DNA of 48,784 bases from a virus: positions 1 through 48,784 of IMG/VR virus record IMGVR_UViG_3300031521_000101; one strand, written 5' to 3'. The position numbers and the translations under genes were made by a program. Below, one piece after another: positions 1 to 48,784 of the stretch. Within the stretch, counting starts at the first letter, position 1, and the number at the start of each line of letters is the position of its first letter. The notes beneath the pieces are model-generated. The model saw only the letters and a list, made by a program, of their open reading frames with translations. It had not been told where the DNA came from and did not search any database.

Positions 1-8044: not shown

Positions 8045-8257
8045 TTACTTATTTTTTAATATAGTTTTTAATTTATTCTGCAATATTATTACCATTTTAT
8101 ATGAATTATGTTTCCAACACTCATCATATGTCATCAATTTATTACATCTGGTACAGTTAGTTGTGTAATTAGTGTCTTTATTGCTCAGATCAATTTCACT
8201 ATCAATAAGCTTGATTAAATCTGGCTTATGTCCAAAAAATTTACATATTATATTCAT
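8045..8257 (-). CDS. DUF1660-like zinc-binding small protein
   Basis: 70 residues. It begins MNIICKFFGHKPDL and later has CTRCNKLM: the 'CxFFGHK...CxxC' arrangement of the phage DUF1660-type zinc-ribbon proteins. Function unknown. Overlaps the last KVGD array gene by 17 nt. Confidence 0.7.
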   Translation of the reverse strand: MNIICKFFGHKPDLIKLIDSEIDLSNKDTNYTTNCTRCNKLMTYDECWKHNSYKMVIILQNKLKTILKNK

Positions 8258-8471
8258 AATTATTTATTTTATTTAATTTATTTCTTCTTTGTTCAGATAA
8301 TAATAAAAATCTGGTTTCAGAATAAATGCAATTAAGATCATTTATTTTAATTCCTACTATCATAGAATCTGTTACAGTATAAACACAAAAATATTTCAAT
8401 TGATTTAATTTATTAAGATGATTCAAATTCTTATTATTTATACATTGAATTTTATCTCCTACTTTGAACAT
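8241..8471 (-). CDS. KVGD-family tagged protein
   Basis: 76 residues, last unit of the array. MFKVGDKIQCINNKNLNHL; the middle has YTVTDSMIVGIKI; tag LLSEQRRNKLNKINN followed by YEYNM. TAA stop. 'LLSEQRRNKL' is identical to that of the next upstream unit, so the two are close siblings. Confidence 0.8.
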   Translation of the reverse strand: MFKVGDKIQCINNKNLNHLNKLNQLKYFCVYTVTDSMIVGIKINDLNCIYSETRFLLLSEQRRNKLNKINNYEYNM

Positions 8472-8704
8472 TCCAATTGTTTTAATTTATTTCTTCTTTG
8501 TTCAGATAATAATACAAATCTATTACGGTCATAAAGAAAATCACGACAATTTATTTCAACACTATTCAGTTCTACACTTCCAACTCTAATACTATCGCAT
8601 TTAGTTACTATGTATATTTCAGTATAATTTAATGATAATGATTTATCAATATTTACCAGATTATCAATATCAATACAAACTAATTTATCTCCTACTTTGA
8701 ACAT
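8459..8704 (-). CDS. KVGD-family tagged protein
   Basis: 81 residues. MFKVGDKLVCIDIDN...YIVTKCDSIRVG; ends RFVLLSEQRRNKLKQLECSK. The stop is TAG within the next gene's start (TTCAAAGTAGGA read in another frame); overlap 13 nt. Confidence 0.8.
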   Translation of the reverse strand: MFKVGDKLVCIDIDNLVNIDKSLSLNYTEIYIVTKCDSIRVGSVELNSVEINCRDFLYDRNRFVLLSEQRRNKLKQLECSK

Positions 8705-8928
8705 TCCAATTGTTTTAATCTATCTCTTCTTTGTTCTTTTAATAATATAAATCTTTTCATCTTATAAAAAATTTTAGTATCATTATCTATACGTATTTTA
8801 ACTCCATCTAATCCTGATGCATGAAAATCAATAACAAACAATACTAAATATGAACATTTTATTTTTAAGTGTTCAGAATTAATTTTACCTGGATTTACAC
8901 AAACTACTCTATCTCCTATTTTAACCAT
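8692..8928 (-). CDS. KVGD-family tagged protein
   Basis: 78 residues. MVKIGDRVVCVNPGKINSEH; ends RFILLKEQRRDRLKQLECSK, same terminal peptide as the 8459 gene. TAG stop; 13-nt overlap. Starts on the last stop base of the preceding unit. Confidence 0.8.
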   Translation of the reverse strand: MVKIGDRVVCVNPGKINSEHLKIKCSYLVLFVIDFHASGLDGVKIRIDNDTKIFYKMKRFILLKEQRRDRLKQLECSK

Positions 8929-9146
8929 TATAATATGTTTAATTTATTAAGTTTTTGTTTTCTTATTTTTGATAATAGAACAAATCTATTAGAATTATAA
9001 AAATTATGTGTTTCAAATAACTCGGTAAAATCATCATCACTACTTTTTACAGTATAGACTTTATATTTATAGATATTAAGTAAAGGTTTCATTCTATTAA
9101 ATGGTATATCATTTATACAAACAACTCTATCTCCTACTTTGAACAT
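8928..9146 (-). CDS. KVGD-family tagged protein
   Basis: 72 residues. MFKVGDRVVCINDIPFNRM, then YKVYTVKSSDDDF; tag LSKIRKQKLNKLNIL at the very end. TAA stop; almost no overlap with the next unit, yet the tag is intact. Confidence 0.8.
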   Translation of the reverse strand: MFKVGDRVVCINDIPFNRMKPLLNIYKYKVYTVKSSDDDFTELFETHNFYNSNRFVLLSKIRKQKLNKLNIL

Positions 9147-9358
9147 TTCATTAACTGATTAAGTTTAATTCTCCTGTGAGCTTTTAATGATACAAATCTT
9201 GTCTCTGAATAAAGATATATATTATCTTCAATCAATTTAACTGAATCATTTATATTTTCCGATATAATATAAATATTATTTTTTTTTATAAATAGAATTT
9301 TATTTGGAATTATTGACTTATCATTCACACAAACAACTCTTTCTCCTACTTTGAACAT
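9134..9358 (-). CDS. KVGD-family tagged protein
   Basis: 74 residues. MFKVGERVVCVNDKSIIPN, NIYIISENI; ends RFVSLKAHRRIKLNQLMKCSK, nearly the same ending as the 9346 unit. TAG stop; 13-nt overlap. Confidence 0.8.
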   Translation of the reverse strand: MFKVGERVVCVNDKSIIPNKILFIKKNNIYIISENINDSVKLIEDNIYLYSETRFVSLKAHRRIKLNQLMKCSK

Positions 9359-9564
9359 TTCATCAACTGATTAAGTTTAACTCTTCTATAAGCTTGTAAT
9401 GACATAAATCTATTAGAGTTGTAGCATATATTAGTTTCATGTAATCTAACCAATATACCACGAATCTCTGATATTGTATAAATATTATTTATTTTTAGAC
9501 TGTTTACATATGTATTCTTAACTAAGCCATTTATACAAGCAACTTTATCTCCTACTTTGAACAT
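9346..9564 (-). CDS. KVGD-family tagged protein
   Basis: 72 residues. MFKVGDKVACINGLVKNTY, NIYTISEIRGILVRL; ends RFMSLQAYRRVKLNQLMKCSK. TAG stop; 13-nt overlap. With the 9134 unit it forms a recent duplicate pair. Confidence 0.8.
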   Translation of the reverse strand: MFKVGDKVACINGLVKNTYVNSLKINNIYTISEIRGILVRLHETNICYNSNRFMSLQAYRRVKLNQLMKCSK

Positions 9565-9797
9565 TTCTTCAATTGATTAATTTTCTGCTTTCTATATTCT
9601 TTCAATAGAATGAATCTATATGATTTATAAACAATAGGATAATCTTTATAATTTACTATTCTAATCATTTCAAATCCAATACAAGCAATATAAATTTTAT
9701 TAATTTTTAATTCTCCAACTCTGTCATTATCAACACAAACTATTTTATCACCATTATAAAATCTATCGTTTTGATTTATTGCGATATAATCATACAT
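9552..9797 (-). CDS. KVGD-family tagged protein with N-terminal extension
   Basis: 81 residues. The signature is displaced: MYDYIAINQNDRFYNGDKIVCVDN, about 14 residues further in than in its neighbours, as in the 9790 unit. Ends RFILLKEYRKQKINQLKKCSK. TAG stop; 13-nt overlap. Confidence 0.8.
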   Translation of the reverse strand: MYDYIAINQNDRFYNGDKIVCVDNDRVGELKINKIYIACIGFEMIRIVNYKDYPIVYKSYRFILLKEYRKQKINQLKKCSK

Positions 9798-10014
9798 CTT
9801 CTATTCTTATTAGTTTCTGTTTTCTATATTCTTTTAATGTGATAAATCTTTGTGGAGTATAAGACATTGAAGATATGCAATGAACTTCTGTGTTAAATCT
9901 TACTGCAATATATGTCGTACCAGTTTTTAAAACATTTCCTAATCCTGAGTTATCAACACAAACAATTCTATCACCATCTTTAAAATGTTCAATTAATTTA
10001 ATATATTCACACAT
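9790..10014 (-). CDS. KVGD-family tagged protein with N-terminal extension
   Basis: 74 residues. MCEYIKLIEHFKDGDRIVCVDN; TTYIAVRFNTEVHCI; tag LKEYRKQKLIRIEDV. TGA stop; 8-nt overlap. The short extension is shared with the 9552 unit. Confidence 0.8.
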   Translation of the reverse strand: MCEYIKLIEHFKDGDRIVCVDNSGLGNVLKTGTTYIAVRFNTEVHCISSMSYTPQRFITLKEYRKQKLIRIEDV

Positions 10015-10274
10015 TTCTCAATTTTTAACAGTTTCTTTTTTCTATTATAATCAGATAATTTCATGAACCGATAAGATGGATAATAATAACAACCATTAAT
10101 TTCAGTAAAGAATAAAAGATCAGTATAATACTGAGTTCTCTTTCTGGTGTCATTATCAAAAAATATTCTAATAGTGTATATTTTATTGAGTTTCAATTCT
10201 CCAATTGTGAGTTTATCATTTTCACTGTGACTACCATTATCAACACAAATTACCTTATCATCTACCTTTAACAT
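9993..10274 (-). CDS. KVGD-family tagged protein
   Basis: 93 residues. MLKVDDKVICVDNGSHSEND has D for the usual G. LNKIYTIRIFFDNDT is nearly shared with the 10732 unit (LNKKYSIKIFFDRNT). Tag LSDYNRKKKLLKIEKC followed by VNILN. 22-nt overlap with the next unit. Confidence 0.8.
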   Translation of the reverse strand: MLKVDDKVICVDNGSHSENDKLTIGELKLNKIYTIRIFFDNDTRKRTQYYTDLLFFTEINGCYYYPSYRFMKLSDYNRKKKLLKIEKCVNILN

Positions 10275-10738
10275 TTTTCTATTTCTAAGAGTTTATTTTT
10301 TCTATATTCAGATAATTTCATAAATCTATCAGGATAATATCTACCACCAGGCTGTTCATATAAATGTACATTTTCAACTATTTCATCATACTTATCAATA
10401 TATGGCACATAATTGGATATTGTATAAATATCTCCTTTTTTTAATGAATTAATTGTCTTGCCACTATTATCTATACATACAACTTTATCTCCAATTTTGA
10501 ATTTTTTATTGTATTCTGATAATAGCATAAATCTACTTGATGAGTAAATGCATCTATTATCAATCTCTTCGACAAATAAATAATCGTCATCATAATTAGT
10601 TTTTTTAGAATTAATTATATCATAAAACATCTTAATCGTATATGTTTTATTTAATATTAGATTTTTTATTGTATTATTATCTGTTTTAGTGTGGCTAATA
10701 ATATCAAAACAAACTACTTTATCCCCTACTTTTAACAT
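10268..10738 (-). CDS. Two-domain KVGD-family protein (fused units)
   Basis: 156 residues holding two complete units. Unit 1 runs from MLKVGDKVVCFDIISHT to about residue 78 (RFMLLSEYNKK); unit 2 starts immediately at FKIGDKVVCIDNSGK and ends RFMKLSEYRKNKLLEIEKC. The first unit's tag is cut after EYNKK and runs into the second unit's N-terminus, as expected from a deletion across a stop/start junction. Only the final tag is intact. Confidence 0.85.
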   Translation of the reverse strand: MLKVGDKVVCFDIISHTKTDNNTIKNLILNKTYTIKMFYDIINSKKTNYDDDYLFVEEIDNRCIYSSSRFMLLSEYNKKFKIGDKVVCIDNSGKTINSLKKGDIYTISNYVPYIDKYDEIVENVHLYEQPGGRYYPDRFMKLSEYRKNKLLEIEKC

Positions 10739-10995
10739 TTATCTATTTCTAAAAGTTTACGTTTTCTATATTCTTTATCAGTAATAAATCTATTTGAAGC
10801 ATAAATATATGAATGATTAATTTCATTAACTATTAAATAATCCTGATAATAAGAATATTCACAGCCAGTATTTCTATCAAAAAATATTTTAATTGAATAT
10901 TTTTTATTTAGAGATAAATGTTTTACTGTAAGTTTATCACTATTAGTATGACTAATAACATCAATACATACTATATAATCTTCTATTTTTAGCAC
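10732..10995 (-). CDS. KVGD-family tagged protein
   Basis: 87 residues. MLKIEDYIVCIDVISHTNSD lacks the canonical GDK. Close to unit 1 of the 10268 protein (CFDIISHTKTD) and to the 9993 unit. Tag DKEYRKRKLLEIDKC. 7-nt overlap with the next unit. Confidence 0.8.
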   Translation of the reverse strand: MLKIEDYIVCIDVISHTNSDKLTVKHLSLNKKYSIKIFFDRNTGCEYSYYQDYLIVNEINHSYIYASNRFITDKEYRKRKLLEIDKC

Positions 10996-11222
10996 AGTTT
11001 TAATTTATTAAGTTTAAGTGTTCTATACTCAGATAATTTAACAAATTGAGTAGGACGCCAGTTTATTTCGCTATCATAAACATATACATTACCTAATGAA
11101 AGTTTAACTGATTCATAATAAACATCTCTTATAATATAATTAGTATATTTTTTTAATGCATAACGATTTTCATAATAACCTTCATCAGTTATACACACTA
11201 CTTTATTTCCTGATTTTAACAT
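10989..11222 (-). CDS. KVGD-family tagged protein
   Basis: 77 residues. MLKSGNKVVCITDEGYYENR, TNYIIRDVYYESVKL, FVKLSEYRTLKLNKLKLC (the tag has T-L in place of K-x). 7-nt overlap with the next unit. Confidence 0.8.
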   Translation of the reverse strand: MLKSGNKVVCITDEGYYENRYALKKYTNYIIRDVYYESVKLSLGNVYVYDSEINWRPTQFVKLSEYRTLKLNKLKLC

Positions 11223-11466
11223 TTTTTATAATATTAAGTTTTTCTAATCTCACTTTTTTTATATAGTCAGGAATAGATAAAAATTTATATGACTCCTGAT
11301 TATATGCAACACCAACAAGTTTAAAATATTCAAGATCTTCATATAGATATACACTCTGATGAATATCTAATATTTCATATTCTTTTCCAATAATTAATTG
11401 ATCACAAATTATTCTGTCACTATCAAATGTTTTAATACAGACTACTTTATCTCCTATATTTAACAT
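11203..11466 (-). CDS. KVGD-family tagged protein
   Basis: 87 residues. MLNIGDKVVCIKTFDSDR; KEYEILDIHQSVYLYEDL; the tag IPDYIKKVRLEKLNI is degenerate and followed by a basic tail, IKNVKIRK. 20-nt overlap with the next unit. Confidence 0.8.
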   Translation of the reverse strand: MLNIGDKVVCIKTFDSDRIICDQLIIGKEYEILDIHQSVYLYEDLEYFKLVGVAYNQESYKFLSIPDYIKKVRLEKLNIIKNVKIRK

Positions 11467-11690
11467 TCAGATAATTTTATAAGTTTTTTCTTTCTTAATT
11501 CACTCATTGACATAAAATGTCCATCTGAGAATGAGTAATTTGGTAATTCTTCTAAACTTATATCATAAGGATTCATGATAGTATATATTTTACCCTTTTT
11601 TAATAATTGTGTTCTAACATGATATCCATATAAATAATCATATTTATAATCATCTAGCAAACATAATACTTTCTCGCCTGTTTTAAACAT
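11460..11690 (-). CDS. KVGD-family tagged protein (first unit of the array)
   Basis: 76 residues. MFKTGEKVLCLLDDYKYDY, GKIYTIMNPYDISLEEL, FMSMSELRKKKLIKLSEC. Transcribed first within the array; the upstream gene at 11703 ends 12 nt before it. Confidence 0.8.
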   Translation of the reverse strand: MFKTGEKVLCLLDDYKYDYLYGYHVRTQLLKKGKIYTIMNPYDISLEELPNYSFSDGHFMSMSELRKKKLIKLSEC

Positions 11691-11702
11691 CTGTTGTTAG
11701 AT

Positions 11703-11873
11703 TTAAAATCTAGGATCATCCGGATTTAATAGATGACTAATATTTTTGTTCCACCACTCTACAAACCTTTTATTTTTTATTTTTTCAATATAATTTGAAA
11801 TAACAAATATTGAAATAACACCAATCAATGATGCAATCCAAATACCTAGCAATATTAATAAATATGTATTCAT
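11703..11873 (-). CDS. Small single-TM protein, 56 aa
   Basis: ATG at 11873-11871, TAA at 11705-11703. Residues 3-27 are hydrophobic (YLLILLGIWIASLIGVIS), followed by a basic segment and WWNKNISHLLNPDDPRF. Likely an inner-membrane protein with a short cytoplasmic tail. No tag. Confidence 0.75.
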   Translation of the reverse strand: MNTYLLILLGIWIASLIGVISIFVISNYIEKIKNKRFVEWWNKNISHLLNPDDPRF

Positions 11874-11875
11874 GA

Positions 11876-12106
11876 TTATTTTTGTTTAGATTTTTCTTTT
11901 TTTCTTAATTCATCCCAAGTATTAACTAACTCATTAACAAGTTCCTTATCTCCTGGACAATAAGAAACAAAAGTCTTTTTCACACAAGCTTCTACTTTCA
12001 TTAATTTTTCGAAGTCATTATCACACAAATCAAATAATAGTTTAGTTTGATTCAAACTTCTATTACTAACACAGCTTAACATTACTAATAATTCATCGTT
12101 ATTCAT
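11876..12106 (-). CDS. Hypothetical protein, 76 aa
   Basis: Helical and charged with four cysteines (MLSCVSNRS, LCDN, EACVKK, YCPGD) and a lysine-rich end, LRKKEKSKQK. That ending lacks the KLxKL pattern, so I do not call it tagged. 1-nt gap to the 12108 gene. Confidence 0.75.
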   Translation of the reverse strand: MNNDELLVMLSCVSNRSLNQTKLLFDLCDNDFEKLMKVEACVKKTFVSYCPGDKELVNELVNTWDELRKKEKSKQK

Positions 12107-12107
12107 A

Positions 12108-12305
12108 TTATTTCTTATTTATGGTTTCTAATTTTTTCTTTCTAACATATGATTCAATTACTCTAATATCAATATTATCAAGTTTTTCTTCATCAGTTTC
12201 TTCAATATCTCTGATATTTACGTAATCATAAGGATTTCTTTTATTTTTATATTCATTAATTAAAGCATCAAAATTCAAATTCAAGTCATCTTCTAAATTA
12301 TACAT
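12108..12305 (-). CDS. Tagged small acidic protein
   Basis: 65 residues. Acidic N-terminal half, then EEKLDNIDIRVIESYVRKKKLETINKK. The 'KLDxIDxxVIExYVRxKKL' block is shared with the 12307 and 12493 genes and with the plus-strand gene at 117, showing that the family occurs on both strands. Confidence 0.78.
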   Translation of the reverse strand: MYNLEDDLNLNFDALINEYKNKRNPYDYVNIRDIEETDEEKLDNIDIRVIESYVRKKKLETINKK

Positions 12306-12306
12306 A

Positions 12307-12489
12307 TTATTTCTTATTTATGTTTTTTAATTTTTTATTCCTGACATATCTTTCTATTATACTAAAATCAATTTTATCAAGCTTATCCTCAATTGATTCT
12401 TCATATTTAATAGTTTTTTTATATGCCTTTTTACCATAAAATATATTATCACATGAATGAATAAATGAATCTGAAGGAAAATTATTCAT
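12307..12489 (-). CDS. Tagged small protein
   Basis: 60 residues. MNNFPSDSFIHSCDNIFYG, then EDKLDKIDFSIIERYVRNKKLKNINKK. Its ATG lies in frame with, and two codons after, the TAG stop of the 12493 gene, so amber readthrough there would fuse the two proteins. Confidence 0.77.
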   Translation of the reverse strand: MNNFPSDSFIHSCDNIFYGKKAYKKTIKYEESIEDKLDKIDFSIIERYVRNKKLKNINKK

Positions 12490-12492
12490 AAA

Positions 12493-12669
12493 CTATTTTG
12501 ATTTTTTAATATTATTTAATTTTTTCTCTCTTATGTAAGATTCTATAACTTTATCATCAATACTATCAAGTTTTTCTCTATCAGTATTAATTTTAGTAAT
12601 AGTACTATTACTATTACTATCATATGTGATATTTTGTCCTGTTTCAGAATCAACAATATTGTATATCAT
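12493..12669 (-). CDS. Tagged small protein ending in TAG
   Basis: 58 residues, ATG at 12669. MIYNIVDSETGQNITY, a Ser/Asn run, then EKLDSIDDKVIESYIREKKLNNIKKSK and TAG (12495-12493). The triplet order TAG-TTT-ATG keeps the downstream gene in frame. Member of the 12108-12669 tandem triplet. Confidence 0.75.
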   Translation of the reverse strand: MIYNIVDSETGQNITYDSNSNSTITKINTDREKLDSIDDKVIESYIREKKLNNIKKSK

Positions 12670-12673
12670 AATA

Positions 12674-13324
12674 TTATTTCATATTAGGTCTGAAAGACGT
12701 TTTTTTGTCAAATCCTTTTGATTCTATTTTTTGAACATTAGTCATAGTATCTACATGTTCCTCTGCAATTGTTCGTTGATATGAAATCCAATCAGATATC
12801 ATTTTATATACTTCTTCAGGTGAAATAAACGAATTAAGATTTAAATCTTTTAAAATACAATTTTTATGTATGTTTTTATCTGACTCATCGTTTTTTATTG
12901 AAAGTATTGGACAATTATATTTATCATTCATTTTTAATGTATCTTTTATGATAAACAAATTAAATGATTCACAATGATACCTGGAAGATTTAACTTTAAT
13001 AGAAACCTTATCTTTTGGTTTTTCTGTACTATTCATATGATATCTGTAATACCAACTTGAGTGCTTTTCTACAATAGCAAATTGTTTTAATTCTTCACCA
13101 TAATATATTTTATCACCATTATAGTATGCTTCAATATAAAACCCTCCAATATATAATCTGAGCTTACCTTCTTCAATATCACCATCAGGAAATGCCTTAC
13201 TAGGAGGAAAATTTCTAAATATTGGCATAGAAAAATCTAACCGATCCAAAACTATTAATGGATCTACTCCATAAATACCTGTTAGGAAGTCATAATAATC
13301 TTTAAATTTTGATATAATTTTCAA
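12674..13324 (-). CDS. Conserved phage-type hypothetical protein, 216 aa
   Basis: MKIISKFKDYYDFLTGIYGVD at the N-terminus and GFDKKTSFRPNMK at the C-terminus match a family I have seen in many large phages, with no known function. It has cysteine and aromatic residues but no obvious catalytic motif and no membrane segment. No tag. Confidence 0.82.
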   Translation of the reverse strand: MKIISKFKDYYDFLTGIYGVDPLIVLDRLDFSMPIFRNFPPSKAFPDGDIEEGKLRLYIGGFYIEAYYNGDKIYYGEELKQFAIVEKHSSWYYRYHMNSTEKPKDKVSIKVKSSRYHCESFNLFIIKDTLKMNDKYNCPILSIKNDESDKNIHKNCILKDLNLNSFISPEEVYKMISDWISYQRTIAEEHVDTMTNVQKIESKGFDKKTSFRPNMK

Positions 13325-13341
13325 AATATTAGTGTTTTTGT

Positions 13342-13521
13342 TTATCCTTTACTAAAAGATGTGATGATACCATTATCAACTTCTAAGTTTAATCTTTCAG
13401 GAATATAATCACAAGTGATTATATAATCAATAGAATTTTTTCTAACAACTCTATAATCTATATGATTTTCCTTTAATATTATTATTCCTTCTTCTTCTGT
13501 TTTACCTATAATTTTATTCAT
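13342..13521 (-). CDS. Peptidase inhibitor I78-like small protein
   Basis: 59 residues, ATG at 13521. GKTEEEGIIILKENHIDYRVV, then DYIPERLNLEVDNGIITSFS: the 'TxDYxPxRLNxxxDxxGxI' ending is the hallmark of the I78 (potato inhibitor I-like) fold that inhibits serine peptidases such as elastase. There is no signal peptide, so it would act inside the cell, possibly on a host protease. No tag. Assigned from the motif alone. Confidence 0.62.
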   Translation of the reverse strand: MNKIIGKTEEEGIIILKENHIDYRVVRKNSIDYIITCDYIPERLNLEVDNGIITSFSKG

Positions 13522-13663
13522 ATTCTATATACTTTATCATAAATTTTTTACCACCAACTTTTGTCTTGAAATATAATCTACTATCAATCATTCTTAAATC
13601 TTTTGCATCATCAGGTAATTTACTTTTTAATTCCTCACTGATATTCAACACTTTTTCAATCAT
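13514..13663 (-). CDS. Small hypothetical protein, 49 aa
   Basis: ATG at 13663, TAA at 13516-13514, overlapping the I78-like gene by 8 nt. MIEKVLNISEELKSKLPDDA, then LYFKTKVGGKKFMIKYIEYE: a short helix followed by two strands. Not recognised. Confidence 0.68.
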   Translation of the reverse strand: MIEKVLNISEELKSKLPDDAKDLRMIDSRLYFKTKVGGKKFMIKYIEYE

Positions 13664-13668
13664 CTACA

Positions 13669-14061
13669 TTAATTATTTTTAATTCTTAATACATATTCTT
13701 CAATATGTTTAATTTCAAAATTCTCAAAAACTTCTTCTTCTTTTGTTATATTATTATTAGAATTATTATTCAATTTTAATAATTTAATTTTTCTTAAATA
13801 ATTTTCAACAAAAGTCAAATCATAACCTAATATTTTCATAGTGAATTTAATCTCATTAATATAATCATCAATCATTAAAGGAAAAACTTCAATGTCTCTA
13901 ACATAATCTTCAATATCAACACCCCAATATGAAAATTTTATTTTTATAATATCTTCACTGATACCAAGTATAATAGCCTTTCTTTTAGATTTTCCTAAAT
14001 ACTCAATCCAAACTTTTTGACCAATTACATATTTAATATCATTATTTAATGATTCAGTCAT
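13669..14061 (-). CDS. Hypothetical protein with internal tag
   Basis: 130 residues. The N-terminal YVIGQKVWIEYLGKSKRKAII resembles an SH3/KOW-like barrel distantly related to KVGD proteins. The tag sits internally, FVENYLRKIKLLKL at about residues 80-93, followed by an Asn run and a second decayed copy, IKHIEEYVLRIKNN, at the end. This suggests a read-into or fused second unit. Confidence 0.75.
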   Translation of the reverse strand: MTESLNNDIKYVIGQKVWIEYLGKSKRKAIILGISEDIIKIKFSYWGVDIEDYVRDIEVFPLMIDDYINEIKFTMKILGYDLTFVENYLRKIKLLKLNNNSNNNITKEEEVFENFEIKHIEEYVLRIKNN

Positions 14062-14070
14062 TATTTATTA

Positions 14071-14430
14071 TTACCAATCAATATCATTACTTGACACAAA
14101 ATCTTTAATTTCTTGATTTCTATATTTAGAAATAATTTCTTGCCATGTTGGTCTAACTTTCCAAATACCAAGTATATCCACACAATCAACCCATTCATAG
14201 TGACTTTTAAAATCTGATACTTCTTCTCTATTATCATTAATCCATTCAACATAATTAAATGATAACGCCATATCTGCAACAAAGCAACCAAGATAAATAG
14301 AGAATATAGGTTTTGTAACTTTAAACATATCTTCACTTAGTGAATTTTTATCTTTATATTCTTGAAATAGAATATAATCTCCAAACTGTAATTTGTCACA
14401 GTTATCAGAGAATTTATTTAATTTTCTCAT
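14071..14430 (-). CDS. Hypothetical protein, 119 aa
   Basis: Unrecognised, though KVRPTWQEIISKYRNQEIKDF near the C-terminus looks like small phage proteins with a 'WxD...W..I..KYR' end. Two tryptophan-rich blocks; no tag. A minus-strand frame at 14061-14336 is a shadow of this gene. Confidence 0.75.
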   Translation of the reverse strand: MRKLNKFSDNCDKLQFGDYILFQEYKDKNSLSEDMFKVTKPIFSIYLGCFVADMALSFNYVEWINDNREEVSDFKSHYEWVDCVDILGIWKVRPTWQEIISKYRNQEIKDFVSSNDIDW

Positions 14431-14444
14431 AATTTTAATTTTTA

Positions 14445-14624
14445 TTATTCATATCTACGTTTACCAGCACCAATTCCTAAAAATAATCCATCAGCACAGA
14501 ACAATAATACTATAAATACTGGATCAGTTAATCCTATGGATTTATTTAAAATGAATAGAATAACTAGCAGAAAAGACAAAAATGCAGATGCTGCAAAATA
14601 ATAAGAAGAATTTATTTTTTTCAT
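14445..14624 (-). CDS. Two-TM small protein (cassette copy 1)
   Basis: 59 residues, ATG at 14624. Two hydrophobic helices (about 7-27 and 33-54) joined by a short loop; LLFCADGLFLGIGAG matches the second helix of its paralogues (LICSGGACLCIALG). One of five tandem paralogues at 14445-15378. Probably inner membrane; unknown role. Confidence 0.75.
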   Translation of the reverse strand: MKKINSSYYFAASAFLSFLLVILFILNKSIGLTDPVFIVLLFCADGLFLGIGAGKRRYE

Positions 14625-14629
14625 GATTT

Positions 14630-14812
14630 TTATTTATCTATAATTTTTCCAAGAGCAATACATAAACAAGCGCCACCAGAACAAATCAAAAATGATAATA
14701 TGATAATTTTAAAATAACTAACAGGAGTGTTTTCATTAAGATTTATTCCAAATAACACAAAAAGAATCAAAAAAACCAAACACATTATAAAGTAAATAAT
14801 AGATTTTTTCAT
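14630..14812 (-). CDS. Two-TM small protein (cassette copy 2)
   Basis: 60 residues. MKKSIIYFIMCLVFLILF, a loop with NLNENTPVSY, then FLICSGGACLCIALGKIIDK. The N-terminal nine residues are shared with copy 3. The conserved CSG/CxG in helix 2 marks the family. Confidence 0.77.
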   Translation of the reverse strand: MKKSIIYFIMCLVFLILFVLFGINLNENTPVSYFKIIILSFLICSGGACLCIALGKIIDK

Positions 14813-14822
14813 TATTTAATTT

Positions 14823-14996
14823 TCATTTATTTATTAAATTTCCAATTGCAAATCCTAAACATACACCAGAAGCACAAATTAATAATGACGACATAACAGT
14901 ATGAAAAACACTGAATGATGTATTCAAATTGATATTTATAACAAATAGAGCAAAAAACGCCAAACACATCATAAAGTAAATAATAGATTTTTTCAT
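14823..14996 (-). CDS. Two-TM small protein (cassette copy 3)
   Basis: 57 residues, ATG at 14996. MKKSIIYFMMCLAFFALF, INLNTSFSVFH, LLICASGVCLGFAIGNLINK. Closest relative is copy 2. Overlaps copy 4 by 4 nt. Confidence 0.75.
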   Translation of the reverse strand: MKKSIIYFMMCLAFFALFVININLNTSFSVFHTVMSSLLICASGVCLGFAIGNLINK

Positions 14997-15181
14997 GATT
15001 TTAATTTTTTAATTATTATATAAAGTCCAAATCCTAAGAAAGTCCCAGATGAACAAATCAATGTTGCATCTAATATAATATGAAAAGGGCTAATTAACAT
15101 ATTTATGTTGATATCTAAAAGTACTAAAAAAGAAAGTACTAAAGAATAAATACAAAATAAAATTCCATTATAATTTTTCAT
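14993..15181 (-). CDS. Two-TM small protein (cassette copy 4)
   Basis: 62 residues. MKNYNGILFCIYSLVLSFLV, DININMLISPFH, LICSSGTFLGFGLYIIIKKLKS. It keeps the CSSG of helix 2 and has a basic C-terminus. TGA stop. Confidence 0.76.
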   Translation of the reverse strand: MKNYNGILFCIYSLVLSFLVLLDININMLISPFHIILDATLICSSGTFLGFGLYIIIKKLKS

Positions 15182-15378
15182 ACTATTATTATTTTATCAA
15201 TACACAAACCAATCATAGCACAAAAATATATAACTGATATTGTTTGAACCCAAACAGAATTCTTAATATCATCATAATGCACATTTTCGTATCTTATATT
15301 GTCACTATTCAATATTATAATCAAAATGATTATTCCAATAATTGGAACATAAATTAAAAATTTTTCTGATTTGTTCAT
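15178..15378 (-). CDS. Two-TM small protein (cassette copy 5, divergent)
   Basis: 66 residues. Two hydrophobic helices (about 7-25 and 43-63) with a charged loop, RYENVHYDDIKNS. The second helix has IYFCAMIGLCIDK, a weaker match to the family. First of the cassette in transcription order. Confidence 0.74.
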   Translation of the reverse strand: MNKSEKFLIYVPIIGIIILIIILNSDNIRYENVHYDDIKNSVWVQTISVIYFCAMIGLCIDKIIIV

Positions 15379-15388
15379 AATATTATTA

Positions 15389-15742
15389 TTATTTAAATCT
15401 AACTTCAGTATAATGTTCTACACATTTTTGCAATAATTCTGGATGATATTTACTTGCGGTTTGAATTGCGTCCATTTGCATCTCTGGCTTAGTATGCCTT
15501 GCTGATGCCCAATCCAAATATGCTTCATAGAAATCTTTATCAGTCTTTATATTGTGATGCCTTGCCACTCTTCTGTGTATTTTAGTAGCAATAATATCGC
15601 CTAAGATAAGAATTAGAATCATTTTTTCTAAATCATGAACAATAACTCTTAACAATGAAACTTTTGTTTTTTCAGTTATCCATAATTTAAGAATCGCATT
15701 CTTATGTATACAAACTCTTCTAGCTTCTTTATATCTATTCAT
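15389..15742 (-). CDS. Hypothetical protein with HD-like His/Asp pattern
   Basis: 117 residues. VHDLEKM and, 25 residues on, RRVARHHN followed by DWASAR recall small phage proteins of the DUF5662 kind ('LIHDxSK...HH'), which may be relics of HD hydrolases; I cannot confirm catalytic residues. First gene after the 15761 promoter. No tag. Confidence 0.7.
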   Translation of the reverse strand: MNRYKEARRVCIHKNAILKLWITEKTKVSLLRVIVHDLEKMILILILGDIIATKIHRRVARHHNIKTDKDFYEAYLDWASARHTKPEMQMDAIQTASKYHPELLQKCVEHYTEVRFK

Positions 15743-15760
15743 ATAGTTAGTTTTAGATTA

Positions 15761-15768
15761 CAAAGATA
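15761..15768 (-). promoter_or_regulatory. Putative -7 promoter element for the long minus operon
   Basis: On the minus strand 15768-15761 reads TATCTTTG, 19 nt upstream of the ATG at 15742. The -33 region falls within the terminator hairpin and has no clean TTTG. Confidence 0.55.
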
Positions 15769-15771
15769 ATA

Positions 15772-15809
15772 AAAAAAAGTAGAACTAAATGAATAATTCT
15801 ACTTTTTTT
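15772..15809 (-). terminator. Terminator between two minus-strand operons
   Basis: 13-bp stem: arms 15772-15784 (A7GTAGAA) and 15797-15809 (TTCTACT7), 12-nt loop. It ends the 17784-15828 operon just before the promoter of the next one. Confidence 0.78.
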
Positions 15810-15827
15810 ATAGTTATATAATGTTAA

Positions 15828-16124
15828 TCATCCAAATAAATTCTCAGATATCAATTCAGAGTCATCTCCATTCTCTGCGGTATCTCTACCATATTTGATT
15901 TGATTATTATTTTTAGCTATATTCCAAGCTTCTTTTCTATAAACAAATCTTCCAGTTGAAGTTAAAAATCCTTGTTCTTTTCTATTAGGCTCATGAATTT
16001 TTTTAGACTCACAAGAAATTTCAAGTTTACTCAATGTATCATAACAATCATTGTGTCTTCTTCCACTAATAATTATATCATTAATATTAATAGCTGAGCA
16101 TAATATATATTCTTTTTCTTCCAT
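15828..16124 (-). CDS. Phage-type 'GRRH' family protein
   Basis: 98 residues. ILCSAININD, IISGRRHNDCYDTL, then EQGFLTSTGRFVYRKEAW and IAKNNNQIKY, SELISENLFG. This order (AI..D, GRRH, QGFLT..RFV.R.EA, Q, LxSExLF) is a family common in phages with unknown function. A distant paralogue lies on the plus strand at 47682. No tag. Last gene of its operon. Confidence 0.82.
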   Translation of the reverse strand: MEEKEYILCSAININDIIISGRRHNDCYDTLSKLEISCESKKIHEPNRKEQGFLTSTGRFVYRKEAWNIAKNNNQIKYGRDTAENGDDSELISENLFG

Positions 16125-16127
16125 ATT

Positions 16128-16445
16128 TTAAACTATCATACCCTCTAAAATCATAATATCTTTATATTTCTCAAAATCAATTTTTTGACGAATAATTTCA
16201 GCTTTTTCACTATACTCTTTAAGTGCTTTTCTGCCCTCTACTAAACACTGATTATGAGTTTTTATAAGAACATCAAATTCTAAACGACCATCTATTACAT
16301 CTTGACGTTTTTGTTTCGAATAAACTATTAAGTCTGATGTTGAACCTTCTTTAATGATAATTAAGTTCCTAATTGTATCATTTTGACTACCATAACAATT
16401 TGAATAACTAATTTCACTTTCAATAATTCCTACTAAAATTGCCAT
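16128..16445 (-). CDS. Hypothetical protein, 105 aa
   Basis: Start chosen at ATG 16445 (MAILVGIIESEISYSNCYGS), which follows an A/T-rich leader; the longer frame to 16481 would need TTG and overlap the previous gene. Unrecognised. A beta-rich N-terminus then a helical C-terminus (ALKEYSEKAEIIRQKIDF). Confidence 0.72.
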   Translation of the reverse strand: MAILVGIIESEISYSNCYGSQNDTIRNLIIIKEGSTSDLIVYSKQKRQDVIDGRLEFDVLIKTHNQCLVEGRKALKEYSEKAEIIRQKIDFEKYKDIMILEGMIV

Positions 16446-16464
16446 ATTATATATTTTTAAATTG

Positions 16465-16743
16465 TTATAAAGTTCTATCAATTAACATTCTTACATCATC
16501 TTGAGAATAAACATATCCATTAAATGCTGTCCTTGAACCAGCATCTTTTTTTATAGACACAGAAACATTGTCATTCAACTTATCACCAAAATATGTACAT
16601 GTATGTCCTTCATTATTCCAGTTGATGACTGTCATACCTCTTGGTCTTATACTAACTGCTTCACCGTATTGACTATTTTCATCTCCTTTTGAGAATTTGA
16701 AGCCAATTTCCTTAATAAATTCTTCAGTAAAAATGTTTAACAT
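16465..16743 (-). CDS. Hypothetical protein, 92 aa
   Basis: Not recognised. MLNIFTEEFIKEIGF, IRPRGMTVINWNNEG, then VYSQDDVRMLIDRTL; probably a small mixed alpha/beta phage protein. No membrane segment or tag. Confidence 0.74.
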   Translation of the reverse strand: MLNIFTEEFIKEIGFKFSKGDENSQYGEAVSIRPRGMTVINWNNEGHTCTYFGDKLNDNVSVSIKKDAGSRTAFNGYVYSQDDVRMLIDRTL

Positions 16744-16755
16744 AATTATGTAGTT

Positions 16756-17355
16756 TTAATTATAATCTATTGATTCTTCATCAGCGCCAAGACTTACACA
16801 AAAATTTATAAATTCATCACCATCTAATAATTTCTGTGAATTTAACCACTTCATTATTTCTATTCTGATTAATCTCAATTCCTCAATTGGTTTATTTTCA
16901 AACCAAACTCCATAAGATGAATCATCAATAGAATGAATTTGTGCTTTCATTTGATATAACTTATAACCGTTATCATCAAGTTCAAATTTTGCTCCTGTTG
17001 GACACAATATTCTTAATGTGACTGGATTATATTCCTTATGATACAAACAGCTAGATGTGTGTTCATTTACTTTTTTAACAGTAACTATTTCATCAGTAAT
17101 AATAAAGTCTCCTTTTTTAGATTTTAATAATTCTCCTACATACCAAGTATTCAAATACTTACCAATTTCTTCCTTATTTAAGTTATAGATTGAATACAAA
17201 TCAGAACAATCATTATAATTAGATTTTTTATCCTTAATTGTATCAGTTTCACCATATGTAGGAAATTTCTTACATTTAGACATATTTAATATTCCATTAT
17301 TAGGATAATCAATATCAGATTCAATCTTTACTATTGTTTTTTTATTTTTAATCAT
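16756..17355 (-). CDS. Hypothetical protein, 199 aa
   Basis: Unrecognised soluble protein. It has VTVKKVNEHTSSCLYH and LRILCPTGAKFELDDNG in the middle, the latter suggesting a beta hairpin. The C-terminus is helical. One of the longer genes of this operon. Confidence 0.76.
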   Translation of the reverse strand: MIKNKKTIVKIESDIDYPNNGILNMSKCKKFPTYGETDTIKDKKSNYNDCSDLYSIYNLNKEEIGKYLNTWYVGELLKSKKGDFIITDEIVTVKKVNEHTSSCLYHKEYNPVTLRILCPTGAKFELDDNGYKLYQMKAQIHSIDDSSYGVWFENKPIEELRLIRIEIMKWLNSQKLLDGDEFINFCVSLGADEESIDYN

Positions 17356-17357
17356 GA

Positions 17358-17594
17358 TTAGTTCATATTATTTACATTACACCAATTATTAAATAACTTA
17401 TCTAATGATGGATCAGATTTAAAAATAATCTCAATCATAAGCTTATCTATAACCATTTCTCCATAATATTGATCTAAATACTTAAAATTCTTTTGAATTT
17501 GTAGTCTAGTCATACCAATTTCCTTACACCTATTGAAATATTCAACAAAAGGTGATTCTAATTCAAAACAAGAAAATCCATCCATTAGTTGCAT
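17358..17594 (-). CDS. Hypothetical helical protein, 78 aa
   Basis: MQLMDGFSCFELESPFVEYF, then RLQIQKNFKYLDQYYGEMVI: mostly helical, not recognised. Two nt from the next gene, so tightly coupled. Confidence 0.73.
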   Translation of the reverse strand: MQLMDGFSCFELESPFVEYFNRCKEIGMTRLQIQKNFKYLDQYYGEMVIDKLMIEIIFKSDPSLDKLFNNWCNVNNMN

Positions 17595-17613
17595 GATTTA
17601 TATTTTTAATTTT

Positions 17614-17784
17614 TTATATTGTAAAATAGCAAACACTATGTTGTTTATCATCTGAAATACCTTTATGCATTAATCCTTCTTTAACAAGAATATTTGCAAT
17701 TTTTATTTCTTCTTCTGACATCAATTTTCTTAAAATACCAAATTCATTAACAGATAGTAATCTATTTTTTACATCTTCATTCAT
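17614..17784 (-). CDS. Small helical protein, 56 aa
   Basis: ATG at 17784, TAA at 17616-17614. MNEDVKNRLLSVNEFGILRK, SEEEIKIANILVKEGLMHKG: the two helices and 'ILVKEGLMHKG...' look like a winged-helix fragment, a plausible but unproven DNA-binding protein. First gene after the divergent promoter region. Confidence 0.68.
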   Translation of the reverse strand: MNEDVKNRLLSVNEFGILRKLMSEEEIKIANILVKEGLMHKGISDDKQHSVCYFTI

Positions 17785-17830
17785 ATAATAATTTAATTAA
17801 GCATAATAAATTTAATAATAAAATTGAATA

Positions 17831-17860
17831 CAAAGATAATATAATATTATCATACACAAA
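17831..17860 (-). promoter_or_regulatory. Minus-strand Bacteroidota-type promoter
   Basis: On the minus strand TTTG (17860-17857) and TATCTTTG (17838-17831) are 18 nt apart, 46 nt upstream of the ATG at 17784. Drives the 17784-15828 operon. The divergent intergenic region 17785-18025 holds no other gene. Confidence 0.7.
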
Positions 17861-17949
17861 AATACTTTATTATAATATTATCAATATTAATATAATTTAA
17901 CGCATTAAATATAAATAATTTTATATTCTGAATAAAATTGAATAAAATA

Positions 17950-17981
17950 TTTGGTAGATTTAAAAAAAAGTAGTATTTTTG
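17950..17981 (+). promoter_or_regulatory. Plus-strand Bacteroidota-type promoter
   Basis: TTTG (17950-17953), 20-nt spacer, TATTTTTG (17974-17981), 44 nt before the ATG at 18026. It drives the plus-strand array block starting at 18026. Confidence 0.7.
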
Positions 17982-18025
17982 CTAATTATTATAATCAAAT
18001 AAGAATAGTAACATAAAAATATAAT

Positions 18026-18349
18026 ATGGAGTATGTATTAATAGTTTATCTATTTGGATTCCTCTTTATTCCAAGAATATTAATTGAAAAAACTGAAATA
18101 GTAGATACTATTAAGTATATCAACAGTATTGATGTACAAAATTCTCATATTAAGTATTTAATAATTTTTATGATTTTTAATTTTTTTTGTTTTTTATTCA
18201 TAAATAAAATAAGAGAGATCAGAAAAATAGATTACTATAAAAAGGCTATTAGATTTTTAGATTTTTATGATTTTGAAAATATGAAAGATGATAGAAAAAA
18301 AGATTATATCAGAATGAATAGATATTTAAAATTAAAAAAAATAATATGA
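18026..18349 (+). CDS. Two-TM tagged protein (family D)
   Basis: 107 residues. TM segments about 3-18 and 48-66 (FMIFNFFCFLFINKIREI), with the conserved 'xFCFLFxNKIREIRKxDYYK' after helix 2, and RMNRYLKLKKII at the end, a shortened form of the tag. First of three tandem paralogues; a fourth is at 29558. Likely inner membrane with the tag cytoplasmic. Confidence 0.78.
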   Translation: MEYVLIVYLFGFLFIPRILIEKTEIVDTIKYINSIDVQNSHIKYLIIFMIFNFFCFLFINKIREIRKIDYYKKAIRFLDFYDFENMKDDRKKDYIRMNRYLKLKKII

Positions 18350-18672
18350 CACTATTAACATTCATATTATTTATGATATATGTTTTATGTGTTCCTACAT
18401 GTCCTCATATTTTAATTGAAAAAACTAAGCCTAATGAAATTGAAACTGATGATTGCAAAACTAAATATATTGTTTTATTTTGCGTATTTAATATTTTTTG
18501 CTTTTTATTTCTGAATAATATTAGAGAATATAGAAAAATTGATTATTATAAATCTATAGTTTTATATTACACACAGTATAAAAAATCATTTGGAACTACA
18601 TCATTGTCAGAAAAAAATGAAAAAGAATATATTAAAATGAAAAGATATTTAAAACTCAAAAAATTAAAATAA
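18346..18672 (+). CDS. Two-TM tagged protein (family D)
   Basis: 108 residues. CVPTCPHILIEKTKPNEIE, then FCVFNIFCFLFLNNIREYRK and MKRYLKLKKLK. 4-nt overlap with the previous gene and shared ATG/TAA bases with the next. Confidence 0.78.
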   Translation: MTLLTFILFMIYVLCVPTCPHILIEKTKPNEIETDDCKTKYIVLFCVFNIFCFLFLNNIREYRKIDYYKSIVLYYTQYKKSFGTTSLSEKNEKEYIKMKRYLKLKKLK

Positions 18673-19010
18673 TGTCAATATTCATAATTATATTCATAAT
18701 TTTATATTCTACTAGCTTTGCATATCTACCGAATATTTTAGACAGAAAAACAAAACCAAAAGAAGATAAAGGATGGTTTCTTGAAACAAAATACAATATT
18801 CTTTTTTGCTTGGTTAATATATTCTGCTTTTTTTTCTTAGATAAAATAAGAGAGCATAGAAAAACAGATTGGTATAAAGATAGAATTTTAATGTATGATC
18901 AAAATTTTGTAAGAATGTTAGGATTTGAATCTTTATCAAGTAAAAGTAAATCAGAATATCTTAAAATGAAGAGATATTTAAAAATAAAAAAATTAAATGA
19001 TAAGTCATAA
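18672..19010 (+). CDS. Two-TM tagged protein (family D)
   Basis: 112 residues. ILDRKTKPKEDKGWFLETK, then FCLVNIFCFFFLDKIREHRK, ending KMKRYLKIKKLNDKS. The region after helix 2 is longer than in its siblings. 14-nt overlap with the next gene. Confidence 0.78.
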   Translation: MSIFIIIFIILYSTSFAYLPNILDRKTKPKEDKGWFLETKYNILFCLVNIFCFFFLDKIREHRKTDWYKDRILMYDQNFVRMLGFESLSSKSKSEYLKMKRYLKIKKLNDKS

Positions 19011-19335
19011 ATATGATCATCATTTAGTTCACACAAAGGAACGTTATTTAGAGAGATTTAATATAAATTTATCTGATAATGACTATGATGAACTATGTTC
19101 TTTATCATCAAAAGAAAAATCCATAAGAATATCAAAAAATAAATATAGAAGTGTTATAATATTCAATGAAAGATATATTTGGATAACATTTAATAGATAT
19201 AATTATATTATTACATTATATCCTTTGGGTAAAAAAGAAATATTATCATACAATAACAATGAAATAGATTATTCACTCGCAAGTTTAATATACAAAAAAA
19301 GAAATGACAGAAAAAAAGTACTTAAGAAAGCTTAG
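18997..19335 (+). CDS. Hypothetical 'HTKERYLERF' protein
   Basis: 112 residues. HHLVHTKERYLERFNINLSD at the start followed by a four-stranded pattern (YRSVIIFNERYIWITF, YIITLYPLG) resembles a small phage/plasmid family with an RelE/BrnT-like strand order; no catalytic residues can be assigned. Lysine-rich end (RNDRKKVLKKA) but no clear tag. TAG stop. Confidence 0.72.
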   Translation: MISHKYDHHLVHTKERYLERFNINLSDNDYDELCSLSSKEKSIRISKNKYRSVIIFNERYIWITFNRYNYIITLYPLGKKEILSYNNNEIDYSLASLIYKKRNDRKKVLKKA

Positions 19336-19783
19336 AAACATGCTTCATCAAGTGAGTCTACATATTTATCCTAATCAAGTAGAAAAAACTTACTTTGATA
19401 TAATTAAAAAATATGCATTAATATGGCTAAAAATTAAAGAGGATGGTAGCAATAGTGTAAGATATGGATCAAGTTATGTTTATATTGATTTATATAATAT
19501 TATAAGACAATATAACATAAGTGAAGATATCATTAAACAAATCTACAAGGAAGAACAGATAAAGTTATCTTTACACAAAAAATTTGATAATAAGCAAGAA
19601 CCAATAGTAAGACGTGACAACAAAGGAGTTAGAATTGGTATGGGATTTGGGGGTAATAGAAATATGACAAGATATCCTAAAAAGAATCGTTCTTTGAAAG
19701 TGTGGAAGAAATTCTATGAGATGTTTCCAAGAGAAGCAGAATTAGATAATTGGAATGGTAAAACATCAACTAAAATGAAATAA
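19304..19783 (+). CDS. Conserved phage-type hypothetical protein, 159 aa
   Basis: The C-terminal part RYPKKNRSLKVWKKFYEMFP is a pattern I associate with phage proteins of unknown function ('RYPxKxRSxxxWKxFYxxFP'). Basic overall; the glycine-rich GVRIGMGFGGNRNMTR precedes it. Overlaps the previous gene by 32 nt. No tag. Confidence 0.76.
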   Translation: MTEKKYLRKLRNMLHQVSLHIYPNQVEKTYFDIIKKYALIWLKIKEDGSNSVRYGSSYVYIDLYNIIRQYNISEDIIKQIYKEEQIKLSLHKKFDNKQEPIVRRDNKGVRIGMGFGGNRNMTRYPKKNRSLKVWKKFYEMFPREAELDNWNGKTSTKMK

Positions 19784-19786
19784 TTT

Positions 19787-20368
19787 ATGTTTGAATATTA
19801 TAATAAATATATTAATCACATTAATCCAGATAATAGTTATATATCTGAAATTGCTTTTGTTAATACAAATAACACTTTTATATCAGATGAAATAGCATTC
19901 GTTGAGTACATAGATGATAATAAATGGAAAAAAGGTATATTCAAAATGACAGATGAATTAAGTAAAATATATCTTGAATTTAGAACAAATTCTAATTATA
20001 CAAATGAAAGAATAAAAAATATTCAATACTCAAAAACAAATCATTCATACATTAAAATAATTAAAGATAATAATAATCCTCAATTAGAAGGAAAAATAAT
20101 GATTTTTAAATTTGGAAGAAAAATTTTTGATAAGATAGTATATGAATGTGAAACTCTTAATGATCATGGATATATTATTGATAAGTCATTTAAACTAAAT
20201 ATATCTAGAATAGGAGCATTTCCAAATTTTGATTATTCCCAATTCACTAACAACAAATATAAAATAGAAGATTATAGTTTAGATATTAGAAATGATATAA
20301 ATTTTAAAACTCTTAGCATTTCAAACATCATCAGAAAAGAAAAATTAAAAGAACTAAGTAATCTATAA
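19787..20368 (+). CDS. Tagged hypothetical protein, 193 aa
   Basis: The largest tagged soluble protein here. Unrecognised; mixed alpha/beta with KFGRKIFDKIVYECETLND in the middle. It ends ISNIIRKEKLKELSNL, the tag. Its size shows the tag is not limited to the tiny array proteins. Confidence 0.76.
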   Translation: MFEYYNKYINHINPDNSYISEIAFVNTNNTFISDEIAFVEYIDDNKWKKGIFKMTDELSKIYLEFRTNSNYTNERIKNIQYSKTNHSYIKIIKDNNNPQLEGKIMIFKFGRKIFDKIVYECETLNDHGYIIDKSFKLNISRIGAFPNFDYSQFTNNKYKIEDYSLDIRNDINFKTLSISNIIRKEKLKELSNL

Positions 20369-20374
20369 TCATCA

Positions 20375-20713
20375 ATGAAAACAGGATTAATCATATTAAT
20401 ATGTATATTTTTTTTATTTGAAATATATGCAATGATTTGTTTGATGTCTAAAATATATTTAGAAAAAAGATATGGAAAAAAATATTATGATTTTAGTTTT
20501 TATATAACATTTTATCTTGATTCTCCAAAATTTTTATCATATCCTTTTCAAGTAATATTAAGGAAAAAATATGACAATAAATATAATCATTTATATTTAT
20601 GTGAAAAGATAAAAGGAGAGAGATGGATCCAGCCAACAGATGAAGAAATGATTGAATTAAAAAAAGAACTTAATAAAATTGAAAGAAAAATTAAACTTAA
20701 AAAATTAAAATAA
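20375..20713 (+). CDS. Single-TM tagged protein (family E)
   Basis: 112 residues. N-terminal TM (about 3-24), then SKIYLEKRYGKKYYDF, HLYLCEKIKGERW and KIERKIKLKKLK at the end. First of three tandem paralogues (20715 and 21100). One nt separates it from the next gene. Confidence 0.76.
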   Translation: MKTGLIILICIFFLFEIYAMICLMSKIYLEKRYGKKYYDFSFYITFYLDSPKFLSYPFQVILRKKYDNKYNHLYLCEKIKGERWIQPTDEEMIELKKELNKIERKIKLKKLK

Positions 20714-20714
20714 T

Positions 20715-21116
20715 ATGATAAACACGTTGATAACATTATTAGTAATTGTAGCATCCTTATATGTATATTATATCATAAATTCATTTATGTTAAAAAATAA
20801 GCTTAAAAAATATACTCCACAATATAGAGTATATTTTGAAAAAGAGCACATCAAAAAATCACCCATTCTTTACATATTTTTTACTATGTTTATATTTTTA
20901 TATAACAATTATCACAAAGATGAAATTGAGTATGGCTATCTTAAATATAAAGTTGATTTAATTGATAGAATAAAAAATGATAATTACATTCAAATTACAT
21001 ATCCAAACATGGAATTAGCTATTGAAGGGGAAGGAGAAATAAGAAAAAAAATGAAAAATTACTCATTAAAAATAAAATTAAAGAAAATTAAAAAAATGAA
21101 TGATGATGACAAATAA
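20715..21116 (+). CDS. Two-TM tagged protein (family E)
   Basis: 133 residues. TMs about 3-23 and 51-65 (LYIFFTMFIFLYNNYHKDEI); 'FxxYNxYHKDEI' is shared with the 21100 gene. Ends NYSLKIKLKKIKKMNDDDK. The GATGATGATGACA end of this gene is the start of the next; 17-nt overlap. Confidence 0.77.
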   Translation: MINTLITLLVIVASLYVYYIINSFMLKNKLKKYTPQYRVYFEKEHIKKSPILYIFFTMFIFLYNNYHKDEIEYGYLKYKVDLIDRIKNDNYIQITYPNMELAIEGEGEIRKKMKNYSLKIKLKKIKKMNDDDK

Positions 21117-21483
21117 TATCATATCAATATGCTTCATATCATTATGTTCATATCTCATAATAAATACAATTTCTTTCATTTTATACAAAAGAAAGATAAA
21201 AGAAAATTCTGATTTTTATGGTTATTTTTATAATTATATTATCACTGAAAAAAAATTTCTATATATTTTTTTCACTGTAATTATGATAATATACAATAAG
21301 TATCATAAAGATGAAATCAAATTAAATTTTTATATTCAAAGAAAGAATGATATGATATATAGTATGGAATATAATCTATGGTCTCATAGAGATTCAGAGT
21401 ATTATAATTCGGAAATTGCTAAAATGAATAGTAATATTCGTAAAATTGAGTTAAGAATAAAAATTAAAAAACTGAATAAATAA
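21100..21483 (+). CDS. Two-TM tagged protein (family E)
   Basis: 127 residues, starting in a run of three ATG codons (which is used is unclear). TMs about 6-28 and 50-66; YNKYHKDEIKLNFY as in its sibling; ends IRKIELRIKIKKLNK. TAA stop. Confidence 0.76.
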   Translation: MMMTNNIISICFISLCSYLIINTISFILYKRKIKENSDFYGYFYNYIITEKKFLYIFFTVIMIIYNKYHKDEIKLNFYIQRKNDMIYSMEYNLWSHRDSEYYNSEIAKMNSNIRKIELRIKIKKLNK

Positions 21484-21487
21484 AGCA

Positions 21488-21985
21488 ATGAATGACATTC
21501 TTAAATTTAATACAATTAACTTCAAAAAAGATTATACAGGTAATCATAATATAATAAAAGAATATCTTAGCATAAAAACTGAAATCATTTTTAAATATCC
21601 AAGTATGGATTTTAATTTACCACAGTTCTATGATAAAAAAATTCCTATATATTTTGTTTATGATAGAAACGATAATTTAAGTTCAAAAGACATAAGAATA
21701 GAAGAATTTGATTTTAATAGAATTTATAATGAAAAACTTCAAATTGTAGAATTAGTTGATCATGATATTTTTATATATCAGTCAATTTCAGAACAATATT
21801 TTTCTAGCATTTATATATTTCATATAAATTTAGAAAGAAATGAATATCTAAGAAAAAAAATATATTCTCATGATTATAAATTATTCATTTTCTTTGATAA
21901 TTATCAATTCATAATAAAATTAGTATTCTCTCCTAACATGAGAAAATATAAATTACAAAAACTAAATGATGAAACAGACAAATGA
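21488..21985 (+). CDS. Tagged hypothetical protein, 165 aa
   Basis: Unrecognised soluble protein rich in F, Y, D and N. KEYLSIKTEIIFKYPSMDF and several alternating strands in the middle. Ends SPNMRKYKLQKLNDETDK, a recognisable tag. 4-nt overlap with the next gene. Confidence 0.75.
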   Translation: MNDILKFNTINFKKDYTGNHNIIKEYLSIKTEIIFKYPSMDFNLPQFYDKKIPIYFVYDRNDNLSSKDIRIEEFDFNRIYNEKLQIVELVDHDIFIYQSISEQYFSSIYIFHINLERNEYLRKKIYSHDYKLFIFFDNYQFIIKLVFSPNMRKYKLQKLNDETDK

Positions 21986-22197
21986 AAAGAGGAGATAAAA
22001 TCACATCAAACGGTGACACTGGATATAGGGGATTGAAAGAATTCAAAGAATATATCATTCAAGATGTTTTTACTAATAGCTTTAATGAAAAATGCATTAG
22101 AGTTAATGGAGTAAATGGATTATATCCTATGAAATATTTTATAACATTAAAACAAATTAGAAAAGAAAAACTCAATAGAATATGTTGGAACAAATAA
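21982..22197 (+). CDS. KVGD-family tagged protein
   Basis: 71 residues. MKRGDKITSNGDTGYRG, KEYIIQDVFTNSFNEKCIRV, YFITLKQIRKEKLNRICWNK. A single KVGD unit placed directly before a different array family. 16-nt overlap with the next gene. Confidence 0.78.
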   Translation: MKRGDKITSNGDTGYRGLKEFKEYIIQDVFTNSFNEKCIRVNGVNGLYPMKYFITLKQIRKEKLNRICWNK

Positions 22198-22400
22198 AAG
22201 AATTTACATTTCAAACTGAATTAGATCAAAAAGCATACGTGGTTTATGAAGAATATATTGATATTCAAAGATATGTAACACAATTTGAATTTTATTCATT
22301 TATAAAGCAAAAAAAATGTAGTAACATTAAACCTTTTTATGATATTGCTTTAAAGCAATTAAGATTTGATAAATTAATTAAAATATGTACAATAAATTAG
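22182..22400 (+). CDS. Tagged helical protein (family F)
   Basis: 72 residues. Family pattern: ELDQKAYVVYEEYI, an FxSFIKxK segment, a Y-x-A segment, then LRFDKLIKICTIN. All predicted helix. First of six tandem copies to 23299; a seventh is at 45130. TAG stop; overlap 16 nt. Confidence 0.78.
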   Translation: MLEQIKEFTFQTELDQKAYVVYEEYIDIQRYVTQFEFYSFIKQKKCSNIKPFYDIALKQLRFDKLIKICTIN

Positions 22401-22576
22401 ATTATATTGCTTATGAATTATTTTTAGATTATGCACTATCATCTTGTGATGGATTAAGATACGATTATACTATTCATAGTTTTGTTAGAGAAGATAAAGA
22501 TTTTCAGAAAATATATTATGAAAAGGCAGTAATAGTAATAAGAAAAGAAAAACTACTACAATTATGCAAAAAATAA
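22385..22576 (+). CDS. Tagged helical protein (family F)
   Basis: 63 residues. KLDYIAYELFLDYALSSCDG, FVREDKDFQKIYYEKAVIVIRKEKLLQLCKK. TAA; 13-nt overlap with the next copy. Confidence 0.77.
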   Translation: MYNKLDYIAYELFLDYALSSCDGLRYDYTIHSFVREDKDFQKIYYEKAVIVIRKEKLLQLCKK

Positions 22577-22764
22577 CAGATTTAGACGACATTGCATATC
22601 AAATATACAGATTACATATAATAATGGAAAATAGAAATTATTATCGTAAATTTGAATCTTTTTGTGAATATAGAGATAAATATTCAAAATATTACTCTGA
22701 AGCTAAAATAAAATTAAGAAAAGAAAAACTTGAAAAACTAAACAAAATATGTTCAGTGAATTAG
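22564..22764 (+). CDS. Tagged helical protein (family F)
   Basis: 66 residues. DLDDIAYQIYRLHIIMENRN, ESFCEYRDKYSKYYSEAKIK, LRKEKLEKLNKICSVN. TAG stop; 16-nt overlap, and the next gene's ATG is inside KICS. Confidence 0.77.
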   Translation: MQKITDLDDIAYQIYRLHIIMENRNYYRKFESFCEYRDKYSKYYSEAKIKLRKEKLEKLNKICSVN

Positions 22765-22934
22765 AATTAGAATCATATGAAATTTATGAAAATCATACAA
22801 GAATTATTTTTAATGAATATCCAAATTCAATTGAATATTTCATTAAAAATAAGTCTGCATATAAACATTATTATGAAAAGGCAATAATTAGATTAAGAAA
22901 AGAAAAACTTGAAAAACTCAGAAAGAATACATAA
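22749..22934 (+). CDS. Tagged helical protein (family F)
   Basis: 61 residues. SELELESYEIYENHTRIIF, YFIKNKSAYKHYYEKAII, LRKEKLEKLRKNT. The C-terminal 20 residues nearly match the preceding copy, so this is a recent duplication. Confidence 0.77.
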   Translation: MFSELELESYEIYENHTRIIFNEYPNSIEYFIKNKSAYKHYYEKAIIRLRKEKLEKLRKNT

Positions 22935-23127
22935 CGAATTAGAAGAAAAAGCGTTTGAATTATATGAAAAATATATAAGAATAAAAAGTTTCAATTATTG
23001 GAATATTCTATACATAGACATTAACTATTTTATTGATCATAAGGAATTATATGAATCATATTTTGATGTAGCTAATATTATATTAAGAAAAGAAAAACTC
23101 AATAACATCAAAAAATATGCACACTGA
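22909..23127 (+). CDS. Tagged helical protein (family F), no ATG start
   Basis: Given with a TTG start at 22909 (72 residues). By alignment with its siblings the natural start would be at 22927, but the triplet there is ATA instead of ATG (ATA CAT AAC GAA TTA GAA). So the unit uses TTG or ATA, or is poorly translated. NELEEKAFELYEKYIRIKS, YFDVANIILRKEKLNNIKKY. Confidence 0.68.
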   Translation: MKNSERIHNELEEKAFELYEKYIRIKSFNYWNILYIDINYFIDHKELYESYFDVANIILRKEKLNNIKKYAH

Positions 23128-23299
23128 CTTAGAACAAACTGCACATGAACTATATGTAGATTTTATGAGAACTGAATGGTGTCTCAATTGGTATACAATT
23201 GATTTTTTTGTTGAACACAAAGAATCATATCAGGCATATTTCGATGCTGCAGTAAACAAATTAAGAAAAGACAAGCTTTTAAAATTATCGATAAAATGA
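23117..23299 (+). CDS. Tagged helical protein (family F)
   Basis: 60 residues. MHTDLEQTAHELYVDFMRTE, FFVEHKESYQAYFDAAVNK, LRKDKLLKLSIK. Last of the six copies; overlaps the first KVGD unit of the next array by 4 nt. Confidence 0.77.
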   Translation: MHTDLEQTAHELYVDFMRTEWCLNWYTIDFFVEHKESYQAYFDAAVNKLRKDKLLKLSIK

Positions 23300-23547
23300 A
23301 AAAAATAATAAAACCAAAGTTTAAAGTTGGAGACAGGGTAGTATATATCAGAAATGGATATAAACAATTAACTAAAAATAATACATATACTGTGTCATAT
23401 GTTTTAGAATGTGTTAGACCTGTTCAAGATCATATAACTTTAAAAGAAATGGGGGATTTTGATGATTTATTTTACATAAAAGATTTCATTTCTGTTTCAG
23501 AATATAGAAAAATGAAATTGATTAAATTATTAGAATATGAGCATTAA
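23296..23547 (+). CDS. KVGD-family tagged protein
   Basis: 83 residues. MKKIIKPKFKVGDRVVYIRN: eight extra residues before the signature. NTYTVSYVLECVRPV, then FISVSEYRKMKLIKLLEYEH. First of seven tandem units to 24871; 11-nt overlap. Confidence 0.8.
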   Translation: MKKIIKPKFKVGDRVVYIRNGYKQLTKNNTYTVSYVLECVRPVQDHITLKEMGDFDDLFYIKDFISVSEYRKMKLIKLLEYEH

Positions 23548-23770
23548 ATATGGTGATACAGTTATTTATATTGGAATACATAATCCTAATTTCATCAACG
23601 GAAATTCTTATATAATTGAGCATGTGATAGATGATGAAAATATAGAAAATTTTCATATCTATTATTATTTAAAAGGAATTGATTTTGAGGTTTGTGATTC
23701 TTTATATTTCATGTCACTAAAAGAATATAGAAAATTAAAACTTCAATTATTAGAACAATATGATATATAA
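23537..23770 (+). CDS. KVGD-family tagged protein
   Basis: 77 residues. MSIKYGDTVIYIGIHNPNFI, NSYIIEHVIDDENIENFHI, YFMSLKEYRKLKLQLLEQYDI. 11-nt overlap. Confidence 0.8.
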   Translation: MSIKYGDTVIYIGIHNPNFINGNSYIIEHVIDDENIENFHIYYYLKGIDFEVCDSLYFMSLKEYRKLKLQLLEQYDI

Positions 23771-23987
23771 TGTTGAACAATTTGATAAGATTGTATATGT
23801 TGGTGATGATGTTACTAAGTTAACATATGGAAATACATATTCAGTAGAATATAGTTTAACACATGACGTAAATACTTATATAACATTAGATGGATTTAAA
23901 GGAGTAGCTGATGTTTTTTATCTTAAAGATTTTATCACAAAAAAGGAATACAGAAAAATAAAATTAAAAAAGTTAAAAAATTTATGA
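23760..23987 (+). CDS. KVGD-family tagged protein (degenerate signature)
   Basis: 75 residues. MIYNVEQFDKIVYVGDDVTK replaces GDK with FDK. NTYSVEYSLTHDVNTYITL, DFITKKEYRKIKLKKLKNL. 4-nt overlap with the next unit. Confidence 0.79.
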   Translation: MIYNVEQFDKIVYVGDDVTKLTYGNTYSVEYSLTHDVNTYITLDGFKGVADVFYLKDFITKKEYRKIKLKKLKNL

Positions 23988-24214
23988 GAGTTAAAGAAGG
24001 AGATACAATTATTTATAATGGAAATCGTTATTATGACTTAATTAAAGGAAAGTCATATATAATAGAATTTACTATCAATGATTCTGATTATAATAATTTA
24101 CCTCATTTTTATTATCATTTAGAAAATAATTCTTCAAATTTTTATGACTCATGTGAGTTCATAACAATAACAGAGAATAGAAAATTAAAATTACAAAAAA
24201 TTAAAAATTTATGA
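23984..24214 (+). CDS. KVGD-family tagged protein
   Basis: 76 residues. MRVKEGDTIIYNGNRYYDL, KSYIIEFTINDSDYNN, EFITITENRKLKLQKIKNL. 4-nt overlap. A minus-strand frame across its end is a shadow. Confidence 0.79.
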   Translation: MRVKEGDTIIYNGNRYYDLIKGKSYIIEFTINDSDYNNLPHFYYHLENNSSNFYDSCEFITITENRKLKLQKIKNL

Positions 24215-24450
24215 TAAAAATTGGAGATAAAGTAATTTGTATAACTAATAAATGTGATTCTCTTAATAAATTTCAAGAATATACAATAATAGGTGCTTAT
24301 ATTAGATTTCCTAATAAAACATATAGTCACATAAGGGTTAATAATATTACACTAAGAGGATTTGATGATAATACTCATTACGATACAAATTTTTTCATAT
24401 CATCACAAGAATATAGAAAATTAAAAATAGAAAAGTTATGTTCAGAATAG
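24211..24450 (+). CDS. KVGD-family tagged protein
   Basis: 79 residues. MIKIGDKVICITNKCDSLNK, QEYTIIGAYIRF, FFISSQEYRKLKIEKLCSE. TAG stop inside the next start; 13-nt overlap. Confidence 0.8.
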   Translation: MIKIGDKVICITNKCDSLNKFQEYTIIGAYIRFPNKTYSHIRVNNITLRGFDDNTHYDTNFFISSQEYRKLKIEKLCSE

Positions 24451-24674
24451 GAGAAAAAATAGTTTATATGGGTACATGTGATTATTATAGTTCATTAATA
24501 AATTTTATGACATATACAATAAATGATTATCAATTAGATTATACACTTACTGATGCTGGAGAATATTTATTATCATTATCAGAAAAATCAGAAGGAAATT
24601 TATATTATTCTAATTTTTTTATTACATTAACAGAGTATAGAAAACTAAAATTAACTCAATTATGTTCAGAGTAG
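24438..24674 (+). CDS. KVGD-family tagged protein
   Basis: 78 residues. MFRIGEKIVYMGTCDYYSSL, MTYTINDYQLDYTLTDAG, FFITLTEYRKLKLTQLCSE. TAG stop; 13-nt overlap. Sister to the 24662 unit. Confidence 0.8.
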   Translation: MFRIGEKIVYMGTCDYYSSLINFMTYTINDYQLDYTLTDAGEYLLSLSEKSEGNLYYSNFFITLTEYRKLKLTQLCSE

Positions 24675-24871
24675 GAGAAAAAGTAGTTTATATAAAAAGA
24701 ACATATTATGGACTTAAATTAAATAGTATATCAACAATTAAAGAAGTTAAAGATTATAGCATATCATTAGAAGATTCTTATATAGGTTGGTGGTTCTCAA
24801 AAGATTGTTTTATAACATTAACAGAACATAGGAAAAATAAATTACAAAAATTACAAAATATATCAGAATAA
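24662..24871 (+). CDS. KVGD-family tagged protein (array end)
   Basis: 69 residues. MFRVGEKVVYIKRTYYGLKL, ISTIKEVKDYSISLE, FITLTEHRKNKLQKLQNISE. TAA stop with no start overlapping it; the next gene begins 46 nt on, behind its own -7 element. The tag is nevertheless kept. Confidence 0.8.
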   Translation: MFRVGEKVVYIKRTYYGLKLNSISTIKEVKDYSISLEDSYIGWWFSKDCFITLTEHRKNKLQKLQNISE

Positions 24872-24876
24872 TTCCT

Positions 24877-24884
24877 TACATTTG
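24877..24884 (+). promoter_or_regulatory. Putative -7 promoter element
   Basis: TACATTTG matches TAnnTTTG, 33 nt before the ATG at 24918. No clear -33 TTTG, so a partial match. Confidence 0.45.
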
Positions 24885-24917
24885 CACTTTAAATGTTTAA
24901 CTAAAAATTATTATAAA

Positions 24918-25964
24918 ATGATTGATAAAAATATTTGCTTACCTGGTAATGTATTTATTATAAATAACAAAGTTTCAAAAGTTAATGATAGTTGGAGTAC
25001 CAAAGACACGCCAGGCTTAAATACATATGAAGTATCAAAAAATGGTATATCAAATTATAACCATATTAATATACCATCAGGAACAAAAATTGAAATCATT
25101 AAATTAAAAACAAATGCAGTTCATTTCAAAATTGTTGAAGATGATAATCATTATTATTATTCATTCTGGGCTCCTTTTAAATTTAAAGTTGATAAGATTG
25201 AAGGGCAAGAAATAAATGAACCTGATGTTATTCCAACAAGATATAAAATATTTTATAAAGGAAAAGCTCACAAACCAAAATATTTCAATGATCTTGGTAA
25301 AGTTAAAGCATCTTTACTTATCACAATTGGATATTATCGAAATCAATATCAAGCTATTCAAAAATATATTGATCGTAATCCTGAATTACAAGATTCTCAA
25401 ATACCTGAGTGGTGTGAATCTGCTTGTGATACATTTGACAGAGATGAGTGCAAAGATATCGAAATCATGTCATACATTAACGGTGACAAGAAAAATCCTA
25501 TTAAACTTGATTTTGATATGATGAAGTATTATGATGATTCAATGAGATTGATAAATGTTACTGCTCAGTTTGGACATGCAGCAAGAGAAGTATTTAAGAA
25601 TGTAATGGACGCCAAAGAGTTCTCTTATATATTAGTTTATTATCCTAATGATTATCGTGATCCTAATAATTTTGAAACCCGTTATGGAAATAAAAATTGT
25701 ATATTAGATTTTAGTGAACTAAAAGAGGATCAACGTATCAAAGATATACTAAAAGAATCTGGTGTTAAGGGTACTAAGAAAAATACCAAATTTGGAAAAA
25801 CTGCTATCGCATTTAAAACTCTTGATAGTCTTAAACAAGTCATGCTAAGACTTGAGCCAAAAGAATATCTTATACTTGATTGTGATGGAGATCAATTAGT
25901 TGAAAAAAATACAAGATTTGTTAAATTGATAATGCTTCAAGAATCAAATAATGAAGAAGAGTAA
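24918..25964 (+). CDS. Hypothetical protein, 348 aa
   Basis: Start placed at ATG 24918 (MIDKNICLPGNVFIINNK) because the earlier ATG at 24882 lies on the putative -7 element. No family recognised. The N-terminal third looks beta-rich; the middle is helical with a Cys pair (EWCESACDTFDRDEC); the C-terminus has FGKTAIAFKTLDSLKQV and YLILDCDGDQLVEKN. Soluble, no tag. It is a large conserved-looking gene between two arrays and less AT-rich than they are. Confidence 0.82.
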   Translation: MIDKNICLPGNVFIINNKVSKVNDSWSTKDTPGLNTYEVSKNGISNYNHINIPSGTKIEIIKLKTNAVHFKIVEDDNHYYYSFWAPFKFKVDKIEGQEINEPDVIPTRYKIFYKGKAHKPKYFNDLGKVKASLLITIGYYRNQYQAIQKYIDRNPELQDSQIPEWCESACDTFDRDECKDIEIMSYINGDKKNPIKLDFDMMKYYDDSMRLINVTAQFGHAAREVFKNVMDAKEFSYILVYYPNDYRDPNNFETRYGNKNCILDFSELKEDQRIKDILKESGVKGTKKNTKFGKTAIAFKTLDSLKQVMLRLEPKEYLILDCDGDQLVEKNTRFVKLIMLQESNNEEE

Positions 25965-25967
25965 TTA

Positions 25968-26348
25968 ATGAAAATAGGTGATAAAATTTGTTGTGTATAT
26001 AATAAGTCTAATGATGATTATGATGATGATTATAATCAATACACCATAGTCAATATTAATAATTATAAAGACATTGAATATTATAATGATCTTCAATTTT
26101 ATGATGATTCTCTTAATAATAGGCAAGAATTATTAAAAAATAATAAGATTTATACTATACATAAAATTCTTTTACAGCATGGTGATTTACATGATAGTAA
26201 ATATGCATTTGAAGAGCCAGAACCATATAACGGTTCATCATTTTACGAATTATCTGAAATTTGTGATTATATGTTTAATAAAAAAAGATTTATCACTATA
26301 CAAGAATATAGAAAATTAAAGTTAAAGAAATTAAATGAAAATAGGTGA
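25968..26348 (+). CDS. KVGD-family tagged protein, long form
   Basis: 126 residues. MKIGDKICCVYNKSNDDYDD; a long insertion rich in D, Y and N (residues 15-55); KIYTIHKILLQHGD; FITIQEYRKLKLKKLNENR. First of six long-form units to 27691. 14-nt overlap; the tag's ATGAAAATAGGTGA is both ENR-stop and the next MKIGD. Confidence 0.79.
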   Translation: MKIGDKICCVYNKSNDDYDDDYNQYTIVNINNYKDIEYYNDLQFYDDSLNNRQELLKNNKIYTIHKILLQHGDLHDSKYAFEEPEPYNGSSFYELSEICDYMFNKKRFITIQEYRKLKLKKLNENR

Positions 26349-26607
26349 TGTAGTAATTTTCATAGAAGATGATCATACTAAATATTTAGATGATTATTAT
26401 TTAAATGATCTAAATTTTTTAATCAAAAATAGTAAATATAAAATAACAAATATACACAAAGATTTTGAAGATGATCATAATAAATATTTATCAATAAAAG
26501 GTTTCTCACGATATTTAAATTCAAAAAGATTTATATCTACACAAGAATATAGAAAGCTTAAATTAAAAAAATTAAATGAAAATAGGCGATATAATTTATT
26601 GCATTGA
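26335..26607 (+). CDS. KVGD-family tagged protein, long form
   Basis: 90 residues. MKIGDVVIFIEDDHTKYLDD, SKYKITNIHKDFED, RFISTQEYRKLKLKKLNENR plus RYNLLH. The frame runs past the usual stop position, giving a 32-nt overlap with the next unit. Confidence 0.77.
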   Translation: MKIGDVVIFIEDDHTKYLDDYYLNDLNFLIKNSKYKITNIHKDFEDDHNKYLSIKGFSRYLNSKRFISTQEYRKLKLKKLNENRRYNLLH

Positions 26608-26926
26608 TAATAGCTCTGATGATAAATATGACGATGATTGTAATCCATTCATTAATAAAGATTATAATTTTGAGAATGAACTATACAATAATAACAATAA
26701 GTATAATGATGACTCATTAAAAAATAATACATCCTACACTATTTATAAAATTTTTTTACAATCTGATAGCTCAAAATGGGTGAAAGAAGTATCTGATTCA
26801 AATAAAGAAGATGCATTTTTTGAATTGATTGAAATTACTGATTTTTTATTTAACAAAAAAAGATTTTTTACCAATATAGAATATAGGAAATTAAAATTAA
26901 AAAATTTAAATGAATATAGGGGATAA
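26576..26926 (+). CDS. KVGD-family tagged protein, long form
   Basis: 116 residues. MKIGDIIYCIDNSSDDKYDD, then an N/D/Y-rich insertion, TSYTIYKIFLQSDS, FFTNIEYRKLKLKNLNEYRG. Resembles the 25968 unit in length and in YTIxKIxLQ. 17-nt overlap. Confidence 0.78.
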   Translation: MKIGDIIYCIDNSSDDKYDDDCNPFINKDYNFENELYNNNNKYNDDSLKNNTSYTIYKIFLQSDSSKWVKEVSDSNKEDAFFELIEITDFLFNKKRFFTNIEYRKLKLKNLNEYRG

Positions 26927-27146
26927 ATTAATTTATATAGCACACAGTAATAGACGCACATTAGTATACGGTAAAACATATACACTATCCGAAATATGTG
27001 AAATGTCTGATAATGATAATTATAATGATTCTGTATGTTTAGTAGAAGAAGAATACCAGAATACTTATTTTTTTATGTCAGATTTTATATCAATTAAAGA
27101 ATATAGAAAACTAAAATTACAAAAAATAAATGAAAGTAGGAGATGA
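26910..27146 (+). CDS. KVGD-family tagged protein
   Basis: 78 residues. MNIGDKLIYIAHSNRRTLVY, KTYTLSEICEMSDND, DFISIKEYRKLKLQKINESRR. TGA stop; 17-nt overlap. Confidence 0.79.
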   Translation: MNIGDKLIYIAHSNRRTLVYGKTYTLSEICEMSDNDNYNDSVCLVEEEYQNTYFFMSDFISIKEYRKLKLQKINESRR

Positions 27147-27393
27147 AGTGATTTATATAAATGATAATCCATATAAATATTCAGATGATTTATATTGGGA
27201 TGAAGATAATTTTTTAGTTAAATATGAAAAATATACAATATCAGAAATAAAAATGGATATAGATATCACTGATAATTCTTACTACAGTTTAATATTAGAA
27301 GGTTGTCATTTAACTTTTAATACAGATAGATTTATGTTACCACAGCATTATAGAAAACTAAAATTACAACAGATAAATGAAAGTTGGAGATAA
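27130..27393 (+). CDS. KVGD-family tagged protein
   Basis: 87 residues. MKVGDEVIYINDNPYKYSDD, EKYTISEIKMDIDITD, RFMLPQHYRKLKLQQINESWR. 17-nt overlap, the same junction type as the preceding unit. Confidence 0.79.
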   Translation: MKVGDEVIYINDNPYKYSDDLYWDEDNFLVKYEKYTISEIKMDIDITDNSYYSLILEGCHLTFNTDRFMLPQHYRKLKLQQINESWR

Positions 27394-27691
27394 AGTTATA
27401 CTTATAGATACATCAGATTATTATAATTATAATGATGATTATAATGATCCATATAATAAAATTAAAATAAATAATACATATGAAATATCACTTATATTAG
27501 AGTATTTAAGAATTGGTGGTATTCGTCACCTTACTGATACTGATTTTTGTTATGAAGATACAGAATATTTAGAATTTAGATTTGTGGAATCTGAAACAAG
27601 AGGTTATTCATACAACACTAAAAGATTTATATCATTAAAGAAAGAAAGAAAACTTAAATTGCAAAATATATCTGATAAATATGAAAGATAA
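27377..27691 (+). CDS. KVGD-family tagged protein, long form
   Basis: 104 residues. MKVGDKVILIDTSDYYNYND, NTYEISLILEYLRIGG, RFISLKKERKLKLQNISDKYER. The ending ..YER overlaps the start of the next family by 11 nt. Confidence 0.79.
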   Translation: MKVGDKVILIDTSDYYNYNDDYNDPYNKIKINNTYEISLILEYLRIGGIRHLTDTDFCYEDTEYLEFRFVESETRGYSYNTKRFISLKKERKLKLQNISDKYER

Positions 27692-27956
27692 AGATATAAA
27701 ATTAAATATGACTGTTAAAATAATATCAAAATACAATAGACATTTAGAAACTTGTGTATTATACAAAATATTAAAAGAAAGAAATCAGAAGTACGCATAT
27801 GTAACTAAGATACATCCAGGTACATATCCTATCATATATAGTTTATCAGAAGATATTGATGTTGGAGGAGATCATTTTATTGGTGATGATTTTGAACCAT
27901 ACATAAAAGAAGAAAGAAAAAAGAAATTACAAAAGATATATAAACATAATGAATGA
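27681..27956 (+). CDS. Tagged beta-rich protein (family G)
   Basis: 91 residues. MKDKDIKLNMTVKIISKYNR, LYKILKERNQKYAYVTKI, DFEPYIKEERKKKLQKIYKHNE. First of four tandem copies. Probably a small barrel related in layout to KVGD proteins, but with its own signature (VKIIS, LKERNQxYAYV). Confidence 0.78.
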   Translation: MKDKDIKLNMTVKIISKYNRHLETCVLYKILKERNQKYAYVTKIHPGTYPIIYSLSEDIDVGGDHFIGDDFEPYIKEERKKKLQKIYKHNE

Positions 27957-28221
27957 GAAGTATATAAAAGTTCATATGAAAGTTAAATTTAATTCTAAAG
28001 AAAGATTAAAAACCAATGCATTATATAAAACTTTAATATACAAAAAACAGGATTATGCATATGTGAATTATCTATGTTTTTACGTAAATCCGCATTTATT
28101 TATTTTATCAGATGAAATTGATGGAATTGGAGACTATTTTCTTAGTGGAGAATTTGAACCATATATAAAAGAAGATAGAAAAATTAAACTAAAAAATATA
28201 TTTAATAAATATGAAAGATGA
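27949..28221 (+). CDS. Tagged beta-rich protein (family G)
   Basis: 90 residues. MNEKYIKVHMKVKFNSKERL, LYKTLIYKKQDYAYV, EFEPYIKEDRKIKLKNIFNKYER. TGA; 11-nt overlap. The C-terminal 18 residues are nearly identical to the next copy. Confidence 0.78.
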   Translation: MNEKYIKVHMKVKFNSKERLKTNALYKTLIYKKQDYAYVNYLCFYVNPHLFILSDEIDGIGDYFLSGEFEPYIKEDRKIKLKNIFNKYER

Positions 28222-28489
28222 TGATGTTAAATTACACAATAAAGTTAAAATAATATCAAAATATAATTGTAAATTAGAAGAAAGTTTGATATATAAAAGA
28301 ATGATAGAAAAAAATCAATCTTATGCATATGTGACTACAATATATTCAGAACATGTTCCAATCATATATGTATTATCAGATGAAGATGGTAATGATGGAG
28401 ATTTTTTTCATATTTCAGATTTTGTTGATTATATAAAAGAAGATAGAAAAATTAAACTAAAAAATATATTTGATAACTATGAAAGATGA
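28211..28489 (+). CDS. Tagged beta-rich protein (family G)
   Basis: 92 residues. MKDDDVKLHNKVKIISKYNC, IYKRMIEKNQSYAYVTTI, DFVDYIKEDRKIKLKNIFDNYER. TGA; 11-nt overlap. Confidence 0.78.
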   Translation: MKDDDVKLHNKVKIISKYNCKLEESLIYKRMIEKNQSYAYVTTIYSEHVPIIYVLSDEDGNDGDFFHISDFVDYIKEDRKIKLKNIFDNYER

Positions 28490-28757
28490 AGACATAAGAT
28501 TAAATATGAAAGTTAAATTAAATATGAATAATTTAAATGAAGAAAACGAACTATATTTAATATTAAAAGAAAGAAATCAATCTTATGCATACGTACACAA
28601 AAAAGTCTCAGATAATCCACCTTTATATATTTTGAAAGAAGATATTAATGAGGTTCATTATATTCATTTGTTTTATGATGTTGATTTTGATTCATATACA
28701 AAAGAAGACAGAAAGATAAAATTACAAAAGATATGTTTAATAAAGGAGATAAAGTAG
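28479..28757 (+). CDS. Tagged beta-rich protein (family G)
   Basis: 92 residues. Start chosen at ATG 28479 (MKDEDIRLNMKVKLN), matching its siblings; an in-frame TTG at 28470 is unlikely. LILKERNQSYAYVHKK; DFDSYTKEDRKIKLQKICLIKEIK. TAG stop in the next start; 25-nt overlap. Confidence 0.77.
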   Translation: MKDEDIRLNMKVKLNMNNLNEENELYLILKERNQSYAYVHKKVSDNPPLYILKEDINEVHYIHLFYDVDFDSYTKEDRKIKLQKICLIKEIK

Positions 28758-28957
28758 TTTATTTTGGTTATCGTTATGATAATTTAATATCAGGAAAATC
28801 ATACACAGTTTCAACAGTAATGATAAATACGAGAACACAGGTAGAATCATTATTATTAGAAAATGAGTCTAATAAAAATTCATATTTTTGTTTCTATTTT
28901 ATGTCAGAAAAATGTTTTAGAAAAGAAAAATTAGAAAAATTGAAAAATTTAGAATAA
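28733..28957 (+). CDS. KVGD-family tagged protein (operon end)
   Basis: 74 residues. MFNKGDKVVYFGYRYDNLIS, KSYTVSTVMINTRTQVE, FMSEKCFRKEKLEKLKNLE. Last gene of the 11-kb plus block; nothing overlaps its end, and the next promoter starts at 28960. Confidence 0.8.
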   Translation: MFNKGDKVVYFGYRYDNLISGKSYTVSTVMINTRTQVESLLLENESNKNSYFCFYFMSEKCFRKEKLEKLKNLE

Positions 28958-28959
28958 TA

Positions 28960-28991
28960 TTTGGTAATATCAAAAAAATATAGTATCTTTA
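28960..28991 (+). promoter_or_regulatory. Bacteroidota-type promoter for the LOG gene
   Basis: TTTG (28960-28963), 20-nt spacer, TATCTTTA (28984-28991), 23 nt before the ATG at 29015. Confidence 0.65.
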
Positions 28992-29014
28992 CATAACAAT
29001 AGAAAATCAAAAGA

Positions 29015-29521
29015 ATGAATAAAAATGCAACTTTTTTTGGCGGTGCTATAAATGATAGAACGACAACTCAATATAATGATAGTATTCTCATTGGAAAATT
29101 CTTAGCAGAGAATGACTACAAAATTAAAAACGGTGGCTATGGTGGCTTAATGGAAGCTGTTTCCAAAGGTGCTAATGAAGCAGGAGGAGAAGTAACTGGC
29201 TATACTTGTTTATCAATTGGATGTGCAAGAGGTAATAAATTTTTAACAGAAACAGTTCCTTCTGTTGATATTTATCAAAGATTAAGATTATTGATATCAG
29301 ATAGTGATATTTTTATAGTTCAACGTGGAGGAATTGGTACATTATCTGAAGTTTTTCTTCTATTAGATGGTATCAGAAAATTAAAAGTAAAGCCAAGAAT
29401 ATTCCTATTTGGAAAAGAATGGAATAATTTATTTGTCAATTTAACTGACTTTATGTCACCTGAACAAATATCAATGATCACTTTTTGTCAAGACTTTGAA
29501 GATTTTAAATTAATATTTTGA
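29015..29521 (+). CDS. LOG/SLOG-family nucleotide-binding protein
   Basis: 168 residues. Rossmann-like start MNKNATFFGGAINDRTTTQY, NGGYGGLMEAVSKGANEAGG at 39-58 and QRGGIGTLSEVFLLLDGIRK at 103-122. This is the LOG family (cytokinin riboside monophosphate phosphoribohydrolase, TIGR00725-type), whose signature is PGGxGTxxE; here Pro is replaced by Arg (R104). LOG enzymes release the base from nucleoside monophosphates, and related SLOG domains bind NAD-derived nucleotides in immune signalling. Activity of this copy is uncertain. No tag; own promoter. Confidence 0.85.
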   Translation: MNKNATFFGGAINDRTTTQYNDSILIGKFLAENDYKIKNGGYGGLMEAVSKGANEAGGEVTGYTCLSIGCARGNKFLTETVPSVDIYQRLRLLISDSDIFIVQRGGIGTLSEVFLLLDGIRKLKVKPRIFLFGKEWNNLFVNLTDFMSPEQISMITFCQDFEDFKLIF

Positions 29522-29557
29522 TATGATAAACTTGGTACAATAATTGTATGAAATGAA

Positions 29558-29911
29558 ATGAAAATGTATCAACTTATAACATCAATATTATTTGTAATAT
29601 TTGCAGTCATTAATGTTCATGCATTAGATAAAAAAACAAAATACAAAGATGATAATAGAGGATTATCAATTAAGTATTATTTAATATTTTATTTTACTAA
29701 TATTTTTTGCTACTTATTTTTAAAAAAAATAAGGGAAAAAAGAAAATTAGATTATTATATTTATTATTCAAACTATTATAAAAAATATAAAAAATCTCTT
29801 GATATTTTAACTAAATATTCTATAGTTGATGATTGTAATGCTATAAATTATAATGAAAAAACTTATAAAAAAATAGTTAGATATTTAAAAATAAGCAAAT
29901 TAAAAAAATAA
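29558..29911 (+). CDS. Two-TM tagged protein (family D), isolated copy
   Basis: 117 residues, or 115 from the second ATG. ILFVIFAVINVHALDKKTK, then FYFTNIFCYLFLKKIREKRK and IVRYLKISKLKK. Clearly the same family as the 18026-19010 triplet, 10.5 kb away. No start overlaps its end, but the tag is present. Confidence 0.77.
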   Translation: MKMYQLITSILFVIFAVINVHALDKKTKYKDDNRGLSIKYYLIFYFTNIFCYLFLKKIREKRKLDYYIYYSNYYKKYKKSLDILTKYSIVDDCNAINYNEKTYKKIVRYLKISKLKK

Positions 29912-30000
29912 ACAATAATATAAACCCAAACATGACAATATTGTTATGCTTAACAAAAAAAAAGAAGAAAATTATGAAACATCAACATTAGGTTTTATCA

Positions 30001-30031
30001 TTTGGTAGAGGTTCCCCTTTTATTATTTTTA
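30001..30031 (+). promoter_or_regulatory. Putative Bacteroidota-type promoter
   Basis: TTTG (30001-30004), 19-nt spacer containing a rare GC island (AGAGGTTCCCC), then TATTTTTA (30024-30031), which deviates only in the last base. It lies 65 nt before the ATG at 30097; the intergenic 29912-30096 holds no convincing gene. Confidence 0.5.
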
Positions 30032-30096
30032 AACAGTTAGTAATTAGAAGATTTAAACAAATTAACAAATTAATAAAAAATAAAAATAATAAAAAT

Positions 30097-30417
30097 ATGA
30101 AAACTACATTAAAAATTGATATTAAAAAACTTGCAGAGAATCAATCAAATCTCAGAAATCAAAGAAAAACTATTCACTTTAAAGGTGAAAGAGTAATGGA
30201 AGCATGGCAAGCAGATTATCAACATTCTGAAAACAGACATGAATTAAGAATGTTATATGCTGCATATGGAGTACTAAAAGGTAAAACATTTGAAGAAATT
30301 GAGCCTAAAAATAAACCTGATAAATTACCTTTATCACAATACAAAAATTCAATTGATAAATTAGTTGAAAAATACAAAGTGGTAGAAGAAATTACAGAAG
30401 AGTCATTAGCACTATAA
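30097..30417 (+). CDS. Conserved phage-type hypothetical protein, 106 aa
   Basis: Helical and basic: KTTLKIDIKKLAENQSNLRN, KGERVMEAWQADYQHSENRH, ELRMLYAAYGVLKGKTFEEI. I recognise this arrangement from phage genomes but no function is known. Starts the transcription unit leading to PTH2 and the tRNA. No tag. Confidence 0.8.
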   Translation: MKTTLKIDIKKLAENQSNLRNQRKTIHFKGERVMEAWQADYQHSENRHELRMLYAAYGVLKGKTFEEIEPKNKPDKLPLSQYKNSIDKLVEKYKVVEEITEESLAL

Positions 30418-30424
30418 ATAAAAA

Positions 30425-31006
30425 ATGAAATTATCTCAAAACTTATTTGAACTTTCAGAAGAAGACATTGAAACATCAAAGATGATGTACAATAAAGTGA
30501 TTAAATGCTTAGTTGTACCATATCACACTCAAAAACAACTTGAGTTAGATTATTCTCCAAATGTTTTTATGTTTCCTGAAAATGAAATGACAGAATCACA
30601 AGCAAAAAAATTCATCTCTATGGTTACCAATTCACCTTTACAGGAATTTTTGATCATCACAAAGAGTTCTAATATCATTTATGATATGGTTGATTGCTGT
30701 GTTCGCATTTTAACTGAAAATAATGTGATTATAACTTGTCCAGTTAAGACATTTGCTGCAAATTTATGGGACATATCATTATTGATATTGAACAACAATG
30801 AACACCAAATAACTGAAGCTGAAAAGTCTAAATCTCATATAATGATAGGTGATATTATAACAAAAATAGAAAATGCAACTTCTTTTACAGATGAAGAAGC
30901 TGATGAACTTTCTAAAACTGTTGATATCATTGGTGATGAGATAATTTCATATAGACTAAAAGAAATGCTAAATGAAAAACGTCAAACAGGATTTAGAAAA
31001 AGATAA
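30425..31006 (+). CDS. Hypothetical protein, 193 aa
   Basis: Unrecognised; acidic and helical with an alpha/beta N-terminal half (EFLIITKSSNIIYDMVDCCV, ILTENNVIITCP). The C-terminus EMLNEKRQTGFRKR is basic. The last 35 nt overlap the PTH2 gene start at 30972. Confidence 0.77.
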   Translation: MKLSQNLFELSEEDIETSKMMYNKVIKCLVVPYHTQKQLELDYSPNVFMFPENEMTESQAKKFISMVTNSPLQEFLIITKSSNIIYDMVDCCVRILTENNVIITCPVKTFAANLWDISLLILNNNEHQITEAEKSKSHIMIGDIITKIENATSFTDEEADELSKTVDIIGDEIISYRLKEMLNEKRQTGFRKR

Positions 31007-31292
31007 ATTATTTATACTCATTGATAAAAAACTTGATGTCGCTTATGGAGGAGTCCAAGGTGCTCATGCATCATGTCAATGGTTACTTGATCATAAATAG
31101 GTACAAACCTGGAATAATCAATATTTAATTTTTCTCTCTGTAGAACTTGAAAAATGGATATTTAAGTTAAATCTTAAAAAATTAGATTTCACAGTTTTCT
31201 ATGAACCAGATTTAGATAATAAACCAACTGCAGTAGCAGTACATGGTAATGATTCTCTATTTCGTAATTTAAAACTATGGGGAGCTTTATAA
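30972..31292 (+). CDS. Peptidyl-tRNA hydrolase (PTH2 family) with in-frame amber codon
   Basis: 106 codons plus TAA, with TAG at codon 43 (31098-31100). Before it: KLFILIDKKLDVAYGGVQGA and HASCQWLLDHK, equivalent to PTH2 'VLVVRxDLxMxxGKxAAQxxHA'. After it, in the same frame: TWNNQYLIFLSVELEKWIFK, KLDFTVFYEPDLDNKPTAVAV and NLKLWGAL, equivalent to the PTH2 KVVVxxxxExxLxxL...GLxxxxxxDAGxTxxxxxxxT core. Both halves look conserved and no frameshift is needed, so either the TAG is decoded (tRNA with anticodon CTA 23 nt after the stop) or this is a fresh nonsense mutant. PTH2 frees tRNA from stalled peptidyl-tRNA in the cytoplasm. No tag. Confidence 0.82.
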
Positions 31293-31305
31293 GCTCCCCA
31301 TTTTT
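31278..31305 (+). terminator. Intrinsic terminator containing the PTH2 stop codon
   Basis: 10-bp GC-rich stem (31278-31287 TGGGGAGCTT and 31291-31300) with loop TAT, then five T. The TAA stop begins in the loop. It lies between PTH2 and the tRNA, so the tRNA needs readthrough, processing or its own start. Confidence 0.82.
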
Positions 31306-31315
31306 AATCAAAATT

Positions 31316-31386
31316 GCTTATTTCGTCCAATGGTAGGGCTATAGACTCTAAATCTATCTATGTCGGTTCGAGCCCGATGGTGAGCA
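31316..31386 (+). tRNA. tRNA-Sup(CTA): tRNA with anticodon CTA (amber suppressor type)
   Basis: Full cloverleaf by hand. Acceptor 31316-31322 with 31379-31385 (three G-T pairs), U8 at 31323, D stem GTCC/GGGC with loop AATGGTA, anticodon stem ATAGA/TCTAT with loop CTCTAAA, variable loop of 4, T stem GTCGG/CCGAT with loop TTCGAGC, discriminator A at 31386. Anticodon 31348-31350 = CTA, which reads UAG. No CCA is encoded. The charging amino acid cannot be read from the sequence. Shifting the loop to give TCT (Arg) breaks the stem. Confidence 0.88.
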
Positions 31387-31424
31387 CAAATATATTTTTC
31401 ATGTAATATGTTTATTTTTTTTAG

Positions 31425-31457
31425 AAAAGGATTGAAATTCACTTCAATCCTTTTTTT
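31425..31457 (+). terminator. Terminator after the tRNA
   Basis: 12-bp stem AAAAGGATTGAA (31425-31436) and its complement (31443-31454), 6-nt loop, flanked by T-tracts. Confidence 0.8.
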
Positions 31458-31467
31458 ATTTAAAATA

Positions 31468-31499
31468 TTTGCATATTCAACATATAATTAGTATATTTG
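31468..31499 (+). promoter_or_regulatory. Bacteroidota-type promoter for the 31525 array operon
   Basis: TTTG (31468-31471), 20-nt spacer, TATATTTG (31492-31499), 25 nt before the ATG at 31525. Confidence 0.72.
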
Positions 31500-31524
31500 T
31501 ATCTTATTTTAAAACTTATAAATA

Positions 31525-31941
31525 ATGATAGTACAATGTTCAATTGAAAATCCTAGTCATACATTAGAAACAACTAATAATACTTTTTATGATAATACAT
31601 ATTCTAATGCTATTGTTGAATTTAATAACATGCTGGATAATGCAATATCAATAAAAAATAATGGTGATTATTTGGGAGGAATATTATGTTTTCTAAAAGA
31701 AATACATAAAAATACATCAATTGGATTAAAAGGGACAAAAGACTTTATTGACATTTTGAGAATGCTTAGAATATTAAATGATTCAAATCCTATATCAATA
31801 AGTGATGAAATATATTCAATAAAAGGCATTAATATATCTGAATTGTTTTATATAATAGAAAACAATCAAGATAACAATATGAAAAATTTAAGAACATTCA
31901 TAAGAAAGAAAAAACTCAAAGAGATAATGGAGAATGTTTAA
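31525..31941 (+). CDS. Tagged helical protein (family H)
   Basis: 138 residues. AIVEFNNMLDNAISIKNNGD, a 'G-L-x-F-L-K-E' stretch, ISELFYIIENNQDNN, then LRTFIRKKKLKEIMENV. The 'NxxLNxxxxYK...xLxxLIxxD' plan recurs in the genes at 33190, 33621 and 45335. First gene behind the 31468 promoter; 8-nt overlap with the next. Confidence 0.78.
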   Translation: MIVQCSIENPSHTLETTNNTFYDNTYSNAIVEFNNMLDNAISIKNNGDYLGGILCFLKEIHKNTSIGLKGTKDFIDILRMLRILNDSNPISISDEIYSIKGINISELFYIIENNQDNNMKNLRTFIRKKKLKEIMENV

Positions 31942-32257
31942 AGCAGGAGATAAAGTTTATTTTATTAAAAGATTATCATATAATCTTAGTTTATCATATG
32001 ATAAAGAATTAACAGTAGGATTAATTATTGAGAATCGTCATAATATTATAAGAGGTTACCCTTCTAATACTACAATTCGAATATTAGATACAATTGGAGG
32101 TGATTATTATGAACAACAATTTATATCATCAAATGATTATTTTAATCTGAAAAGGAAAGAAAAATTAAAAAAACTCAAATATATTCAAAGAAATAATGGA
32201 AAATGCTTAAATATAATGATAAAGTATATTTTATTAAAAGTTTATGGTACAATATAG
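31934..32257 (+). CDS. KVGD-family tagged protein with C-terminal extension
   Basis: 107 residues. MFKAGDKVYFIKRLSYNLSL, ELTVGLIIENRHNII, FNLKRKEKLKKLKYIQ, then 16 more residues that overprint the next gene (55-nt overlap, TAG stop). The extension suggests a lost stop after the tag. Confidence 0.77.
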   Translation: MFKAGDKVYFIKRLSYNLSLSYDKELTVGLIIENRHNIIRGYPSNTTIRILDTIGGDYYEQQFISSNDYFNLKRKEKLKKLKYIQRNNGKCLNIMIKYILLKVYGTI

Positions 32258-32457
32258 ATTTACCGTCTAATACTGAATTAACAATATCTCATGTATTTCG
32301 TACTAATCATCCTCTAAAAAAAGGAGAATGGACTACTGTAATTAAAATAAGAGAAGATACAAACGAAGATGATTATTATTCATATCAATTTTTGTCATTA
32401 AAAGAATATAGAAAAGAAAAATTAAAAACGATAGAAAGACATGAATGCTTGGACTAA
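32203..32457 (+). CDS. KVGD-family tagged protein
   Basis: 84 residues. MLKYNDKVYFIKSLWYNIDL is close to the preceding unit (KVYFIKRLSYNLSL). ELTISHVFRTNHPL, FLSLKEYRKEKLKTIERHECLD. 17-nt overlap with the next gene. Confidence 0.79.
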   Translation: MLKYNDKVYFIKSLWYNIDLPSNTELTISHVFRTNHPLKKGEWTTVIKIREDTNEDDYYSYQFLSLKEYRKEKLKTIERHECLD

Positions 32458-32692
32458 AAAACATAATGTGTTATTCAATTTTATTGATAAAAAAATAAAA
32501 TTAGATAGTGAAAAATTTAATCTAATATCATATAAGATTGCAAATAATTCAACAGATTGTATAGCAATAAGAGTTATTTATTGTAATACTTCAATATCAA
32601 GAGAAGTTATTTTTTCAAAGATAATAATATATCTTAATGAATATGATATTTTTGTTAGAAAAACAAAGATTGAAAATTTATCAAAGATATGA
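32441..32692 (+). CDS. Tagged small protein (family K)
   Basis: 83 residues. FNFIDKKIKLDSEKFNLISY is shared in outline with the 32689 gene (FNFINHSIKKDNILYELISY). Ends DIFVRKTKIENLSKI. Probably an alpha/beta fold; function unknown. 4-nt overlap. Confidence 0.76.
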   Translation: MNAWTKKHNVLFNFIDKKIKLDSEKFNLISYKIANNSTDCIAIRVIYCNTSISREVIFSKIIIYLNEYDIFVRKTKIENLSKI

Positions 32693-32997
32693 GTTTGTTA
32701 ACTTGGTTGAGAAATGGTACTAAATATTTTAATTTTATAAATCATAGTATAAAAAAAGATAATATCTTATATGAACTTATTTCATATAAGATATTATGGA
32801 CAAATGATCCTGAAATAAGATTTACTATAAATTATTATCCTAATGATGATATTGGAATTATCACATATAGAAATATCAAATTCTCAGATAGAACATTTTT
32901 ATTAAAAGATTATGAAAAATTTATTAGAAAATATAAATTAGACAAATTAAATGGAAATAAAAAGAAAGGAGATGATGATTTATATACTAAATCATGA
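32689..32997 (+). CDS. Tagged small protein (family K)
   Basis: 102 residues. FNFINHSIKKDNILYELISY, then tag YEKFIRKYKLDKLNGN followed by a 13-residue extension (KKKGDDDLYTKS). Codons 25-36 contain a perfect 15-bp inverted repeat (32761-32795). 47-nt overlap with the next frame. Confidence 0.75.
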   Translation: MSLLTWLRNGTKYFNFINHSIKKDNILYELISYKILWTNDPEIRFTINYYPNDDIGIITYRNIKFSDRTFLLKDYEKFIRKYKLDKLNGNKKKGDDDLYTKS

Positions 32998-33193
32998 TGA
33001 AATATTTACTCATAATACAGATTATCAAATTGATGATATAAAAATTTTCAATAAATCGAATCATGAAAGATTTTTAATTATGATTACATATTTAGTTTCT
33101 GATAATAATTATACCATGATGAGCTACAATATTAATTCTCATCATTATCTAAAATTTTTAAGAAAAATGAAATTATCTAAATTAATCATATGA
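32951..33193 (+). CDS. Tagged small protein (family K)
   Basis: 80 residues from the first ATG; ATGATG at 32972-32977 gives a shorter 73- or 72-residue protein and a smaller overlap. DYQIDDIKIFNKSNHERFLI, HHYLKFLRKMKLSKLII. 4-nt overlap with the next gene. Confidence 0.72.
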   Translation: MEIKRKEMMIYILNHDEIFTHNTDYQIDDIKIFNKSNHERFLIMITYLVSDNNYTMMSYNINSHHYLKFLRKMKLSKLII

Positions 33194-33624
33194 TTAAAAT
33201 AAAAGCGACATTTGATATAAAGACATACTCGTCATATAATACTAATATGTTCAGAGAAGAAAATATAAAATTCAATTATAATTCAATGTCAAATTTATTT
33301 AATATAATATTGAATAAATTAGTTGAATATAAAAATAGAGATGTTTATTTCTGCTCCATTAATGGACTAATAGGAATAATGAAAGTTGAATTGAAATCTA
33401 TAAATGAATCTGATTTAGATGATTTTTTTACAATTTTTCAATATGTTTTTGATGTTTTAGATAATAAGAGAATTGTATTTGGAGGATGGTATCATTATAT
33501 AAATCAGGATATTAATGACATTGAAAATATTACTATGCATCAACTTCATCAACTTATCAGTAGTGATGAATATAAGAAAAGATTCACCAGAAAAATAAAG
33601 TTACAAAAATTGTCAAGTTTATGA
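33190..33624 (+). CDS. Tagged helical protein (family H)
   Basis: 144 residues. FNIILNKLVEYKNRDVYFCS, DDFFTIFQYVFDVLDNKR, ITMHQLHQLISSDEYKKR, FTRKIKLQKLSSL. Same plan as the 33621 and 45335 genes. 4-nt overlap. Confidence 0.78.
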   Translation: MIKIKATFDIKTYSSYNTNMFREENIKFNYNSMSNLFNIILNKLVEYKNRDVYFCSINGLIGIMKVELKSINESDLDDFFTIFQYVFDVLDNKRIVFGGWYHYINQDINDIENITMHQLHQLISSDEYKKRFTRKIKLQKLSSL

Positions 33625-34067
33625 TACCAACATCAATAGTAGGAGACAATGAATTAAATAGATTAAAAATAGAAGGTAATAGATTTCTCAAAGAATATCC
33701 TCATTATTATGATAGTTATCACCTAAATTTATCATTTAAAACTATATTAAATAAATTAATAGAATATAATTCAAATAATGATGAATTTAAAAGTAGAAGT
33801 GGATTAGAATATAAATTAATTCAAGAACTTAAATTTGATGGCTGTGTATTTAATGGAGATGTTCATAATTTTTTAGATTTATATAATTACAAAAATTACA
33901 TATTTAATTTTCGTAGATTATCAAATTATGGCTCTCAAAGAATAAATGATGACATCATTAAACTAAAAGATTTTGAATTAGAAGATTTTCTATATCTAAT
34001 CAATAATGATGTAGATTATAACATTATCATAAGAAGAAAAAAACTTAAAACATTATCAAAGTTATGA
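33621..34067 (+). CDS. Tagged helical protein (family H)
   Basis: 148 residues. FKTILNKLIEYNSNNDEFKS, FNGDVHNFLDLYNYKNYIF, NFRRLSNYGSQRINDDIIKL, FELEDFLYLINNDVDYNIII, RRKKLKTLSKL. Closest relative is the 45335 gene. 4-nt overlap. Confidence 0.78.
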   Translation: MIPTSIVGDNELNRLKIEGNRFLKEYPHYYDSYHLNLSFKTILNKLIEYNSNNDEFKSRSGLEYKLIQELKFDGCVFNGDVHNFLDLYNYKNYIFNFRRLSNYGSQRINDDIIKLKDFELEDFLYLINNDVDYNIIIRRKKLKTLSKL

Positions 34068-34435
34068 TAGAATATTATAATGTAGATTATACAATGTCAA
34101 GTCCTAATGAAGACATACATGATAAACGAATATACAGTATCATTAAAAATCATGTGGAAAATTATATAATAATACACAAAAAAGCACCTCATATTTATGT
34201 CGGAAAAGATTGCATTAATTTTCTATTATTTAATGAGCATTTTATAATGAAATCTATAAAATCAGGGGTACCTTATATTGGTATGTTATGTGGCTGTTAT
34301 GTTTATATATCATTTGATGAATTAGAAAATAATGATTTATATTTATCTCCACATGAAATAAATTTCAAACAATTTAAAAGGAAATTGAAAATTGAACAAC
34401 TAAATAATTCATTCAATGAAAATAATAAAGTTTGA
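34064..34435 (+). CDS. Tagged hypothetical protein, 123 aa
   Basis: Unrecognised alpha/beta protein. APHIYVGKDCINFLLFNEHF and GVPYIGMLCGCYVYISFDEL; tag FKQFKRKLKIEQLNNSFNENN. It resembles the 34416 gene in the 'PxIYVxxDxxxxL' region, so both may be one divergent family. 20-nt overlap. Confidence 0.75.
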   Translation: MIEYYNVDYTMSSPNEDIHDKRIYSIIKNHVENYIIIHKKAPHIYVGKDCINFLLFNEHFIMKSIKSGVPYIGMLCGCYVYISFDELENNDLYLSPHEINFKQFKRKLKIEQLNNSFNENNKV

Positions 34436-34757
34436 AGTTGAAATATTTGATGATGTAAATAAAAACACTAAAAATTTTTATAAATTACTATTCAAAAAAT
34501 TACGAAAAGAATTCAAAAATAGTGAAGTTGTTGTTGTATTTAGTATTGATATGATGTCAAAGTTAAATAGTATATATTGCAAAAGGAAACCACTTATAAT
34601 GTATCAGACAAATGATAACATAAAACCAAATGATATATTTATTTATACATATTGTGAATTTGTTTATAATGATATTAATTCAACAGAATCTATAATATTA
34701 AAATATTACAGAAAAGAAAAACTTAAAAAAATATGCTCAATTCAGGACATAAAATAG
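34416..34757 (+). CDS. Tagged hypothetical protein, 113 aa
   Basis: KIIKFEVEIFDDVNKNTKNF, EVVVVFSIDMMSKLNSIYCK, KYYRKEKLKKICSIQDIK. TAG stop; its last 25 nt, read one frame over, are the N-terminus of the next KVGD unit. Confidence 0.75.
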   Translation: MKIIKFEVEIFDDVNKNTKNFYKLLFKKLRKEFKNSEVVVVFSIDMMSKLNSIYCKRKPLIMYQTNDNIKPNDIFIYTYCEFVYNDINSTESIILKYYRKEKLKKICSIQDIK

Positions 34758-34981
34758 TATGCATCAATAATAGTAATTTATCAGATAGATCAAAATTATT
34801 ATTAAACCATATTTACACAACAAAAAAAACATCATCATTTTTAGGTAAGTCTAAAAAAACAGAATCAAAAATTGGTTATAGAGTTGAATTAGAAGGAAAT
34901 GATAATTATTATTTCGAGTATAGATTCATAACATTAAGAGAATATAGGAAGCAAAAACTAAATAAATTATGTTCAAAATAG
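34733..34981 (+). CDS. KVGD-family tagged protein
   Basis: 82 residues. MLNSGHKIVCINNSNLSDRS has H for D in the signature. HIYTTKKTSSFLGKSKKTES, FITLREYRKQKLNKLCSK. TAG; 13-nt overlap. Confidence 0.79.
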   Translation: MLNSGHKIVCINNSNLSDRSKLLLNHIYTTKKTSSFLGKSKKTESKIGYRVELEGNDNYYFEYRFITLREYRKQKLNKLCSK

Positions 34982-35229
34982 GAGATAAAGTTGTATGTAT
35001 AAATGATAAAGGTGTAAATAAAACAGACAATCCTTTTTCTTTTAATAAAAAATTAGAAGTTATTAAATACAACAACTATACAATAAAATCAATAGACACA
35101 ACTTATTATACTTGTAGAGTGGGACTATATGAACTAATTGAATTCTATTATGCAGATAGATTTATACTATTAAAAGATTATAGAAAACAAAAACTTATTA
35201 AATTATGTTCAAGTCAGGAGATAAAGTAG
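34969..35229 (+). CDS. KVGD-family tagged protein
   Basis: 86 residues. MFKIGDKVVCINDKGVNKTD, NNYTIKSIDTTYYTCRVGL, FILLKDYRKQKLIKLCSSQEIK. TAG; 25-nt overlap. Confidence 0.8.
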   Translation: MFKIGDKVVCINDKGVNKTDNPFSFNKKLEVIKYNNYTIKSIDTTYYTCRVGLYELIEFYYADRFILLKDYRKQKLIKLCSSQEIK

Positions 35230-35444
35230 TTTGTATTAATAGAGATTATAGAAAAAAATTCAATTTAACTAATAAATTATATAATGTATCATCATTTATT
35301 AAATCAGATAAAACAATTTATCAACATGATTTAATAATACTTGATAATGAAAGATATGGACATTATGCAAAATATTTTTTAACATTAAAAGAATATCGAA
35401 AAGAAAAACTTATTAAATTATGTTCAAGCCAGGTGATAAAATAG
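35205..35444 (+). CDS. KVGD-family tagged protein
   Basis: 79 residues. MFKSGDKVVCINRDYRKKFN, KLYNVSSFIKSDKTIY, FLTLKEYRKEKLIKLCSSQVIK. TAG; 25-nt overlap. Sister to the 35420 unit. Confidence 0.8.
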   Translation: MFKSGDKVVCINRDYRKKFNLTNKLYNVSSFIKSDKTIYQHDLIILDNERYGHYAKYFLTLKEYRKEKLIKLCSSQVIK

Positions 35445-35665
35445 TTTGTAATGATAAAAAATACAGAGAAGATAATAATATACCTAATAAAATATTAGAA
35501 GTTATAGATTATCCTGATGAAAATTTCAAAATGTATTTTGAAAAAGCAGGACTTATTACAATAAAAGAGTTGAAATATGGATATCCATATCACAAATTTA
35601 TATCATTAAAATATCATAGAAAAATACAAATTATCATATTAAATCTAAATATAAATGATAAGTGA
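35420..35665 (+). CDS. KVGD-family protein with decayed tag
   Basis: 81 residues. MFKPGDKIVCNDKKYREDNN, KILEVIDYPDENFKMYF, then FISLKYHRKIQIIILNLNINDK, where RKxKLxKL has become RKIQIIIL. It is followed by a non-KVGD gene, so the junction here was rearranged. TGA; 11-nt overlap. Confidence 0.77.
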   Translation: MFKPGDKIVCNDKKYREDNNIPNKILEVIDYPDENFKMYFEKAGLITIKELKYGYPYHKFISLKYHRKIQIIILNLNINDK

Positions 35666-35954
35666 TTCAAATCTTTTTGACTATATAGAAAATCTAAATC
35701 TCAAAAAATCTAAATCTGGATGTGACAAATATCATATCATTAATAATGATTATATGATATGCATTGAATCTTCTGTAAATGTTTTTTTAATTGATAGAAA
35801 AACTAATATGTATAAAGATAAATATAAATTTATTTCTAACATAAAAGAATTAAAAAATGTATACAAATTAAAAACAGGTAAAGATATAGAAATTTTAATG
35901 AGAAAAGAAAAACTTAAACAATTAGAATTATGTTCAAGCCAGGTGATAAAGTAG
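35655..35954 (+). CDS. Tagged protein of another family inside the KVGD array
   Basis: 99 residues. LFDYIENLNLKKSKSGCDKY, MICIESSVNVFLIDRKTN, tag EILMRKEKLKQLELCSSQVIK. Body unrelated to KVGD, but its end carries the same junction peptide CSSQVIK as the 35205 gene, showing that a different body was joined to the standard junction. Confidence 0.77.
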   Translation: MISDSNLFDYIENLNLKKSKSGCDKYHIINNDYMICIESSVNVFLIDRKTNMYKDKYKFISNIKELKNVYKLKTGKDIEILMRKEKLKQLELCSSQVIK

Positions 35955-36007
35955 TATATGTAAATAATATGTTCAAGCCAGGGGATAAAGTAGTATGCAT
36001 CAATAAT
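35930..36007 (+). repeat. 39-nt direct repeat duplicating a KVGD start
   Basis: 35930-35968 and 35969-36007 both encode MFKPGDKVV followed by (Y/C)(V/I)NN; I count 34 of 39 matching bases. The second ATG (35969) is in frame with the first. Confidence 0.88.
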
Positions 36008-36193
36008 GATTTAACTTATAATTCAGAATTGATATTAAACCAAATTTATATTATAAATTCAATTTGGGAAGATTATGTTGGAATAAAAAATAAAAATGGA
36101 TATTCTGAATATCTTGAGAGTAGATTCATAACATTAAAAGAATATAGAAAACTAAAACTTATTAAGATATGTTCAATCAAGGAGATAAAGTAG
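35930..36193 (+). CDS. KVGD-family tagged protein with doubled N-terminus
   Basis: 87 residues from 35930, or 74 from 35969. MFKPGDKVVYVNN then MFKPGDKVVCINNDLTYNSE; QIYIINSIWEDYVGI; FITLKEYRKLKLIKICSIKEIK. TAG; 25-nt overlap. A partial unit duplicated in place; either start could work. Confidence 0.8.
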   Translation: MFKPGDKVVYVNNMFKPGDKVVCINNDLTYNSELILNQIYIINSIWEDYVGIKNKNGYSEYLESRFITLKEYRKLKLIKICSIKEIK

Positions 36194-36399
36194 TATGTAT
36201 AAATAATAGTCACACAATAAATAAAAAATTATTATTAAATAATATTTATACTATTAATTCGATATCTAATTTATCTAATGGTGATTATGTCGGTATAAAA
36301 ATAGATAATGATTATTTTGAATTCGATTATAGTAGATTTATGCTATTATCAAAAATTAGAAAAAATAAATTAGAAAAAATAAAAACATATTCAGAATAA
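36169..36399 (+). CDS. KVGD-family tagged protein (array end)
   Basis: 76 residues. MFNQGDKVVCINNSHTINKK, NIYTINSISNLSNGDYVGI, FMLLSKIRKNKLEKIKTYSE. No gene overlaps its end (91 nt to the next), yet the tag is retained. Confidence 0.8.
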   Translation: MFNQGDKVVCINNSHTINKKLLLNNIYTINSISNLSNGDYVGIKIDNDYFEFDYSRFMLLSKIRKNKLEKIKTYSE

Positions 36400-36459
36400 G
36401 TTATAAGTTAAAAAATATTAATATTTTTAATTATTTAATGTAATCTAATTTATATTATT

Positions 36460-36467
36460 TATCTTTG
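36460..36467 (+). promoter_or_regulatory. Putative -7 promoter element
   Basis: TATCTTTG at 36460-36467, 23 nt before the ATG at 36491; the possible -33 (TTTA at 36434) is off-consensus and 22 nt away. Confidence 0.58.
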
Positions 36468-36490
36468 TATAATTAAATATAGTATTAAAA

Positions 36491-36679
36491 ATGGCAAAAA
36501 TAATAGGAATAGACGAGTCAAAAGCAAAAAGAATAACATGTTATGATTGTGGAGCAATAGTTGAATATTTTCCAAATGAAGTTATTAGTAGAGTAGAAGA
36601 AGAAGTATATGGAGGAGGTTCTGATGTGTATCATTATTTAACTTGTCCAAATTGTAAAAAATTAATGAAGTGGTGTTAA
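36491..36679 (+). CDS. Phage-type zinc-ribbon protein
   Basis: 62 residues. ITCYDCGAIVEYFPNEVISR at 15-34 and YHYLTCPNCKKLMKW at 47-61: CxxC...CxxC zinc ribbon of a small family widespread in phages, including the 'ARxxxCxxCGAxIEY' opening. Possibly nucleic-acid or protein binding. No tag. Confidence 0.82.
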   Translation: MAKIIGIDESKAKRITCYDCGAIVEYFPNEVISRVEEEVYGGGSDVYHYLTCPNCKKLMKWC

Positions 36680-36691
36680 TAAAAAAAAAAA

Positions 36692-36910
36692 ATGGAATTC
36701 ACAAGAAATTATGACAAAGAGTTGGATGAATTAGATAATGAATGTTTAATGACAATTTCACAATTTGATGAAGAGTTAAGAACAGGAATGATAGACCAAT
36801 ATGATGGACATGGTTACTATGTAAAAAATGGTAAGAAATCAACAGAATGTGAAGCAATATCATCATTATTTAATTTTGATGCTACTCATGTAGTTTGGTA
36901 TGGACAATAA
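36692..36910 (+). CDS. Conserved phage-type hypothetical protein, 72 aa
   Basis: Helical start, then TGMIDQYDGHGYYVKNGK and NFDATHVVWYGQ. The 'DxYDGxGYxxxxGK...THVxWY' pattern recurs in phage small proteins of unknown role. No tag. Confidence 0.78.
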   Translation: MEFTRNYDKELDELDNECLMTISQFDEELRTGMIDQYDGHGYYVKNGKKSTECEAISSLFNFDATHVVWYGQ

Positions 36911-36929
36911 ATCTAAATAGAACAATTAA

Positions 36930-37259
36930 ATGAAACAGACGATAACAATAGAAGACTTGAATCTTATAGTTGGTAAATTTATAATTGAAATTAATACAGA
37001 AGAACCTAATCTCAAATTAACTGCTGATAAAGTTGATTTGGAATTCTATTTTGCAAAAAGAATAAATTTTATAGCTTATGGAGGAGATGGAATAATAAGA
37101 ATTGACTTATATGGCAATTCATCAACTACGACATGTGAAAAATTTGTAGAATGGTTTAATGATTATGTTGGTAATTCAAAAGGAGAAAGGTTTCACAGAC
37201 TGTTATATAATAAGGAATTAGATTTAATATTCAATTTCATTAAAACTAGAAATTATTAA
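36930..37259 (+). CDS. Hypothetical protein, 109 aa
   Basis: Alternating strands (LNLIVGKFIIEINTEEP, RINFIAYGGDGIIRIDLYG) followed by a helical C-terminus. Not recognised. 1-nt gap to the next gene. Confidence 0.74.
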   Translation: MKQTITIEDLNLIVGKFIIEINTEEPNLKLTADKVDLEFYFAKRINFIAYGGDGIIRIDLYGNSSTTTCEKFVEWFNDYVGNSKGERFHRLLYNKELDLIFNFIKTRNY

Positions 37260-37260
37260 T

Positions 37261-37542
37261 ATGATAACTGAAGAACAATACATTGAAGCTAAGGAAACAG
37301 TCAGAAAATTTGAAGAACAATCATTTGATGTTGCTGTTGAGAATAGAGTCAGAAGAATTGAAGAATTTTGGTTCAAAGAAATTCCAAATATTACATTAAA
37401 TGTAAGAATACTGGTTAAAGATGATGGAGAAGCTTATTATAGTGGATTTGGAGGATTTCCAAATAATAAAGATTGGTATATCATAACTGAAGGAGAATAT
37501 AAAAACAGACTTATATTAAGAGGAGTTTGTAATAAAGTTTAA
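37261..37542 (+). CDS. Hypothetical protein, 93 aa
   Basis: Helical N-terminus (EEQYIEAKETVRKFEEQSFD) then ITLNVRILVKDDGEAYYSG and WYIITEGEYKNRLILRGV. Not recognised; no tag. Confidence 0.74.
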   Translation: MITEEQYIEAKETVRKFEEQSFDVAVENRVRRIEEFWFKEIPNITLNVRILVKDDGEAYYSGFGGFPNNKDWYIITEGEYKNRLILRGVCNKV

Positions 37543-37544
37543 AA

Positions 37545-37769
37545 ATGAAAATAGGAGATAAAGTTATATTTAGTGATGTTTTTTATGAACATCATAAAGA
37601 TATGACTGAAAATAAAAATAGTATTTTCACAATAAGTTTTGTAAATTATTACAGTGGAGTTGTCAATTTACACGAATTTTCAAATTTTAATTTTGGGTAT
37701 ATTCATTTAGTATTATTATCAGAGAACAGAAAAGAAAAATTGAAAAAATTAAATAATATAAAGATATGA
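37545..37769 (+). CDS. KVGD-family tagged protein, isolated
   Basis: 74 residues. MKIGDKVIFSDVFYEHHKDM, SIFTISFVNYYSGVVNL, LVLLSENRKEKLKKLNNIKI. A lone unit among conserved genes, overlapping the NMNAT start by 4 nt. Confidence 0.79.
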   Translation: MKIGDKVIFSDVFYEHHKDMTENKNSIFTISFVNYYSGVVNLHEFSNFNFGYIHLVLLSENRKEKLKKLNNIKI

Positions 37770-38317
37770 ATAAATTCGGAGTTATTTTAGCAAGGATTCA
37801 ACCAGTACACAATGGTCACATGGCATTAATCAAAAAAGCGTGTGAGGAAAATGAATCAGTAGTAATACTAGTTGGAAGTGCAAATAAAGTTGATTCAAGA
37901 AATCCAATTCCAGTTAGCATTAGAATTGAGATGTTAAAAGATGCATTAAAAGAAGCTGATTTAATTAATAAATGTAAAATTGTACCATTAGATGATTTAA
38001 CTACAGAAAGTGATAATTCTATTGAATGGGGGTTTTATCTTTATACTAAAATAGTAGATCAAATTAAAGATAGCTGCTTCACAATGTATTATTCTGATGG
38101 ATTTGAAATTATTACTAAATGGTTTCCAGGATTCATGTTCAAAAATAATGTATCACTTGTTCTATTAGCAAGAGGCACGGTTGAAGATGGCGTGTCAGCC
38201 ACTGATGTTAGAAAGGCTATATTAAGCAATGATGCAGATTTGAAAAAAATAGTACCAAAATCAGTTTATATCAATAGAAATACTATTAAATCATTCATTG
38301 AAATGAATAAAGAATGA
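37766..38317 (+). CDS. NMN adenylyltransferase (NadM-like)
   Basis: 183 residues, a normal length. The nucleotidyltransferase signature is RIQPVHNGHMALI (10-22), a variant of GRFQPxHxGH with A for the first G and I for F, both catalytic histidines (15, 18) kept. VGSAN at 36-40, SRNPIPVSIRIEML at 44-57, and VSATDVRKAIL (143-153), the ISxTxxR motif. It joins ATP and nicotinamide mononucleotide to give NAD+. In phages such enzymes occur in NAD+-restoring counter-defence; a nicotinamide phosphoribosyltransferase partner is not in the window. No tag. Confidence 0.88.
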   Translation: MNKFGVILARIQPVHNGHMALIKKACEENESVVILVGSANKVDSRNPIPVSIRIEMLKDALKEADLINKCKIVPLDDLTTESDNSIEWGFYLYTKIVDQIKDSCFTMYYSDGFEIITKWFPGFMFKNNVSLVLLARGTVEDGVSATDVRKAILSNDADLKKIVPKSVYINRNTIKSFIEMNKE

Positions 38318-38601
38318 AAAATATTTATATAACAAATTATGAACTTAATAATTTCACTGAAGAACAATTAAGTAGATTAGTTTTTATTTATTATGATGGG
38401 CAAGGAGACACATCTTGTTTATTATGGAAAGATTTCATTAAAATATCAGAAGAATGGAAAGTAGAGAGTGGAGTAGAATCTCCAAAAAATTCAGATAAAT
38501 TTGATCTTTTTTATAATGATTGCGGACTAAATTGGAATATCAGCGAATTTTTATATTTTGATTTTGATAATGAATACAAAAGAATTAATTTCAAAGAGTA
38601 A
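38314..38601 (+). CDS. Hypothetical acidic protein, 95 aa
   Basis: Overlaps the NMNAT by 4 nt. TEEQLSRLVFIYYDGQGDTS, ISEFLYFDFDNEYKRINF. Not recognised. Translationally coupled to the NMNAT, which may hint at a shared role. Confidence 0.73.
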   Translation: MKNIYITNYELNNFTEEQLSRLVFIYYDGQGDTSCLLWKDFIKISEEWKVESGVESPKNSDKFDLFYNDCGLNWNISEFLYFDFDNEYKRINFKE

Positions 38602-38606
38602 ATATT

Positions 38607-38846
38607 ATGACACAAGATCCATTTGATACCAATGAATTCAGAGAAATACACATGGAAATGTGCATTGACGCATGGAATGATCAATTTCTTGGAATAGACT
38701 ATTTAAAACCATTTGAAGAAATTATTTATGTTCATTCTAATATAGAAGAAATTGAAAGATATATGTCTGAATATAAAGAAAAATATGGTACTAATCTGAA
38801 ATATAGGTTAGATAAAGGATGTTCATATATTTCACAAATAAAATAA
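38607..38846 (+). CDS. Hypothetical protein, 79 aa
   Basis: MTQDPFDTNEFREIHMEMCI, then a helical ERYMSEYKEKYGTNLKYRL. Not recognised; ends just before the palindromic promoter region. Confidence 0.73.
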   Translation: MTQDPFDTNEFREIHMEMCIDAWNDQFLGIDYLKPFEEIIYVHSNIEEIERYMSEYKEKYGTNLKYRLDKGCSYISQIK

Positions 38847-38861
38847 AGTTAAAAAATAATA

Positions 38862-38896
38862 AGATATACAATATAAATCAATTATATTGTATATCT
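38862..38896 (+). promoter_or_regulatory. 15-bp perfect inverted repeat over a -7 element
   Basis: Arms 38862-38876 and 38882-38896, loop ATCAA. The right arm runs into TATCTTTG (38892-38899), a -7 element 29 nt before the ATG at 38929. It could be an operator for a dimeric regulator or a hairpin terminator for the upstream gene; a T-tract is lacking. Confidence 0.65.
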
Positions 38897-38928
38897 TTGT
38901 GTATTATAAATTATTCAAATAAAATATT

Positions 38929-39096
38929 ATGAATAAAGAAGAATTAAAAGAATTTTTGAAAGAGAATTTAAAAATAGAAATAGAAACTGTACCACATGAA
39001 ACAGGTTATTGCAGACCTGATTCTTATGGTGTAAAAGTAAGTATCATTTTATGTGAAGAAGTTATATCATCAAGTGAATCAGACGCATTAAATTAA
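38929..39096 (+). CDS. Small hypothetical protein, 55 aa
   Basis: ATG at 38929, TAA at 39094. NKEELKEFLKENLKIEIET, YCRPDSYGVKVSIILCEEVI. The 'GVKVxIxLxxEVISxS' ending looks like a small phage protein of unknown role. Controlled by the palindromic promoter region. Confidence 0.74.
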   Translation: MNKEELKEFLKENLKIEIETVPHETGYCRPDSYGVKVSIILCEEVISSSESDALN

Positions 39097-39120
39097 ATAT
39101 TATGAATACATTTTATTAAA

Positions 39121-39145
39121 AAAACTGATTATAATCAGTTTTTCA
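39121..39145 (+). terminator. Terminator-like hairpin
   Basis: AAAACTGATT (39121-39130), two bases, then its complement (39133-39142) and a T-tract. It separates the 38929 gene from the homing endonuclease. Confidence 0.7.
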
Positions 39146-39174
39146 TATTAATATATACAATAAAAAGTATTAAT

Positions 39175-40143
39175 ATGAAATGTATAATTTGTAGTAAAGA
39201 ATTTAATTTTAATAATCATTTAAAATCTCATATAAATAAAAATCACAATATAGATAAATTAACAAATGAGTTAAATTATTTAAAATCTCAATCTAATATA
39301 TCAGATGAAAATTTAAATGATATAAAAGAAATGTATATTAGTGGATATAATTCATATGATATAAAATTAAAATATAATATCAATTGTTCAAATTACATTG
39401 AATTATTAGGTATAAAAAGAACTAATAGTGAAAGTAAAAAAACTTTAATTTATAAAAATAAAATTGAAACTACAAATATTAAAAAATATGGGTTTAAAAA
39501 TCCATCTTCTTCAAAAGAAATAAAAAACAAAGTAAAAAATACATTTATTAAAAATCATGGCTATGAAAATAATTTTTGTAACAAAGAAATACAAAATAAT
39601 GCACAAAAAAATATAGATTACGATAAATGTCAAAAAACATTAATACAAAATCTAAAACTTAAATATGGTATAAATATAACTAATGTAGCACAAATACCTG
39701 GTGTAGGTGATAAAATATCAAAAACAAAAAAATTAGCATTTTCACATATGAGTGATGATGATCGTAGAAAATTCACAGAACATGCAAGATCTTATGTAAA
39801 ATATATTAGTTCATTAGAATTAAGAATACAATCTATATTAAATGATTTAAATATAGAATACACTGCAAATGGGTTTTTATATCGTTATAATTTTGATTTT
39901 ATTTTTAAAAATAAAATCATATTAGAAATTCAAGGAGATTTTTGGCACGCTAATCCAGATATGTATAATGAAAATGATATTATATTAAAAGGATTATCAG
40001 CAAATGATTTATGGAAAAAAGATGAAAGAAAAAAAATAAAAGTAGAATCTCATAATTATAAAATTTATTATTTATGGGAAAATGAAATAAATAAAATGTC
40101 TGATGAAGATATTATAGATTATTTACATAAAATTTTATGTTAA
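39175..40143 (+). CDS. Free-standing homing endonuclease, Vsr/EDxHD-like
   Basis: 322 residues. A C2H2 zinc finger (C3, C6, H19, H24) and a repeat region with KYGFKNPSSSKEIKNKVK and KNHGYENNF, typical of DNA-recognition modules in phage homing enzymes. A C-terminal PD-(D/E)xK/Vsr-like nuclease follows: ISSLELRIQSIL (211-222), FDFIFKNKIILEIQGDFWHA (240-259; D241, E251, D255, H258) and LWKKDERKK. It makes site-specific breaks so that its own gene spreads. It is very AT-rich even for this window and sits between a terminator and the RNA ligase promoter, like an inserted element. No tag. Confidence 0.85.
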   Translation: MKCIICSKEFNFNNHLKSHINKNHNIDKLTNELNYLKSQSNISDENLNDIKEMYISGYNSYDIKLKYNINCSNYIELLGIKRTNSESKKTLIYKNKIETTNIKKYGFKNPSSSKEIKNKVKNTFIKNHGYENNFCNKEIQNNAQKNIDYDKCQKTLIQNLKLKYGINITNVAQIPGVGDKISKTKKLAFSHMSDDDRRKFTEHARSYVKYISSLELRIQSILNDLNIEYTANGFLYRYNFDFIFKNKIILEIQGDFWHANPDMYNENDIILKGLSANDLWKKDERKKIKVESHNYKIYYLWENEINKMSDEDIIDYLHKILC

Positions 40144-40171
40144 ATAATTTTTTATTTACAATAATATGATT

Positions 40172-40179
40172 TATCTTTA
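40172..40179 (+). promoter_or_regulatory. Putative -7 promoter element for the RNA ligase
   Basis: TATCTTTA, 27 nt before the ATG at 40207; only a T-run at the -33 position. Confidence 0.5.
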
Positions 40180-40206
40180 CATTAAAATATATAAAAATTA
40201 AATATT

Positions 40207-41211
40207 ATGAATATAGATAGGAAATTAGCAACAATTCAGGTAATTAAAGACATCTCATCAATAAAAGGGGCAGATAGAATAGAGGTTGTGAAAATTCTTG
40301 GTTGGAAAGTAGTTGTTGAAAAAGATAAATTTAAAATAGGAGAAAAAATAATATATTGTGAAATAGATTCATTACTTCCTATTACTGAAGAATATGAATT
40401 TCTCAGAAAAACATCATATATTAAAACTGAAAGTCAAGAAGGATTCTTACTTAGAAGTATTCGGTTGAGAAAACAAATATCACAAGGTTTAGTATTACCT
40501 ATAAATAATAATTTAATAGAATTACCAATTGGATATGATGTGAGTGAATTTTTGAATATTATAAAATATGAAGTACAAATCCCTGATGAACTTAAAGCTG
40601 ATGTTGTTGGACCTATTCCATCATTCATTTTAAAAACAAATGAAGAAAGAATTCAATCTTTATCAGATGATTTTGATGAATGGAAAAATGAAGATATTAG
40701 TTTCTATGAAACAGAAAAACTTGATGGCAGATCTACTACCATGTATTTACGTAATGACGTATTTGGAGTTTGTGGTAGAAATTGGGAATATAAAAGAAAT
40801 CCAGATAATTTAATGTGGAAATTCGCAATTGAAAATAAAATAGAAGAAAAATTAAGAGCATACGGTAAAAATATTGCAGTACAAGGAGAATTAATAGGCT
40901 CTGGAATTGAAGATAATAGATATAAATTAGATTACAAAACTATTAAATATTTTAGAGTGTTTAATATTGATGAATATAAACTCGAAGATTATGATTCTTT
41001 TGTTCATATAGTAAAGAATGTATTAATTGCTGACACTGTTCCTTTGATTTGTAATGAATATAAATTACCAAATACTATTGATGAATTATTAAAACATGTT
41101 GAAGGTAAATCTGTATTAACAACTACATCAAAACGGGAGGGAAGTGTATTCAAATCACTTGATTCATCAATAAGTTTCAAGGTTATCAACAATGAATATT
41201 TAATAAATTAA
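40207..41211 (+). CDS. RNA ligase, Rnl5/DRB0094 family
   Basis: 334 residues. An N-terminal OB-like domain (LGWKVVVEKDKFKIGEKIIY, residues 31-50) precedes the nucleotidyltransferase core: motif I EKLDGRST with adenylated Lys171, GELIG at 227-231 (motif III region), REGSVFKS at 310-317 (motif IV) and SFKVINNEYL at 323-332 (motif V, K325). N-terminal OB plus C-terminal catalytic domain is the layout of the Deinococcus DRB0094 ligase, which seals nicked RNA duplexes using ATP. In a phage it may mend host-cleaved tRNAs; no polynucleotide kinase is present in the window. No tag. Confidence 0.88.
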   Translation: MNIDRKLATIQVIKDISSIKGADRIEVVKILGWKVVVEKDKFKIGEKIIYCEIDSLLPITEEYEFLRKTSYIKTESQEGFLLRSIRLRKQISQGLVLPINNNLIELPIGYDVSEFLNIIKYEVQIPDELKADVVGPIPSFILKTNEERIQSLSDDFDEWKNEDISFYETEKLDGRSTTMYLRNDVFGVCGRNWEYKRNPDNLMWKFAIENKIEEKLRAYGKNIAVQGELIGSGIEDNRYKLDYKTIKYFRVFNIDEYKLEDYDSFVHIVKNVLIADTVPLICNEYKLPNTIDELLKHVEGKSVLTTTSKREGSVFKSLDSSISFKVINNEYLIN

Positions 41212-41322
41212 TAACATATAATACTGATAATCAAAAGATTACGGGAAGAATATTTATATATTTATAATATATATCATGATCTTGCATCTTTTTTATAATA
41301 TGTTTAATATTAGTAATTTACA

Positions 41323-41655
41323 ATGGTAGAATTTAGATTTAAAATTAGTGATGAAGCATTCAATTTGTTATTAATAATTAGCAAAGAAGGATATGTTGAA
41401 TATAGAGATACAGAATATGAAACTATAGAGGAATTTGAAAAAAGTGGAAATGTATCAATGAATCTTAATTCATTCAAATCAAGAAATTGTAATGGAACTC
41501 TTTATTTAATTCCTGAACTATATAAATATAATTTTATTTGTGATGTTGAAGATGCTTGGCATATTTCATATAGAATTTCTGATTTAGGAAAATCACTTCT
41601 TGATAATTTAATTAGAAAATTGAAATTAGAGAAAATAGAAAGCAATGATTTATAA
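41323..41655 (+). CDS. Tagged winged-helix-like protein (family I)
   Basis: 110 residues. SDEAFNLLLIISKEGYVEYR, FKSRNCNGTLYLIPELYKYN, SYRISDLGKSLLDNL, IRKLKLEKIESNDL. The order 'L..L...G', 'L..L....', 'YRISDLGK.LL' resembles a wHTH domain; no DNA-contact residues can be assigned. First of three tandem copies; 11-nt overlap. Confidence 0.77.
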   Translation: MVEFRFKISDEAFNLLLIISKEGYVEYRDTEYETIEEFEKSGNVSMNLNSFKSRNCNGTLYLIPELYKYNFICDVEDAWHISYRISDLGKSLLDNLIRKLKLEKIESNDL

Positions 41656-41986
41656 CGAGTCAATCAGTTTATTGTTTACAATTTATAGATCAGGTTATGT
41701 AGAATATAAAGATCCAGAATTTGAAACTATTGATGATTTTAAAAATTGTAAAGGTAAAAAGTTTTTAGATTTTTCTGGAAAACTTATGACATTAGAATCA
41801 TTTAAAAATAGAAATTGTGGAGGTACATATTATTTAATAAAAAAATTATTAGATAATAAAATGATAGAATCTGATTATGATTTAAAATTTAATATGTATA
41901 GAATATCTGATATTGGAAAAAGAATTCTTAAAAATTCAATTAGAAAATTAAAAATAAAACAAATAGAAAATTATAATGTTAAATAG
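41645..41986 (+). CDS. Tagged winged-helix-like protein (family I)
   Basis: 113 residues. SLLFTIYRSGYVEYKDPEFE, FKNRNCGGTYYLIKKLLDNK, MYRISDIGKRILKNS, IRKLKIKQIENYNVK. TAG stop (readthrough adds three residues); 11-nt overlap. Confidence 0.77.
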   Translation: MIYNESISLLFTIYRSGYVEYKDPEFETIDDFKNCKGKKFLDFSGKLMTLESFKNRNCGGTYYLIKKLLDNKMIESDYDLKFNMYRISDIGKRILKNSIRKLKIKQIENYNVK

Positions 41987-42302
41987 AAATCCTATTAACA
42001 TAAGTGATGATGCACTTAAATTATTAATACATATTCAAAGTAAAGGATATGCAGAATATTCTGATCCTGAATTTGAATCAGTACAAGAATTTGAAAAGTC
42101 TTTATCTTTTATGACAGTTGAAGAATTCAAAAAAAGAAATTGTGGAGGTACATTATATTTAGTTATGGAATTATTATTTTATAAATTAGTTGAGGGTGAT
42201 TGTAATAGATATAATGTAGGATATAAGTTATCTGAACTTGGTAGAAATATGACAGTTAAATTTATTAGAAAAGTTAAATTAGAAAAATTAGAAAAAATAT
42301 GA
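41976..42302 (+). CDS. Tagged winged-helix-like protein (family I)
   Basis: 108 residues. DALKLLIHIQSKGYAEYSDP, FKKRNCGGTLYLVMELLFYK, GYKLSELGRNMTVKF, IRKVKLEKLEKI. 'KxRNCGGTxYLxxxLL' is the family's strongest block. 4-nt overlap with the next gene. Confidence 0.78.
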   Translation: MLNRNPINISDDALKLLIHIQSKGYAEYSDPEFESVQEFEKSLSFMTVEEFKKRNCGGTLYLVMELLFYKLVEGDCNRYNVGYKLSELGRNMTVKFIRKVKLEKLEKI

Positions 42303-42724
42303 AAATAGTAATAGTGAATGGTAGTAATAGTTGTTGTTATAATTTAAACTCTGATGTAATAAAAAGATATTTTGAACTTTCAAAATTTGATAGACCTTAT
42401 TTTTACATAAGAGAATTGGGTAATCACTCAATTGTAAAGAGAAAAGTTAAACATATAAGAGTTGATCCTATTGATAATTATTTTGATGTATCATTACATG
42501 ATTTAGGTCCAGAATTGGATTCTGAAGAAAAATTATTTACTGATGAAAATTATTTTGATATATCATCAATTTTAAGAGATGATGTTAATTTAGTTACTGC
42601 AGTAGAAGAATTAAAACCTGATAACTTGAAAGTTGTTGAAATTCCAGAAGGAGTTAATTGGTATATACGTGAAGAAGATAATGGATTTGAGTCAATAGAG
42701 GAATCACATAGATCTTGGTTTTAA
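42299..42724 (+). CDS. Conserved phage-type hypothetical protein, 141 aa
   Basis: MKIVIVNGSNSCCYNLNSDV, RDDVNLVTAVEELKPDNLKV, VEIPEGVNWYIREEDNGFES, HRSWF. This 'MKIVIN...LS...RDDPxLVxVVEELG...KIVEIPDxVxWxIxExDGxExIxExHRxW' family is widespread in phages and bacteria with no known function. No tag. Confidence 0.84.
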   Translation: MKIVIVNGSNSCCYNLNSDVIKRYFELSKFDRPYFYIRELGNHSIVKRKVKHIRVDPIDNYFDVSLHDLGPELDSEEKLFTDENYFDISSILRDDVNLVTAVEELKPDNLKVVEIPEGVNWYIREEDNGFESIEESHRSWF

Positions 42725-42739
42725 TTTTAAAAAAATTAT

Positions 42740-43039
42740 ATGAAAAAATTATTTTTATTCGGATTTTGTTTTTTATTATTTAGTTGTACTGAAAAAATAA
42801 ATTGTGATGGTAAGGTTTTTGATAATTATGATATGTATGTTGATTACTCTATAAATCAATTGAAATCTCCAGTTACAATAACATCTATTTCAACAAAAAT
42901 TTACAAGACTGATATTACTGATACATTATATTCTATTGTAGTTAGGGATTCTAAAAATACAATACATTTATATAACTATAATTCCGATCTTGTTAATGTC
43001 ATAGCAAGAACTCACAACGTTGGTGATACTATACGATAA
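42740..43039 (+). CDS. Small lipoprotein (tandem copy 1)
   Basis: 99 residues. Lipoprotein signal MKKLFLFGFCFLLFSC with a likely lipobox LFSC (Cys16). The mature part has FDNYDMYVDYSINQLKSPVT and IARTHNVGDTIR. The acidic/short linker typical of Bacteroidota surface export is not obvious. Possibly alters the host envelope, for example superinfection exclusion (inference). Confidence 0.8.
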   Translation: MKKLFLFGFCFLLFSCTEKINCDGKVFDNYDMYVDYSINQLKSPVTITSISTKIYKTDITDTLYSIVVRDSKNTIHLYNYNSDLVNVIARTHNVGDTIR

Positions 43040-43050
43040 ATTAAAAAATT

Positions 43051-43353
43051 ATGAAAAAATTATATTTATTTGTTCTGTGTTTATTTTTATTTAGTTGTCA
43101 TAAAATAAAATATGATGGACAAGATTTTACTAATTATGATATGTATGTTGAATATTCAATAAATCATTTAAAATCTCCTGTTGTAATACAATCTATTTCA
43201 ACAAAACAATATGATAGTTTTCATCACGGCTCTTATACTGTATATTCTATAGTAGTTAAAGATGCTGAAAATAAAATTAAATTTTATGATGAAAATTCAG
43301 ATATTATTGATGTTATAGCAAAAACTCATCATTTAGGTGATACAATAAGATAA
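43051..43353 (+). CDS. Small lipoprotein (tandem copy 2)
   Basis: 100 residues. MKKLYLFVLCLFLFSC, Cys16 lipobox, then FTNYDMYVEYSINHLKSPVV, YSIVVKDAENKIKFYDEN and IAKTHHLGDTIR. About half the residues match copy 1, so an older duplication with both copies intact. Confidence 0.8.
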   Translation: MKKLYLFVLCLFLFSCHKIKYDGQDFTNYDMYVEYSINHLKSPVVIQSISTKQYDSFHHGSYTVYSIVVKDAENKIKFYDENSDIIDVIAKTHHLGDTIR

Positions 43354-43354
43354 T

Positions 43355-43627
43355 ATGAAAATTACAAAAGAAATGATGTATACCTCAATTACAGATTTTT
43401 TAGAAGAAAATAACTTCAATAAAATTGATGATTATAATTGTAGTAATGAAAAATGTAAAATTATTATAGTTACTGATGGTGAGATTCCTTTTTATATCGT
43501 CAGAGATAATGATAAAGAAAACGGTGATGATTGGTATAGTGACAATTTAAATATTTACACTCTTATCGGTTATTTAACTTATTATGGTTATATGAATAAA
43601 AATTATAATCAATTAAATCATGAATGA
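43355..43627 (+). CDS. Hypothetical protein, 90 aa
   Basis: MKITKEMMYTSITDFLEENN, YNCSNEKCKIIIVTDGEIPF, DDWYSDNLNIYTLIGYL. Unrecognised soluble protein downstream of the lipoproteins. 8-nt overlap with the next small gene. Confidence 0.73.
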   Translation: MKITKEMMYTSITDFLEENNFNKIDDYNCSNEKCKIIIVTDGEIPFYIVRDNDKENGDDWYSDNLNIYTLIGYLTYYGYMNKNYNQLNHE

Positions 43628-43757
43628 TATAGTATTATTATGCATATGCATACCACTTGCTGCATTTTTTATATTTTTAGTAATATCTAATATTTTTGGT
43701 GAAAATAGTTATAGTGGAATTGGAGGATTTAAGCCACCAATATCAAATAAAGATTAA
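43620..43757 (+). CDS. Small single-TM protein, 45 aa
   Basis: ATG at 43620, TAA at 43755. A hydrophobic helix at residues 4-26 (VLLCICIPLAAFFIFLVI), then NIFGENSYSGIGGFKPP. Likely an inner-membrane microprotein. Confidence 0.7.
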   Translation: MNDIVLLCICIPLAAFFIFLVISNIFGENSYSGIGGFKPPISNKD

Positions 43758-43776
43758 AATTCAAATTAATTAAATT

Positions 43777-44121
43777 ATGGATTATACAGCATTTTATTAC
43801 GATAAAAATTTAAAATTAATTTCTTGCGAAATTTTAAGAGATAGGATATTGAGTAATGTAAAAGCAGAAGCAGATACTAATAAACCAGTCAAATGCAGAA
43901 AAGTTATTGTACGTAATGGTACTAAAATATCAGAATATGAAAAAGTAGCTAGTCTTATTTACATGTATAAAGGAGGTGCATCAACTAGGTATGAGAGAGC
44001 AGTTCTTAAATTAGCTATTATTCAGCTTAATAGTGGTTGGAAATCTAAAGAAGTTGAGAATTGGGTATGTGAAACTTTGAAAAGATTTAGAAATCATTAT
44101 AAATCAGAACAAGTCAAGTAA
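43777..44121 (+). CDS. Hypothetical protein, 114 aa
   Basis: MDYTAFYYDKNLKLISCEIL, ADTNKPVKCRKVIVRNGTKI, then a helical basic end. Not recognised. Its last 18 nt overlap the end of the convergent NADAR-like gene. Confidence 0.75.
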   Translation: MDYTAFYYDKNLKLISCEILRDRILSNVKAEADTNKPVKCRKVIVRNGTKISEYEKVASLIYMYKGGASTRYERAVLKLAIIQLNSGWKSKEVENWVCETLKRFRNHYKSEQVK

Positions 44122-44592
44122 ATTGAAAAACTTTTTCTTAGTTAATTTAAATCTTAATCTATTTAATTGAATTAAAAATTCACTTTTTGTCATTAAAGTA
44201 TTAGTTTTTCCAGATTTTCCAATAGTGTGGTCTAATTTATAAGGTATTGACTCTTTTAGATTATTTCTAAATGTTTCATTTTGTTCAAATAAACAATCAT
44301 ATGACCTTGTTATAAGATTATAATAGTCATTAGATTGTCTATTTATTGGAGTAGATATCCAATATAATTCTTGCTTATCTATCCAATCTAAACATTGACC
44401 AGCTTTCCATGCTTCAAATCCTGATAGTTTCCATATACTCTCTTTAATTTGTATGTCTGGAGTCCTTAATGACTGTATAAAGCCTTCGTATGAAGCCATA
44501 GATATACCGTCAATCTCGAATTCATATGGATATAAATTGGATAGTTTTTTCTCTAAACCTTCCATTCTAAATTTAATATCTAATGTTTCCAT
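44104..44592 (-). CDS. NADAR/YbiA-like protein
   Basis: 162 residues. LSNLYPYEFEIDGISMASYE (18-37) and GFIQSLRTPD, then LSGFEAWKAGQ (56-66) follow the NADAR pattern LSNFxPxxFxxDGxxxxSxExxxQxxK...(A/G)xxAxxxG. The later SYDCLFEQNETFRNNLKESI and KSEFLIQLNRLRFKL also fit. NADAR proteins cleave N-glycosidic bonds of ADP-ribose or riboflavin intermediates, and some remove ADP-ribose from modified DNA. It is a lone minus-strand gene among plus-strand genes; its start codon lies in a palindrome. No tag. Confidence 0.68.
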   Translation of the reverse strand: METLDIKFRMEGLEKKLSNLYPYEFEIDGISMASYEGFIQSLRTPDIQIKESIWKLSGFEAWKAGQCLDWIDKQELYWISTPINRQSNDYYNLITRSYDCLFEQNETFRNNLKESIPYKLDHTIGKSGKTNTLMTKSEFLIQLNRLRFKLTKKKFFNLLDLF

Positions 44593-44609
44593 GCTATATT
44601 ATATAGCAT
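44591..44609. promoter_or_regulatory. 19-nt palindrome at the divergent NADAR start
   Basis: ATGCTATAT-T-ATATAGCAT: perfect 9-bp arms around one base. It overlaps the first bases of the minus-strand NADAR-like gene and lies 22 nt before the plus-strand ATG at 44631. It could be an operator for both directions. Confidence 0.6.
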
Positions 44610-44630
44610 AAAAGTAAAAAAGTTATAAAA

Positions 44631-44879
44631 ATGAGATATAGTGAATCAAAAAAAATTATTGATGATATTAAAGAATCTATAGTTGAAATAAATGAATATG
44701 AAAATGTAGATAATTATGTAAATGAAAATTATCAGATGTATCTAAGAAATGGAGAGCCTGATGATAATACATTAGACACATCATATTATTATAAAATGTT
44801 AAAAGAAATAGAAAATGATAAAGAATTTGAATCTAAATTAAGATTTGTTCTTGATCATTTTGTTAAGTGTAAAATGTAA
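44631..44879 (+). CDS. Hypothetical acidic protein, 82 aa
   Basis: SKKIIDDIKESIVEINEYEN, SYYYKMLKEIENDKEFESKL, RFVLDHFVKCKM: mostly helical, unrecognised, untagged. First plus gene after the palindrome. Confidence 0.74.
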   Translation: MRYSESKKIIDDIKESIVEINEYENVDNYVNENYQMYLRNGEPDDNTLDTSYYYKMLKEIENDKEFESKLRFVLDHFVKCKM

Positions 44880-44882
44880 AAT

Positions 44883-45140
44883 ATGATTGATGAAAAACTT
44901 ATAATATCAGAACTTCAATATCATGAAAATGAATTATTTATATTTGAAAAAAATCATTCAGATAGTAATGGAGAATTATATGACAATGATGATTATAATT
45001 CTGAGCATTATGACGAATTTATTCATATTCTTGATTCAATAGATAAGTGTCATGCTAATTTCTCTCGTTTGGTAGAATTAAATTTAAAATCTAAATTAAG
45101 AATAGATAAGTTAAATAAAATAAAACTCAATGGATTATAA
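44883..45140 (+). CDS. Tagged helical acidic protein
   Basis: 85 residues. LIISELQYHENELFIFEKNH, YDNDDYNSEHYDEFIHIL, LNLKSKLRIDKLNKIKLNGL. 11-nt overlap with the next gene. Only the tag resembles its neighbours. Confidence 0.76.
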   Translation: MIDEKLIISELQYHENELFIFEKNHSDSNGELYDNDDYNSEHYDEFIHILDSIDKCHANFSRLVELNLKSKLRIDKLNKIKLNGL

Positions 45141-45342
45141 TGAATATAAAATTACTGATTTAGATCAAAAAGCATATAACTTATATTGTTATGTTGATGA
45201 AAATGAACCATATATGGGAGAACATCATAACTTTTTTGATTTTATTAAGGATAAATCTGATTATTTAGAATATTATTCAAAAGTTAAAAAAGATATTAGA
45301 AAAAATAAGTTAATACAATTATCAAAAAAATGTTATGATTAA
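45130..45342 (+). CDS. Tagged helical protein (family F), dispersed copy
   Basis: 70 residues. ITDLDQKAYNLYCYVDENEP, FFDFIKDKSDYLEYYSKVKK, DIRKNKLIQLSKKCYD. Same family as 22182-23299, 22 kb away. 8-nt overlap. Confidence 0.77.
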   Translation: MDYNEYKITDLDQKAYNLYCYVDENEPYMGEHHNFFDFIKDKSDYLEYYSKVKKDIRKNKLIQLSKKCYD

Positions 45343-45787
45343 AAGTAAAAAACTTGATATTGAAAAACTAAAAGATATTTATAGATATAATTGTCTTTTA
45401 TTATATTCAGATTTACAATCTATTAGTATAATAAATTCAAAAATTTTTAATACTTTATTAAATAAAGTAATAGAATATCAAAAAAATGATTTGACATTTG
45501 GATCATTGGATCATTTATCTACAACATTAAATGGAGATATTTATAAAATTTCATATTCTGAAATTTGTGATTTTATTGCAATCATAGATTTGAAGTTTTA
45601 CTTTTTTGAAAATGAGGATTTTTTTAATTTTAGAAGAAGAATAAACAAAGATTTTTTACAGTTATCTCATTTAAAATTATCTGAATTCATAATCATTTTA
45701 AACAATGATGAAAATTATGATTCTTATTTAAGAAAGAAAAAAATAAAAGAATTAAATTATATTTCAACAAATTGTTTGCCAATTTGA
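45335..45787 (+). CDS. Tagged helical protein (family H), operon end
   Basis: 150 residues. FNTLLNKVIEYQKNDLTFGS, FFNFRRRINKDFLQLSHL, LSEFIIILNNDENYDSYLRK, KKIKELNY, then ISTNCLPI. Closest to the 33621 gene. The next gene has its own promoter, so the tag here is not overprinted. Confidence 0.78.
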   Translation: MIKSKKLDIEKLKDIYRYNCLLLYSDLQSISIINSKIFNTLLNKVIEYQKNDLTFGSLDHLSTTLNGDIYKISYSEICDFIAIIDLKFYFFENEDFFNFRRRINKDFLQLSHLKLSEFIIILNNDENYDSYLRKKKIKELNYISTNCLPI

Positions 45788-45805
45788 TTTTTTTTATTAT
45801 CTTTG
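45775..45805 (+). promoter_or_regulatory. Bacteroidota-type promoter
   Basis: TTTG (45775-45778), 19-nt spacer, TATCTTTG (45798-45805), 53 nt before the ATG at 45859. Confidence 0.72.
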
Positions 45806-45858
45806 TTTTTGAAATTTAAAAATATTTCAATTTATGTTTAATTTAAAATAAAATTATT

Positions 45859-48784: not shown

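Follow-up and report, generated by a model that had tools for sequence, protein, structure and literature searches.

A PTH2-like phage gene with a conserved in-frame amber codon and its candidate gating by a phage-encoded suppressor tRNA

The window analyzed here (48,784 bases) is part of the AT-rich genome of a giant phage and holds a small PTH2-like gene of the peptidyl-tRNA hydrolase family that is split by an in-frame TAG and lies close to a tRNA gene with a CTA anticodon (Table 1). Is the split frame a real gene, and, if so, could the tRNA read its amber codon and thereby control its product?

The split gene and the adjacent tRNA

The open reading frame reads MKNVKQDL...LLDHK, TAG, VQTWNNQYLIF...LWGAL, and, as originally predicted, codon 43 is the TAG (31098-31100), from which 63 sense codons run on to the TAA at 31292. 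The last 35 nt of the preceding gene also contain the PTH2 start, an arrangement that would allow coupled translation. A terminator and then a CTA tRNA had been predicted downstream; the CTA anticodon indeed sits in an intact tRNA (31316-31387), but the terminator had been misplaced, because the hairpin overlaps the end of the gene. One stem pair of this hairpin covaries in relatives (GGGGAGC/GCTCCCC to GGGGTGC/GCACCCC), and the stems of both hairpin and tRNA, judged by eye, vary among relatives in a pair-preserving way. Terminator-like sites numbered three in the region versus 0.4 expected.

Table 1. Features of the PTH2 locus, numbered from the first base of the window
Feature	Position	Strand	Remarks
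Gene preceding PTH2, no family match	30425..31006	+	35-nt overlap of its 3' end with PTH2
PTH2-like gene with one in-frame amber	30972..31292	+	106 aa if the TAG is read
In-frame TAG, codon 43	31098..31100	+	next base G (purine); kept in 8/8 close relatives
Post-amber part	31101..31292	+	holds family-invariant W47, F76, E78, P79, D80 and T86; purifying selection
Terminator-like hairpin	31277..31301	+	11 pairs, T-rich tail; overlaps last PTH2 codons and TAA
Predicted amber suppressor tRNA (anticodon CTA)	31316..31387	+	ARAGORN; Rfam 49 bits

A small gene with an in-frame stop invites the explanation of a pseudogene or a sequencing error. In a different sample, however, a 168-kb contig carries the window with 1 mismatch. 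All eight close relatives (L001-L008; 91-99% identity, on other contigs), one of them in an independent assembly, have retained both the codon-43 TAG and the tRNA. Changes were mostly synonymous on both sides of the window TAG; in three comparisons, dN/dS was 0.14, 0.23, and 0.07 past the TAG and 0.11, 0.11, and 0.16 ahead of it. With independent assemblies in agreement and purifying selection acting past the TAG, assembly error and decay of the 3' half, the two findings that would have undone the original prediction, both fail as explanations. Together with the restriction to TAG and the recurrence in cultured isolates described below, these data leave error or decay a negligible probability.

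The window protein alone had no Pfam match. The joined protein matched phrog_3668 with 27.3 bits versus 17.3 for the second part alone, and PF01981 was matched by 10/10 relatives in alignment A3 (best 9.3e-10). A profile of the relatives matched the solved PTH2 structure 2zv3 at 4.5e-9. Furthermore, an AF2 model of the joined protein reached a pLDDT of 91, and its ten best Foldseek matches in the PDB, each with a probability of 1.00, were PTH2 structures or unnamed relatives of the fold. Thus, the gene is PTH2-like as judged by its relatives and its modeled fold, on which the predicted identity holds, although not on the window protein by itself. In the model, residue 43 lies in a loop of variable length between helix 23-40 and strand 51-57. 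Most invariant residues come after codon 43, and a stub of 42 residues would therefore not be expected to function as a PTH2.

The catalytic set of archaeal PTH2 is Lys-Asp-Thr. With the archaeal and eukaryotic proteins (PF01981; 2zv3, 3erj, and 1q7s), the amber-type phage proteins share the fold and conserved H32, D80, and T86; in alignment A4, D80 and T86 are invariant, whereas the catalytic lysine motif (GKxAAQ) is replaced and its lysine missing. This makes hydrolase activity of the amber-type proteins uncertain, and peptidyl-tRNA hydrolysis by them is no more than plausible.

Ambers in PTH2 and HD-domain genes of other phages

Two surveys, each covering phages of IMG/VR plus GenBank, gave 189 PTH2 loci in 132 clusters at 90% identity. 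For 59 of the 132 clusters, the stretch from the first in-frame stop upstream up to the conserved domain contained no ATG, GTG, or TTG. The stop in question was TAG in 57, TAA in 2, and TGA in none, and an ATG stood 1-6 codons ahead of the TAG in 56 of the 57. N-terminal ambers fell at codons 2-7 in 58/59 cases, usually at codon 3-5; typical starts (asterisk, stop) are MK*I, MS*I, MT*I, MCL*V, and MKDT*I. A loop amber like that of the window occurs, for example, in L082, L083, L085, and L091, and LR756501 (735 kb) has both an N-terminal and a loop amber. Internal TAA and TGA counts from this survey are unreliable, as the profile runs past natural stops. A blind scan of 1.07 Mb sought an ATG, at most 5 codons, a stop, and then 60 open codons, and returned PTH2 with TAG 43 times, with TGA 0 times, and with TAA once, against a near-equal background of other genes across the three stops (22, 19, and 29). 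On the PTH2 tree, the state (amber or none) switches at least 15 times, indicating repeated gain or loss. In a literature search covering few subscription papers, we found no link of phage PTH2 with ambers, and prior reports are possible.

Some phages add a second, canonical, amber-free PTH2, a difference from the archaeal and eukaryotic families. It was found in four phages of the N-terminal-amber kind, and its presence suggests that the amber-gated form is a specialized paralogue. Two PTH2 genes, one canonical and stop-free and the other amber-gated, are seen in each of G009-G012. Several further variants were observed. L202 may have an ochre version, with a PTH2 start of ATG GCT TAA compared with ATG ACG TAG in its relative L198. 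The gene after PTH2 is also amber-started (MK*IT..., M*IN...) in L114 (4320), L115 (4320), and L117 (4340), and is conserved in the three. In L214 (3249-3995), L216 (1709-2452), and L228 (1930-2691), an HNH-like endonuclease (YENHHIxP) is joined to a second copy of the PTH2 N-terminus that includes the amber, as if a homing element had invaded an amber-gated PTH2.

An HD-domain gene lies beside PTH2, mostly just upstream, or is fused to it in 23 loci. Its product belongs to phrog_14850 (no assigned function) and matches Pfam HD at E 5e-4, which is below the cut-off. This gene usually opens with an amber of its own (MSYL*N, ML*N, MK*T, or MNT*I). Cultured phages show the same arrangement. Phage XacN1 has two CUA tRNAs for which its authors searched for a target and found none (PMC5852040); its HD-PTH2 fusion opens ATG AAG TAG, the annotated start being a later in-frame ATG. 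Its sister phage CM1 reads MK*TLNKLKN with no ATG near. As a forward test, cultured phages were searched with the CM1 HD-PTH2 protein and four were read. Ambers were present in three of them (Serratia BF, MTH*; Cronobacter GAP32, MAQ*; Salmonella Arash, ML*), while RaK2 was without one. The HD genes of BF and GAP32 also contain an internal amber, and that of GAP32 is annotated in pieces. In Arash, a tRNA that ARAGORN calls CTA and that is annotated as tRNA-Phe lies about 460 nt beyond the HD gene (L372, 2801-2875).

Among standard-code loci, a tRNA-CTA was present in 49/61 with an amber and in 31/59 without, raw counts that ignore relatedness; phylogenetically independent pairs, of which only 5 were usable, gave no significant association. 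Whole-genome tRNA calls were made by ARAGORN, a pattern search having been dropped because it missed the known CUA tRNAs of XacN1. Phage pT24 has a CTA tRNA among just 3 tRNAs in its 234,670 bases. No CTA tRNA was called by ARAGORN for two contigs with an amber PTH2, G016 (221 kb, 0 tRNAs) and G014 (236 kb, 52 tRNAs), either of which may be incomplete. The 31 amber-free loci with a tRNA-CTA by PTH2 indicate that reading a PTH2 amber is not all that keeps the tRNA in those phages; tRNA and PTH2 may have been paired before the amber arose, or for a different purpose. No common amino-acid identity of the CTA tRNAs was found, the nearest isotypes spreading over 16 kinds, and the inserted amino acid may be unimportant. 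The predicted link between product and control is supported by the recurrence of PTH2 amber and tRNA together in dozens of unrelated phages that otherwise use the standard code.

Genetic code, start sites, and reading of the amber

Stop-codon-recoded phages have UAG read by a phage suppressor tRNA, and a role in late-gene timing has been proposed (PMC10879173, PMC8346664). Partial reassignment of this sort, with TAG becoming sense genome-wide late in infection and PTH2 merely one of its carriers, would account for the tRNA-CTA, and the code-15 Lak phages do have PTH2 relatives. Reading TAG as sense, however, raised coding density only from 0.696 to 0.712 in the 168-kb genome of the window's phage (G1) and from 0.752 to 0.769 in a 256-kb relative (G3), a gain too small for code 15, for which density should rise by 5-10% or more; nor do the late genes have many in-frame TAGs. 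Long ORFs in these two genomes end in TAG 7 and 6 times and in TGA 78 and 67 times. Shorter window ORFs end in TAG in 22 of 135 cases, indicating that TAG is still a stop. Codon-position tests, which replaced a six-frame BLAST and a first startless filter whose output was dominated by shadow ORFs and conserved 5' leaders, showed a conserved in-frame TAG in no real gene other than PTH2 between G1 and G3 in a codon-aware frame scan, and in none but PTH2 and the HD gene between G010 and G009 (359- and 481-kb genomes). By these measures, the phage keeps the standard genetic code, and we regard reassignment as very unlikely. The likeness to the code-15 phages (Lak and crAss-like) lies in a phage-encoded suppressor tRNA for UAG; the difference is that here the standard code is kept and ambers are confined to PTH2, with or without HD. 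In Lak-A2 (L011, about 2830-2960), the PTH2 frame has no start codon and a ten-A run upstream is a possible frameshift site; the Lak-B7 frame, unlike it, has an ATG.

A misread start would also remove the need for suppression in the N-terminal class, translation beginning or reinitiating after the TAG at AUU, GUU, or GUG. The codon after the amber is indeed often ATT, and it is GTG in Mycobacterium phages, but AGC, ACA, AAC, and CTG are found there too. Shine-Dalgarno-like sites at the correct spacing served the ATG ahead of the amber in 24/58 cases and the codon after it in 0/59, and the explanation is inapplicable to codon 43 of the window and to the other loop ambers. In the Mycobacterium phages (Bixzunavirus and Myrnavirus; L139, L365-L368, L140, and L364), PTH2 opens RTG TAG GTG in 7/7 read. 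Their database start is the GTG directly after the TAG, a possible start that we count against gating by the amber; the RTG ahead of the TAG lies at a spacing from a TANNNT box that, in our reading, could fit a leaderless mRNA begun before the TAG. Overall, a start after the amber seems unlikely, if somewhat less so than a changed code.

The sequence around the ambers further favors reading. The following base was A 50, G 15, C 2, and T 2 times, compared with A 37, G 37, C 34, and T 33 after terminal TAGs of the same loci, so that purines follow the amber in 65/69 cases versus 74/141 after ordinary terminal TAGs (Fisher 1e-10). Purines at +4 favor amber suppression, and a change from C to A can raise it up to tenfold with SupE (PMC6266110). 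Two hallmarks of programmed readthrough, a conserved in-frame stop with purifying selection after it and a permissive context, are found here. Full-length PTH2 should need the TAG to be read, as predicted, and the adjacent tRNA would be its obvious reader on the sequence evidence.

A candidate feed-forward gate and its parallels

We consider it probable that amber suppression by the phage tRNA gates PTH2, and HD as well, as a feed-forward switch. The conserved amber, the selection past it, the start ahead of it, the permissive context, the near-exclusivity to PTH2 and HD, and the association with the tRNA are all borne by the sequences. From them we infer actual readthrough, the logic of the gate, the activity of the enzyme, and the reason for gating. 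A standard-code phage would place UAG in a PTH2-like gene, often in its HD partner too, and would encode a tRNA(CUA), usually close to PTH2. Full-length protein would then need the tRNA(CUA) to be transcribed, processed, and charged and to beat release factor 1, so that gene and tRNA would jointly make up a coherent feed-forward (AND) gate. Transcripts made early or by leakage would give nothing but a dead peptide (1-6 or 42 residues), and the product level would climb with suppression activity. Suppression or a shortage of release factor 1 should cause peptidyl-tRNA trouble; with a product of the peptidyl-tRNA hydrolase family, coupling its synthesis to suppression would make functional sense. 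PTH2 and HD may both maintain tRNA, and the need for this may rise when suppression is active. Against the gate, the hairpin between PTH2 and the tRNA in the window makes co-transcription uncertain, and a strong suppressor would extend the TAG-ended window ORFs counted above.

A role in sensing or timing, as originally suggested, is conjectural. The main rival to the simple gate is an autoregulatory sensor, in which the UAG would gauge the competition between release factor 1 and suppressor or the peptidyl-tRNA load, much as the in-frame UGA of the RF2 gene gauges RF2. In one version, early ambers (M-K-stop) would be counterparts of the lambda bar minigenes: drop-off there produces peptidyl-tRNA, on which the encoded enzyme family acts. 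The confinement of N-terminal ambers to codons 2-7 (58/59) fits this version, product and signal would be linked, and peptidyl-tRNA drop-off in early elongation is documented (PMC10192219). Codon 43 and the HD-gene ambers, however, do not fit a minigene, and the amber-type proteins lack the catalytic lysine of the archaeal motif (GKxAAQ), which makes their hydrolase activity uncertain. We therefore hold the sensor doubtful, though a more serious contender than either a changed code or a misread start, and prefer the feed-forward gate.

Several known systems resemble such a gate in part. In prfB (RF2), an in-frame UGA is passed by a frameshift and senses the gene's own product. The likeness is an in-frame stop in a translation-factor-like gene that ties expression to the decoding state; the difference is frameshifting and own-product sensing there versus a dedicated tRNA supplied here. 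Gag-Pol and the tobamovirus replicase use UAG readthrough by host tRNAs to make two useful products. They share with the phage genes a conserved in-frame UAG in a permissive context, whereas the stubs of 1-42 aa here look useless. A synthetic "leak dampener" of the feed-forward type removes leaky expression by means of a suppressor tRNA (PMC7969014). It likewise combines an amber in the target with a suppressor tRNA under linked control, but it is engineered, while the phage arrangement is natural and recurrent.

More tentatively, and with somewhat less than even confidence, we propose a widespread natural circuit of standard-code phages, an amber-gated module for translation maintenance made of a PTH2-like gene, HD, and tRNA-CUA. 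In it, the main task of the suppressor would be to license one or two genes, with the product acting back on suppression or on the load of peptidyl-tRNA. Such a circuit, if true, would explain the orphan CUA tRNAs of cultured jumbo phages; amber-suppressor tRNAs of standard-code phages that had been without a target would gain a specific one. Recognition of amber PTH2 and HD genes would also correct gene starts and splits in deposited genomes, for example GAP32, and would offer a small, cultured, testable case of how recoding could begin, or serve as a switch, while the whole code stays unchanged.

Elsewhere in the window, dozens of small and otherwise dissimilar ORFs (8045-11690 on the minus strand; 18026-24871, 25968-28957, and 31525-36399 on the plus strand) share a C-terminal motif, approximately (E)YRKxKLxKL. 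They form a large paralogous array whose tail is possibly a targeting or tethering tag. A SLOG/lysine-decarboxylase-like protein (PF18306, E 7e-13; phrog DprA-like) is encoded at 29015-29521. By eye, the product of 37766-38317 resembles a nicotinamide-nucleotide adenylyltransferase and that of 40207-41211 an RNA ligase with an EKxDG motif, which may point to roles in NAD metabolism or RNA repair.

What the first reader, a model, noticed from the sequence alone, without database searches (positions are those of the whole stretch)
31316..31386. tRNA with anticodon CTA
The cloverleaf is intact with U33 and A37, and the only loop register that pairs gives CTA. Amber-suppressor tRNAs are known in phages that recode TAG, including some Bacteroidota phages. 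Here TAG also ends about 23 small genes, so suppression is probably partial, late or gene-specific.
Basis: seen in the sequence. Interest (0 to 1): 0.8.

Follow-up and report, generated by a model that had tools for sequence, protein, structure and literature searches.

The report
Amber-gated hydrolase gene with suppressor tRNA
A virus of bacteria carries a tRNA able to read the stop codon UAG, and the gene beside it, for a peptidyl-tRNA-hydrolase-like protein, contains one conserved UAG in its middle; related viruses keep the same pair, which may explain why phages with the ordinary genetic code carry such tRNAs.

Summary
The tRNA (31316-31387) is real and its anticodon is CUA. The window clade shows no genome-wide recoding: in two long contigs of this clade in-frame TAG is no commoner than chance. 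The one clear in-frame amber is TAG 31098-31100, codon 43 of the gene just upstream (30972-31292), a PTH2-fold (peptidyl-tRNA-hydrolase-like) protein. No start codon follows it, both halves are under purifying selection, and it is conserved in all 8 near relatives. Across phages the pth2-like gene and a suppressor tRNA are linked: 87 of 119 distinct loci have one within 1 kb downstream. In 39 of 132 loci the pth2-like gene has an in-frame TAG: right after the start codon (also in cultured GAP32-like jumbo phages), at the window's position, or elsewhere; the base after it is a purine in 39 of 41 cases. A small conserved protein lies directly upstream in 86 of 132 loci and next to the suppressor tRNA of phage Summit, which has no pth2. 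Best reading: a suppressor-tRNA cassette whose pth2-like gene is expressed only when the suppressor works. Against: most members lack the TAG, two gated contigs show no CTA tRNA, and nothing was tested biochemically.

The parts
31316..31387 (+). tRNA with anticodon CUA (amber suppressor type), no encoded CCA
   Evidence: ARAGORN; Rfam RF00005 49.2 bits; loop kept in relatives
30972..31292 (+). pth2-like gene, 106 codons with TAG read through; PTH2 fold
   Evidence: translation; AlphaFold pLDDT 91.2; all strong PDB matches are PTH2, Z up to 11.3, next unrelated 3.5
31098..31100 (+). in-frame TAG, codon 43 of the pth2-like gene, in the loop after helix 1; followed by a purine; no ATG, GTG or TTG in the 63 codons after it
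31277..31301 (+). terminator-like hairpin that contains the stop codon of the pth2-like gene, between it and the tRNA; compensatory change in L058 and L063
31424..31457 (+). hairpin plus T run downstream of the tRNA (coordinates approximate)
   Evidence: fold
30097..30417 (+). small companion protein, family with motif ...RHKHIAYCLLRGKTYEQIE...; upstream of the pth2-like gene in 86 of 132 loci; homologue next to the suppressor tRNA of phage Summit
   Evidence: no Pfam family over cut-off
30425..31006 (+). 193-aa protein of unknown family between companion and pth2-like gene; in relative L058/G004 the companion ends right beside the pth2-like gene
29974..30033 (+). short frame ATG-4 codons-TAG-...RGSP, conserved in the clade and L177; Lak-A2 has the like with TAA; membership in the cassette uncertain

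Best explanation
The tRNA is an amber suppressor that belongs to a small translation cassette, not to a genome-wide recoding. Its best-supported target is the neighbouring pth2-like gene. Ribosomes that meet UAG at codon 43 stop and yield a useless 42-residue fragment unless the suppressor tRNA inserts an amino acid; then the 106-residue PTH2-like protein is made. The protein level would thus report suppressor activity. Inferred role: the protein takes up a by-product of suppression, most likely peptidyl-tRNA that leaves ribosomes stalled or slowed at UAG or past overrun stop codons, so the phage makes the rescue enzyme only when it is needed. Shown by sequence: tRNA, in-frame TAG, its conservation, constraint on both sides, PTH2 fold, linkage. 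Inferred: charging, readthrough, enzymatic function, timing. The amino acid is not known (the nearest tRNA body in the set is a tRNA-Lys; Gln is the classical alternative, recalled).
For: TAG at the same codon in all 8 near relatives found, while neighbouring codons change silently. NG86 dN/dS about 0.07-0.23 after the TAG, 0.11-0.16 before it. No start codon in the 63 codons after the TAG. The PTH2 fold is built from both halves. Suppressor tRNAs are 54 of 60 tRNAs in the stretch -15 to +100 nt of the gene end, 51 of 742 elsewhere in the same 119 loci; 87 of 119 loci have one within 1 kb downstream, the next anticodon 7 of 119, none on the other strand. In-frame TAG in 39 of 132 pth2-like genes; where no canonical start lies between the nearest upstream stop and the core, that stop is TAG in 19 of 20 loci. 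Cultured GAP32, BF, CBB, XbC2, Kaldavass and SNUABM_47 show ATG-2 codons-TAG before the core. In the starred clade of L177, L187 and the window group all five rows have a TAG, at two different places. Purine after the TAG in 39 of 41, against 168 of 288 TAG terminators and 0.60 at codon position 1.
Against: 90 of 132 loci, most with a CTA tRNA near them, have no in-frame stop in the pth2-like gene (labels), so gating cannot be the only use of the tRNA. G013 and G012 (400 of 410 kb read) have the TAG but no CTA tRNA that ARAGORN finds, also with introns allowed. L141 has TAA at the position, which CUA does not read by standard pairing. Phage Summit has a suppressor tRNA but no pth2-like frame. 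The lysine that I recall as catalytic in PTH2 appears replaced. Rows are related, so P values overstate. No expression or charging data.
Confidence: 0.66

Rival explanations
1. Ordinary recoding of the phage genome (TAG as Gln, code 15), of which the pth2 TAG is one sense codon.
For: A CTA tRNA is what such phages carry; Lak phages are relatives by the pth2-like protein. TAG ends are scarce outside the window part.
Against: No excess of in-frame TAG in G001, G004, G011, G013, G014; only one convincing conserved in-frame TAG in a G001-G004 comparison, the others doubtful or antisense; TAG ends 23 window ORFs. A sense TAG should swap with CAA/CAG over such divergence.
Confidence: 0.1
2. The suppressor acts mainly on other mRNAs, host stop codons above all (takeover or timing), and the PTH2-like protein mends the damage; the in-frame TAG is a switch that some lineages added.
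For: Cassette without in-frame TAG in most loci (labels); long genes of the clade rarely end in TAG (0 of 93 of at least 150 aa in G001, 4 of 163 in G004).
Against: No host transcript or protein data; does not by itself explain repeated gating of this one gene.
Confidence: 0.35
3. Pseudogene or split gene: the TAG is a nonsense mutation, or the two parts are separate proteins.
For: Position A lies in a loop where a split would be tolerated.
Against: Constraint after the TAG; no start codon after it; same TAG in all 8 near relatives; many lineages with start-TAG where the first part is 2-5 codons.
Confidence: 0.06
4. The tRNA does not decode UAG in vivo; it is a decoy for tRNA-cutting host defences or a regulatory RNA.
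For: tRNA bodies vary widely between loci; phage tRNAs can serve as counter-defence (recalled).
Against: Anticodon CUA and the link to in-frame TAG; the few other anticodons at the place also read stops (TCA, TTA).
Confidence: 0.1

Closest known systems
Suppressor tRNAs of code-15 phages (Lak megaphages, crAss-like phages)
   Same: CTA tRNA in a large phage; Lak carries the same pth2-like gene
   Different: There TAG is sense in many late genes; here the code is standard apart from one gene. Lak also universally carries a TAA-suppressor tRNA without TAA recoding (51 of 51, PMC8346664, passages); in Lak-A2 and Lak-B7 a TTA tRNA lies 627-734 nt upstream of the pth2-like gene
Suppressor tRNAs without known target in XacN1 and Summit
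   Same: CTA tRNA in a standard-code phage; authors found no target (PMC5852040, PMC9022506, passages)
   Different: Here a target is proposed. XacN1 has the pth2-like core fused to an upstream domain without TAG; Summit has only the companion gene
PTH2-like gene of cluster C mycobacteriophage tRNA arrays
   Same: pth2-like gene followed by a CTA tRNA; gene reported in about 96% of the arrays (PMC5966550, passages)
   Different: ATG TAG GTG (or GTG TAG GTG) at the start, so a start after the TAG exists; the link to the suppressor tRNA is not in the passages that I saw
Autoregulated prfB (RF2) with an in-frame UGA (recalled)
   Same: A stop codon inside the gene senses decoding of that codon
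   Different: RF2 uses frameshifting and termination; here a tRNA reads the stop

Membership tests
Amber suppressor tRNA | canonical cloverleaf with anticodon CUA | tested here: met
Amber suppressor tRNA | charged and decodes UAG in the cell | not testable with these tools
   needs charging and reporter assays
Code-15 (TAG recoded) phage | many long genes with in-frame TAG | tested here: not met
   G001 and G004; conserved-stop comparison; both contigs are fragments
Code-15 (TAG recoded) phage | own release factor 2 (reported for Lak) | tested here: inconclusive
   PF00472 absent in G001 and G004, which are fragments
PTH2 peptidyl-tRNA hydrolase | PTH2 fold | tested here: met
   Pfam PF01981 for 3 of 8 members of A1, not for the window protein itself
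PTH2 peptidyl-tRNA hydrolase | catalytic lysine and aspartate (residues recalled) | tested here: inconclusive
   lysine position seems replaced, acidic residue Glu kept, from the sequence alignment only
PTH2 peptidyl-tRNA hydrolase | hydrolysis of peptidyl-tRNA | not testable with these tools
   enzyme assay needed
Pyrrolysine system (ARAGORN label tRNA-Pyl) | PylS-type synthetase in the genome | tested here: inconclusive
   PF01409 absent in 5 contigs, all fragments
Pyrrolysine system (ARAGORN label tRNA-Pyl) | unusual tRNA-Pyl shape (6-bp anticodon stem, short D loop; recalled) | tested here: not met
   5-bp anticodon stem and 7-nt D loop in the Rfam alignment

The most novel reading that the evidence does not exclude
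Large phages with the standard code share a widespread cassette (small companion protein, PTH2-like protein, stop-suppressor tRNA) that works as a translation sensor: the pth2-like gene is repeatedly put under the control of the very stop codon that the tRNA reads, so the stop codon is kept as a regulatory part and may move to another place in the gene. Possible further layer: in the window clade the ribosome that reads through reaches a stop codon inside a terminator-like hairpin before the tRNA, which could favour transcription of the tRNA and give positive feedback.
Probability: 0.45. Interest if true: 0.9.

Novelty: new variant of a known kind. Interest (0 to 1): 0.8.

Why it matters
Several papers report suppressor tRNAs in phages of standard code and could name no target (PMC5852040, PMC9022506), or a TAA suppressor without TAA recoding (PMC8346664). 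A shared neighbour gene with an in-frame TAG gives a concrete, testable target, also in cultured phages. If true, a phage uses a stop codon as a regulatory switch read by its own tRNA, and gene finders miss or truncate the gene: no gene is annotated under the match in Serratia phage BF or SNUABM_47, and the annotated start lies inside the core in GAP32. I found no paper that describes the pairing in searches; the central paper on phage recoding (Borges 2022) is not held, so prior mention is not excluded.

Tried and rejected
Genome-wide recoding was tested by counting readthrough junctions for TAG, TGA and TAA in eight long contigs; a first count seemed to show in-frame TAGs in G009, but most are adjacent genes with an ATG soon after the stop. 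Start-stop frames in general are common by chance in single genomes, so the argument rests on the homologous core. tRNA identity by nearest body gave no clear amino acid. An AUU start right after the TAG was considered, since several gates read TAG-ATT; rejected as general because others follow with AAT, AAA, GTA or GAG.

Out-of-sample test: phage Summit, chosen from its paper because its suppressor tRNA had no target, was predicted to have a pth2-like gene beside the tRNA. It has none. The gene 6 nt before the tRNA is instead a homologue of the companion protein (profile of 32 loci without Summit, E 9e-10; then 1.5e-13). In one search the last rounds of the profile drifted onto the pth2 core, so its counts were dropped and one search repeated the search with the pth2 frames cut out. 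A DNA pattern scan for the RGSP element gave 14 stretches, of which only those of the known clade fit. The Rfam E-value search showed only tRNAs and chance matches around it. The bacterial genome scan gave 3 loci, one on the contig already held.

Full report
What is there. The window holds one tRNA gene, 31316-31387 (+), anticodon CTA (Rfam 49.2 bits). The window lies whole, 99.998% identical, at the start of a 168 kb IMG/VR contig, G001. A relative, G004, is 256 kb long. In both contigs the only suppressor tRNA is this one; the other two tRNAs are tRNA-Gln.

The neighbour. Read with TAG as a residue, the stretch 30972-31292 gives 106 residues. All 8 near relatives in IMG/VR (91-99% identical protein) have the same TAG at codon 43. 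The next codon is GTA, GTG or GTT, so the surroundings change silently while the TAG stays. dN is low against dS on both sides of the TAG. In the window no ATG, GTG or TTG occurs in the 63 codons after it. The model (50 sequences, pLDDT 91.2, pTM 0.83) has helix 1 at 23-40, and residue 43 lies in the loop after it. Foldseek and VIA-align give only PTH2 structures as strong matches (3erj Z 11.3, 1q7s Z 11.0, 1xty Z 10.1; next unrelated 3.5). Pfam PTH2 hits 3 of 8 members of the first alignment, not the window protein.

Linkage. Profile and protein scans of viral contigs plus three named records gave 151 loci, 119 distinct; each profile scan kept only its best 80 of 158 to 261 relatives. The first tRNA downstream on the same strand within 1 kb is CTA in 80 of 119 and TCA in 4. 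Any suppressor within 1 kb downstream: 87 of 119. In the stretch -15 to +100 nt, 54 of 60 tRNAs are suppressors, against 51 of 742 elsewhere (Fisher 2e-47; loci are related, so this overstates). Named phages with the core (hits; 13 read and 5 more) extend this: Cane17, ScoobyDoobyDoo, IkeLoa and Pier have the CTA tRNA about 180-250 nt downstream, ME3 about 450 nt upstream, GAP32, BF and XbC2 about 2.8-3.7 kb downstream.

In-frame stops. Of 132 loci, 19 have a TAG ahead of the core with no canonical start between them; in the only other such locus, Lak-A2, the stop is TAA. In 16 of the 19 an ATG lies 1-5 codons before the TAG (for example LR756500, LR756501, LR756504, LR756511, ME3, BF, GAP32, XbC2); in L092, L101 and L281 the frame comes from further upstream. 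CBB, Kaldavass and SNUABM_47, read later, have the same start-TAG, and purine-rich possible ribosome-binding stretches precede several of these ATGs. Fifteen loci have TAG and one (L141) TAA at the window's position A; five have TAG elsewhere. Two mycobacteriophages are ambiguous because GTG follows the TAG. That is 39 of 132 with TAG. On a tree of 132 cores, with the stops masked, gated against not gated needs 19 changes, at least 8 forced by starred branches (94 columns, many forks open). The starred clade that holds the window group also holds L177 and L187, whose TAG stands in F-TAG-EPD: gating is kept while its place differs. The base after the TAG is a purine in 39 of 41 (two mycobacteriophages included, L141 left out), against 168 of 288 TAG terminators of ten contigs (P 5e-7) and 0.60 for first codon bases (P 3e-7). 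That a purine after UAG favours suppression is recalled, not looked up.

Not general recoding. In G001, G004, G011, G013 and G014 in-frame TAG junctions are no more frequent than TGA or TAA ones. A comparison of G001 with G004 for conserved in-frame stops outside other frames leaves 8 TAG candidates; 4 are stops in both, of which the pth2 TAG is the best, one is its antisense, one is at 91135 without known gene, one is the short frame at 29989.

Third member. The window ORF 30097-30417 has relatives that end within -1500 to +200 nt of the core in 86 of 132 loci, no match in reverse-strand controls, and a clear homologue in phage Summit directly before its suppressor tRNA. The 193-aa gene between companion and pth2-like gene in the window has no family.

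Mechanism. Most likely the suppressor tRNA permits synthesis of the PTH2-like protein, whose amount then follows suppression. What the protein does is inferred from its fold; the lysine that I recall as catalytic seems replaced, so a binding or altered role is open. The hairpin 31277-31301 contains the pth2 stop codon and is kept by a compensatory change; a ribosome that has read through might open it and let transcription reach the tRNA. This is speculation.

Against. Ninety loci have no gate (labels). G013 and G012 have a gate and no CTA tRNA found. L141 has TAA. Summit has no pth2-like frame. LR756504 has a gate but no suppressor tRNA was seen in the stretch read (375000-405000). Nothing shows expression. 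My searches do not exclude that the pairing is in print, as the main paper on phage recoding was not held.

Noticed in passing
4569-7028: Homologue of the eukaryotic major vault protein (Pfam MVP_shoulder E 9e-28), about 50% identical to proteins in the 462 kb and 735 kb phage records LR756500 and LR756501/503. One paper search found no report of phage vaults.
   Followed up: partly
29974-30033 and L015:9404: Short frame ATG-4 to 5 codons-stop-...RGSP upstream of the cassette: TAG in the window clade and L177, TAA in Lak-A2, whose neighbouring suppressor tRNA is TTA. Could be a second gated frame or a structured RNA.
   Followed up: partly
1-48784: TAG-ended genes concentrate in this part of the genome: TAG 22, TGA 34, against TAG 5, TGA 81 in the rest of G001.
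   Followed up: partly
L067, L079, L085, L147: The tRNA beside the pth2-like gene has anticodon TCA, not CTA; UGA reading was not examined in these phages.
   Followed up: no
L094:5103: In-frame TGA at the conserved Trp of the pth2-like core, as if TGA were read as Trp.
   Followed up: no
G011:18181, G013:27688: Two phages of the gated group also encode a second, canonical PTH2 (112-113 bits).
   Followed up: no
L362, L364 (RAS14, XacN1): The pth2-like core is fused to an upstream domain without a TAG.
   Followed up: no
40207-41211 and 37766-38317: RNA ligase with PHA02142 OB domain and a cytidylyltransferase-like protein in the same window.
   Followed up: no
L365, L366: No gene annotated over the pth2-like core in Serratia phage BF; in GAP32 the annotated start lies inside the core.
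   Followed up: yes
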